Assembly: GCA_028875345.1 (NCBI GenBank)
Contig: JAPPEG010000364.1
Span: 1-41,874 of the forward strand
Origin: Gemmatimonadota bacterium
Lineage (GTDB): Bacteria > Latescibacterota > UBA2968 > UBA8231
Reading direction: 5' to 3'
DNA: 41,874 nucleotides
Shown here piece after piece: positions 1 to 41,874 of the stretch (positions within the stretch are counted from its first letter, which is position 1; every line of letters begins with the position of its first letter). The notes beneath the pieces were generated by a model, which was not told where the DNA came from, did no database searches, and saw nothing but the letters and a program-made list of their open reading frames with translations. The position numbers and the translations under genes were made by a program.

Positions 1-2030
1 ACATCACCTACATCATCCTCGACAACAAGACCACGGCCATGACCGGGCACCAGCCTACCCCGGGCGTGGACGTCGACATCTTGGGCAAACCGACTTTCGC
101 CCAAGACATTGAAAAGGCCGTCGCCGGCCTAGCGGGCGACTCGTCGACCTTTATCGCCCGCATGGACCCATCCCAACGCCAAGACTACGATACCCTCGTC
201 CGCAAAACCTTGCTCCGCGACGGCGTCAAAATCATCATCGCCGACAAGGAATGCGGCATCACCTACCACCGCCGCGAGCGGGCGCGTCAAAGCGCGATCG
301 CCAAAGAGCACGGCTTCCTGCCAGTCGAAAAGCACATCAACATCAGCGAAGACGTCTGCGAGTACTGCCTCGAATGCACTCAAGCGACTGGCTGTAGCGG
401 CTTGACGGTCACAGCCGCCACCGAGTACGGCCCCAAGATTGCCATTGACCCTTCCTCTTGCGTTGCCGACGGAGCTTGCACCCGAGTCGAAGTCGGCGAT
501 GGCGACAAAACCTGTCCTTCTTTTGAGGAGATTACCGTCCATCGCAAAGCCCCTCCCACCGTCTCGACCCCGCCCATTGACGCCAGCCAGTTGCCCGCGC
601 CCGTACAACGCCCGCTAACCGACATCTGGTACACCTATATAGCCGGGGTCGGCGGCATGGGCGTCAACGTGGTGGCCTCAGTGTTAGCGCAAGCCGGAGT
701 GCGACAGGGCTACGAAGTGCGGCTGACTAACAAGAAGGGGCTGGCCATCCGCAACGGCTCGGTTTATTCGCATTTGAGCTACGCACCCAAGGGCACTCCG
801 GTTTCTCCGCTGATTCCCTGCGGCAAGGCCGACTTGCTCCTCGGGCTCGACGTACTCGAAGCGGCGCGGGGCCTCGAACCCGAAGGCCGCTACCGCATCG
901 CCCATCCAGAGCGCACCGCCGCCATCGTCAACACCGCCAAGACCCCCACGATCGACACCCTCATCGGCCAAGAGGACTTCTTGGCGGAAGACCAAGCCGA
1001 CCTGATTCACCAACACACCCGGCCAGACGCGTACTTTGGCGCGAATCTCTTCCGCATCTGCGAGCACTACTTGGGCAACAAACTTTACGCCAACATCATG
1101 ATGCTCGGCGTGGCCTTCCAGCGCGGGCTGCTCTCCCTAGACCTAGATACCTTGCTCTGGGCTATTGGACAGGCTGTGCGCCGCGACCTAGAGACCAACC
1201 TAAAAGCCTTTAACATGGGCCGATACCTAGCGCTCAATCCGAATCATTTTTCGCTTGAAGAACAACCACTTAGCTACGCCGAACTCGTCGCCGACAAAAC
1301 TGCGCTGCTGGCCAAGAAGAAGGGCAAGCGCGTCGCCGCGGCCTACCGCGACCGCATCCGCGATACACCCATTGCCACGGCGCGGCGGCACTTCGCGCTG
1401 CGGGTGTACGACCTGATCCAGTACGAAAACCTCGCGTACGCCGACCGCTACATCCGCCAAGTACTCGCCGTGCAGGCCAAAGACGGGCCTGAGTTCGATT
1501 TCGCAGCCACTCGCGCGGTCATCTATCAACTCGCCAAGGTCCTCGCCATCAAGGACGAAATCTACGTGGCCCATTTACTCACCTGCGAGGAAAAATACCG
1601 CCGCGACCGCCGCCGCTACAACATCGACCCGAGCCGTGGCGACCGCATCCGCTACCGCCACCTGAACCGGCCGCACCTGCGCCTCTTTGGCCGCGACTTC
1701 CGCCCGGATCTCAAGCTAGGCGACATATCGCTGAAGTGGGTCGCTCGCATGAAGTTCCTCCGCCGGCTTTGCTCTTCGTGGTGGCACCGCGAAGAGCGCG
1801 ATTTCGTCGATTGGTACGAAGGTCTGATCGCCGACTTTTCTCCGCGCTCCGCAGACGAGTACCACACCTGGGTGCAAATCCTGTCCCTGCCCGAGGAGGT
1901 ACGCGGCTACCGCGGCGTCCGGCAGCCAAAAATGGAGGCAGCCAAAAAGCGGGCCGCTGAGTTGCTAGCCGGGCGCGAGGCCGCTCCAGATCCGGCGCTG
2001 TTGCAGATCTCCGTATCCACTGGAAGCTGA
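1..2030 (+). CDS. Indolepyruvate:ferredoxin oxidoreductase, fused subunits (5' partial)
   Basis: The reading frame is open from base 3 and enters the window inside the thiamine-diphosphate domain (LDNKTTAMTGHQPTP), so the gene begins upstream; the ATG at 39 is internal. Counting from that ATG, a cysteine cluster (CEYCLECTQATGC, residues 107-119) followed by further Cys near 141-160 looks like iron-sulfur ligands. A pyruvate:ferredoxin-oxidoreductase gamma-type domain starts near residue 197 (AGVGGMGVNVVA), and a long C-terminal extension (about 430-640) matches the DUF6537-type tail of single-chain IorA/IorB fusions. Family role: oxidative decarboxylation of arylpyruvates and other 2-oxoacids to acyl-CoA with ferredoxin reduction in the cytoplasm. 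The downstream 2-oxoacid-type TRAP transporter fits this. The family is clear; the exact substrate is inferred. Confidence 0.9.
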   Translation, partial: ITYIILDNKTTAMTGHQPTPGVDVDILGKPTFAQDIEKAVAGLAGDSSTFIARMDPSQRQDYDTLVRKTLLRDGVKIIIADKECGITYHRRERARQSAIAKEHGFLPVEKHINISEDVCEYCLECTQATGCSGLTVTAATEYGPKIAIDPSSCVADGACTRVEVGDGDKTCPSFEEITVHRKAPPTVSTPPIDASQLPAPVQRPLTDIWYTYIAGVGGMGVNVVASVLAQAGVRQGYEVRLTNKKGLAIRNGSVYSHLSYAPKGTPVSPLIPCGKADLLLGLDVLEAARGLEPEGRYRIAHPERTAAIVNTAKTPTIDTLIGQEDFLAEDQADLIHQHTRPDAYFGANLFRICEHYLGNKLYANIMMLGVAFQRGLLSLDLDTLLWAIGQAVRRDLETNLKAFNMGRYLALNPNHFSLEEQPLSYAELVADKTALLAKKKGKRVAAAYRDRIRDTPIATARRHFALRVYDLIQYENLAYADRYIRQVLAVQAKDGPEFDFAATRAVIYQLAKVLAIKDEIYVAHLLTCEEKYRRDRRRYNIDPSRGDRIRYRHLNRPHLRLFGRDFRPDLKLGDISLKWVARMKFLRRLCSSWWHREERDFVDWYEGLIADFSPRSADEYHTWVQILSLPEEVRGYRGVRQPKMEAAKKRAAELLAGREAAPDPALLQISVSTGS

Positions 2031-2035
2031 TCTCC

Positions 2036-2503
2036 GTGATTCGCTCCTATCGCCCAGCGGACTTGCCCGCGCTCAAGCACATCACGGCCGTTTGCTTCCC
2101 CGGCGTATCCATCGACCACAACATCGAACAGCGTTTCGGGCTAATCGGCGGACGCGACTGGCAATTTCGCAAGCTGCGCCACATCGACGACGACGTGGCC
2201 GACGAGCGGGCAAGAGGCGTCTTTGTGTGGGAGGAAGACGGCGAAGTAGTTGGCTACATCACCACCCGCATCGACCGCGAGAGCAAAATCGGTGGGATTC
2301 CCAACCTCGCTGTTCTGCCGCACTGCCAAGGTCAAGGCATGGGCCGCCAACTCCTAGAACACGGCTTAGCACACCTGCGCGCTGCTGGCATGGAGTACGC
2401 CAAAATCGAGACGCTGGCGCAAAACCCCATCGGCGCGCACTTGTATCCCAGCCTCGGCTTTGAGGAAGTCGCCCGCCAGATCCACTACTGTACGCGCCTC
2501 TAA
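2036..2503 (+). CDS. GNAT family N-acetyltransferase
   Basis: A 155-residue single-domain acetyltransferase of usual GNAT length. It begins at a GTG five bases after the oxidoreductase stop, so it is probably cotranscribed. It opens with the typical IRSYRPADLPAL strand-helix. The acetyl-CoA binding motif A is present near residues 86-105 (VLPHCQGQGMGRQLLEHGL, the Q-x-x-G-x-G/A loop). A late GAHLYPSLGFEEV motif around residues 132-144 is the usual GNAT C-terminal signature. The acceptor cannot be deduced; the family includes protein, amino acid, amine and antibiotic acetylation in the cytoplasm. The position between a 2-oxoacid oxidoreductase and rpiA gives no strong functional hint. Confidence 0.85.
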   Translation: MIRSYRPADLPALKHITAVCFPGVSIDHNIEQRFGLIGGRDWQFRKLRHIDDDVADERARGVFVWEEDGEVVGYITTRIDRESKIGGIPNLAVLPHCQGQGMGRQLLEHGLAHLRAAGMEYAKIETLAQNPIGAHLYPSLGFEEVARQIHYCTRL

Positions 2504-2515
2504 GTTGGTAGTGCT

Positions 2516-3196
2516 ATGACGCCGAAAGAAGCCGCCGGCCGTCGCGCCGCCGAATACATCGAAGCCGGGATGACCGTGGGCTTGGGCACTGGCTCGACTA
2601 CTGAATGGGCCATCCGCGCCCTCGGAGAGCGCGTCGCGGCTGGGCTAGCGGTCAAGGCCATCCCCACCTCGGAAGCCTCGGCCACCTTGGCCCGCTCCCT
2701 CGACATTGACCTGACGACGCTCGCCGAGGTGTCCAGCGTCGATTTGACCATTGATGGGGCCGACGAGGTCGATCCCAATCTCGACTTAATCAAAGGCCTA
2801 GGCGGCGCGCTCCTGCGCGAGAAAATCGTCGCCTCCATCACCACACACCAAATCATTGTCGCCGATCCATCCAAGCTAGTCGATCGGCTCGGTACCAAGG
2901 CCCCGCTGCCGGTCGAGGTCGTCCCTTGGTCTCATCCCCTCATCGCCCGGCGTCTCAAAGAGCGGGGCCTCGTCCCATCCTTGCGCTTGCAGGCACCGGA
3001 CACTCCGTTTGTCACCGACAACGGCAACTACGTCATCGATGCTCGCTTTCCCGAGGGGATCGACGACGCCCGCGCCACTGAGTGCTGGCTCAACGCCTTG
3101 ACCGGGGTCGTGGAAAACGGCCTTTTCCTCGCAATGACCCATCTCGTGATCGTCGGTCAAGACGACGGCTCCTGTCACCTGATCAACAAAAGCTGA
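2516..3196 (+). CDS. rpiA: Ribose-5-phosphate isomerase A
   Basis: A 226-residue protein, the usual RpiA length. It interconverts ribose 5-phosphate and ribulose 5-phosphate in the non-oxidative pentose phosphate pathway, in the cytoplasm. The phosphate-binding GLGTGSTT motif lies at residues 22-29, the catalytic DGADEVD motif near 81-87, and KGLGGALLREK with the conserved Lys and Glu near 94-104. The ATG at 2516 is 12 bases after the acetyltransferase stop; the ribosome-binding site is weak. A pentose-phosphate enzyme here, with a sedoheptulokinase-like gene about 7 kb downstream, suggests some pentose or heptulose flux, but the two are not in one operon. Confidence 0.95.
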   Translation: MTPKEAAGRRAAEYIEAGMTVGLGTGSTTEWAIRALGERVAAGLAVKAIPTSEASATLARSLDIDLTTLAEVSSVDLTIDGADEVDPNLDLIKGLGGALLREKIVASITTHQIIVADPSKLVDRLGTKAPLPVEVVPWSHPLIARRLKERGLVPSLRLQAPDTPFVTDNGNYVIDARFPEGIDDARATECWLNALTGVVENGLFLAMTHLVIVGQDDGSCHLINKS

Positions 3197-3202
3197 GGTT
3201 CC

Positions 3203-4327
3203 ATGCAACATTCTACACAACGCTCGCGCCGCTCTTTTCTGCAAAGCGCCCCGCTCGTTGCGGCCGGCGGCTTAGCCGCCTGTGGCCAAGCCGAACAGCA
3301 AGCGGCTCCTGCGGTCCAATCCCAACAGCGCCTTAAATGGAAGATGGTCACCACCTGGCCCAAGGATTTTCCAGCCTTGGGCACCGGTGCCAACAACCTC
3401 GCCCATAGCATTGAGGCTCTGTCCGATGGACGCCTGCACGTCAAGGTGTACGGCGCGGGGGAGTTGGTACCAGCCTCGGGGGTCTTCGACGCGGTCTCCG
3501 GCGGCACGGCCGAGATGGGCCACGGAGCCGCCTACTATTGGAAGGGCAAGCACGAGGCGACCCAGTTTTTCTCGGCCGTTCCCTTTGGGCTAAACGCGGC
3601 CGAGATCAACGGCTGGCTGCGCTATGGCGGCGGCCAGAGCCTGTGGGACGAACTCTACGCCGACTTCAACCTCCGGGCCTTTCCCGTCGGCAACACGGGC
3701 GTGCAGATGGGCGGTTGGTTCAACAGAGAAATCAACACCCTAGCCGACTTCTCCGGTTTGGTCATGCGGATGCCGGGCTTGGGCGGCGAGGTCTTGCGCC
3801 GCCTCGAAGTCACGGTCAAAGCCCTGCCCGGTGGCGAGATTTTCCAAGCCCTCAAGACCGGTGCCATCGACGCCACCGAATGGGTCGGCCCGTACAACGA
3901 TCTCGCCTTTGGGCTGCACCAAGCCGCCCAATACTACTACTGGCCGGGCTGGCACGAGCCGGGGACCGCGCTAGAGTGCATGGTCAACAAGCAAGCCTTG
4001 GAAGCCCTTCCCGCAGACCTCCAAGCCGTCGTCGAGTACGCCTGCCAAGCAGCCAACGACGACATGTTCAGCGAGTTCACCGCGCGCAACAGCCAATCCC
4101 TCAAAACCTTGGTGGACGAACACGGCGTCCAACTCCGGCGCTTTTCCGACGAGCTCTTGGCCCAAATCGGCAAAGTGTCCGCCGAAGTAGTAGCCGAGAT
4201 CGCGGGCCAAGACCCCTTTTCCAGCCGGGTCTATAGCTCGTTTGACGCCTTCCGCAAAAACTCCATCGCGTACACGCGCATCTCCGAGGAAGCCTATACT
4301 CAGGCCCGCGCTCTGACGTTTGGCTAG
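3203..4327 (+). CDS. TRAP transporter substrate-binding protein, TakP-like (DctP family)
   Basis: A 374-residue periplasmic solute-binding protein. The N-terminus carries a twin-arginine signal (RSRRSFLQSAP) followed by a lipobox-like AAC, so it is probably exported folded and may be lipid anchored. The mature part matches the 2-oxoacid-binding TRAP subfamily typified by TakP: AGELVPASGVFDAV, AVPFGLNAAEINGWL, GNTGVQMGGWFNRE, MRMPGLGG (with the ligand carboxylate-binding Arg), TEWVGPYND (Glu/Trp of the ligand site) and YYYWPGWHEPG. Family knowledge: these proteins capture 2-oxoacids, often with a cation, and pass them to the DctQ/DctM membrane subunits. A GAGG overlapping the rpiA stop can serve as ribosome-binding site. 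The ligand assignment is inferred from subfamily resemblance. Confidence 0.9.
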   Translation: MQHSTQRSRRSFLQSAPLVAAGGLAACGQAEQQAAPAVQSQQRLKWKMVTTWPKDFPALGTGANNLAHSIEALSDGRLHVKVYGAGELVPASGVFDAVSGGTAEMGHGAAYYWKGKHEATQFFSAVPFGLNAAEINGWLRYGGGQSLWDELYADFNLRAFPVGNTGVQMGGWFNREINTLADFSGLVMRMPGLGGEVLRRLEVTVKALPGGEIFQALKTGAIDATEWVGPYNDLAFGLHQAAQYYYWPGWHEPGTALECMVNKQALEALPADLQAVVEYACQAANDDMFSEFTARNSQSLKTLVDEHGVQLRRFSDELLAQIGKVSAEVVAEIAGQDPFSSRVYSSFDAFRKNSIAYTRISEEAYTQARALTFG

Positions 4328-4334
4328 CGCCCGC

Positions 4335-4811
4335 ATGGAACGCCTCAACCGCTTCATCGTCCACACCGTGCCTTGGCTGACGCTGGGCATGGTCTTGGTG
4401 ACTTTTGTCATCGTGATCTTGCGCTACCTCTTTGAACGAGGCTGGGTCTGGATGCAGGAAATAGCCCTGTACATGCACGCCTTTACCTTCCTCCTCGCAG
4501 CCAGTTACACCCTCTCGCGCGACGAGCACGTCCGCGTCGATATTCTCTACCGGCCCATGGACGACCGGCGCAAGGCCCTAGTCAATCTCTTGGGCAGCGC
4601 ACTGCTGCTGATTCCCTGCTGCGCGGTGCTGTTCTACCAGTCGCTGCCCTTTGTCGCCGACTCTTGGGCCGTACTCGAAGGCTCCCAAGACGGCGGCGGC
4701 CTGGAGGCGGTCTATCTGCTCAAAACCGCTATTCCCCTGTGCTTTGTGCTGCTGTTTTTGCAGGCCCTAGCCATCATTCGCCACAGCGTGCAAACCCTCC
4801 GCACCCAATGA
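4335..4811 (+). CDS. TRAP transporter small permease (DctQ family)
   Basis: A protein of about 158 residues with four hydrophobic segments (roughly residues 10-33, 43-62, 86-108 and 128-150), as expected of the DctQ small membrane subunit. It pairs with DctM in sodium-driven uptake. A TTG at 4320 would overlap the end of the binding-protein gene, but the ATG at 4335, eight bases after its stop, gives a more typical N-terminus (MERLNRFIVHTVPW) and is preferred. The stop overlaps the start of the large permease in an ATGA arrangement, implying translational coupling. Confidence 0.9.
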   Translation: MERLNRFIVHTVPWLTLGMVLVTFVIVILRYLFERGWVWMQEIALYMHAFTFLLAASYTLSRDEHVRVDILYRPMDDRRKALVNLLGSALLLIPCCAVLFYQSLPFVADSWAVLEGSQDGGGLEAVYLLKTAIPLCFVLLFLQALAIIRHSVQTLRTQ

Positions 4812-6202
4812 GCGAATTCGCGCCGCTGGCCATGTTCCTCTGCACCTTCGCGGTGCTGCTATCCGGTTTCCCGGTGGCCTTTTGCCTCGCGGGTACGGCC
4901 CTTGGCTTTGCCGGCCTCGGCGTCCTCACCGGAGACTTTGACGCGGCCTTTCTCTCGGCTTTGCCGTCCCGCATCTACGGCATCATGTCCAACGAGACCC
5001 TGATGGCCGTACCGCTGTTCGTCTTTATGGGAGTCGTACTAGAGCGCTCGAAAATCGCCGAGGACCTACTCGAAACCATGGCCCAGCTCTGCGGCAGCTT
5101 GGGCGGGGGACTGGGGATTTCGGTTTGCCTCGTCGGCGGCCTGTTGGCGGCCTCCACCGGCATCGTCGGCGCGACGGTCGTCACCATGGGGCTCATTTCG
5201 CTGCCGGCCATGCTCAAACGCGCGTACTCCCCAGCGGTTTCCACTGGCATCATCTGCGCTTCGGGGACGCTGGGTCAGATCATCCCGCCCAGCATTGTGC
5301 TAGTCATCCTCGGCGATGTCGTCTCCTCGGCGTACCAGCAGGCCCAGCTCAAAATGGGCAATTTCGCCCCGGTCTCCGTGTCGGTCGGCGACCTCTTTAT
5401 GGGCGCGCTCGTGCCCGGTGTCGTACTGATGGGCCTCTATATCCTCTATATAATCGGCCTCGGCCTCCTCAAACCGTCCACCGTGCCGGCCGTGCCGGAC
5501 GAGGAGCGCGCACAAATTCTCAGCGCGGCCTTCTTCCGCCGCCTCGGCGCGGCCCTCGTCCCGCCCTTAGTCCTCATCTGCGGGGTGCTCGGCTCTATCC
5601 TCTTCGGAGTGGCCACGCCGACCGAGGCGGCTTCGGTTGGCGCGGTCGGTGCCATGCTCTTGTCGCTGGCCAAAGGACATTTCAATCGCGCCACACTCAA
5701 AGAAGTCATGCGCACCACCACCGAAATCAACGCCATGGTCTTTATCATACTCATCGGCGCGAGCGTGTTTTCGCTGGTCTTTCGCGGCTACGGGGGCGAC
5801 GAAGTAGTCGAGGCATTTCTGACCCATGAAGCGACCGGCGGCGTGCTCGGCTCTTTTGCGCTGGTGATGGCCGTGATGTTTTTGCTCGGCTTTTTTCTCG
5901 ACTTCTTCGAGATCATCTTCGTCGTCGTCCCCATCGTCGGCCCGATCCTCTTGACGATGGGCCTAGATCCAGTGTGGTTGGGCGTGATGATCGCCTTGAA
6001 TTTGCAGACCTCTTTTCTCACGCCCCCGTTTGGCTTCTCGCTCTTTTACTTGCGCGGCGTCGCCCCTCCTGAGATCAGCACGCCGCAAATCTACCAGGGA
6101 GTCGTGCCCTTTATCGCCATTCAGGTGCTACTGTTAGTAGGGCTGTGGTTTGTGCCGGAACTGGCTACGTATCTGCCAGCGAAGGTGTTCGGACGCGGGT
6201 GA
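4808..6202 (+). CDS. TRAP transporter large permease (DctM family)
   Basis: A 464-residue integral membrane protein with about 12 hydrophobic segments, the usual DctM length. Family motifs include ATVVTMGLISLPAML, ASGTLGQIIPPS, FGVATPTEAASVGAVGA and TPPFGFSLFYLRGVAP. It forms the ion-coupled translocation channel of the TRAP system fed by the upstream TakP-like binding protein. The frame is open back to 4664, but the true start is the ATG at 4808, which overlaps the DctQ stop (ATGA) and gives the expected N-terminus MSEFAPLAMFLCTFAVLL. It is the last gene of the plus-strand operon; the next gene is convergent. Confidence 0.93.
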   Translation: MSEFAPLAMFLCTFAVLLSGFPVAFCLAGTALGFAGLGVLTGDFDAAFLSALPSRIYGIMSNETLMAVPLFVFMGVVLERSKIAEDLLETMAQLCGSLGGGLGISVCLVGGLLAASTGIVGATVVTMGLISLPAMLKRAYSPAVSTGIICASGTLGQIIPPSIVLVILGDVVSSAYQQAQLKMGNFAPVSVSVGDLFMGALVPGVVLMGLYILYIIGLGLLKPSTVPAVPDEERAQILSAAFFRRLGAALVPPLVLICGVLGSILFGVATPTEAASVGAVGAMLLSLAKGHFNRATLKEVMRTTTEINAMVFIILIGASVFSLVFRGYGGDEVVEAFLTHEATGGVLGSFALVMAVMFLLGFFLDFFEIIFVVVPIVGPILLTMGLDPVWLGVMIALNLQTSFLTPPFGFSLFYLRGVAPPEISTPQIYQGVVPFIAIQVLLLVGLWFVPELATYLPAKVFGRG

Positions 6203-6236
6203 AGTTTCTGCAGGGCCAAGTGGCCAGCCCACCAAC

Positions 6237-8327
6237 TCAGAGGCGCTCTTGAACCGACGCCCTCGCCATAGTCAGCATCCCGACATAGGCGTCGTACATA
6301 TTCTGAATGTTGCCCACGTAGTGCACGGGCTGGCCGCAGCGACAGAAGCCGTAGCGCGCCCGTTTGTGATACGCCGGCTTGGCAAGCAGCCGCATCGCCT
6401 GCTCCACGTGGCCAAACCACTTGTCGGGATTCCATCCCTTTTCGCGGGCTAAGCGACGCGCATCGAGTACATGCCCGTACCCGACATTGTAGGCGGCCAA
6501 TGCAAGACGCGTCCGTTCCTCGATGGGTATGTTCGAGTCAAAGCGGTTGACCAGTTGAGACATGTACTTCACCCCCGCGTGGATATTATCTTCGGGGTCG
6601 TGCAGATCGGTAAAACCCAACTCGCGCCCAGTGACTGGCATGATCTGCATCAGCCCGCGCGCGCCGACCCAGCTAGTGGCCTGTGGATCGAATTTGGATT
6701 CTTGGTACATCTGCGCGGTAATCAATCGCCAATCTTGCCCGTACTGGCGGGCGTACTTTTTTACCAGCTCATCATAGGGCGACAGGCGGCCGCTCAAATC
6801 GACCCGCAGCGAATCTTTCGCCTTGGCGATGGTGCGCTTGTTTTCGAAGTATCGCTTTTTCATCATGTTAAAAAACAAGCCGCCTTTTTCTTCTTTTACG
6901 TACTGATTGAGCGCCGCCAGCAAGACTGGATTGTCCTCGCGCACCGCCCATCCCAAGGACGTCAGCTTGATACTGAAAGCCGCCTTGAGCCGGCGTCCAT
7001 AGGCGAGTTCCACGTCGAGCAGGTTGGAGTCGCACAGGGTAATGTCGTAGCGCCCCTCCTCGACGCCGGCCAAGATGTCTTCGGTCTCGATGGAGTCGGG
7101 CAGTGACGCGATCTGCAAACCCTCTATGGAATCGGCGAGGGCCGTTAGGGTGGTGTAAAAAGAAGAGCTTGGGCGCACGTGGATCGTGCGCCCGGCCAAG
7201 TCCTCAAGGCTGGCAATCGAATCCTCCTCGGCGCGCACGACCACCAGCTCATCTACTTCGTTATAGGGCAGGGTAAACGACGTCTGCGCCCGTCGCTCCT
7301 CGGTAATGGTCATCGCCGCAGCCACGACATCGCCTTTGCCTTCGTTCAAATACGCCAGCAGATCGGCGTGGCTTTCCGGAATAACGATATCGAGCCGCAG
7401 GTCGTGCCGGTCGGCAAATTCCTTGATAAGCTCGTACTCAAAGCCCACTTGTCGGCCGCGGTGGATAAAATAGGTCAGCGCATTATTGCGGGTGATCATG
7501 CGCAACCGCCGACGCTCTTTTAAGCCGGGCAAATCGTCGGTGAAAGCCTGCTGGGACTGGCGCGTAAACTGCTGGGCGAGCAGGTATTCATCGACCCTAG
7601 TCTTGAGCTGTACATCGTCGGGCCGCATCATCAGGGCAATCGGACGGTTTTCGGCCACCCTTAGCGGCGTAACCATGTTGTCGTAGTAGCTTTCCACCCC
7701 TCGCCACAAGTGCTCGTCGGATACGGTCGCTTGGTATTCGCCGCGGACGATGCCGTCGAGGAGGTGCTCGAGGCCGAGCTTCTCCGGTGCGGTGTGAATC
7801 TGCAACGACAGCACCTGTTGCTGAATATCCAATAGAGTCTCGTAGTGCGAGCTAGAGCGCCGGACGCCGATTGTCATTCCGGCCAAGTCCTCAATCGTCG
7901 TCGGCAGGCTGTCGCTGGCTGAAGTGATCAGATATTCATCCACGTAGAGATACGGCACGGAAAACGCCACTTGCTCCTGCCGCGCTGCTGTAATCGTCAG
8001 GCTCGCAGCGACGATATCGCCTTCGCCTTCCAGCAACTTCTGGACCATCTGGGCATAATTTTCGGCCTTTACCAGCACCAGGTCCAACTTGAGGTCCTCG
8101 GCCAAGTTGCGGGCGAGGTCGTAGTCAATCGTCACCGGCTCCGCCTGCTTGGGTATATGGGCAATCGGCTCTGGGGGGACGATGACGCGCAACTTGCCGT
8201 GGGATTGCAATACCGTCAGATCGCCGATGTACTTGGGCTGCGGCGGTGCCGCCGGTTGGCTGCATTGGACAAACGTAGAAATGGCAATAAGTCCTATAGG
8301 AAGAAGCGTTCGAGTGCGAAATAACAC
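6237..8327 (-). CDS. MltF-like lytic transglycosylase lipoprotein with two solute-binding domains
   Basis: A protein of 696 residues if it starts at the GTG at 8327, which has an AGGAGG six bases upstream (8333-8338 on the complement). The frame extends to a TTG at 8345, but that would include the Shine-Dalgarno sequence. The N-terminus is a lipoprotein signal ending in FVQC. Two successive periplasmic-binding domains (SBP_bac_3 type) follow, about residues 40-265 and 275-505, each with a GDVVAA(A/S)xTIT-like motif. An SLT lysozyme-like domain lies near 520-640, with the catalytic Glu in YQESKFDP near residue 543 and GARGLMQIMP. Canonical MltF has one binding domain and about 500 residues, so one domain is duplicated here. 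Expected role: cleavage of peptidoglycan glycan strands at the outer membrane, possibly sensed through muropeptide binding. Confidence 0.88.
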   Translation of the reverse strand: MLFRTRTLLPIGLIAISTFVQCSQPAAPPQPKYIGDLTVLQSHGKLRVIVPPEPIAHIPKQAEPVTIDYDLARNLAEDLKLDLVLVKAENYAQMVQKLLEGEGDIVAASLTITAARQEQVAFSVPYLYVDEYLITSASDSLPTTIEDLAGMTIGVRRSSSHYETLLDIQQQVLSLQIHTAPEKLGLEHLLDGIVRGEYQATVSDEHLWRGVESYYDNMVTPLRVAENRPIALMMRPDDVQLKTRVDEYLLAQQFTRQSQQAFTDDLPGLKERRRLRMITRNNALTYFIHRGRQVGFEYELIKEFADRHDLRLDIVIPESHADLLAYLNEGKGDVVAAAMTITEERRAQTSFTLPYNEVDELVVVRAEEDSIASLEDLAGRTIHVRPSSSFYTTLTALADSIEGLQIASLPDSIETEDILAGVEEGRYDITLCDSNLLDVELAYGRRLKAAFSIKLTSLGWAVREDNPVLLAALNQYVKEEKGGLFFNMMKKRYFENKRTIAKAKDSLRVDLSGRLSPYDELVKKYARQYGQDWRLITAQMYQESKFDPQATSWVGARGLMQIMPVTGRELGFTDLHDPEDNIHAGVKYMSQLVNRFDSNIPIEERTRLALAAYNVGYGHVLDARRLAREKGWNPDKWFGHVEQAMRLLAKPAYHKRARYGFCRCGQPVHYVGNIQNMYDAYVGMLTMARASVQERL

Positions 8328-8393
8328 GACGCGCCTCCTTTCCAAATCGGCCCGCTCAACAGGCCTCAGTAGTGTTTTAGCTTGGAATAAAAA

Positions 8394-8423
8394 ACGGCGC
8401 TGATAGGTTAAATATTGCGCCGT
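8394..8423 (-). terminator. Rho-independent terminator-like hairpin
   Basis: Perfect 7-bp arms ACGGCGC and GCGCCGT are separated by 16 bases. On the minus strand the second arm is followed at once by a run of six T, the classical layout of an intrinsic terminator. It sits upstream of the MltF-like gene, so it would stop minus-strand transcripts arising inside the AT-rich island rather than that gene itself. On the plus strand five T follow after a short gap, so weak bidirectional function is possible. Confidence 0.6.
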
Positions 8424-8663
8424 AGAGGTTTTTAGTAGATTGTCAGCTCACTGGGCAATATCATAAAAGGGTAGCTACTCCTTTACATCTTCCGCTTGTG
8501 TCTAGCAACTGAACATAAGTTCCTAAACTCGCTAGCTCTATAGATGTAACTTTGTTACTTTTAATACAACCCATAAATGTATCTTTTCAGTTGACAATTT
8601 GATCCACTATATCTTGTGGAACAAATTTGCTTATATGCCAAAGTGTAGTATCATTCAATTATG

Positions 8664-8677
8664 AACGATTAATCGTT
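8664..8677. promoter_or_regulatory. 14-bp perfect palindrome (possible operator)
   Basis: AACGATTAATCGTT is a perfect palindrome in the middle of the AT-rich island, about 330 bases from either flanking gene. This is the shape of a dimeric regulator site, but there is no adjacent regulator gene and no recognised consensus. Confidence 0.3.
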
Positions 8678-8941
8678 AGAAACGACATAACAGATAGCAG
8701 CAGTACAAACGTTACAATAAATTTACAATTTTTATACTCTAAGTCTTCTCGCTTATCTTAACTCTGCAATGCCATAATATCTGCTCCAGTAGGCACATCC
8801 ATCCCAATCCACAGCTACCAAATCCCCATTGAACTCCACTTACTTCTTGGGCACAATAAATTCCTTGTACCCGCGAGCAGGTTCGCCAATAATAGAGAGG
8901 TCGGCTTTTTTCGTCAAGCAGTTTTATTCCTTTTGTGTGGC

Positions 8942-8971
8942 TTGACGCCACTTCCCTAAACGTCCTTTATA
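8942..8971 (+). promoter_or_regulatory. Putative sigma70-type promoter for the MDR dehydrogenase/kinase genes
   Basis: TTGACG (8942-8947) and TTTATA (8966-8971) are separated by 18 bases and lie about 40 bases before the GTG start at 9009. A TAAGGAGG Shine-Dalgarno at 8991-8998 lies between promoter and start. Assigned by eye from consensus only. Confidence 0.45.
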
Positions 8972-9008
8972 TTTTCTCTGCTTGCTCATTTAAGGAGGAC
9001 TACTCGCC

Positions 9009-10028
9009 GTGCTAACTCATGAACTCACCGTCGTCGAGCCGGGGCAAATCGAGGTCACCCAGACCGATCTCGACGACCACCTGCACCCCCATGAAGTGCT
9101 GATAGAGACCGAATACTCCGTCGTCAGCGCCGGCACCGAAGGCGCGGGCTTTACCGGCCTCGTCAAGCAGATGCCTTTCGGCGATGCCGGCCAGTATCCA
9201 CGAGGCACTGGCTACGGCAACCTCGGCCAAGTGCTCAAGGTCGGCGACGCGGTCTCCGGCGTACAACCGGGCGACCGCGTGCTTTCCTTTGCCCGCCACG
9301 CTTCCATCGTCAAGACAGATGCGCAGCGTATGGCGCTGCCCGTATCGCGCGAAGCTCTTGGCCAGCACCTCGTGTTTACGCGCATGGCCGGTGTCAGCAT
9401 CTCCGCCTTGCGTTCTTCTAGCGTCCAGCCCGGAGACTCGGTACTCGTAGTGGGCGGCGGCCTCGTGGGCAACTTCGCCGCCCAACTCTTCCGCTTGGCC
9501 GGTGCCGACGTCATGCTTGCGGATTTATCCGAACTGCGCCTGCGGCAAGCGCGCGCCTGTGGCATTGAGCGCACCGTCAATCCCGGCCGCGACGATCTGG
9601 AAGAAGCGGTGCGCGACTGGACCGGCGGCGCTGGTGCCCGCATCGGCGTTGAGGCCATTGGCATCAGCGAAGTCATTGCCCAGACCGCGATGTGCGTTGC
9701 CCGCCACGGCGAACTCATCCTCCTCGGCAGCCCGCGCGCCCCAGCTCACTTCGATGTGACGCCCATGCTGCTGCGCATCCACTTAGAGGCAATACGCATG
9801 ATCGGCGCTCTCGAGTGGCGCTGGCCGCAGCACGCCACCGAGCGCTGCCGCGACCTCAACGCTAATTACCGCCAGATCGCCGCGTGGATCGCCAGCGGCC
9901 AGCTCATCGTCGCCCCCCTGCTTACCCACTTGACGTCCCCGGCGGACTGCCAGCAGATGTACAAGGGACTTACCGCCAATAAAGAAGAGTATCTAGGTGT
10001 GGTCTTCGACTGGTCGCGCCTGAGTTAG
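9009..10028 (+). CDS. MDR-superfamily (alcohol dehydrogenase-like) oxidoreductase
   Basis: A 339-residue medium-chain dehydrogenase. The N-terminal GroES-like domain has VVSAGTEGAGF, where classical alcohol dehydrogenases carry the zinc-binding Cys; here it is Ala/Gly, so catalytic zinc is doubtful, as in BchC-like and other VSAGTE-type members. The Rossmann domain (about residues 145-280) has VVGGGLVGNFAAQLF and an Asp at the end of the second strand (MLADLSE), suggesting NAD preference. The start is GTG with TAAGGAGG ten bases upstream. Five bases separate its stop from the sugar-kinase ATG, so the two are cotranscribed, and oxidation or reduction of a polyol or ketose fed to that kinase is the natural guess. 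The substrate is unknown. Confidence 0.82.
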   Translation: MLTHELTVVEPGQIEVTQTDLDDHLHPHEVLIETEYSVVSAGTEGAGFTGLVKQMPFGDAGQYPRGTGYGNLGQVLKVGDAVSGVQPGDRVLSFARHASIVKTDAQRMALPVSREALGQHLVFTRMAGVSISALRSSSVQPGDSVLVVGGGLVGNFAAQLFRLAGADVMLADLSELRLRQARACGIERTVNPGRDDLEEAVRDWTGGAGARIGVEAIGISEVIAQTAMCVARHGELILLGSPRAPAHFDVTPMLLRIHLEAIRMIGALEWRWPQHATERCRDLNANYRQIAAWIASGQLIVAPLLTHLTSPADCQQMYKGLTANKEEYLGVVFDWSRLS

Positions 10029-10032
10029 TTCC

Positions 10033-11490
10033 ATGTCAACTCACTACCTCGCGCTAGACATCGGCTCTACTACCGTCGTCGCCATCGTCATTGACCTCGA
10101 CACCAATGCCGTCGTCGGCGCAGCCAGCGCGGCCAATTCGTCCGAAGTAACCTCTGCGGCAAATAAGCGAATCAGCCGCTCGGAGTGGGACCTCGACGCG
10201 ATGACCGAACTAGCCATCGACAACGCGGCCGCGCTCGTAGCCCGCACCAACGCTCGGCCAGCAGCCATCGGCATCACCGGGCAGCAACAAGGCCTGCAAC
10301 TCCTCGACGCCGCGCTCAATGCCGTAGGCCCTTATTTCTCTTGGCAGGACCAGCGTGCTCAAGAATCTCTACCGGGCCAGCAGCACACCTACTTAGACGC
10401 CATGGCCCAGCGCGGGGGTTCCGCCGCCACCGACGGAGAAATGCCCGCCTTTGCCAACACTGGCTGCCCTCTCGTGGCTGGCCACGCTGCGCCACACCTG
10501 TTTTGGCTGCAAGCCAACAATCAGCTTCCCAGCGGCGTCAGCGGCACAGCGGCCCCTGAGTTTGTGGTGTCGCGGCTGGTGGGCAAACGGCCGGTGGTCG
10601 ATCCCACGGACGCGCTCGGCTGGGGCGTCTATGACGTGACCAAACAAGCTTGGGCAGACGAGCTTATCGCCGATCTCGGCCTAGACCAGTCGCTGTTTCC
10701 CGAACTGGTCGAATCTTGTACCATGGCCGGTCCCCTGACCCCAGCAATGGCCCAAAAGCTCGGCGTACCAGTGGGCCTGCCCGTCGCCGTGGCGTCCGGT
10801 GATCACCAGTGTAGCTTTGCCGGTACGGTCGCCGATTACGCCAACACCGTGGCGGTCAACGTCGGTACTGGCGGACAAGCCGCGCTGCATATCGAAGCCC
10901 CACTGCCGCGCGGCTCGCTCGAACTGCGTCCCTATATCCAGCGCGGCTATCTGCTGGCGGGCGTGGGGGCCGTCGGCGGGCGGACGTTCAGGACGCTGCG
11001 TGACTTCTTCGGCGACGCCATCTATGCCCTCGCCGATGTCCAACCCGACAGCGAGGCTCTCTACGAACGGCTCGTATCATTAGCGGCCGACGTGCCAGCC
11101 GGTGCCGAGGGCGTGCGCGCCGACCCGCTGTTTTCCGGGTCGCGTAGCAGGCCACGCGCCAAAGCCGCCTTCCGCGAGCTAACCGCTACGACGCTGACTG
11201 CTGGCCACCTAACGCGCGCACTGCTGGAAGGCATGGCCGTCGAGTTGGCCGATTCGTATCGCGAGGCCATCCGCCTGGGCATCGGCGCGCGCTCCAAGCT
11301 GGTTGGCGCGGGTAACGGCATTAAGCTGAATCCCGTGCTGCGAGCGGCGTTGGAAGCGGAGTTCGCCATGCCGCTGCACATGGGGTCGCACGGCGAAGAG
11401 GCAGCCGTCGGTGCCGCGCTGTGTGCTGCGGTGGCCGACGGCGCGTTTGGCTCCATTGCCGAAGCGAGTGCGGCGTTTGCCAGTGGTTAG
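10033..11490 (+). CDS. FGGY-family carbohydrate kinase, sedoheptulokinase-like
   Basis: A 485-residue protein with the FGGY kinase fold. The first phosphate-binding loop is LDIGSTTVVAIVID (residues 7-20). ITGQQQGLQ (near 77-85) and FSWQDQRA (near 98-105) follow. The second domain has VASGDHQCSFAGTV and VNVGTGGQAAL, then LVGAGNGIKLNPVL near 425 and AAVGAALCA near 458. The GDHQ segment, the long insert after YLLAGVGAVGGRTF and the C-terminal order resemble sedoheptulokinase (SHPK) more than xylulokinase. It would phosphorylate a ketose with ATP in the cytoplasm, yielding for example sedoheptulose 7-phosphate. The gene sits five bases after the MDR dehydrogenase, in the same operon. Family certain, sugar not. 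Confidence 0.85.
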   Translation: MSTHYLALDIGSTTVVAIVIDLDTNAVVGAASAANSSEVTSAANKRISRSEWDLDAMTELAIDNAAALVARTNARPAAIGITGQQQGLQLLDAALNAVGPYFSWQDQRAQESLPGQQHTYLDAMAQRGGSAATDGEMPAFANTGCPLVAGHAAPHLFWLQANNQLPSGVSGTAAPEFVVSRLVGKRPVVDPTDALGWGVYDVTKQAWADELIADLGLDQSLFPELVESCTMAGPLTPAMAQKLGVPVGLPVAVASGDHQCSFAGTVADYANTVAVNVGTGGQAALHIEAPLPRGSLELRPYIQRGYLLAGVGAVGGRTFRTLRDFFGDAIYALADVQPDSEALYERLVSLAADVPAGAEGVRADPLFSGSRSRPRAKAAFRELTATTLTAGHLTRALLEGMAVELADSYREAIRLGIGARSKLVGAGNGIKLNPVLRAALEAEFAMPLHMGSHGEEAAVGAALCAAVADGAFGSIAEASAAFASG

Positions 11491-11527
11491 ATTTCCCATT
11501 TTCCCTTCCCAAATACAGGAGTCCACC

Positions 11528-14392
11528 ATGAGACGAGTTTTACTGCTGTTCGTTGTGCTGCCAGTGCTACTATACGCCTGCGTCAGCACGTCTCCGACGA
11601 CCGTGCAACAGGCGGCGATGGAGGAGGCGACCGAGAAGTTAGAGGATCCGAAGCTGCCCATTGATTCGCTGGTGACTGTCGGCCAGCTAGACAACGGCCT
11701 GCGCTACGTCATCCGCCAAAACCAAAAGCCCGAGAACCGAGTCGAGCTGCGGTTGGTAGTCGATGCCGGCTCGGTGCTAGAGGACGAAAACCAACAGGGG
11801 CTGGCGCACTTTGTCGAGCACATGGCCTTCAATGGCACCAAAAACTTTGCCAAGCAGGAGTTGGTGGATTATCTGGAGCTAATCGGCATGCGCTTTGGGC
11901 CGGACCTCAATGCCTACACCAGCTTCGACGAAACCGTGTACATGTTGACCGTGCCCACCGACAGCACCGAAGTGGTGGAAACGGCCTTCCAAATCTTGGA
12001 GGACTGGGCGCACCAGATCAGCTTTGAGGCCGAGGAAATCGACAAGGAACGGGGCGTAGTCATCGAAGAGTGGCGGTTGGGGCGCGGCGCTCGGAAACGC
12101 ATGTTCGACGAGCAAGCACCCATTCTCCTAAAGGATTCGCGCTACGCCGTGCGCCTAGTCATCGGCCAGAAGGCCGTGCTCGACACCTTTCAGCACGAGG
12201 ATCTACGCCGTTTTTACCGCACTTGGTATCGGCCCGATCTGATGGGTTTTGTGGCCGTCGGCGACATTGAGCCAGTAGAGGTAGAGGCGCTGGTGGAGAA
12301 GTATTTTGCACGCATCCCCGCAGCAGAAAGTCCCCCCGAACGCACAGTGTTCCCCGTACCCGACCACGAAGAGACGCTCTTTGCCATTACCACCGACCCA
12401 GAGGCCACCTACAATAGCGTCAGCATCTACTACAAGAGGGACGTGCGGCCCCAAGGGACGGTGAGCACCTATCGCCGCTCGCTCATTGAGGCCCTATATC
12501 ACCAGATGTTAAACCAGCGCCTGCACGAACTGACCAAGCTACCCGAGCCGCCCTTTTTAGGGGCTTACTCGGGCCAAGGGCGTTGGTTGCGCTCCAAGGA
12601 GTTTTTCATCCTCGGCGCTGCGGTGCAAAACAACGGATTCGACGCCGGGCTCGAAGCCCTGCTAATTGAAGCAGCGCGAGTGCGCGAGCACGGCTTTACC
12701 GCCTCTGAGCTAGCGCGCGAGAAAAAGGAAATGCTGCGCAGCATGGAGCAGTCTTACCGCGAGCGCGACAAACAACAGTCGAGCGGTTTTGCCGCCGAAT
12801 ACGTGCGCCACCTGCTGACCGACGAAGCCATCCCCGGCATCGCCAAGGAGTACGAACTCTACCAGGAACTGGTCCCTAGCATTGCACTAGAGGAAATCAA
12901 TGCGCTAGCCAGCGAGTGGACGAGCGAAAAAAACCGGGTAATCACCGTGGAGGCACCTGAGCAAGAGGGTATTGCCGTTCCCACCGAGCAAGATCTGCTG
13001 GCGATCTTCGCCAAGGCGGCGCAGCAGGAGATCGCGCCGTATGCCGACGAGGTATCCGACGAGCCGCTCGTGGCGCAGGTCCCAGCTCCGGCTGACATCG
13101 TCGAACGCAGCCAAATCCCCGAGATCGGCGTGACTTGGTGGACGCTCTCCAACGGCATCCGCGTGTGCTTGAAGCCGACGGATTTCAAAAACGATGAGAT
13201 CCTCTTCCGGGCCTATAGTCCCGGCGGGCACTCACTGGTTCCCGACGCCGACTACTTGGCGGCCTCGACGGCGACCTCAGTGGTGAGCGAGGGCGGCGTG
13301 GGGCCGTTTAACAAGATTGAACTGGAGAAGAAACTGGCTGGCAAAGTGGTGCGGGTATCGCCGTGGATTAGCAGCTTGCGGGAGGGTGTTTCTGGCTCGG
13401 CCTCGCCCGAAGATATCCAGACCATGTTCGAGCTGATCTACGCCTTCTTCACTGCGCCGCGCCAAGACAGTACGGCCTTCCAAGCCTATCAGACGCTCAT
13501 GCGAGGCTCCATCCAGAATCGCAGCGCGCGCCCAGAGACGGCTTTCAGCGACACCATTGCGGTCACCATGGCGCAGTACCACCACCGGGCGCGCCCCTGG
13601 TCACTGGAGTTGCTCGACGAGATGGACTTGGCCACATCCATGGCCGTGTACCAAGACCGCTTTGCCGACGCCAGCGACTTCTCGTTTTTCTTCGTCGGCA
13701 ACTTCACTCTCGAAGGCATAGAGCCGCTGGTGCGCACTTATTTGGGCGGCCTGCCGACCACCGGACGGGAGGAGACTTGGCGCGATGTCGGCATCAAGGC
13801 CCCAGAGGGCGTGATCGACAAAGCGGTCTATCGAGGCATTGAACCCAAGAGCCGATCGCAGATGATTTTCACCGGACCCTTTGAATACGACGGCTGGAAA
13901 AACAACCTCGAACTCAGGGCCATGACCTCCGTGCTGGAAATCAAGCTGCGTGAAGTATTGCGCGAGGACTTGGGCGGCACTTATGGGGTATGGGTCAACA
14001 GCAGCGGCTCGCACTACCCGGACGAGGAGTACCGCATCTCCATCTCCTTCGGCAGCGATCCCGATCGCGTCGAGGAACTGACGCAGGTAATCTTTGAGCA
14101 GATCGACAGCCTAAAAACCGTTGGCACCACCGACCTCTACGTCGATAAGGTCAAGGAAATGCGCAAACGCCAGCGAGAAACAGACCTCAAGGAGAACAGC
14201 TTCTGGGTCGGGGCTCTGGAGACGCTCGACTTCAACGGGGTCGATCCACGGCTGCTGATTCAGTATCCGGCGTTGGTCGATTCACTGACGGTGGATGTAG
14301 TTCAGCAGTCAGCGCAGAAGTATTTCAACATGGACCGCTATGTGCGGGTGGTGCTCTATCCGGAGGAGGGGGAAAAACCGGAGGGAGAGTAG
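11528..14392 (+). CDS. M16 family zinc metallopeptidase lipoprotein
   Basis: A 954-residue pitrilysin/insulinase-type peptidase. The frame is open back to 11411 inside the kinase gene, but the ATG at 11528 has an AGGAG seven bases upstream and opens a lipoprotein signal (MRRVLLLFVVLPVLLYAC). The inverted zinc motif HFVEH is at residues 94-98, with a downstream ligand candidate in VVIEEWRLG near residue 180. Four M16 lobes are recognisable: an active N-terminal half (about 55-480) and an inactive C-terminal half beginning near 535 (ITWWTLSNG-like strand). The length is typical of periplasmic PqqL/YmxG-type two-half enzymes, which degrade peptides. It follows the kinase by 37 bases and may be read from the same transcript. 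The strong hairpin at 14419-14454 probably ends that transcript. Confidence 0.92.
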   Translation: MRRVLLLFVVLPVLLYACVSTSPTTVQQAAMEEATEKLEDPKLPIDSLVTVGQLDNGLRYVIRQNQKPENRVELRLVVDAGSVLEDENQQGLAHFVEHMAFNGTKNFAKQELVDYLELIGMRFGPDLNAYTSFDETVYMLTVPTDSTEVVETAFQILEDWAHQISFEAEEIDKERGVVIEEWRLGRGARKRMFDEQAPILLKDSRYAVRLVIGQKAVLDTFQHEDLRRFYRTWYRPDLMGFVAVGDIEPVEVEALVEKYFARIPAAESPPERTVFPVPDHEETLFAITTDPEATYNSVSIYYKRDVRPQGTVSTYRRSLIEALYHQMLNQRLHELTKLPEPPFLGAYSGQGRWLRSKEFFILGAAVQNNGFDAGLEALLIEAARVREHGFTASELAREKKEMLRSMEQSYRERDKQQSSGFAAEYVRHLLTDEAIPGIAKEYELYQELVPSIALEEINALASEWTSEKNRVITVEAPEQEGIAVPTEQDLLAIFAKAAQQEIAPYADEVSDEPLVAQVPAPADIVERSQIPEIGVTWWTLSNGIRVCLKPTDFKNDEILFRAYSPGGHSLVPDADYLAASTATSVVSEGGVGPFNKIELEKKLAGKVVRVSPWISSLREGVSGSASPEDIQTMFELIYAFFTAPRQDSTAFQAYQTLMRGSIQNRSARPETAFSDTIAVTMAQYHHRARPWSLELLDEMDLATSMAVYQDRFADASDFSFFFVGNFTLEGIEPLVRTYLGGLPTTGREETWRDVGIKAPEGVIDKAVYRGIEPKSRSQMIFTGPFEYDGWKNNLELRAMTSVLEIKLREVLREDLGGTYGVWVNSSGSHYPDEEYRISISFGSDPDRVEELTQVIFEQIDSLKTVGTTDLYVDKVKEMRKRQRETDLKENSFWVGALETLDFNGVDPRLLIQYPALVDSLTVDVVQQSAQKYFNMDRYVRVVLYPEEGEKPEGE

Positions 14393-14418
14393 CGCTACTC
14401 GGTATCGTATATTCTGTC

Positions 14419-14454
14419 GCCGTCGGCCCAAGCTGTTTTGGCTGGGTCGGCGGC
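14419..14454. terminator. Strong hairpin between convergent genes, probable bidirectional terminator
   Basis: A GC-rich stem (GCCGTCGGCCC-A-AGC against GCT-GGGTCGGCGGC, with two G-T wobbles and one bulged A) closes a T-rich loop, 27 bases after the M16 peptidase stop and about 60 bases from the convergent small gene. The T-tract on the plus side is short (CTTT). A second small hairpin, TTCGCC-GCA-GGCGAA, lies at 14485-14499. Confidence 0.6.
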
Positions 14455-14512
14455 GGCTTTAGTGTAGCACGTTTGGGTTCGTTATTCGCCGCAGGCGAAA
14501 ATAGACCCCCTC

Positions 14513-14851
14513 CTACATCAACAGATCGGCCAACGCCTGTAATTGCCCCTCGTCAGGATTCGGCCCGGCCAACGCGATCTCCGCATTCCCCTCGCCTTTT
14601 ATTACAACCTCAACCTGCTTCGACCGCACACCCTCAACCACGATCTCCCGCACCGCCGCTCGCGCCTTCGCCCCGACGCCGCTGCCGAGAAAAACCTTCG
14701 CCGAAACCTCGCCCATCGAATCCTTGCGCGCCCCCTTTTCAAAATACTTTCGCTTCTTCCGCTCGTCGCTTCGTTTGAACACCACGCCCGCCACCCCTTC
14801 CAACACCATCAGCAAATCATCCGTATCCCGACCTGACAAATAAAGTATCAT
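14513..14851 (-). CDS. Small protein of unknown function, coupled to the double-GNAT gene
   Basis: A 112-residue soluble protein with no signal peptide. The frame is open upstream to 14917, but the ATG at 14849-14851 overlaps the stop of the upstream acetyltransferase (TGATG), a typical translational coupling, and is chosen as the start. Predicted features: an N-terminal strand (MILYLSGRDTDD), a basic middle (KRSDERKKRKYFEKGARK), a GSGVGAKARAAV helix, then two strands (QVEVVIKGEGNAEIAL) and a C-terminal helix (LQALADLL). The order loosely recalls small effector-associated proteins of the EACC1 type, with a strand, a GSG helix and paired strands, but I cannot claim homology. An overlapping plus-strand frame (14473-14778) is Pro/Arg/Ser-rich and looks like a shadow. 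Confidence 0.6.
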   Translation of the reverse strand: MILYLSGRDTDDLLMVLEGVAGVVFKRSDERKKRKYFEKGARKDSMGEVSAKVFLGSGVGAKARAAVREIVVEGVRSKQVEVVIKGEGNAEIALAGPNPDEGQLQALADLLM

Positions 14852-15885
14852 CAGCGCACCACCGATCCGTCGGCTTGAAAACTCCCCTTGTTTTCCCACA
14901 CCTCGACATCCACCCAACCCGTTTGCGCCCGATCAGCAGCGACCCGCTGGTTTAAGGTGGAGCTGCAACGGAAGCCAGCCGCAGTCAGAGCGGCAGCTTT
15001 GGATTGCAACCCAGCGTCGCAATAGGCCAAGCACGTATGGCTCTCCGGTATCTCTAGCGCCTGAAGCAAGGCGGCCCCCTCCTCCCAAAAGGCCGGATGG
15101 CAATACAAGTCCACTAAACAGGTGTCCGGCCACAGCGGATGATTGGACCACATCGCCCAGCCCACTACGGCGCGGGTTTCCTGTTGCACCAGAGCCAGCG
15201 CGCGAGGCGGAAGGTCGCTTGCGTCGCGTTCCAAACAATCCTGCAGCAAGGGCAGCAAAGGCCCTTCGGTGGAGCGGCGACCCCATACACCCAAGCCAGC
15301 GCCGCGCACCACGCCGGGAAAAGCACCTAAAAACAGAGGAATCGAAACGGGCCAGTGCAGCCAGCCGACCGGCTCTATGGTCGTGGAACCCGGCGCGAAA
15401 TACGCCCTCTCGAACTCGTCCTGCGAAGTGCTGTAATAGTCCATATAACCGCTTTCCGGCTCGACCCCAGTAAAGCCATTGACCCGATAAATGTGATAAG
15501 GCGGCGTATCGTAGCCCGTGCCCAAAAACAGGGCTTGGCCACCGCGCTGCCTAAAGTGCTCCATGAGGCAAGCCATTAGCTGCATGGCAGCACCTTGGCG
15601 GCGGTCTTCGGGGCGGGTGTACACGTGACCGAGCAGCCCCACGCCGCGGTATTCAATGGTCATTATATTGGCAAAAGGATCGCCATCGCGGTGCAGCAGA
15701 TAAAAGAAGACATCAAGGCCGGTCTGAGTGCGCAACACCTGTTCGTTGCCCCAGCGCCAAGATGGGCCTTTGTGGCTCAAAAGGATCTCGACGCGCTCGG
15801 CCCAGTCGAGATCAGGGCCTTGCACGACGCCAGCTTGTACAACTTCACCGGATTTGAGCGTGATGAGATTTAACTGGTGGTACAT
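14851..15885 (-). CDS. Tandem-domain GNAT acetyltransferase-like protein
   Basis: A 344-residue cytoplasmic protein. The first GNAT domain (about residues 10-160) is well formed: LLGHVYTRPEDRRQGAAMQL gives motif A with an R-x-x-G-A loop, followed by ALFLGTGYDTPPYHIYRVNGF. The second half (about 200-330) has a degenerate GNAT outline (TRAVVGWAMWSNHP, LVDLYCHPAFWEEGAALLQAL, AAALTAAGFRCSSTLNQRV). The acceptor is unknown. The ATG lies 13 bases after the stop of an RHH antitoxin-like gene with no obvious Shine-Dalgarno, and the stop overlaps the start of the 112-residue gene. At twice the size of TacT/AtaT toxins it is unlikely to be a GNAT toxin, though the RHH-GNAT order is reminiscent. Confidence 0.8.
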   Translation of the reverse strand: MYHQLNLITLKSGEVVQAGVVQGPDLDWAERVEILLSHKGPSWRWGNEQVLRTQTGLDVFFYLLHRDGDPFANIMTIEYRGVGLLGHVYTRPEDRRQGAAMQLMACLMEHFRQRGGQALFLGTGYDTPPYHIYRVNGFTGVEPESGYMDYYSTSQDEFERAYFAPGSTTIEPVGWLHWPVSIPLFLGAFPGVVRGAGLGVWGRRSTEGPLLPLLQDCLERDASDLPPRALALVQQETRAVVGWAMWSNHPLWPDTCLVDLYCHPAFWEEGAALLQALEIPESHTCLAYCDAGLQSKAAALTAAGFRCSSTLNQRVAADRAQTGWVDVEVWENKGSFQADGSVVR

Positions 15886-15898
15886 AGTAGGAATTCAT

Positions 15899-16171
15899 TC
15901 ACTGCCACAATTCCGAATCAATGCGCTGTTCGGAATCGATTTTCTGCTGAATCTGCATGAACTCATCCTCGTCCCAGCGTCCGAACAGGTAATCGAGATC
16001 GCGATGGGCCTCGGTGAACCGACGGGATTTGTCCAATCCGAACTGTTTGCGGAGGGCGTCCAGCACCGTCTGGTTTACACTCTTGCCTTCCCGCTCGGCC
16101 ACCTCCCTCAACTTGGCGGCGAGCTGGGAATCCAATCCACGCAGAGTCATGCTTTTCAGAACATCCGCCAA
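15899..16171 (-). CDS. Ribbon-helix-helix antitoxin-like protein (VapB/FitA type), orphan
   Basis: A 90-residue protein. Residues 7-45 fit an RHH DNA-binding fold: a strand (SMTLRGL), then DSQLAAKLREVAEREGKSV and NQTVLDALRKQFGL. The C-terminal tail DLDYLFGRWDEDEF...RIDSELW matches the toxin-binding tail of antitoxins normally paired with PIN-domain VapC toxins. The TTG start at 16171 is supported by AAGGAGG six bases upstream; the ATG eight codons in has no such site. No PIN toxin follows: an ATG directly after the stop opens only a 17-codon frame, and the double-GNAT gene begins 13 bases later. It is likely a solitary antitoxin left after toxin loss, or a regulator. Confidence 0.8.
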   Translation of the reverse strand: MADVLKSMTLRGLDSQLAAKLREVAEREGKSVNQTVLDALRKQFGLDKSRRFTEAHRDLDYLFGRWDEDEFMQIQQKIDSEQRIDSELWQ

Positions 16172-16208
16172 GACGTACCTCCTTGAAATAAAATAAATAT
16201 GTGATAGC

Positions 16209-16237
16209 GATATATAAGGTCATACTTGGCTGGTCAA
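16209..16237 (-). promoter_or_regulatory. Putative promoter of the RHH antitoxin
   Basis: On the minus strand TTGACC (complement of 16232-16237) and TATATC (complement of 16209-16214) are exactly 17 bases apart and lie about 40 bases upstream of the TTG start at 16171. The element sits inside the former YafQ-like toxin sequence, so the RHH gene appears to have acquired or kept its own promoter. Confidence 0.5.
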
Positions 16238-16281
16238 GCATGATCCGCTTGAACTGCGTGGAGCGGACCAAGACCAGTTCG
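16238..16281 (-). pseudogene. Remnant of a YafQ/RelE-like toxin N-terminus
   Basis: Directly after the truncated antitoxin stop, the minus strand in the +1 frame reads DELVLVRSTQFKRIM. This is the usual beginning of YafQ-type mRNA interferases (a strand, then T-x-x-F-K-R-D). Similarity stops after about 15 residues, where the sequence runs into the RHH promoter and leader. There is no ATG at the expected overlap. This is a dead fragment, recognised by motif and by its position next to the DinJ-like C-terminus. Confidence 0.5.
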
Positions 16282-16458
16282 TCAGTCCCCGAGGTCTTGG
16301 AACAGTTCCTCGGCGCTGACGAAGCGCTTACCCTTGCCCTCGTCCAATTCCTTCATCGCCTTGACGGTGGTAATATTCGGTGCCTGGACGGCGAAAGGCA
16401 GCCGCTTTAATGTGGGTATTTGAGGACAGAGGGGCGGGGGACGCTTAGGCGGTTTCAT
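16282..16458 (-). pseudogene. Truncated DinJ/RelB-family antitoxin (C-terminal part)
   Basis: A 58-codon minus-strand frame from ATG at 16458 to TGA at 16282. Residues 19-57 (RLPFAVQAPNITT, then VKAMKELDEGKGKRF, then VSAEELFQDLGD) match the C-terminal half of DinJ/RelB antitoxins, including the LPFEVxxPN hinge and the GKGxRFxSxEELxxDL tail that wraps the toxin. The N-terminal RHH dimerisation and DNA-binding half is replaced by a proline-rich stretch (MKPPKRPPPLCPQIP). Together with the toxin stub just downstream, this is a decayed TA module. A GAGG precedes the ATG at very short spacing, so translation is possible but function is doubtful. Confidence 0.62.
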
Positions 16459-16479
16459 ATCCTCAATATAAGCCGTTAT

Positions 16480-16812
16480 CTACTCCCGTGCTATCATCGA
16501 ATCGACTAGTTCCCGCGCACATTGGCAGGCTTCAACTAGCAGCTCATATCTACGCTCGTAAACTAGCTCGTAAATCTCGTTGACACTCTTAGTGATCTCC
16601 TTGCCTCGCTCCGTCTGATGTAGATCGTGCTCCCTATAGAAGGCTTTAATCTGTCTTAGGTGGGCATTCACATCACCGAGTAGTTCGTCAACCGGCATGG
16701 TTGCGCACTCGCCATAAATAGATGCTTTATCAGCTAAAGCGGCGGGTGATTTTTCGGAGGAACAAGCGACTAGGCAGAAAATGGCGACTAGAAAGACGCA
16801 CGGGCGGAACAT
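16480..16812 (-). CDS. Small hypothetical lipoprotein
   Basis: A 110-residue protein starting at ATG 16812; the frame extends to 16878, but those codons lie in a hairpin and lack a Shine-Dalgarno. A lipoprotein signal (MFRPCVFLVAIFCLVAC) ends in the lipobox LVAC. The mature part is short and helical (VNAHLRQIKAFYREHDLHQT, then EITKSVNEIYELVYERRYEL) with Cys near the C-terminus (ACQCARELV). No family is recognised. The ribosome-binding sequence GAGGTG lies in the 3' arm of a perfect 10-bp inverted repeat, so translation may depend on unfolding. Confidence 0.6.
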   Translation of the reverse strand: MFRPCVFLVAIFCLVACSSEKSPAALADKASIYGECATMPVDELLGDVNAHLRQIKAFYREHDLHQTERGKEITKSVNEIYELVYERRYELLVEACQCARELVDSMIARE

Positions 16813-16814
16813 GG

Positions 16815-16888
16815 GCACCTCTGCTGTAAATGGTGGCGTTTTACCCGACTCGACTAAATCGGGCCTTGCCACCACCACGCAGAGGTGC
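16815..16888 (-). repeat. Nested inverted repeat covering the lipoprotein ribosome-binding site
   Basis: Outer arms GCACCTCTGC (16815-16824) and GCAGAGGTGC (16879-16888) are perfectly complementary. Inside are GGTGGC/GCCACC (16832-16837 and 16868-16873) and CCCGA/TCGGG (16844-16848 and 16859-16863). In the minus-strand transcript the 3' arm contains GAGGTG, which ends a few bases before the ATG at 16812. The structure could act in translational control or could simply be a palindromic repeat element. Confidence 0.55.
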
Positions 16889-16948
16889 GGGACGGTCCTA
16901 CTTATTTACCGCTTCGCGTCATAGGGAGCTACCCTAGAGTAACGATAC

Positions 16949-17024
16949 GGCTATTGTATTCAGCAGGAGACCCGACCAAGTCGGCCTCTGCTGTGGTGAT
17001 GGCAACAACGAAGATACAATAGCC
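16949..17024. repeat. 76-bp element with perfect 11-bp terminal inverted repeats
   Basis: GGCTATTGTAT (16949-16959) and ATACAATAGCC (17014-17024) are perfectly complementary. The interior contains a second hairpin, CAGCAG...CCGAC-CAA-GTCGG...CTGCTG. Size and internal motif (CCCGAC followed by GTCGG, with a CTCTGCTG flank) resemble the element at 16815-16888, suggesting related palindromic repeats. It is too short to encode anything. Confidence 0.6.
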
Positions 17025-17048
17025 CAACCGTGAAAGCCAAAATAATTT

Positions 17049-17101
17049 CAAAATGTACCACTACCCAAAATGTACCACTACCCAAATTTGCATCGTGGTA
17101 C
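17049..17101. promoter_or_regulatory. 17-bp tandem duplication and inverted pair upstream of the hicB remnant
   Basis: CAAAATGTACCACTACC occurs twice head-to-tail (17049-17065 and 17066-17082). GTACCAC in the second copy (17072-17078) is mirrored by GTGGTAC (17095-17101). The block ends about 30 bases before the hicB-like start, where an autoregulatory operator of a TA locus is normally found. Confidence 0.45.
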
Positions 17102-17133
17102 TTCGTTGAGTACCATGCCGTAGGAGTCAAGCT

Positions 17134-17335
17134 ATGATGAAATACAAGGGATACGCTGCTGAGATCGAATTCGACGATTCCGTGGGACGTCTTCACGGAA
17201 GAGTCGTCAACAGTGGTGCTTATCCGATTGCCACCTTTGAAGGAACTGACGTCGAGGGGGATCCGACGCGAGTTTCACCGCTCCATAGACGAGTACCTCA
17301 AGTCCTGTGAGGAAGACGGCATCGAGCCGTACTAA
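17134..17335 (+). pseudogene. HicB-family antitoxin, frameshifted
   Basis: From ATG 17134 (AGGAG seven bases upstream) the frame reads MMKYKGYAAEIEFDD, then SVGRLHGRVVNSG and IATFEGTDVEG, the characteristic HicB N-terminus. It then leaves the family sequence and stops at 17310 after 58 codons. Removing one G from the GGGGG run at about 17256-17260 restores the family reading: IRREFHRSIDEYLKSCEEDG, ending at TAA 17335. The restored protein still ends early, lacking the usual C-terminal KPFSGKFxVR strand. The 3' end overlaps the stop of the convergent ABC permease by three bases. No hicA is adjacent. A solitary, broken antitoxin, unless the G run is a sequencing error or a slippage site. Confidence 0.72.
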
Positions 17336-18291
17336 CCTCCGCTCCGCCCCCCATACAGATCCCGCACCCGGCTCACCACCACGGCCAACAGAATAATCGA
17401 CCCCAAAAACGCCTGTTCGTAATAGACGTTGGCCTCCAGCATCACCAAGCCGTTTTTGATGAGGACGATGATGACCGCCCCTAACAGCAGGCCCAGCGCC
17501 GAGATGCGCCCGCCAGCCAGCCCAGTCCCGCCGACAATAGCCACCGCAAAGCTCGTGATCAGCCAGTCCTTGCCCGTCGCCGGTTGCGCCGAGCCCATCC
17601 GCGAGACCCACAACACCGCGGCCAGCGCACCCACCGCGCCCGACAGCACGTGCGACAGTAAAATCATCCGGTCGGTATTGATCCCCGCCAGCCTGGCCGC
17701 CTCCTGATTCCCCCCGGTCGCCAACAGCCGCCGCCCAAAGACCGTGTGCCGGAATGCGTAGTGCGTCGCCAGCAGCACCAGCCCCATCGTCCAGAACAAA
17801 TTCGACAGCCCCAAAAACTTCTGCCGCCCCAAAAACGTGAACTCCCGAGGAATATCCGTGTAGGCGTAACCTTCGGAAAACCCATGCACTAGCCCCGTAA
17901 AGACAAAAAGCGTGGCCAGCGTGGCGATAAAGGAATTGATCTGCAACCGCGTAATGATGACCCCGTTGACCCACCCGGCCACACCGCCAATCCCCAGCGC
18001 CACCAATGCCGCTAACCACCCCGGCAAACCCAACACTTGGATGCAGTACCCAGTGGTAATAGTCGCCAAGCCGCCAATGGCCCCCACGGACAGATTCATC
18101 CCCCCAGCGACCAACACCAGCGCCTGAGCCAGCGCCACCAACACGGAGAACGCAACAATCCGCGAGATGTTGAAGAGGTTGTACGCCGACAGAAAGCTCT
18201 CCGAGCTGAGCGCACATCCCACAAACAGCAACCCCGCCGACAAGGCGATCCCCGCGTCATTGTGCCGCATGAGTCTGCGTAAGTATTCCAT
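17332..18291 (-). CDS. Sugar ABC transporter permease (RbsC family)
   Basis: A 319-residue inner-membrane protein with about 8-10 hydrophobic segments, the usual BPD_transp_2 length. Family signatures include LVLVAGGMNLSVGAIGGL, NGVIITRLQINSFIATLATL, FGRRLLATGGNQEAARLAGI and FAVAIVGGTGLAGG. It forms the channel of a ribose/xylose-type importer with the ATPase and binding protein encoded upstream. The ATG at 18291 follows the ATPase stop by two bases; an in-frame TTG at 18297 overlapping that stop is an alternative. It is the last gene of the operon and ends tail-to-tail with the hicB remnant. Confidence 0.92.
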   Translation of the reverse strand: MEYLRRLMRHNDAGIALSAGLLFVGCALSSESFLSAYNLFNISRIVAFSVLVALAQALVLVAGGMNLSVGAIGGLATITTGYCIQVLGLPGWLAALVALGIGGVAGWVNGVIITRLQINSFIATLATLFVFTGLVHGFSEGYAYTDIPREFTFLGRQKFLGLSNLFWTMGLVLLATHYAFRHTVFGRRLLATGGNQEAARLAGINTDRMILLSHVLSGAVGALAAVLWVSRMGSAQPATGKDWLITSFAVAIVGGTGLAGGRISALGLLLGAVIIVLIKNGLVMLEANVYYEQAFLGSIILLAVVVSRVRDLYGGRSGG

Positions 18292-18293
18292 AG

Positions 18294-19802
18294 TCAATTC
18301 AGATGAAGTCCGATGCGGCGGCTTATCGCGTCGTAGCTCAGGCCCTGCTCGTGGATCTCGGCGATCTCGTGGACAACCTGCTTGTCCTTAAAGACGAGAA
18401 TCCGGCCGGCCAAGCCGATGATCTCCGGCATGTCCGACGAGATCAAAATGATCGCCTTGCCTTCTTTGGCCGCCAAGTCCCAGAGCAAGCGGTGGATCTG
18501 TGCCTTGGCTTGGATATCTACCCCGACGGTCGGCTCATCGACGATCAGGATGTCGCAGCCAGCGGCCAGCCACTTGCCCAAGCTGACTTTCTGCTGATTG
18601 CCGCCGCTGAGGTGGTTTACCTCCTGCTCCAAGCCCGTCGTGCGAATGTCCAGCGCCGCGACCAGTGCCTGAGCGGCTTGGGTCTCCGCCCGGTCGTCGA
18701 TCCGGCGGGTGAACTTGCCGACAATCCGCTCCCATATCGTAATGCCAAGATTGGTCCGCACGGCTGATTCCAGCAGTAGGCCCTCTTCTTTGCGGTTTTC
18801 GGTTACGTAGCCCATGCTGTATTTATACAGGCTGTCGGCCACCGAGCCGATCCGCGCTTTGGCTCCGTGGATATAGACGGCACCGCGCTCGGCCTGCTCG
18901 GCTCCCACCAGCAGTCGCGCCAACTCGGTGCGCCCTGCTCCCACCAAGCCGTACAAACCCAAAATCTCGCCAGCGTAGAGCGAAAAGCTCACTTCGTGCG
19001 CCCGGCCCGGCGCGTACAGTCCTTCAACCTTGAGCACCTCCCGCGCCCGGTCCACCGCTGGCATACCAAACGAAGCCGTCTCTGCCCGCCGACCGATCAT
19101 CATCTCGATCAGCTCGGCGCGCGGCAACCCGGCCAACTCTCTCGTACCCACGTGTCGCCCATCCCGCAACACGCTGACTTGGTCGCCGATTTGATAGACC
19201 TCGTCGAACTTGTGCGAGACAAAGACGATGGCCACGCCCGTCTCCTGCAACTGGTGCAAAATGCCAAACAGGCGTGCTGCTTCGTGCTCGGTAAGCGACG
19301 ACGTCGGCTCGTCTAATAGCAACACCCGAGCCTCGGCCGACAGCATCCGGGCGATCTGCACGAGCTGTTTGTGCGCCGCGCTCAAATCGCCAATGGGCAT
19401 TTGCGGGTCTATGTCCAGCCCGACCCGTGCCATCGCAGCCCGCGCTTGGTCGCCCAGCCGAGGCCAGTCGAGGCGGCCCCACCGGCTGAAGGCGTCTAAC
19501 TTGTCGAGCATGATGTTCTCGGCGACGCTGGCCTCGGCCACCACTTGGATCTCCTGGTGGACCAAGCCAATGCCTCGGTCGAGGCAGTCGCGGCAGTTGC
19601 GCACGCGCAGCGGCGCGCTGTCGAAGAGCATCCGCCCAGCGTCGGGCTGATATATCCCAGTGACAATTTTGAGCAGAGTGCTCTTGCCAGCGCCATTTTC
19701 GCCGACTAGGGCGTGAATCTGGCCCGGCTCGAAGGAGAGCGACACGTCGTCCAGTGCCCGGACGCCGGGAAAGCGCTTGCTGATGGATTGCAGTTCGAGC
19801 AC
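18294..19802 (-). CDS. Sugar ABC transporter ATP-binding protein, double cassette (RbsA/MglA family)
   Basis: 502 residues with two ABC cassettes. The first has Walker A GENGAGKST (residues 35-43), a degenerate signature (LSAAHKQLVQIA) and Walker B VLLLDEPTSSLT. The second has an atypical P-loop (LVGAGRTELARLL), the signature LSGGNQQKVSLGKWL and Walker B ILIVDEPTVGVD. This asymmetry is normal in carbohydrate importers of the RbsA type. It energises the permease encoded immediately downstream. The GTG start at 19802 lies three bases after the binding-protein stop, so the three genes form one operon. Confidence 0.95.
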   Translation of the reverse strand: MLELQSISKRFPGVRALDDVSLSFEPGQIHALVGENGAGKSTLLKIVTGIYQPDAGRMLFDSAPLRVRNCRDCLDRGIGLVHQEIQVVAEASVAENIMLDKLDAFSRWGRLDWPRLGDQARAAMARVGLDIDPQMPIGDLSAAHKQLVQIARMLSAEARVLLLDEPTSSLTEHEAARLFGILHQLQETGVAIVFVSHKFDEVYQIGDQVSVLRDGRHVGTRELAGLPRAELIEMMIGRRAETASFGMPAVDRAREVLKVEGLYAPGRAHEVSFSLYAGEILGLYGLVGAGRTELARLLVGAEQAERGAVYIHGAKARIGSVADSLYKYSMGYVTENRKEEGLLLESAVRTNLGITIWERIVGKFTRRIDDRAETQAAQALVAALDIRTTGLEQEVNHLSGGNQQKVSLGKWLAAGCDILIVDEPTVGVDIQAKAQIHRLLWDLAAKEGKAIILISSDMPEIIGLAGRILVFKDKQVVHEIAEIHEQGLSYDAISRRIGLHLN

Positions 19803-19805
19803 GAA

Positions 19806-20816
19806 TCAGCGGGGCGGGCTGAGGTACTTGGTCTCCAACTCGCCCATAATCTGCGCGGTGATGGCCCTGACCTCGTCCTCGAAGGTATCGACGTTGTCCT
19901 TAGTCACCAGTACCGTACCCGAGTTGATGAAGTAGCGGTCGGGATTGGCCTGCCAGCCATCGAGCAGATAGCTCAACAGCGCGCACGTGATGTAGCCGTG
20001 GCCGTAGGGATTTTGCGAGACGGTCGCGTCAATGGCCCCCTGGCGGATCGCGTCGAGTACTACCGAGTCCGTGTCGATGCCGACGAAGTGGATGCGCTTG
20101 TTATCTGGGGTTTGGTTCCACTCCGACAGGATGGTCGCCGCGGCCACGGTCGGCGTGTACCCCGTACAAATCACGCCGTCGATCTCCTCAATCCGCGCCG
20201 AGAGTGCATCCTGGATTTTGGCCGTGCTGGTCTCAATCGACTCCATGCCGGCGATTTCCTGGATGATCTGGACCTCTGGGTATTTGGCTACCGCTGCCTC
20301 GACGCCTTCTTTGCGCAATATGGTGTTAGGATCTTCGACCAGTTCGAGCACGTTGAGGATGTTGCCCTTGCCGCCCATAAAGCCGATCAGCGCCTCGGTG
20401 GCCTCCATCGCCGCCTGTTTGACATCGGTCGCCACGCAAAAGGAAGCGGGCGTCGGCAGCGTCGTCGGCGCTCCATAGCTGACGACATAGGCTCCGTTTT
20501 GCACCAATTCCTCGTAAAGTCCGTTGGCGGCGCTGGCGTCGGCTGGGTAGAGCGAGAAGCCTTTATAGCCCTGGGCGGCTAGCGGCTCGACGTTGGCGTT
20601 TTCGTTGTCCTGAGTCCAGTTTTGGCCGATCTGGCGCTTGATCTTGATCCCGGTGTCGCGCTCATAGCCGATCACCCCTTTTTGCACCTCTTCGACATAG
20701 GGGTGGACCATCAGGGCGTACCAGACGATTTTCTTCTCCGTAGGCTCGTCGTCCGATTCGCCGGACCCGCCGCAGCCAGCGATGACGAGCGCGGCCCAAA
20801 TTAGTAACAGACGCAT
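19806..20816 (-). CDS. Sugar ABC transporter substrate-binding lipoprotein (Peripla_BP_4 type)
   Basis: 336 residues. The signal MRLLLIWAALVIAGC ends in a lipobox (IAGC), followed by an acidic linker. The mature protein has the two-lobe fold of ribose/galactose-type binding proteins (EVQKGVIGYERDTGIKI, LAAQGYKGFSLYPADASAA, HFVGIDTDSVVLDAIRQGAID, NPYGHGYITCALLSYLL). It captures a sugar in the periplasm for the downstream ATPase and permease. A good AAGGAGA lies six bases before the ATG. It is the first gene of the operon; the roughly 115-base leader to the next minus gene should hold the promoter, which I could not define. The ligand is unknown. Confidence 0.92.
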   Translation of the reverse strand: MRLLLIWAALVIAGCGGSGESDDEPTEKKIVWYALMVHPYVEEVQKGVIGYERDTGIKIKRQIGQNWTQDNENANVEPLAAQGYKGFSLYPADASAANGLYEELVQNGAYVVSYGAPTTLPTPASFCVATDVKQAAMEATEALIGFMGGKGNILNVLELVEDPNTILRKEGVEAAVAKYPEVQIIQEIAGMESIETSTAKIQDALSARIEEIDGVICTGYTPTVAAATILSEWNQTPDNKRIHFVGIDTDSVVLDAIRQGAIDATVSQNPYGHGYITCALLSYLLDGWQANPDRYFINSGTVLVTKDNVDTFEDEVRAITAQIMGELETKYLSPPR

Positions 20817-20931
20817 GTAGGCTCTCCTTTCCGGCTTCTCAATATAACCATCCCCACGCCTCTTGAGCCAATCCCCACTTTAGCCTACTTACGAATGCTA
20901 TCTAAACCCTGCACCCAGAAGGTGAGATTAC

Positions 20932-22530
20932 CTAACGGGCCGCCCAGCGGGTCTCGCAATCGGCAATTTGCTCGGCTGAGAGCGCGCGGGGGAACACTTT
21001 AACTTGCCCAGGGGCGACGAGGCGGACATTGGGCTGGAAGCACCCCACATAACCGTCCGGCGGCGTGCGCTCGTGGGCCATCATGCGCTCGGCGGTCGGC
21101 TCGGGAGGAGTGCGGGCGATGACATAGTCGTTGAGGCCGTGAACGTCGAGGATGTTGATGTGCGGCAGACGCCAGGCCGGGATGCCGATAGCGGGAAAGA
21201 AAAAAACCGGATAATCGGCCGCGGGCAGGAACTGACCCTGAGCACGCGGAGGAAACATCCCAGCGAGAAATTCCGCGTTGGCTTTGTGCTCTTGGTGGCG
21301 AATGCAGACGAAGCGGTCGATGAGCCAAAATTGCAAATCGTCAAAAGCAGCGGCGTACCAGCGAATTGGAGCGGGAAAGTGCGGGGCCACGGGCACTTTG
21401 AGTTGCAAAGTCTGGCCGCGACTGGCGATGTGGTGAGTCTGGGACCAATGGATCCAAGGAATCGGCCAAGAGAGCACAACCGCGAGACCGAGAACAATAA
21501 GCGCTTTTTTCGGTTGGACCCCCACGGCGTTTAGGCACCACGCAAAGGCGAGGTAGCACAAAGGCACCAAGTGCGCGTAAATCCGGTACTCAAAGTGATC
21601 GCCACCGTGGACGAACGTGTAGTACGCAGCGTGTCCACATAGTGCGAGCGCGGCCAGCAGCCCATGCCAAGACAGCCTGAGCACCTCCTTCTTTTTCCAT
21701 AGCACATAGACCAAAAGCAGCCCCCACGTCCACAGGGCGTATTCGAGGGCAAAAGAGAGCGCGTAGCGGAGGCCGCTGGCCGGCCAAGCGCCGACGGCTT
21801 TGGCGTAATAGGTATTGGGCAGCCATTCGCCGTAGAAGTTATGACGCCAGACTAGGTGCAGCGGCGCGGCCAGCAGGGGTAGGGCTTGGACGAGCCGCCG
21901 AGCCGGATAGCAGCCAGTGCGCCAAGCCCAAAAGAGCGCGACCACAGTGGCACCGAGGAAAAGCAGGCCATCGGGGCGCGTCAGATAGATACCGGCAGCG
22001 GCAGCAGAAATAACTAAGGGCCACCTCCGGTGGCTAGGAGCAACAAACGCGCAAGCCCAGGTCCAAGCGAGGACCGTGCAACCAAACAGCGCCGTTTCCA
22101 AGCCCGAACTACTCCAAGCCAAAAAGGTGCGGTTGGTGACCACCGCGAGCAACAAGAAGGCGAGGAAGACCAAGCGATAGGGGCGCAGCCTAGGCGACCA
22201 AGGCAAGCGCAGCAGCATCTGCGCCGTGATGTAGAGCGAGCACAAGGCAAAACACAAGGCGAGATAGTTAGCCGCTGCGGGAGGAGCGACGTCCAAGACC
22301 TGCCAGACCCCATACAGCAGGACGATCCACAGAAAATTGGTGTAGCCTTCGACCGGACGAAACGGGGGCGGGTTCCACACCAAGCCGTGGCCCAAATCCC
22401 AGTTGCTTACGTAGCGAAAGGAAATGTAGGCATCGTCAGTGAGGAACCAGTACAGTTTCCAGCCATAGCAGAGCGCGGCACCAGCCAACAGCAGGATCAG
22501 GGCGTAGAGCAGGCGTTCGCGCTGGTTCAT
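20932..22530 (-). CDS. GT-C fold membrane glycosyltransferase-like protein (AftB-like)
   Basis: 532 residues with about nine to eleven hydrophobic segments in the first 370 residues and a soluble C-terminal domain (about 380-532). The first extracytoplasmic loop carries DDAYISFRYVSNWDLGHGL and VEGYTNFLWIVLL. This is the signature of AftB-like arabinofuranosyltransferases and relatives, where the Asp pair is the proposed catalytic site and donors are polyprenyl-phosphate sugars. Expected role: sugar transfer on the periplasmic side of the inner membrane. The ATG overlaps the stop of the UnbV lipoprotein gene (ATGA), the third member of a tightly coupled three-gene set. Donor and acceptor are unknown; the coupled beta-propeller lipoprotein is an obvious candidate partner. 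Confidence 0.75.
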   Translation of the reverse strand: MNQRERLLYALILLLAGAALCYGWKLYWFLTDDAYISFRYVSNWDLGHGLVWNPPPFRPVEGYTNFLWIVLLYGVWQVLDVAPPAAANYLALCFALCSLYITAQMLLRLPWSPRLRPYRLVFLAFLLLAVVTNRTFLAWSSSGLETALFGCTVLAWTWACAFVAPSHRRWPLVISAAAAGIYLTRPDGLLFLGATVVALFWAWRTGCYPARRLVQALPLLAAPLHLVWRHNFYGEWLPNTYYAKAVGAWPASGLRYALSFALEYALWTWGLLLVYVLWKKKEVLRLSWHGLLAALALCGHAAYYTFVHGGDHFEYRIYAHLVPLCYLAFAWCLNAVGVQPKKALIVLGLAVVLSWPIPWIHWSQTHHIASRGQTLQLKVPVAPHFPAPIRWYAAAFDDLQFWLIDRFVCIRHQEHKANAEFLAGMFPPRAQGQFLPAADYPVFFFPAIGIPAWRLPHINILDVHGLNDYVIARTPPEPTAERMMAHERTPPDGYVGCFQPNVRLVAPGQVKVFPRALSAEQIADCETRWAAR

Positions 22531-24296
22531 CGTCCGCTGTGGAATACTTGGTCGGCGGCCAAGTCGTAGTGGTCGTCCCGAGCACCATCCGGCCAGCGGA
22601 TTTCAAGATGCTCTATGCGGGCGCAAGTCCCCAAGCCAAAATGGAGGCGCGGATCGCTGGCCGACAGATAGCTGCCGCCGGCGACGACAGTCCGCGTCTG
22701 CTGGTGGCCATCGCACAGCAGGCGGACGCGGGCACCGGCCACTAGACCCTCCACCAAGAGCCAATGAGAGCGAGGCGGCAGGTCGTTGCGGTAGAGGGCC
22801 GCCGGACCGCTGGCGTGGGTGATCAACAAGTCGAGATCGCCATCGGCGTCGTAGTCGCCATACGCCGCGCCACGCGAGACCGCAATCCGGGAGAAGGCCG
22901 GGCCGGCCGCCGCCGACACATCGCGGAACTGGCCACCGCTATTGGCGAAAAGCTGGTCGGGTTGGGCGTAGCGGAGGTCTTCTTCGAGGAGCTGAATCCG
23001 GTCCATGACATGCCCATTGGCAACAAAGAGGTCGAGATCGGCGTCGTTGTCCGCGTCGAAAAACAGGGTGCCAAAGCCCAAGGGGCGCAAGCTCGGATCG
23101 GCAAGGCCGATAGCAGCCCCGCTGTCGGTGAAGCGGAGAGCACCGTCGTTGCGGTAGAGCGTATTGCTCTCGCGCGAGAAGTTGGTGACAAAAAGGTCTG
23201 AGTCGCCATCCGCATCAACGTCGCCAGCGGCCACGCCCATGCCAGCTTCGGCTTGGCCGTTGCCGTTGTACGCGGCCCCCGCAGCGAGCGCGATATCGAC
23301 GAAGGTGCCGCCGTCGTTGCGGTAAAGCGCATTGCGGACCCCGTCATTGGCCACGTAGAGATCCAAATCGCCATCGGCGTCAATGTCGCCGGCCAGCGCT
23401 CCTAAGCCCTTGCCAAAGCGGTTGAAGACCCCCGCCTGTTCAGTGACATCGACAAAAGTAGCGCCATCGTTGCGGTAGAGCACATCCGGGACGCCATTGT
23501 AGCGGCGTGGGCTGCAATAGGTGCGCAGTGCAAAGGGAATTTTCAGCAACTCTTTGCGCCGGCTCTTGGGGGTGATAGTGCCGCCGCAAACGCGGTTGTT
23601 GGCCGGGTAGAAGTCGAGGTAATTGGCCGCGTAGAGGTCAAGATCGCCATCGTTATCGCAGTCGAAGAACAAGACGCTAGTGCTCCAGCGCGGATCCCCC
23701 ACTCCGGCTCTTTCGGTAACATCGACAAACGCGCCACCGTCGTTGCGATACAGGACGTTGGGACCGTAGTTGGTGACGTAGAGATCGGGGTCGCCATCCG
23801 CGTCAATGTCGCCGACGGCCACGCCCATGCCATAGCCAGTATCGCCCGCCCCGGCCGCACCTTCTACCTCGCGAAACGTCCCGTCTCCCTCGTTGCGGTA
23901 GAGTCTATTTCCCCTAAGTGAGTCAGTAGTAGCCGGGGCAACTTGGTACGCGCTCTCATCCACTAGGCCCTTGAAGCTCAGAGCGGGCCGATAGTCCTTT
24001 TCTACCCAGTAGTGGGTCTCGTCGCGGTAGCTGAGATTGATCGGCGGGTACTGGCCGCGCAGATGCGACAAGTCGAATCCATCCACCAAGTAGATGTCGA
24101 GCCAGCCATCTTGGTCGTAGTCGAGGAAAGCCCCGCCAGCCCCCATGGTCTCAATGAGAAAGTAATCGCCCGCGGCACCGTTGGTGTAGGTAAAATCGAG
24201 ACCCACATCCTCGACTACCCGGAACGGACCGGGAATGGCCGGCGGTGCAGGCTCGCAGGCGGCGCAGATCACCAGTAGCAACAATAGACGAGTCAC
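22527..24296 (-). CDS. FG-GAP/VCBS beta-propeller lipoprotein with ASPIC/UnbV domain
   Basis: 589 residues from a GTG at 24296 that overlaps the upstream GT87-like stop (TAGTG). The frame runs to 24650 within that gene, but the lipoprotein signal (TRLLLLLVICAAC) fixes the start. Seven calcium-loop repeats of the form D-x-D-x-D-G-D-x-D-L-(Y/F)-V appear in order (DYDQDGWLDIY, DIDADGDPDLY, DCDNDGDLDLY, DIDADGDLDLY, DVDADGDSDLF, DADNDADLDLF, DYDADGDLDLL), consistent with a seven-bladed propeller. The C-terminus (about 500-589) is an ASPIC/UnbV domain (GARVRLLCDGHQQTR, LHFGLGTCARIEHLEIRWPDG). It is outer-surface or periplasmic; the family's function is poorly known. Homologous in layout to 25595-27280. 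Confidence 0.9.
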   Translation of the reverse strand: MTRLLLLLVICAACEPAPPAIPGPFRVVEDVGLDFTYTNGAAGDYFLIETMGAGGAFLDYDQDGWLDIYLVDGFDLSHLRGQYPPINLSYRDETHYWVEKDYRPALSFKGLVDESAYQVAPATTDSLRGNRLYRNEGDGTFREVEGAAGAGDTGYGMGVAVGDIDADGDPDLYVTNYGPNVLYRNDGGAFVDVTERAGVGDPRWSTSVLFFDCDNDGDLDLYAANYLDFYPANNRVCGGTITPKSRRKELLKIPFALRTYCSPRRYNGVPDVLYRNDGATFVDVTEQAGVFNRFGKGLGALAGDIDADGDLDLYVANDGVRNALYRNDGGTFVDIALAAGAAYNGNGQAEAGMGVAAGDVDADGDSDLFVTNFSRESNTLYRNDGALRFTDSGAAIGLADPSLRPLGFGTLFFDADNDADLDLFVANGHVMDRIQLLEEDLRYAQPDQLFANSGGQFRDVSAAAGPAFSRIAVSRGAAYGDYDADGDLDLLITHASGPAALYRNDLPPRSHWLLVEGLVAGARVRLLCDGHQQTRTVVAGGSYLSASDPRLHFGLGTCARIEHLEIRWPDGARDDHYDLAADQVFHSGR

Positions 24297-25486
24297 TAGC
24301 GCAATCCTCGCCGTAGGACCAAGGCATAGAGCACACACAACAGAGCCGCATCGGCCACCCACAACACACCCACCCCATTGTACAACCGCCAACTTGGAAA
24401 CAAGGCAAAGCAGTACCCGCTCGCCAAGACCGCCGAGCACGCGATGGGCACCCGCCACAGCCAATGCGCTCGGGCGTCGCCGAGCGCCACCCACAACGCC
24501 GCTTGGCAAAAGGGCAAGAAGACGAAGTAGTGAGGCCACGAGGTCTGCACCAAAAACGGCAAGGCGAGAAAGAGTGCCGCCGCGGATAGCGCCTCCCGAT
24601 GCGCGATTTTTCGCCTGTGCAACCACCACACCACAACGCTGTTGGCGCAAAAAACCAGCACACCTGCGAGCCGCAACACATCGAGCGTCGATTCCCCGAG
24701 GCGATACCCCAGCGGCTGTCCCCAGCGGTTGAGTACATGGACAAAATACTGGGTATTAAAATCGCGGAGGAGCCGGGCCGCCTCTGGCAGCGATTGTGCG
24801 GATGCGCGCTCGAAATACCACCAATCCCCAGGACTCAACAACGCGGCTGGCAGCAGGCAGTAAAACCCCAACAGGCCGATGCCGAAAGCCGCTAGAAAGC
24901 GCCCGTCACGGCGAATAAGAAAATAGACGACAAATGCGCCGGGATAGTACTTGATGCAGGTGACCAGCGCAAACGCGATCCCCCCCAGCGCGCTCCGGCC
25001 CCGCTGGTGCAGCGCAAACGCCGCCACAATGCCAAGCGTCACCAACACGCTGACCTGTCCCCATTTGAAATTGTGCAACAAGGGGAAGGAAGCCAGCAGC
25101 AACAACAAATAAACCATCATGCCCCGAGCGGAGAGGCCGAGTAGATAGCGGCCAGACACGTAGTAGAACACGGCTGCCCACCCCACCTGTAAAAACCCCC
25201 ACAAAACAGTCGCCGCCGCCAGTGGCAAGAGTGCCACAAGGCTCAGCCCCAACGCAAAAAACGAGGTATAGTAGTATCCCCGGACGGGCCACCTTTCAGC
25301 AAAAAGCACCTCGCCCATCGGATAGTAGAAGCGCCGAAAATCGCCAAAGAGCTGCTCGCCGTGATCGATGGCGTTGACAAACCCATCAACCGATCCCCAC
25401 AGCAACCAATAGCTGCCAAGCATCAACCCGGCCCCCAGCAAGCCCAGCCCACAACTCCGGTGCGGCTCTTGGTCAAAACCAAGCAA
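24296..25486 (-). CDS. GT87/DUF2029-like polyprenyl-phosphate mannosyltransferase-type membrane protein
   Basis: 396 residues with about ten hydrophobic helices. FGDFRRFYYPMGEVLF in the first loop corresponds to the D-F-x-x-Y-Y motif of GT87/DUF2029 (PimE-like) GT-C transferases. FKWGQVSVLVTLGIVAAF and CIKYYPGAFVVYFLIRRD (near 185-202) are further family hallmarks. It likely uses a polyprenyl-phosphate sugar at the periplasmic face. The start is TTG at 25486 with AAGGGGA upstream. It is the first gene of a coupled set with the UnbV lipoprotein (TAGTG overlap) and the AftB-like protein. The acceptor is unknown. Confidence 0.8.
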   Translation of the reverse strand: MLGFDQEPHRSCGLGLLGAGLMLGSYWLLWGSVDGFVNAIDHGEQLFGDFRRFYYPMGEVLFAERWPVRGYYYTSFFALGLSLVALLPLAAATVLWGFLQVGWAAVFYYVSGRYLLGLSARGMMVYLLLLLASFPLLHNFKWGQVSVLVTLGIVAAFALHQRGRSALGGIAFALVTCIKYYPGAFVVYFLIRRDGRFLAAFGIGLLGFYCLLPAALLSPGDWWYFERASAQSLPEAARLLRDFNTQYFVHVLNRWGQPLGYRLGESTLDVLRLAGVLVFCANSVVVWWLHRRKIAHREALSAAALFLALPFLVQTSWPHYFVFLPFCQAALWVALGDARAHWLWRVPIACSAVLASGYCFALFPSWRLYNGVGVLWVADAALLCVLYALVLRRGLR

Positions 25487-25594
25487 AATGTCCCCTTTTC
25501 TATCGCGTCTTATCGCGCCCTCAACTGACTGGCGGCCCCCAGCAGATATAGATATTTTGAGGCACAGACCACGAAGCTATAAGATACCAATAAA

Positions 25595-27280
25595 TTGTCC
25601 GAACATCCCTTTTCGGCGTGGCGCATCAGCCTCATTTGTCTTCTAACGGCCTGCGCCCCAGCAGAGCAGAGCCTACCTCGCGTTCACTTTGTAGAAGTAG
25701 CCCAACCAGCCGGTCTGACCCTGCGCAACACCTGCGGCAGCCCGGACAAGCGCTACATTGTCGAAGCCAAGGGCGGCAGCCTCGCCGCCTTTGACTACGA
25801 CCAAGACGGCGACCTCGACCTCTACATCGTCAACGGATCAACCCTCGAAGACTTTCTGCCCGAGACCGCTCCCCGCAACGCCCTCTACCAAAATGCCGGT
25901 GATGCAACCTTCCAAGACGTGGCCGCGACTACGGGAGTTGATGACGTGCGCTGGGGCATGGGCGCAGTGGCCGCCGACTACGACAACGACGGCGACCCAG
26001 ACCTCTACGTCACCAACTATGGCGCTAATCGCTTCTATCAGAACGCCGGCAACGGCACCTTCACCGACCATGCCCCGCTGGCCGGCCTCGACGATGACCG
26101 CTGGAGTACGGGTGCCACGTGGAGCGACTACGACAACGATGGCGACCTCGACCTCTACGTGGCGAATTACATCGACTTTGATGTCAATTTCATCCCCGAG
26201 GGGGCCGACGCGGGAATGTGGCGCGGCCTGAACGTCATGTACGGCCCCCGCGGACTGGTCGGCGCAGCCGATGCTCTCTATCGCAACGAAGGCGACGGCA
26301 CCTTCACCGATGTTACCCAAGCAGCCAGCGTCGCCGATCACTACAAGCGCTATGGCTTTACCCCACTCTTTAGCGACTTCGACCGCGACGGCGACCAAGA
26401 TCTCTTCGTCGCCAACGACGCGGGTCCCAATATGTTCTACCGCAATCAGGGCAATGGCACCTTTGCGGAGGAAGCGCTGGAGGCAGCCGTGGCCTTGCTC
26501 GAAAGCGGCGATGCCCAAGCGTGTATGGGCGCGGCGTCGGCCGATTACGACAACGATGGCGACTTCGACCTCTACGTCACCAATTTCGCCCTCGACTACA
26601 ATACCCTCTACCAGAACGATGGCCGCGGCTTCTTCAAGGACGTCACCGCCACTGCCGGCCTCATTTACCCCACCTGGCCCTTCGTCGGCTGGGGCACGGG
26701 CTTTGCCGACTTTGACAACGACGGTTGGCAAGACCTCTTCGTGGCCAACGGCCACGTCTATCCCCAAGTCGAGCAGCTCGAGCGCGGGGCCTCCTACCGG
26801 CAAAACAACCAGCTCTTTCTCAGCGCGGGCAACGGGCGTTTCACCGAGGCCACCGAGGCAGCTGGACCGGGTTTTGCCATTGAGGAATCGAGCCGCGGGG
26901 CAGTCCTAGCCGACTTCGACAACGATGGCGATATCGACATTGCCGTCCACAACCTCGACTCGACGCCCTCCCTTTTGCGCAACGATTCACCGGCTAGCAA
27001 CCACTATCTTATCGTCCGCGTCCAAGGCGTACAAAGCAATCGCGATGGGATCGGCACCATCGTCACCGTCGAAACCAGCGCCAGCACCCAGATCCGCGAA
27101 ATCCGCGCTGGTAGCAGTTTTCTGGCCCAAGATGACATCCGCGCTCATTTCGGATTGGGAGGAGAACGCGTGGTGCGACGGCTCGCAGTGCATTGGCCCA
27201 GCGGTCAGGTTGACCGCTTCGTCGATATTCAAGCGGATCGCATCCTCACGGTGCGCGAGGGGCAGGGCCTTTCCCCTTGA
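25595..27280 (+). CDS. FG-GAP/VCBS beta-propeller lipoprotein with ASPIC/UnbV domain
   Basis: 561 residues; the start is TTG at 25595, since no in-frame ATG precedes the lipoprotein signal (ISLICLLTAC). Seven calcium-loop repeats (DYDQDGDLDLY, DYDNDGDPDLY, DYDNDGDLDLY, DFDRDGDQDLF, DYDNDGDFDLY, DFDNDGWQDLF, DFDNDGDIDIA) suggest a seven-bladed propeller. The UnbV domain occupies about 470-555 (GIGTIVTVETSASTQIREI, AHFGLGGERVVRRLAVHWPSG). Architecture and blade order match the minus-strand lipoprotein at 22527-24296, so this is an ancient paralogue pair around a divergent control region (25487-25594). It is followed 39 bases later by an FGE-fold lipoprotein. Confidence 0.9.
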   Translation: MSEHPFSAWRISLICLLTACAPAEQSLPRVHFVEVAQPAGLTLRNTCGSPDKRYIVEAKGGSLAAFDYDQDGDLDLYIVNGSTLEDFLPETAPRNALYQNAGDATFQDVAATTGVDDVRWGMGAVAADYDNDGDPDLYVTNYGANRFYQNAGNGTFTDHAPLAGLDDDRWSTGATWSDYDNDGDLDLYVANYIDFDVNFIPEGADAGMWRGLNVMYGPRGLVGAADALYRNEGDGTFTDVTQAASVADHYKRYGFTPLFSDFDRDGDQDLFVANDAGPNMFYRNQGNGTFAEEALEAAVALLESGDAQACMGAASADYDNDGDFDLYVTNFALDYNTLYQNDGRGFFKDVTATAGLIYPTWPFVGWGTGFADFDNDGWQDLFVANGHVYPQVEQLERGASYRQNNQLFLSAGNGRFTEATEAAGPGFAIEESSRGAVLADFDNDGDIDIAVHNLDSTPSLLRNDSPASNHYLIVRVQGVQSNRDGIGTIVTVETSASTQIREIRAGSSFLAQDDIRAHFGLGGERVVRRLAVHWPSGQVDRFVDIQADRILTVREGQGLSP

Positions 27281-27319
27281 CCCTTGCCAGGAATTTTCCC
27301 GCCAATTTATTTCGAGCCT

Positions 27320-28123
27320 ATGTTCCGCGCCCTGCTTATCCTTTCCCTAACCCTGCCCGCCTGTAGCCGCGTCCCCGAGTCGCTGACAGTCGAACTAGCC
27401 CCCGGCGTGGCGATGGAGTTCGCCTACATTCCGCCCGGCACCTTCGCCATGGGCGCAGCCCCGGGCGAGGAGGGGCCACTCGACGACAGCGAAACACCCC
27501 AGCACCAAGTCGAACTGTCGCGCGGATTCTACCTCGCCAAATACGAGCTTACTCAGGCCCAGTGGCGCGCTGTCGTCGGCACCCAACCGTGGCGTCGGCG
27601 TCAGTACGTCAAAGAAGGAGCGCAACACCCGGCCACCTACATCTCGTGGATAGAAGCCGAACATTTCATCCAGCGGCTCAATAAAAAGGCCGGCAAAACG
27701 CTCTACCGCTTCCCCACTGAAGCCGAATGGGAATACACCTGCCGCGCCGGGACCACCACGCGCTGGTTCTCCGGCGACGATGAGCAAACACTGGTCGACT
27801 ATGCCTGGGTCAGCAGCAACTCCTGGGCCGTCGGCGAGAAATACCCCCACCCTGTCGGCCAAAAAGCACCCAACGCTTGGGGACTCTACGATATGCACGG
27901 CAATGTCTGGGAATGGGTCGCCGACTGGGAGGGGCCATACGATTCGGAGAAAAAAATAGATCCCCAAGGCCCGGCCACAGGAGAGCGCCGCGTCGGCCGC
28001 GGTGGCTCCTTTGGCACCTTGGGATTAGGCGGGCGTTCGGCCTCGCGCTTTTTCAGCCCGCCCGATGCCCGCAGTCCCGATGTAGGGGTCCGCATCGCCC
28101 GCGAAGTCACAACCGATCAATAG
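27320..28123 (+). CDS. Formylglycine-generating-enzyme-fold (SUMF1/FGE-sulfatase domain) lipoprotein
   Basis: 267 residues from ATG 27320; a TTG at 27284 in frame would only lengthen the signal. The signal MFRALLILSLTLPAC ends in a lipobox. The FGE-sulfatase domain covers nearly all the rest: EFAYIPPGTFAMGA, LAKYELTQAQWRAVV, YRFPTEAEWEYTCRAGT, GLYDMHGNVWEWVADW and RRVGRGGSFG. The catalytic Cys that normally precedes R-S-A after the RGGS strand is Gly here (GGRSASRF), so formylglycine formation is unlikely. Such proteins may instead be sugar- or ligand-binding, or other FGE-fold enzymes. It is cotranscribed with the upstream UnbV lipoprotein and overlaps the convergent cytochrome/VCBS gene by seven bases. 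Confidence 0.88.
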   Translation: MFRALLILSLTLPACSRVPESLTVELAPGVAMEFAYIPPGTFAMGAAPGEEGPLDDSETPQHQVELSRGFYLAKYELTQAQWRAVVGTQPWRRRQYVKEGAQHPATYISWIEAEHFIQRLNKKAGKTLYRFPTEAEWEYTCRAGTTTRWFSGDDEQTLVDYAWVSSNSWAVGEKYPHPVGQKAPNAWGLYDMHGNVWEWVADWEGPYDSEKKIDPQGPATGERRVGRGGSFGTLGLGGRSASRFFSPPDARSPDVGVRIAREVTTDQ

Positions 28124-29703
28124 CGTCGATTTTTGAGAATCAATATCGACGGCCCCTGCCGCCAACGCGCTTCTAGCTCAGCCGACACATTGGACCAACC
28201 CATGGCAAAGGAGCCGAGGACGATGTCCTCGTCGCCGTCGAGATCGACATCGCCCACATCCATCGTCAGCCAGCGGCCCGCCAGCACCTCGTCGAACGTC
28301 GCGGGCGTAAACTGCATGCCGCCCTCGTTGCGCAAGTACACGAAGGCTTCTGCGGGCGCATCAGCGTAATCGGCGAAAAAACCGATCGCAGCGATATCGA
28401 AATCCCCATCCCCGTCGAAGTCAGCAGCCTGTGCATTGTAGGCCCCGTTGAGCGGAAAGAAATAGGCCTCTGTGAAGCGATTGCGACCGTCGTTGAGATA
28501 GAGCCGGACCCCGTGGTACGGTTTGAGCAGCAGTGCGTAGTCGGCGTTGTCGCCGTTGGCCGTGAGTAGGTCGAGATCCCCATCCTCGTCAAAATCCACC
28601 AGACTCAGATGCGCCGCCCCATAGGAAGGCGGCCACTGCACCACATAGGACTCTGCAAAGGTGCCGTCGCCGCGATTGTAATAAATAAACACACCTTCGC
28701 GCGATTGCCCCATTAAGGCAATGATGTCCAAACGGCCGTCGCCGTTGAAGTCGCGCACGTAGTGACTGATCGCCCCAGGATACTGGTTGAGCCAGCGCTC
28801 CTCGTAGCCCCCGTCTTCTTGGGCAATGAAATAGGACAGATGTCCCAACAAGTTTCCGAACTCGGAGACGACAATCTCCTCCACCCCATCGCCGTCCAGA
28901 TCGGCAAACGACGTAGCAACTGGCCGCGACAAATCCCTCAGCACCCGTTTGCCGACCTGCAGAAAGGTATCACCCTCCTTAGCCACAGCCATCAACTGGC
29001 CTTGCGGATCGTCCGACGGAAACGGTGAGCCGATTGAGGTAACCCAGATAGTCCCTTCGCGCCAGTCGATATCGGTCGGAGTCAGGTTGAGCCTCAGTTT
29101 CTGCACGAGTTGACCCTGACCGTCGAGAATCGACACCGAGCGCTCGCGCGAGTCCCCCGCGTAAATTCGCCCCTCGTGGATCGTCACAAGCGTCGTAAAG
29201 GGACTTTCGACGCGATACTCTGGTATCAAGACATCAAATTGGTCTAAGTCGCGGCCGATCGCGGCCCGCACACCCTGGGGCAAGGGCTGTTCCGGCGCTG
29301 CCTGCAGATAGTATTCGACAATCGGTGCCCAAGCCTCCATCGGGATCAACGGCTCTTGAGGATAGATGCCCGGTTGCTCGTCCTCCCGCTGATGTTTTTT
29401 AGGCGGCAAGCCCGCCAGCTCCTGCGGCAAACCGAGGATTTTGGCCAACGTCGGCAGCACCCACTCCCGCAGCGTCGTCCGATCCAGCAACTCAGGCTCG
29501 GCGAAGACGTGGCAACTCTGGCAGTACAACTTGGCCAGCCGTCGTCCCTCGCTATCGGTGGAATCGGGCGATTGAAATTGCAGGGTGTGGATCAGTTCGA
29601 GATCGATGGCGGTAGATGGCGGTGCGGAATCTGTGGCCGGTTCTTGGCAGCCACATAGCACGAGGATCAGACAGACTATCCGCGTCAAAATCACGATCGC
29701 CAC
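28117..29703 (-). CDS. Cytochrome c/VCBS-repeat fusion lipoprotein
   Basis: 528 residues, GTG start at 29703 two bases after the stop of the preceding gene. The lipoprotein signal LTRIVCLILVLCGC ends in a lipobox. Residues about 45-140 form a small mono-haem domain with the haem-c motif CQSCH (LAKLYCQSCHVFAEPELLD) and a candidate distal Met in PLIPMEAWAPIVEYYL. A beta-propeller follows with at least five Asp-rich loops (DLDGDGVEEIV, DFNGDGRLDII, DFDEDGDLDLL, DFDGDGDFDIA, DVDLDGDEDIV). It is an envelope protein, possibly combining electron transfer with a binding propeller. It closes the long minus-strand array of secreted proteins; the end overlaps the FGE-fold gene tail-to-tail. Confidence 0.88.
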   Translation of the reverse strand: MAIVILTRIVCLILVLCGCQEPATDSAPPSTAIDLELIHTLQFQSPDSTDSEGRRLAKLYCQSCHVFAEPELLDRTTLREWVLPTLAKILGLPQELAGLPPKKHQREDEQPGIYPQEPLIPMEAWAPIVEYYLQAAPEQPLPQGVRAAIGRDLDQFDVLIPEYRVESPFTTLVTIHEGRIYAGDSRERSVSILDGQGQLVQKLRLNLTPTDIDWREGTIWVTSIGSPFPSDDPQGQLMAVAKEGDTFLQVGKRVLRDLSRPVATSFADLDGDGVEEIVVSEFGNLLGHLSYFIAQEDGGYEERWLNQYPGAISHYVRDFNGDGRLDIIALMGQSREGVFIYYNRGDGTFAESYVVQWPPSYGAAHLSLVDFDEDGDLDLLTANGDNADYALLLKPYHGVRLYLNDGRNRFTEAYFFPLNGAYNAQAADFDGDGDFDIAAIGFFADYADAPAEAFVYLRNEGGMQFTPATFDEVLAGRWLTMDVGDVDLDGDEDIVLGSFAMGWSNVSAELEARWRQGPSILILKNRRY

Positions 29704-29705
29704 CG

Positions 29706-32309
29706 TCAGTAGGCTACGGCAATAGTATGCAAGACTTCCCCGGCCCCGACGCGTGCTCCTTGGGTATCGGTATCCACCCGCAGACGCACCACATACACTC
29801 CCGGTGCGACCACCGCCCCCAACTCATCCCGGCCATCCCACCCAACTCCGTACGCCCCTGTACTCACCCCGCGCTGCTCGACCAACTGCCGCACCAGCCG
29901 ACCGCTCAAATCGTAGATCAGCACCTCCACCGGACTGTCGTCGCCTACCTTGATTACCTTGAAGTGAAACGACACTTGGTCGTTGACCCCATCCCCATTG
30001 GGGGTGAAGACCTCCGGTATCACCACATCCTCCAGCAACGATCGGCTCTGCACTGCGCCCCGCAAGGTCGTGGTATTGCTGAGTATCGCCCCTACTGCGT
30101 CGCCCGGATCAACCCGCTGCCAATCCCATTCCTCCGAGGTGCTGTTCTGCAGCGATGCCTGCAACACCGCTCCAGCCGAAAACAGTGCCGTAGTGAAGTC
30201 CAGCCGCAACATCTCGACCTCTGACTCCGGGCTGATAGGCGGAAAGGTCAAGCGCAGGCTGTCGCCAGCCGTCGCTACAACCTCGACATCGGCTATCGCC
30301 AGCCCGTCCATATCGCGGCCGGCCAGCACCTCGCCCGCACCGGCATACAGACCATCGAAGCCAAGCGTCATGTCCGCCGGTGCCACCAGCAGAAGCTCGT
30401 CAAAGCCGGGATCGCGGGGGGCGAAGTTCGGCCGCACGAAGAGCGAAAAGCGCTGCTCTTGCCCCAGCGTCTCTACCACCGCCGGTGCCACCTCTCCCGT
30501 CAGGCTCTGCGCCACCGGATGCGTGAAATTGAGCCGGATCGAACGCAAGGTCGCGCTCACTGAAGGAGCGTCCGACAACAGGGTTGCCCGGATCTCTAGG
30601 AACTCGCGCGGCGACGGCGAAGCAATCGGACTGCCATTGGGATCTTCGCCCGGCTGGCTCCAGTCGCTCCAATCCCCGCCTACTACTTCTTCGGCGATAA
30701 TATCCCCCTTGAATATCGAGAGCAGCTTATCGTACTGGTCTTTGCTCACTTCGGTACCGTTTTTTTTGAAATAGCGCAAGTTCTCGGCTAGCTCGTTGCC
30801 GGTGCGCGTCTGCACCAACACACTCGTGCCCGGCGGCACATCCGCGTCCCATTCGAGCGAGACCAAATTGCGGCTACCACCCAACCGCACCAGATCCGAA
30901 GTCAGACTTACCTCCGACATAAACCCTTCCCCGTAGAGCTGCAACTCGGACGGATCGGCCAGAATGGCCGCACCGCTATTGCCTACCCCGCGCACAATCT
31001 GATTCCACACGAAGCGAAAGAAACGCGCCCTTAGGGGGCTAAAGTTGTTGCCCATTACGCTCTGGGTGCCAATCGTGCTGGCACTGAGGACTTCTGCACC
31101 ACTCACTGCGGCCGCGGAAGTCCACTTGAGGCTGCCGTCTGCCTCGCGTTCGCCATTGGAAAAATCCAGTCTATAACCCTCAAAATTGCGCTGGCGCGCT
31201 CCCAAGGCCATGCGGAACGCGTCGATCCAGAACGAAGCTCCCATATCGAAAAACACCTCGCCCTCTGGTGACTTTAATTGCCCAGGGGAGAAGATGAAAA
31301 TCACCTCGCTGAAACTGAGCACATCACCGTCGAATAAACTCGCCAGCGCTAGCGATTGGGTAGAAGTAACCATGCCCCCGCGCTCGACCGTATTGATCAG
31401 GATCTCGTCGCCCTCGGCCCACACTTCCAACTCGGCTAGGCGCGGCCTTTCGCGCACGAAATAGCGCACCGGACCTTGCCGCGATGCTTCGAGCCGGTCA
31501 TAGACCTCCTTTTTAACCGCGGCCTCATTGCCATTCGGCAATAGCTTGTGGTAGAGAATCGCGCCCCGGTCTGCCTCTAACAGGGCTTCGTACTCGTCGC
31601 GACTGATCTCCCGCCCCTCGGCAAAGTCGCTACCGGTCACCAGCACCTGCACGAAGCGCAGGCCCATACCCGCAAACTCTTCTGCGTAATCCAGCTCGAT
31701 CTCAAAGAGCCGCTGTTGTTTGTTGGGCACCAAGGTGCGCGCCACGCGTCTGAACTCCGGCGTCTCGGAACGGCTGTTGCCCTTGGGTTGGCGGCCTTCC
31801 GAGACCAGCACATCAAACTGCAAGAAGGGGTCGCCCAATGCTTCATCGACAAACTTGAGCACGATCTTGCGGGCCATGACGAAGCGGCCCAGATCGACGA
31901 TGAACCACCACTGCGTCGCCAAGTCGATGCCTGGCTCAAGCGCGTCAGGTTCCCAATAGGTTTCCATATCACCGTCAAATAGGGCCAGTACACCCGGCGC
32001 GTTGGATCCAGCGCGGATTCCATCGCTGAGTTCGATATCGGCCGCGTCTTTTTTGATGTAATTGGGAGGATTCAGGCGCAAGAATTCGCGGGCATTGTCC
32101 ACGGCATTGATATTCTTGCGCAGCCGCCGTGGCCGAACTTCGCCGCCAGCCCCGATGTCTAGGGTGCCCGCTCCGAAAGACCAGTTTTGCCAGTGCTGCT
32201 GAGTATTGACCACGACTTGGTCAGCAGTGACGCGATGGCCCGCTCCTTGAGCGCTGGCGCACATCGCGCCCAACAACAAGGCGCAGGCAAAAGTCCAAAT
32301 GGTCTTCAT
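29706..32309 (-). CDS. Large secreted discoidin-like/FlgD-Ig protein (type A)
   Basis: 867 residues with a Sec signal (MKTIWTFACALLLGAMCASA). Two discoidin-like (F5/8 type C) modules are suggested by ALFDGDMETYW (109-119) and LASLFDGDVLSF (322-333), each preceding a beta-rich stretch ending in ELxxYGEG or similar. A distinctive helical insertion (ISRDEYEALLEADRG, 235-249) recurs near 516-536 (VSKDQYDKLLSIFKG). The C-terminus starts at residue 768 with FTPNGDGVND and is a FlgD-type Ig domain (YDLSGRLVRQLVEQ, GWDGRDELGAVVAPGVYVV), ending in IAVAY. This is the layout of cell-surface or secreted carbohydrate-binding proteins in FCB bacteria. Its homologue begins at 41150. Function is inferred as adhesion or glycan binding. 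Confidence 0.82.
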   Translation of the reverse strand: MKTIWTFACALLLGAMCASAQGAGHRVTADQVVVNTQQHWQNWSFGAGTLDIGAGGEVRPRRLRKNINAVDNAREFLRLNPPNYIKKDAADIELSDGIRAGSNAPGVLALFDGDMETYWEPDALEPGIDLATQWWFIVDLGRFVMARKIVLKFVDEALGDPFLQFDVLVSEGRQPKGNSRSETPEFRRVARTLVPNKQQRLFEIELDYAEEFAGMGLRFVQVLVTGSDFAEGREISRDEYEALLEADRGAILYHKLLPNGNEAAVKKEVYDRLEASRQGPVRYFVRERPRLAELEVWAEGDEILINTVERGGMVTSTQSLALASLFDGDVLSFSEVIFIFSPGQLKSPEGEVFFDMGASFWIDAFRMALGARQRNFEGYRLDFSNGEREADGSLKWTSAAAVSGAEVLSASTIGTQSVMGNNFSPLRARFFRFVWNQIVRGVGNSGAAILADPSELQLYGEGFMSEVSLTSDLVRLGGSRNLVSLEWDADVPPGTSVLVQTRTGNELAENLRYFKKNGTEVSKDQYDKLLSIFKGDIIAEEVVGGDWSDWSQPGEDPNGSPIASPSPREFLEIRATLLSDAPSVSATLRSIRLNFTHPVAQSLTGEVAPAVVETLGQEQRFSLFVRPNFAPRDPGFDELLLVAPADMTLGFDGLYAGAGEVLAGRDMDGLAIADVEVVATAGDSLRLTFPPISPESEVEMLRLDFTTALFSAGAVLQASLQNSTSEEWDWQRVDPGDAVGAILSNTTTLRGAVQSRSLLEDVVIPEVFTPNGDGVNDQVSFHFKVIKVGDDSPVEVLIYDLSGRLVRQLVEQRGVSTGAYGVGWDGRDELGAVVAPGVYVVRLRVDTDTQGARVGAGEVLHTIAVAY

Positions 32310-32323
32310 TGCACTCTTGTCCT

Positions 32324-34270
32324 TTAGTAAGCCAACGCGATGACGCGCTGGAGGATTTCTCCACCTCGGTCGCTAGTCACCTTTAGACGCAACAGGTAGC
32401 ACCCCGGCCCTACCCGCTCCCCACTCGCCAACACCCCATCCCACTCCAAGCGAAATCGGCCGCTCTGCGCTGTGCCGCGATACACCTCCCCCAAGCGACG
32501 GCTCGACAAATCGTACAGATCCAATGCGACTGGTACCGCTCCCAAGAGATTCAACAGCTCGTATTCGATCTGCAACTCGTCGTTGACTCCGTCGCCATTG
32601 GGCGTAAACACGGGCGAGGCTAGCCTGAGCGCGTTGGCCGCCTTGTGTTCCACTTCGACCAAACCTACGTTCAGCGTGTTGCTCTCGACTAGTGGATTGG
32701 CGTCGCCTGCGGTGAGCCGCTGATGCACCTCAAAGGGCCTTTCGCTGTCCGACACCCGGCCGGTGAACATCGTGCCGAACTTGAACACCTCCACCTGAAA
32801 ATCCACCTCAACCAGCTCTTCGGTGCGCTGCAAGTCCATGCGCGGGATGCGCAGCGCAAAGCCCTCCGCGTCTGAGCGCAGGACGTCAAAGCCGACCTCC
32901 ATCTCGCTAATGCGCACCGCGTCAACGCTTTTGACCTGCACGGGTGTCTCAACCTCAATGGTGTCAAATCCCAGATCGTCCTCTTCGAATTGAGGCAATA
33001 CCGCATAGGTAAAGGAAGTCACTTCGCCCACTTTAACCTGCGCTGGGAAGATCTCCGCCAGTACTTGGGTAGCCACCGGCGGATCCGAGACGCTGAATTG
33101 TACATAGTCCAACCGCCCGCCCGCCTCCTTGAGCGATTCAAAGTCGGCGCGTAGCTGCACGTAGCGCCTAGGCCGGTCCGCCTGCATCGCCCCCGTACTG
33201 TCCGCAAAATCGTACGCTTGGCTCCAAGCTTCCCACTGCTGAGTATCGGGCGTGATCCCGGCCCGCTCGCCCTTGTTGAGCTTGTTATAGGCCTTGCGCG
33301 TCAACACCCGGCCTTGGGTATCGAAGCGACTCTGCTCATCGCCGCGAAAGGTGAAGCGCCAGTAGATGCTGGGCGTCGGCGTGTCGCCGCTGCGCATAGT
33401 CAAGGCAACGCCGGCACCCGGCTCGACCACACCCGACCAACTCAGATCGCCCAGCGACACCGCTCGGCCTAGATCAATGACATTGCTTTGGTAGCCAGCA
33501 AAGGGGGCAAAACCCGCGCCGTAGAGTTCGAGTTCGGCCAGCTCCCAGATGCCCCGCGTATTCTCCGCTGCTCGGAAGAGTACCTTCTGTACAGGTTGCG
33601 CTGGCAACTCTAACTCAATGATAGGCTCGGTGTTTTCCCTGATGTCGTAGAGCACGTCAAAGGCGACGACAGACCCCCTGCCGAATCCCCCCACTCCAGC
33701 CTGTAGCTCTCGATGGGGATCTTTGAACGGATCGCCGTCACTGATGCCAATGGTAAAGCTCTCCACGAAGCGGTCGTGCAGATGTCTTTCGCGGGGGTAG
33801 AACTTGATTCGCTCGAGAAAAAACAGGCCGCCGAGGTCGAAAATCAGACTTTTGTGTTTGGGCCCATGCATCGCGAAGTGCCCATCGCCCAGATAGACCG
33901 TATTGGGATCCTCGTCCCAGATAAACCAGTCATCGACATCGGGACCACCCCAGCCAATCCAAGTCAGATAGAAAATATCCCCGAGGAAATCGGGCTGGGG
34001 CAACAGCGGCGTCAGGTTGACCGTCGGGTCGAGTTGGCGCGGTGCGATGTGATTGGGGGTTACTTCGATTAGGTCGGTCTGGCCATGCCGATCTTCAGCT
34101 ACGTCGGCCCACGCTAGTTGCACGAATTCCACCCCCTCAAGCGCCGCTAACTCTGGAGCCGGCAAATCACTACCCCCGAGCCGGTAGATCGTCAGCGCGT
34201 CGATAGGACCGACGACCAACAGCGAAAACCCGCACCATACAGCTAAGGAATCTCTGAGGCGTTGGTACAT
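32324..34270 (-). CDS. Secreted discoidin-like/FlgD-Ig protein (type B)
   Basis: 648 residues from ATG 34270, with GGGAG upstream and a Sec signal (LRDSLAVWCGFSLLVVGPIDA); the open frame extends to 34351 without support. The mature protein begins LTIYRLGGSDLPAPEL. A discoidin-like segment carries DEDPNTVYLGDGHF and FDLGGLFFLERIKFYPRE. It has the insertion motif LTRKAYNKLNKGERAGI followed by WEAWSQAYDF, the conserved strand RRYVQLRADF, then FTPNGDGVNDELQIEYELL and a FlgD-Ig domain ending in VIALAY. It aligns along nearly its whole length with the 653-residue protein at 39162-41123. It lies 14 bases upstream of the type A gene. Probably surface exposed; the ligand is unknown. Confidence 0.8.
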   Translation of the reverse strand: MYQRLRDSLAVWCGFSLLVVGPIDALTIYRLGGSDLPAPELAALEGVEFVQLAWADVAEDRHGQTDLIEVTPNHIAPRQLDPTVNLTPLLPQPDFLGDIFYLTWIGWGGPDVDDWFIWDEDPNTVYLGDGHFAMHGPKHKSLIFDLGGLFFLERIKFYPRERHLHDRFVESFTIGISDGDPFKDPHRELQAGVGGFGRGSVVAFDVLYDIRENTEPIIELELPAQPVQKVLFRAAENTRGIWELAELELYGAGFAPFAGYQSNVIDLGRAVSLGDLSWSGVVEPGAGVALTMRSGDTPTPSIYWRFTFRGDEQSRFDTQGRVLTRKAYNKLNKGERAGITPDTQQWEAWSQAYDFADSTGAMQADRPRRYVQLRADFESLKEAGGRLDYVQFSVSDPPVATQVLAEIFPAQVKVGEVTSFTYAVLPQFEEDDLGFDTIEVETPVQVKSVDAVRISEMEVGFDVLRSDAEGFALRIPRMDLQRTEELVEVDFQVEVFKFGTMFTGRVSDSERPFEVHQRLTAGDANPLVESNTLNVGLVEVEHKAANALRLASPVFTPNGDGVNDELQIEYELLNLLGAVPVALDLYDLSSRRLGEVYRGTAQSGRFRLEWDGVLASGERVGPGCYLLRLKVTSDRGGEILQRVIALAY

Positions 34271-34366
34271 GAATGGGTGCTCCCTATAAAAACCTTCCTG
34301 CGACGAAGAGCATATCTTGGCCCGATCGCGTTTGATCGCCGTGGTCACCAATGCCCGGCGACAGGC

Positions 34367-35524
34367 TCACCCCCAGAGCTGCTTCGTCGCTAGCTGTGCA
34401 CCGGCGGCTATGGCTTGGAACTTGGCCCACACCACGGTCGGATGGACTTCCGGGGTATAGGTAGCCTGGGTCGAAAAGCCGCAATCGGTCCCGGCGATCA
34501 CATTCTCTCGCCCCACGATGTTGGCGAAGCGGACGATGCGCTCGCAGATGAGTTCTGGGTGCTCGACGATATTGCTCGCGTGCGCGACCATCCCTGGAAT
34601 AATCAACTTGCCCTCCGGCAGTTTGACGTCCTCCCAAACGTGGTACTCGTGTTCGTGTCGTGGGTTGGCGGCCTCGAACGAATAGGCACCGGCGTTCACC
34701 TTGAGCATGATCCCCACGATGTCCTTGAGCTCCGCGTCGTGGATGCGCGGACCTTCGTTGATCCCGTAGCAAGTATGCAGCCGCACCTGCTCGGGAGGAA
34801 TACCGCGCAAGCTGTGGTTGAGCACCTCAACGGACAGTTCGATCTTCCGCAGGCGGTCGTCTAGGCTCAAGCTCCCGTCGCCGCGCACCACTGTCATCCA
34901 AGGATCGTCGATCTGCACGATAAAACCCGCATCGACGATCGCCTTATATTCCGTGCGCATGGCCTCGCCGACCGCCTGCAGATACTCCTCCTCAGTCGGA
35001 TAATACTCGTTTCCACCGACCCCACCCGGCGCCACCGCGGGCATAAAGACATCCACCTTGTCCACTCCCGCGACCGCGGCTTTGAGATTTTCAATGTCCT
35101 TGTTCAGGGCATCAATGCCCTTATAACTGATGGGGCCGATGCACGCGACGGGGTTTATTTCGGCGACGGCACCCCCGTGCATGGCCTTGCCAAAGTAGCG
35201 CTCGTAATACTCCGGGAAAGCGGCTACCTCCTGCGAAAATTCAGCGGAGTCGATCGCGCCCGGTCTCTCTTCATAACCAGCCAACCGCTCGCTCACGTAC
35301 GCCGAGAAACCGAGCTTACTCTGCTCGCCATCGGTGACAATGTCGATGCCGCTCTCGACCTGCTTGCTGACAACCTCGGCCACGGCGGCCGAAATTCGCC
35401 GAGCATAGACCTCCTCGGTGTAGGGTGCGCCGGAAACTTTGGCCTTCATCAGGTCGAGCAAGTCCACAGGACGCGCCAAGCTGCCAACGTGGGTAGTCAA
35501 GATGCGATCAGTACTGCGCTCCAT
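34367..35524 (-). CDS. Cobalamin-independent methionine synthase-like (MetE C-terminal family) protein
   Basis: 385 residues, about half the length of MetE, matching the stand-alone MetE C-terminal/UROD-like barrel family (YxjG-type and alkyl-transfer enzymes). It opens with ILTTHVGSLARP, typical of the family. VTDGEQSK (residues 64-71) and VQIDDPWM follow. Probable zinc ligands are His/Cys in VRLHTCYG, the Glu in SFEAANPRHEHE and the Cys in VIAGTDCGFST near the C-terminus. Family role: zinc-thiolate methyl or alkyl transfer; the true substrate of stand-alone members is often unknown. AAGGAGA lies seven bases before the ATG. It is the last gene of the catabolic group 38996-34367. Confidence 0.85.
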   Translation of the reverse strand: MERSTDRILTTHVGSLARPVDLLDLMKAKVSGAPYTEEVYARRISAAVAEVVSKQVESGIDIVTDGEQSKLGFSAYVSERLAGYEERPGAIDSAEFSQEVAAFPEYYERYFGKAMHGGAVAEINPVACIGPISYKGIDALNKDIENLKAAVAGVDKVDVFMPAVAPGGVGGNEYYPTEEEYLQAVGEAMRTEYKAIVDAGFIVQIDDPWMTVVRGDGSLSLDDRLRKIELSVEVLNHSLRGIPPEQVRLHTCYGINEGPRIHDAELKDIVGIMLKVNAGAYSFEAANPRHEHEYHVWEDVKLPEGKLIIPGMVAHASNIVEHPELICERIVRFANIVGRENVIAGTDCGFSTQATYTPEVHPTVVWAKFQAIAAGAQLATKQLWG

Positions 35525-35557
35525 AGTTGCGTCTCCTTGCTCCCCGTATAACGTATA

Positions 35558-36805
35558 TCAGTCCAGCCCGAGCGCTGCGTCGATCTCTTGTTGGTAGGCC
35601 CGCACTTGGCCCGAAAGGATCTCGTCCATAGTCACGGCCCGGCCGGCGAGGATCGACTCGTAGGCCCCGTATATCGCCGCCACTGCCGTCATGCCCAGAT
35701 GTCCATCGACCTCGGGTTTGGTGCCTTTGAGAACCGCCTCGCCGAAGTCGTGCATCTCAATGGCCATGTGCTTGGCATCGATCGGCGGGAAGTCCAGCTC
35801 GTAGGTCACCACCTTCGCGCCGAAAAGCCGCTCGGTAATTTCGCTCATCTGAAAATCGGGCAATAACGGCAAAATTTCCGCGCCCTCAAACTCTTGGCCC
35901 TCAAGACGCAGGACCACCGGCCGACCATTGCGGTCCCCAGGCGCATACAACGCCCCCAAGCGGCCGTGCACGCTGCGCTCAAAACCGGTGCTGCCGCGAC
36001 CGCCGGCCGCGTAGGTAAACTGCACCATGGCCCCGGACTTCATCTTGTACATCGCGCAGACCGAATCCTCGCCGGTAGCTTCAATCGAATCGGGGAAGGT
36101 CTTGAGCCGCTCGACATAGGACTCGAGTTGGAGACCGGAATCATCGGGCTTATAGCGCACCGGCTCGATAATCCAACCGGTGCCGTAGATCTGGTCGAAG
36201 GCACCCATGTAGTACTGTACGATATCGGTAAAATGCACCGCCATATCTAGACCGATCGCTCCTTTGTCCTTGAGATGCCGCCACGGGGTGATGACCATCT
36301 TATTGTTGCCGCCTAGGCTGTTGTGGATCATCAGGTAGGGGTCGCCCAAAATCCCGTGGTCGAGGATCGCGCGCGCCAATCTATTGGGTGGGTCGCGCCG
36401 CAAATTCTCGGCCGTGGCCAGCACCACGCGACTCTTTTCGGCCGCCGCGATCATCGCCGCGCAGGCGCGAATGGTGATGCCCAGCGGCTTTTCGCACAAG
36501 ACATGCTTGCCGGCCTCCAGCGCCGGTACCGCCACTTGGTGATGGACCGCGGGATCAGTGGCCACGTCCACCGCCGCAATGTCGGGGTGCGACACAGCCT
36601 CGTCCAGATCGGTGAAGACCAAGGGCGTGCGACCGAAGAGGCGCTCTACTTCCCGCCGGCCCAGATCCGCGTTCTTGGGGTTGAGGTCGCATACGGCCAT
36701 CAGTTCGATATTGCCGATGCCGCTGTTCTCCAGTTCTTTGTAGGCGAGGATATGGCGATGGCCCATACCGCCGCAGCCGATCAAGCAAAGTGGAATCTTT
36801 TTCAA
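35558..36805 (-). CDS. Gfo/Idh/MocA family oxidoreductase
   Basis: 415 residues, NAD(P)-dependent sugar or inositol dehydrogenase family. The N-terminal Rossmann motif is LIGCGGMGHRHI (residues 8-19), followed by ELMAVCDLNP. The family hallmark EKPLGITIRA lies near residue 108, and GAIGLDMAVHFTDIVQYYMG holds the usual catalytic Asp/His region near 188-204. The C-terminal domain extends to about 400. It oxidises or reduces a sugar, deoxysugar or cyclitol in the cytoplasm. The start is TTG at 36805 with AAGGAG six bases upstream. Neighbouring isomerase/epimerase and SDR genes support a sugar or cyclitol breakdown route. Confidence 0.92.
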   Translation of the reverse strand: MKKIPLCLIGCGGMGHRHILAYKELENSGIGNIELMAVCDLNPKNADLGRREVERLFGRTPLVFTDLDEAVSHPDIAAVDVATDPAVHHQVAVPALEAGKHVLCEKPLGITIRACAAMIAAAEKSRVVLATAENLRRDPPNRLARAILDHGILGDPYLMIHNSLGGNNKMVITPWRHLKDKGAIGLDMAVHFTDIVQYYMGAFDQIYGTGWIIEPVRYKPDDSGLQLESYVERLKTFPDSIEATGEDSVCAMYKMKSGAMVQFTYAAGGRGSTGFERSVHGRLGALYAPGDRNGRPVVLRLEGQEFEGAEILPLLPDFQMSEITERLFGAKVVTYELDFPPIDAKHMAIEMHDFGEAVLKGTKPEVDGHLGMTAVAAIYGAYESILAGRAVTMDEILSGQVRAYQQEIDAALGLD

Positions 36806-36826
36806 TGTCTGCTCCTTGTATAACGC

Positions 36827-37609
36827 TCAGTAACCCACCGAGCGGAGGAATTCCCGATTGGCCCGACACGATTCATCCGCGTCGGTGTCTGCATAGCTGG
36901 ACAGCTCGCCCATTACCCAGCCCTGATAGCCGATCTCCTCAAGCGCCGCGCGAATCGCGGCGAAGTCCAGCCCCACCGTGCCCTGCCCCATCACGCAGAA
37001 CTTGCCCTGGGTCCAGTCCTTCATGTGCACGTAGCCGATGCGCTCGCGGTATTTGAAGATCTGGGCGACCGCGTCTTCCTGCATAAAGGCCGCCACCGAC
37101 ACGTCCATGCAGATCTGCAGCCGCTCGGCGTATGCGAGAAGCTTGTCCTGCTCCTCTTCGCTTTCGACCGTGCAGCGCGGATGCGCGTGGTAGGTCACCT
37201 TCACCCCCAGAGGCTCGGCGTAATCAATGAGAGTTTCCGCCTGCTCAGCCAAGCGTTTAAACTCGTCGTCGTTGGGCTGGCGTAGCGCCACGCGATTGCC
37301 GCCGAGAAAGCAGTAATTGGGGCAACCCAACTCAGCCGCGTATTCGATGATGCGCCGCTGCCGAGCGAGCACCTGTTCGGCGTCGGGTGCCAGCGACACA
37401 CTGCCGAACAGGCACACCGGCGGCAACCCGTGCTGATCGAGCAAGCCGCGCAGCCTTCGGGGCGTGCCCAGCCAGTCCATCGAAACGCTGATGAACTCCA
37501 CCCCCTCCCAGCCGGCGTCGGCGATGGTGCCAAACACTTTGTCCAAATCCGGCGTGGGGCCCCAAGTGATCGTGGAATACCCTAGATGAAACGACCGCTC
37601 TGCACTCAT
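36827..37609 (-). CDS. Sugar phosphate isomerase/epimerase (xylose isomerase-like TIM barrel)
   Basis: 260 residues, AP endonuclease 2/xylose isomerase-like barrel. Recognisable elements: HLGYSTITWGP at the N-terminus, AGWEGVEFISVS (near 33-44), LGCPNYCFLGGN (near 93-104), VTYHAHPRCTVESEEE (metal-ligand His region near 158-173), LQICMDVSVAAF, and IGYVHMKDWTQGKF with the later His/Asp ligands. IolE/IolI-type and hydroxypyruvate-isomerase-type proteins share this fold. It acts in the cytoplasm on a keto-sugar or inosose. GGAGG lies five bases before the ATG. It lies between the SnoaL-like and Gfo/Idh/MocA genes in one operon. Confidence 0.9.
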   Translation of the reverse strand: MSAERSFHLGYSTITWGPTPDLDKVFGTIADAGWEGVEFISVSMDWLGTPRRLRGLLDQHGLPPVCLFGSVSLAPDAEQVLARQRRIIEYAAELGCPNYCFLGGNRVALRQPNDDEFKRLAEQAETLIDYAEPLGVKVTYHAHPRCTVESEEEQDKLLAYAERLQICMDVSVAAFMQEDAVAQIFKYRERIGYVHMKDWTQGKFCVMGQGTVGLDFAAIRAALEEIGYQGWVMGELSSYADTDADESCRANREFLRSVGY

Positions 37610-37642
37610 TTTGACCTCCGTTCACTTCTTGGTTCAGCCTTC

Positions 37643-38026
37643 TCAGGTCAGACACGCGGATACGTGCAAATGGGAAACCTGCCAGCGCTGGTCCTGTTTG
37701 AGCCAGACGATGGTTTCGCGCCAGGTACCTTCCTCGACGCTGTCGCCGATGGTCCAAGTGCCGACCAGATAGCCCGTACTGACCGCGACATCGCCGTGTA
37801 CGGTGGCCTGAAGATCTCGCCATTCCACCTGCGCCTGGACACGGCCTGCGGCCATGCCGGCCCGCAGCGCTTTGGCGTCGAAAGCCGCCAGACGACTGCC
37901 GTCGGGTCCAAAGGTAGTGCGTTGGGGGTGGATATACGGCAGAAAGGCGTCTATATCGCCGGCGCAATACGCGGCAGTGGCGATTTTCGCCGCCGCGATT
38001 ACCGCTGCTGCTTCGTCATGGGCCAT
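37643..38026 (-). CDS. SnoaL/DUF4440-like (NTF2-fold) protein
   Basis: 127 residues from ATG 38026, one base after the SDR stop and with GAGGAG seven bases upstream; the frame continues to 38101 but those codons are inside the SDR gene. The pattern is that of an NTF2-like cone: a long N-terminal helix (IAAAKIATAAYCAGDIDAFL), YIHPQRTTFGPDG, QAQVEWRDLQATVHGDVAVS and ETIVWLKQDQRWQVSHLHVS. Such proteins serve as small-molecule isomerases, cyclases or binding modules. Its job in this catabolic operon is not clear. Confidence 0.82.
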   Translation of the reverse strand: MAHDEAAAVIAAAKIATAAYCAGDIDAFLPYIHPQRTTFGPDGSRLAAFDAKALRAGMAAGRVQAQVEWRDLQATVHGDVAVSTGYLVGTWTIGDSVEEGTWRETIVWLKQDQRWQVSHLHVSACLT

Positions 38027-38027
38027 A

Positions 38028-38996
38028 TCAATCTCCTCGTTTGCGCTCCTGTCGTCGCCGCATGCCCTCCTGCAGGAACAGTTCGCGGTTGGGAAAGCCA
38101 TTGATCAACGTGAATCCCCCGTCCACCGCGATCAACTGACCGGTCATATAGGGGATCTGGGTGAAGGCGAAGGCAGCACCGGCGATATCTTCGGGCTGGC
38201 CGATGCGCGGCAGCGCCTGCGAGCCTCCCTCGGCCATCAAACCGTAGGTTTCGGCCACGGTATATTGCTGGTCGGTCTCCGGATCGACAATGCCAGAAGG
38301 ACGCGACGTCAGCGGTGTCTCCACCACCCCTGGACGCAAGGCGTTGACGGTAATATTGTGCTGCCCCGCATCAAAGGCGGCCCCTAGGACCACGTGGTTG
38401 AGCCCGGCCTTGCTCACCCCGTAGGGGATGCGCGTGCTGTCGGGTGCCACATCCGATACCGTAGCGATAAACAGAAAGCTGCGGTGCGGGACTTCTTGCC
38501 CGGCCCGCCGCTCGTTTTCGGCCTGCTCGATCATGCGTTTGAGCGCGCGCTGACACAGGCGGTAGGCCCCTTTGAGATTGACGCTGAGGACCCGGTCCAA
38601 CTCCTGTTCAAGATGATCGACCGGCGTCTCGGTGAAGCGGTAGCGCGCAATCTGCCCGTCTGCGCCGCGCACGTAGTTGGTCACGCCGCTGTTGCTGACC
38701 ACGGTGTCGAGGCGGCCGAAATGCGCGTAGGCCCGATCCACTAGGTCGAAAGGGGCTTCGGGCTGGCTCAAATCAGCACCCAAGCTCAGCGCCTCCACCC
38801 CGTGCTCCGTCCGCAGTTTGTTAGCCACCGCGGCCGCCCGCTCCTCGCCGGAGCTTTTGTGCGCACGGGGGTCGGAGGGATCGCTGCCGGAATTGTAGTG
38901 TACCACCACGTCGTAGCCGTTGGCAGCGAAGGCGGCCACAACAGCCGTGCCAATTCCACTGCTCGAACCAGAGACCAGACATACGGGCCTGCTCAT
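38028..38996 (-). CDS. Short-chain dehydrogenase/reductase (SDR)
   Basis: 322 residues, a classical SDR somewhat longer than the usual 250 because of inserts (about residues 36-65 and 215-245). The cofactor motif is CLVSGSSSGIGTAVV (T-G-x-x-x-G-x-G type with Ser replacing Thr, residues 6-20), then VVSNSGVTNYV in place of NNAG. Catalytic Ser is probably in FIATVSDVAP, with Tyr and Lys in YGVSKAGLNHV. RPGVVETPLTSRP and GQLIAVDGGFTLING complete the fold. It oxidises or reduces a hydroxyl/keto group using NAD(P). GGGAG lies seven bases before the ATG at 38996. It is the first gene of the catabolic group, 165 bases after an upstream surface-protein gene. Confidence 0.9.
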   Translation of the reverse strand: MSRPVCLVSGSSSGIGTAVVAAFAANGYDVVVHYNSGSDPSDPRAHKSSGEERAAAVANKLRTEHGVEALSLGADLSQPEAPFDLVDRAYAHFGRLDTVVSNSGVTNYVRGADGQIARYRFTETPVDHLEQELDRVLSVNLKGAYRLCQRALKRMIEQAENERRAGQEVPHRSFLFIATVSDVAPDSTRIPYGVSKAGLNHVVLGAAFDAGQHNITVNALRPGVVETPLTSRPSGIVDPETDQQYTVAETYGLMAEGGSQALPRIGQPEDIAGAAFAFTQIPYMTGQLIAVDGGFTLINGFPNRELFLQEGMRRRQERKRGD

Positions 38997-39161
38997 AGAT
39001 AGACTCCCTGATTAATAGTCAACTTCGTTTGCTCTTGGACGATCTTATAGGCGTCCACGCGTCGCCGTCGCTTGGCCCTGCCAACAGCCGCAATGCCCCA
39101 ATCGACGATCTCCCCCATCCTTCCGGCACCGGCGCGATCGCAAATACAGCACAAGGCTTTT

Positions 39162-41123
39162 TTAATAAGCCATGCCGACAACTCGTTGTGCCCGATCAAT
39201 CCCCTCGTCCGTCTCTACGGTGAGCTGCAGCAGATACGTTCCCGGCGGCGCGAGTTGCCCATCGACATCGCGCCCGTCCCACGCCGCGGTGAACCACCCG
39301 CTGACCTGCTTACCGCCGTCGATCTGGCTGATCTCGCGCCCCGCCAAATCGAATATCTGGATCGCCACGGGTGCAGCCTCTACGTTCAGCAAATCGCACT
39401 CGATCACGACCACATCGTTAATTCCGTCGCCGTTGGGGGTAAACACGCCGGCCAGCACGCGCAGTCCCTTGATGCTCTTTTGGGCCAAATCTAGAATATC
39501 TACGCTCAAGCGATCACTATCTATGAGCGGGTCCGCATCACCGGCTGTCAACGCCTGCCGCACCTCATGTGGTTTCTCGCTGTCGAAAATCCGCCCGGCA
39601 AAAAGCGTCCCAAACTGGAAGACCTCGGCGCGAAAATCTACCTCGATCCGCTCGCCGGTTCGCGTCGCGTCGATCCGGGGAATCCCCAATTCAAAGCCCC
39701 GCTCGTCCAGCCGCCGGATCTCAAAACCCACCTCCTCGCCGCTGATCCGCACCGCATCCACCCCGCCGGGCAGGCTCGGAGTATCGATCTCAATCGAATC
39801 AAAGCCCAAATCTCGGGGACTAAACACTGGGGTCAACACATAGGTAAACGCCGCAGGCTCGCCCGCTCTCACCGCGCCCGGCGTGATTTCCGCTAGGGCT
39901 TGGGTCGCAATTGGCGGGTCCGATACCGCAAACTGCACGTAGTCGAGTTGACTTCCTTGGTCGCGGACCGAGTAGAAGTCGGCTCTGAACTGTACGTAGC
40001 GACGCGGTTTGTTCGCCTGTATATCTCCCACCCCAGCGCTGAAGTCGTAGGCCGGACTCCACGAGTCCCAGTTGCGGGTATCATAGGTAATCCCAGCCTT
40101 CTCTCCCTTGTTGAGTTTGTCGTAACTCCGCCGGGTGAGGGGATTTCCTTGCTGGTCGAAGAGTGACCTCTCGTCGCCCCTAAACGTGAAGCGCCAGTAG
40201 TTGTTCGGTTCGGCGCTGTCGCCACTGCGCGTCCGCAATTCGACCGCGGTCTCTGGATCCTGCCGTCCCGACCAAGTTACTGGACCCAGTGCAACTGCCT
40301 CGCCGAGGTCGATGATGTTCGAGCGGTAGGTGGCCTCGTTGGCGAAGCCAAATCCGTATATCTCGAACTCGGCTAGCTCCCAGATCCCTCTTGAGTTTTC
40401 TGGGGCATCAAGCAGTAGGCGCTGAACCGGCTCGGAGGGCATCGCCAGTTCCATCACTCCGCTCGAGTTTTCCTTGATGTCATAGGCGAGGTCGAAGTCG
40501 AAAAAAAAGCCTCGATGCGTGATCGCGTGATCGCGGGTGCCGTCCTTGAGGGGGTCGCCATCGCTGGTGCCGACTCTGAATCGCTGGACAAAGCGCTCGT
40601 TGACAAACTTTTCGCGGGGGAAGAAGCGAATGCGCTGAAGGTTGAATAGGCCGCCTAAGTCGAAGATCCAGACCTTGGTATAAATCCATCGTCCCTTGCC
40701 CCAACTCTCATCGAGGGAGCGTCCACCAAAGTAAATAGATCCCCACGGCCAGTGGCCATCGCCCAGATAGACCGTTTCGGGATCGCCATCGAAGATGAAG
40801 CGGTCGTCGTCCTCTAAGTTCTCGGTCCAGCCAGTATGCGAGTGCATGACGAACACAGTGCCGCCGTCCAATTCGTAGATCTGCGGCGCGATGTTGACGG
40901 TGGGGTCTAGACGCTGGGGACGGATGAAGTCGGCTTCTACTTCGACCAACTTGATCTGGCCATCGCGGGCTTCGTCGGCATCGGCCCAAGCCAACGACAC
41001 GAACTCGTAGGGTGCGTCCAGTTCGGGCGGTGGCAGACTCTGGCCACCGATCCGATAAATCGTCAACGCCGACACTTGGCTCCAGAAGAAACCGAGCGTC
41101 AGCAGAACCAGCGACACCCGCAT
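39162..41123 (-). CDS. Secreted discoidin-like/FlgD-Ig protein (type B paralogue)
   Basis: 653 residues with a Sec signal (MRVSLVLLTLGFFWSQVSA); the mature N-terminus LTIYRIGGQSLPPPEL is nearly that of the type B protein at 32324-34270. Shared features in the same order: FIFDGDPETVYLGDGHW, FDLGGLFNLQRIRFFPRE, ENSRGIWELAEFEIYGFGF, the insertion LTRRSYDKLNKGEKAGI with WDSWSPAYDF, RRYVQFRADF, LAGVFTPNGDGINDVVVIE and a FlgD-Ig end (IFDLAGREISQID, GWFTAAWDGRDVDGQLAPPGTYLLQL) closing in VVGMAY. GGAGGG lies before the ATG. It is encoded 26 bases after a type A gene. Probably a surface or secreted binding protein. Confidence 0.82.
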   Translation of the reverse strand: MRVSLVLLTLGFFWSQVSALTIYRIGGQSLPPPELDAPYEFVSLAWADADEARDGQIKLVEVEADFIRPQRLDPTVNIAPQIYELDGGTVFVMHSHTGWTENLEDDDRFIFDGDPETVYLGDGHWPWGSIYFGGRSLDESWGKGRWIYTKVWIFDLGGLFNLQRIRFFPREKFVNERFVQRFRVGTSDGDPLKDGTRDHAITHRGFFFDFDLAYDIKENSSGVMELAMPSEPVQRLLLDAPENSRGIWELAEFEIYGFGFANEATYRSNIIDLGEAVALGPVTWSGRQDPETAVELRTRSGDSAEPNNYWRFTFRGDERSLFDQQGNPLTRRSYDKLNKGEKAGITYDTRNWDSWSPAYDFSAGVGDIQANKPRRYVQFRADFYSVRDQGSQLDYVQFAVSDPPIATQALAEITPGAVRAGEPAAFTYVLTPVFSPRDLGFDSIEIDTPSLPGGVDAVRISGEEVGFEIRRLDERGFELGIPRIDATRTGERIEVDFRAEVFQFGTLFAGRIFDSEKPHEVRQALTAGDADPLIDSDRLSVDILDLAQKSIKGLRVLAGVFTPNGDGINDVVVIECDLLNVEAAPVAIQIFDLAGREISQIDGGKQVSGWFTAAWDGRDVDGQLAPPGTYLLQLTVETDEGIDRAQRVVGMAY

Positions 41124-41149
41124 AGTATTCCCTCCGCTGGGGAAAAGTG

Positions 41150-41874
41150 CTAGTAGGCAACAGCGATGGTGCGCAGTACTTCAGCGCGTCCAATGCGGGC
41201 ACCCTTGGTATCCGTATCGACTCGCACGCGCGCCAGATAGATTCCCGGGGGCACCACCGCCCCCTGCTCATCCCGACCGTCCCACTCCATCCCGTAGAGT
41301 CCCGTGCTCGCCGGACGCTGCTCGACTAAGCGCCGCACTCGTCGCCCTTGCACGTCGTGGATCAACACCTCCACCGGGCTACCATCACCCACCTTGACCA
41401 CTTGGAAATGAAACCCCATCTCGTCGTTGACCCCATCGCCGTTGGGCGTAACCACGCGCGGCTCCACTGCCACCGCCTGTACCAAGGCACCCTCCTGCAC
41501 CGCCCCCACCAGCGTCGTCGTATTGCTGGCAATGGCTTCCATGGCCTCACCCGGATCCACCCGCTGCCAGCCGCCCTCCCCCTCTGCAGTGTGCTGTAAC
41601 GATGCCTGCAATACCGCTCCCGTCGAAAACAAGGCCGTCGAAAAATCCAGCCGCACCACCTCAACCCCCGAAGAGGGATTTATCTCCGAAAACGCTACCT
41701 GCAAACTATCGCCAGCCGTGGGCACAACCTCTGCTCCGTCCAACGCCCAATCGGTGCCTACGTCAGCAGCCAGTGACGCCGCCGGACCGCCATATACCCC
41801 CTCAAAAGCCAAACGCATATCTGACGGGGCGACTACTAACAACTGATCAAACCCCGGATCGCCTGCGGCAAACT
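41150..41874 (-). CDS. Secreted FlgD-Ig protein (type A paralogue), 5' partial
   Basis: The frame is open to the right edge of the window, so only about the last 241 residues are visible; a TTG at 41842 is internal because the preceding codons (FAAGDPGFDQ) continue the alignment. The sequence parallels the C-terminal quarter of the 867-residue type A protein: LLVVAPSDMRLAFEGVYGG, VVRLDFSTALFSTGAVLQAS, WQRVDPGEAMEAIASNTTTL, then VVTPNGDGVNDEMGFHFQVV, IHDVQGRRVRRLVEQRPAST, GRDEQGAVVPPGIYLARV, ending in TIAVAY. It is the first visible gene of the minus-strand array, 26 bases upstream of a type B gene. Confidence 0.82.
   Translation of the reverse strand, partial: FAAGDPGFDQLLVVAPSDMRLAFEGVYGGPAASLAADVGTDWALDGAEVVPTAGDSLQVAFSEINPSSGVEVVRLDFSTALFSTGAVLQASLQHTAEGEGGWQRVDPGEAMEAIASNTTTLVGAVQEGALVQAVAVEPRVVTPNGDGVNDEMGFHFQVVKVGDGSPVEVLIHDVQGRRVRRLVEQRPASTGLYGMEWDGRDEQGAVVPPGIYLARVRVDTDTKGARIGRAEVLRTIAVAY

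Follow-up and report, generated by a model that had tools for sequence, protein, structure and literature searches.

The locus considered here raises the question of whether two sets of surface proteins and the five enzyme genes lying between them serve a single substrate. The window, meaning the whole stretch of DNA analysed, is an entire contig of 41,874 bp (G000:C374) from a Latescibacterota-type MAG (87% complete, 6.7% contamination), and it ends inside a longer array. Its array genes are transcribed from the minus strand in the order A(partial)-B-[SDR-SnoaL-isomerase-Gfo/Idh-MetE-like]-B-A-VCBS/cytochrome-c lipoprotein (Table 1). A sequence-only reading of this DNA had described the gene order, the common strand, the short gaps and the change from A-B before the enzymes to B-A after them, and all ten genes bear this out.

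Table 1. Array genes of the window, in order of transcription, with their profile matches
Gene	Position	Strand	Profile matches
A2, type-A surface protein, C-terminal 240 aa only	41150..41872	-	FlgD_ig 34.7 bits (above cut-off); CHU_C 25 (below cut-off)
B2, type-B surface protein, 653 aa	39162..41123	-	FlgD_ig 40.2 and CHU_C 36.7 bits, both above cut-off
SDR-family oxidoreductase	38028..38996	-	adh_short_C2 1.4e-30
SnoaL/DUF4440-like small protein	37643..38026	-	DUF4440 5.7e-13, SnoaL_3 1.1e-10
Isomerase/epimerase-like TIM barrel for sugars, IolE relationship distant	36827..37609	-	AP_endonuc_2 9.2e-31
Gfo/Idh/MocA oxidoreductase	35558..36805	-	GFO_IDH_MocA 4.5e-21
MetE-C-terminal-like (cobalamin-independent methionine-synthase family) enzyme	34367..35524	-	Meth_synt_2 1.8e-13
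B1, type-B surface protein	32324..34270	-	54% to B2; CHU_C 21, FlgD_ig 17.6 bits, both below cut-off
A1, type-A surface protein, 867 aa	29706..32309	-	CHU_C 27.1 and FlgD_ig 27.0 bits, at cut-offs
Lipoprotein, one CXXCH motif and FG-GAP/VCBS repeats	28117..29703	-	FG-GAP_3 1.7e-31

From 5' to 3' the gaps are 26 nt (A2-B2), 165 (B2-SDR), about 1 (SDR-SnoaL, taking an internal ATG at about 38026 as the SnoaL start), 33 (SnoaL-isomerase), 21 (isomerase-Gfo), 33 (Gfo-MetE), 96 (MetE-B1), 14 (B1-A1) and 2 (A1-lipoprotein). The ATG at about 38026 is likelier as the SnoaL start than the longest-ORF start at 38101, and B1 is likely to start at the ATG at 34270, just before its signal peptide, and not at the TTG at 34351 where the ORF opens. 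A2 is cut at its 5' end because the contig stops there. The CQSCH motif and the lipobox of the lipoprotein were seen by eye in the translation. A promoter scan returned one site against 4.5 expected. No minus-strand terminator-like site was found in the B2-SDR gap, which, with the same-strand layout, is consistent with the view that a single compound is bound outside the cell by A and B and degraded inside by the five enzymes.

A and B look like multidomain proteins exported to the surface, as had been proposed, with signal peptides judged by eye, CHU_C/FlgD_ig tails and a discoidin-like fold in A1. By Pfam, the CHU_C match is above the cut-off in B2, at the cut-off in A1 and below it in B1 and A2. 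An AlphaFold check had been suggested for both protein types and was run for A1; the model (pLDDT 84.2) has discoidin/CBM32 proteins (2qqi, 3cqo, 7jnd) and PorU among its PDB fold matches. The likeness to discoidin/CBM32 proteins is one of fold only, however, the F5_F8_type_C match in the A and B proteins of the window being weak and below its Pfam cut-off (21.7 vs 28.2 bits). A and B probably pass the outer membrane through a type IX system, given that CHU_C/FlgD_ig is matched by some of their tails and that SprA is encoded in the genome. SprA_N is above cut-off in all four genomes searched, SprA being the sole T9SS component searched for. In contrast to established type IX cargo, A1 falls below the cut-offs of the NCBIfam T9SS sorting domains (22.8 against 35, and 17 against 23). 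A and B also have a homologous C-terminal half in common (residues ~450-867 of A and ~250-653 of B), which the sequence-only reading did not include.

The paralogues are well diverged, as had been noted, with 54% identity between B1 and B2 and 64% between A1 and A2 over 239 aa. In trees, A2 clusters with the third A copy of complete arrays and B1 with a B of the upstream array, while B2 forms a long branch of its own and A1 falls outside the tandem A copies; the paralogue comparisons scored 150 of 192 candidates for B and 150 of 201 for A. The placement of B1, B2 and A1 rules out a recent duplication of the A/B pairs.

The SDR-SnoaL-isomerase-Gfo-MetE cassette looks like a cytoplasmic sugar-type module, and the Pfam and NCBIfam matches fit the breakdown role suggested for it. 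The isomerase scores 80.8 bits against the IolE equivalog TIGR04379, where the cut-off is 290. The best PDB sequence match of the Gfo enzyme is 6a3f, a 'Putative dehydrogenase'. The MetE-like enzyme has 50.9 bits to Meth_synt_2 (cut-off 21), is far below the cut-offs of the NCBIfam equivalogs and matches PDB methionine synthases weakly. The cassette resembles myo-inositol gene sets in that its isomerase and Gfo enzymes are distantly related to IolE and to inositol dehydrogenases (IolG), but every equivalog score is far below cut-off and the cassette adds the MetE-like gene.

In relatives, the complete array reads B', c1, c1, c3, c4, B, B, A, A, A, B, [enzymes], B, A, lipoprotein, where c1 is a predicted outer-membrane beta-barrel of ~900 residues and c3 is a loose grouping joined by TPR repeats. 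The cassette lies inside the array in five genomes, in one piece in three (G043, G048 and G049), across two contigs in the window's own genome and in fragments in G044. This retention favours a single locus, yet it is a weak argument because the B2 orthologues of the four other genomes, all of the same genus, are 95–98% identical. An orthologue of the MetE-like gene (E <= 1e-40) is present in 8 of 64 genomes of the phylum. A search of relatives for co-occurrence of A/B and the enzymes went against a joint locus: G046, of the same genus, has the enzyme-free array c1 c1 c3 c4 B B A A A B lipoprotein, with the lipoprotein homologue directly 3' of a B gene, whereas the contig of G051 that carries the genes for Gfo, MetE and isomerase lacks both A and B, and G053 has cassette orthologues in a stretch from which A and B are absent. 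In G047 and G050 the array c1 c1 c3 c4 B B(B) A is found without the cassette enzymes, near the same ABC importer that the window contains. In G041 the cassette adjoins a sugar ABC importer (SBP and two permease-like ORFs) on one side; its other flank is beyond the contig end, so A and B could follow there.

Within the window's own genome, gene densities within 5 kb of A/B were compared with those in 378 kb of other DNA of the same genome, using profiles made from the A/B stretches and therefore biased toward them. By this measure c1 (8.27 against 0 per 100 kb), the parvulin PPIase c2 (4.69 against 0.26), c4 (3.86 against 0.26) and c8 (1.93 against 0) are concentrated near A/B. No enrichment of catabolic genes close to A/B was found for Gfo (0.83 against 1.06) or PhyH (1.65 against 2.38). 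The enolase-family (2.48 against 0.79; 9 vs 3 genes) and sulfatase (1.10 against 0.53; 4 vs 2 genes) values come from counts too small to judge. Across the whole of the fetched A/B stretches, which leave out some contigs with weak A/B matches, Gfo reaches 2.01 per 100 kb against 1.06 in the control (12 vs 4 genes); the slightly higher density of Gfo and enolase genes in such stretches, compared with control DNA, would suit a joint locus. An independent Pfam model, applied with the A/B ORFs of the fetched stretches, points the other way, with 4 of 87 Gfo genes at most 5 kb from A/B where 8.1 are expected. Likewise, homologues of the isomerase, MetE and SDR genes (linked at E 1e-12) occur in the window alone among the fetched stretches of this genome. 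Other isomerase- and SDR-like genes are present in these stretches.

In another A/B array, present at six loci (L129-L133 and L135), a sulfatase gene is found 3' of the A gene in 6 of 6 cases and an enolase-family gene in 4 of 6. Such an array is again what a joint locus would lead one to expect, and together with the retention in five genomes it means that some functional recruitment is possible. In relatives, A and B nonetheless stand mostly with c1, the PPIase, c4 and c8, and the proposal that the surface proteins and enzymes of the window form one substrate-specific locus is improbable. The five enzymes have the appearance of a late addition to one array copy and not of a partner of A/B. 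Enzymes located between surface genes need not act on the same substrate.

The A and B genes cluster in a conserved way with the gene for the barrel-like c1, and c4, c8 and c2 frequently belong to the same group. It is this module, above the pairing with the cassette, that is the main result of interest. The preferred reading, given a probability of about two in three, is that A/B/c1 is a Latescibacterota outer-membrane or surface module, one copy of which acquired a separate catabolic cassette. A and B would use their discoidin-like domains to bind sugars and would be located on c1 or close to it, and the parvulin would aid the folding of exported proteins. The cassette, for its part, would work in the cytoplasm as an independent catabolic unit on a compound resembling a sugar or polyol, perhaps a methylated one. 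In one clade of one genus it would have been inserted, along with the extra B1 and probably A1, into the 3' part of a single array. Co-transcription with that array is possible, which does not imply a link between the cassette's substrate and the A/B ligand.

The constant neighbours of A/B are thinly characterised by profile. For c4, CBM9_1 is matched at E 0.024 by 1 of 14 members and DUF7133 by one member, and the c4 profile matched no PDB chain. The small protein c8 is a lipoprotein by reading of its sequence. None of the 22 c1 members scanned matches a Pfam family. The c1 model is barrel-like with long strands, at modest confidence (pLDDT 66.7, and below 50 in the N-terminal part), and the listed fold matches are outer-membrane proteins of varied types with TM-scores of 0.09–0.37.

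The best of these fold matches include LptD and 6r2q_B (TMt 0.37), a chain of the Mtr complex that we take to be MtrB, and the array of the window ends in a single-CXXCH lipoprotein. Both would suit c1 as a different conduit, either an Mtr-type electron conduit or an LptD-like exporter, with A and B as accessories. This is very improbable, given that Mtr- and LptD-type Pfam families are absent from the 22 c1 members and that the c1 profile has no meaningful match among PDB sequences. No multihaem cytochrome was noticed among the array genes.

The S-layer deinoxanthin-binding complex and SlpA head the list of c1 fold matches. These, with the discoidin-like domains, the tandem duplication and the tens of copies in the genome, are compatible with A/B/c1 being a structural coat, adhesion system or surface lattice for host-matrix attachment or of S-layer-like type, with no role in nutrient uptake. 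Such a role is possible, if on the unlikely side. Because the SlpA TM-scores are low (0.17–0.27), c1 is supported as an outer-membrane barrel and as nothing narrower. Several related MAGs are presumably linked to sponges, but arrays are also present in records whose names refer to groundwater, Lake Baikal and deep-lake samples, and they can thus occur without a sponge host. The record labels of the relatives are Latescibacterota, Latescibacteria, Gemmatimonadetes, Gemmatimonas, Handelsmanbacteria, Aminicenantes and uncultured, with phylum membership confirmed for some.

The module is seen in Latescibacterota and hardly outside. With at most 13 or 14 candidates scored per genome, the A profile is found in 35 of 64 genomes of the phylum and the c1 profile in 39 (E <= 1e-30); all 35 A-bearing genomes have c1, 25 lack both, and four, of family f7, have weak c1 matches only. 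Outside the phylum, c1 matches are found in six genomes among 386 relatives (up to two candidates scored in each), all of them weak and partial. At 20 hand-picked c1 loci from five families, A and/or B is present in every case (19 A, 19 B), and the Gfo, isomerase, MetE, SDR and SnoaL of the window are the best match of no called ORF in any of the 20. Genes were called with a simple longest-ORF script, which sometimes placed antisense ORFs over real genes, as for SnoaL (in the window and at L119/L120), c4 (L206) and MetE and SDR (L199).

In the window's own genome there are 35 c1 ORFs, 31 of them of at least 750 aa, and 104 A/B ORFs of at least 100 bits spread over 50 stretches. Of its 5.0 Mb, 256 kb are taken up by ORFs with a match to A1 or B2 at E <= 1e-5, which in some of them is confined to the tail. 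The surface system thus fills a sizeable share of the genome, around a barrel-like protein that has no Pfam family. The A/B/c1 module offers a concrete candidate, accessible to testing, for the means by which uncultured Latescibacterota attach to glycans or to a host. No description of this module was found in the available portions of the literature, including those of PMC12993501 and PMC4454575.

The module has likenesses to the SusC/SusD PULs of Bacteroidota, in that an outer-membrane barrel gene adjoins genes for probable surface carbohydrate-binding proteins and numerous paralogous copies are present per genome, some near catabolic genes. A bolder and doubtful extension is that c1-A-B is an undescribed Plug-less outer-membrane machine for glycan capture or uptake, a functional SusC/D counterpart assembled from unrelated barrels and from discoidin proteins exported by type IX secretion, present in tens of diversified copies per genome, equipped with its own parvulin and able to acquire varied catabolic cassettes at array 3' ends; the window would then be one instance of such acquisition. 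Unlike SusC/SusD PULs, the array often has a parvulin gene adjacent, and Plug is matched by none of the 22 c1 members. Plug, SusD and glycoside hydrolase are all absent from the ten array genes of the window, which the Pfam scan covered, and membership of a SusC/D-type PUL is ruled out on this basis, in agreement with the expectation that the locus would differ from a classical PUL. For these ten genes the accompanying statement, that a SusC/D pair and glycoside hydrolases are absent, is correct by Pfam, but in relatives two large barrel-like genes lie upstream, in the part of the array missing from the window. The window's own genome does have 21 Plug matches (20 above cut-off), of which one is on a contig holding a called A/B ORF (C257), ~6 kb from the A-like ORF.

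The type-A and type-B surface genes of the window are one copy of an outer-membrane module typical of the phylum, and the five enzyme genes between B2 and B1 (SDR, SnoaL-like, isomerase, Gfo/Idh/MocA and MetE-like) are best regarded as a portable cassette of cytoplasmic enzymes, inserted in a single clade. Translations and Pfam matches agree with the sequence-only reading on the gene content of the ten-gene region. The window is an entire contig (C374) of a 5.03 Mb MAG in 404 contigs, and its 5' A gene is truncated by the contig end. The nearest B2 orthologues (95–98%) are in VXZF01000529, VXML01000030, OX638377.1 and JAJEIO010000020, records labelled Gemmatimonadetes, Latescibacteria or Latescibacterota.

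The array is found on one contig in G049, in the order B', c1, c1, c3, c4, B, B, A, A, A, B, SDR, [SnoaL], Iso, Gfo, MetE, B, A, lipoprotein, preceded on the opposite strand by c2, a parvulin PPIase. Here B' is a further B, c1 a predicted outer-membrane barrel of about 900 residues, c3 a loose TPR-repeat grouping and c4 at most weakly CBM9-like; SnoaL is bracketed because the ORF script called an antisense ORF over it. This order is repeated from B' onward in G048, where c4 is masked by an antisense ORF call, and from the first B onward in G043. In the window's own genome, contig C403 carries the upstream part of the array and breaks inside an A copy; this break and the end of C374 both fall in the tandem A region. 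A mirrored design, A-B before the enzymes and B-A after them, is not borne out, since the alternation arises from an array of the form B-B-A-A-A-B-[enzymes]-B-A.

A 22-member alignment of c1 has no Pfam match, bar a single stray weak one in one member, and sequence comparison with the PDB gave no meaningful match. The AlphaFold2 model (pLDDT 66.7) has long beta-strands, and the PDB matches listed for it are outer-membrane proteins of many kinds. Of 64 genomes of the phylum, 39 match the c1 profile and 35 match the A profile; the four that make up the gap belong to family f7 and have weak c1 matches. There are 35 c1 ORFs in the window's own genome, and 31 of these reach 750 aa or more; across its family, 19 of 25 genomes have at least 13 c1 matches. 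Beyond the phylum, a search of 386 relatives gave c1 matches in 6 genomes only, each match weak, partial and within profile positions 484–846. Neither c1 nor A was found at E ≤ 1e-30 in the 24 genomes of families f2–f4 and f10. Both are present in more distant families, which suggests that they were lost from these four.

Twenty c1 loci from five families, chosen by us from the profile matches, all have A and/or B beside c1 (A in 19, B in 19). None has a called ORF with its best match to the window Gfo, isomerase, MetE, SDR or SnoaL. The sequence-only reading had joined the surface proteins and enzymes in one single-substrate locus; on comparison with relatives, the association of A with B is conserved, with c1 as the partner in place of the enzymes, and enzyme-free arrays exist. 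In 69 B loci, c1 is present in 42, c4 in 35 and c2 in 21, while MetE is present in 4, each of them orthologous to the window locus in whole or in part; a sulfatase and an enolase-family gene are present in 9 each. The simplest forms, c4-c8-B-A-c1 or c8-B-A-c1 (c8 being small and lipoprotein-like), occur in small-genome families (L220, L231, L236).

A MetE-like orthologue is present in 8 of the 64 genomes, and the cassette lies within the array in 5 of the 11 genomes of the genus. These five (G000, the window's own, G043, G044, G048 and G049) are exactly those with B1 and B2 orthologues of >90%. The enzymes, B2, B1 and probably A1 were therefore gained or lost as a block. In G046, of the same genus and without the MetE-like orthologue, c1 c1 c3 c4 B B A A A B is followed directly by the lipoprotein homologue. 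Its last B has about 50% identity to both B1 and B2, so the G046 locus shares the overall array plan but is not a near-identical empty site. A shorter array lacking the cassette enzymes is present in G047 and G050 near the same ABC importer as in the window, in G050 with three other ORFs between; in G047, most of the remaining window is syntenic after the array, and the importer's substrate-binding and ATPase genes are immediately 3' of it.

The cassette genes also have other settings. G051 has Gfo-MetE-isomerase on an 11 kb contig without A or B. In G053, MetE was seen in 20 of 21.3 kb, where the sole A-like score (28 bits) comes from an M6 peptidase that ends in a FlgD_ig tail. In G041, isomerase-Gfo-MetE-SDR lies behind a Pfam-matched substrate-binding protein and two ORFs reading like ABC permeases, with no A or B on its visible side. 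Another A/B array also has catabolic genes at its 3' end, downstream of a B-A pair: in L129–L133 and L135, A is followed by a sulfatase in 6 of 6 and then by an enolase-superfamily gene in 4 of 6.

Gfo genes, of which the window's own genome has 87, are not enriched near A/B: 1 is within 2 kb (4.0 expected), 4 within 5 kb (8.1) and 10 within 10 kb (12.4). Compared with 378 kb of other DNA from this genome (40 contigs picked by number), the genes enriched within 5 kb of A/B are c1 (30 vs 0), PPIase (17 vs 1), c4 (14 vs 1), VCBS (10 vs 0) and c8 (7 vs 0). Gfo (3 vs 4) and PhyH (6 vs 9) are not, and the enolase-family (9 vs 3) and sulfatase (4 vs 2) counts are too small for a verdict. When the fetched A/B stretches are taken in full, Gfo density exceeds that of the control (12 vs 4; 2.01 vs 1.06 per 100 kb), which mildly favours the sequence-only reading.

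At least 162 places in the window's own genome match B2 and at least 180 match A1, with 150 of the candidates scored per query. In 58 fetched stretches and the window, 125 ORFs on 56 contigs match A1 or B2 by phmmer at E ≤ 1e-5. At ≥100 bits there are 104, over 50 stretches including the window, 48 closer to A and 56 closer to B; a same-strand B-like neighbour is beside 23 of the 48. A and B have their C-terminal half in common and, by eye, signal peptides. The A1 model (pLDDT 84.2) matches discoidin and CBM32 folds, and also PorU and C5a-peptidase structures, with low whole-chain TM-scores that indicate domain likeness rather than family membership. All four genomes searched encode SprA, the type IX translocon. 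A and B may be exported by this system, bind sugar and dock on c1, with the parvulin as a putative folding helper; the substrate class of the enzymes is likewise putative. A shorter solo A-like type (762–787 aa), without B or c1, is found in L077–L081, L084, L087 and L096 of the same genome, in some cases with sulfatase, enolase, Gfo or PhyH genes nearby.

Table. Features of the window proteins and genes, and of c1
Feature	Position	Observation
A1 tail		CHU_C and FlgD_ig at Pfam cut-offs
A2 tail		FlgD_ig alone passes Pfam cut-off
B1 tail		CHU_C and FlgD_ig both below Pfam cut-offs
B2 tail		CHU_C and FlgD_ig both above Pfam cut-offs
B1 start	34270	Probable
SnoaL start	near 38026	Probable
Sugar-type ABC importer	17332–20816	Permease, ATPase and substrate-binding protein, by eye
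Three FG-GAP/VCBS-repeat proteins	22527–29703	Members of one protein cluster, near one another and near a protein that reads like a formylglycine-generating enzyme
Asp/Asn-rich insert in c1	about residues 540–660 of L125:4161-7106	Conserved inside the barrel protein (alignment A4), low model confidence
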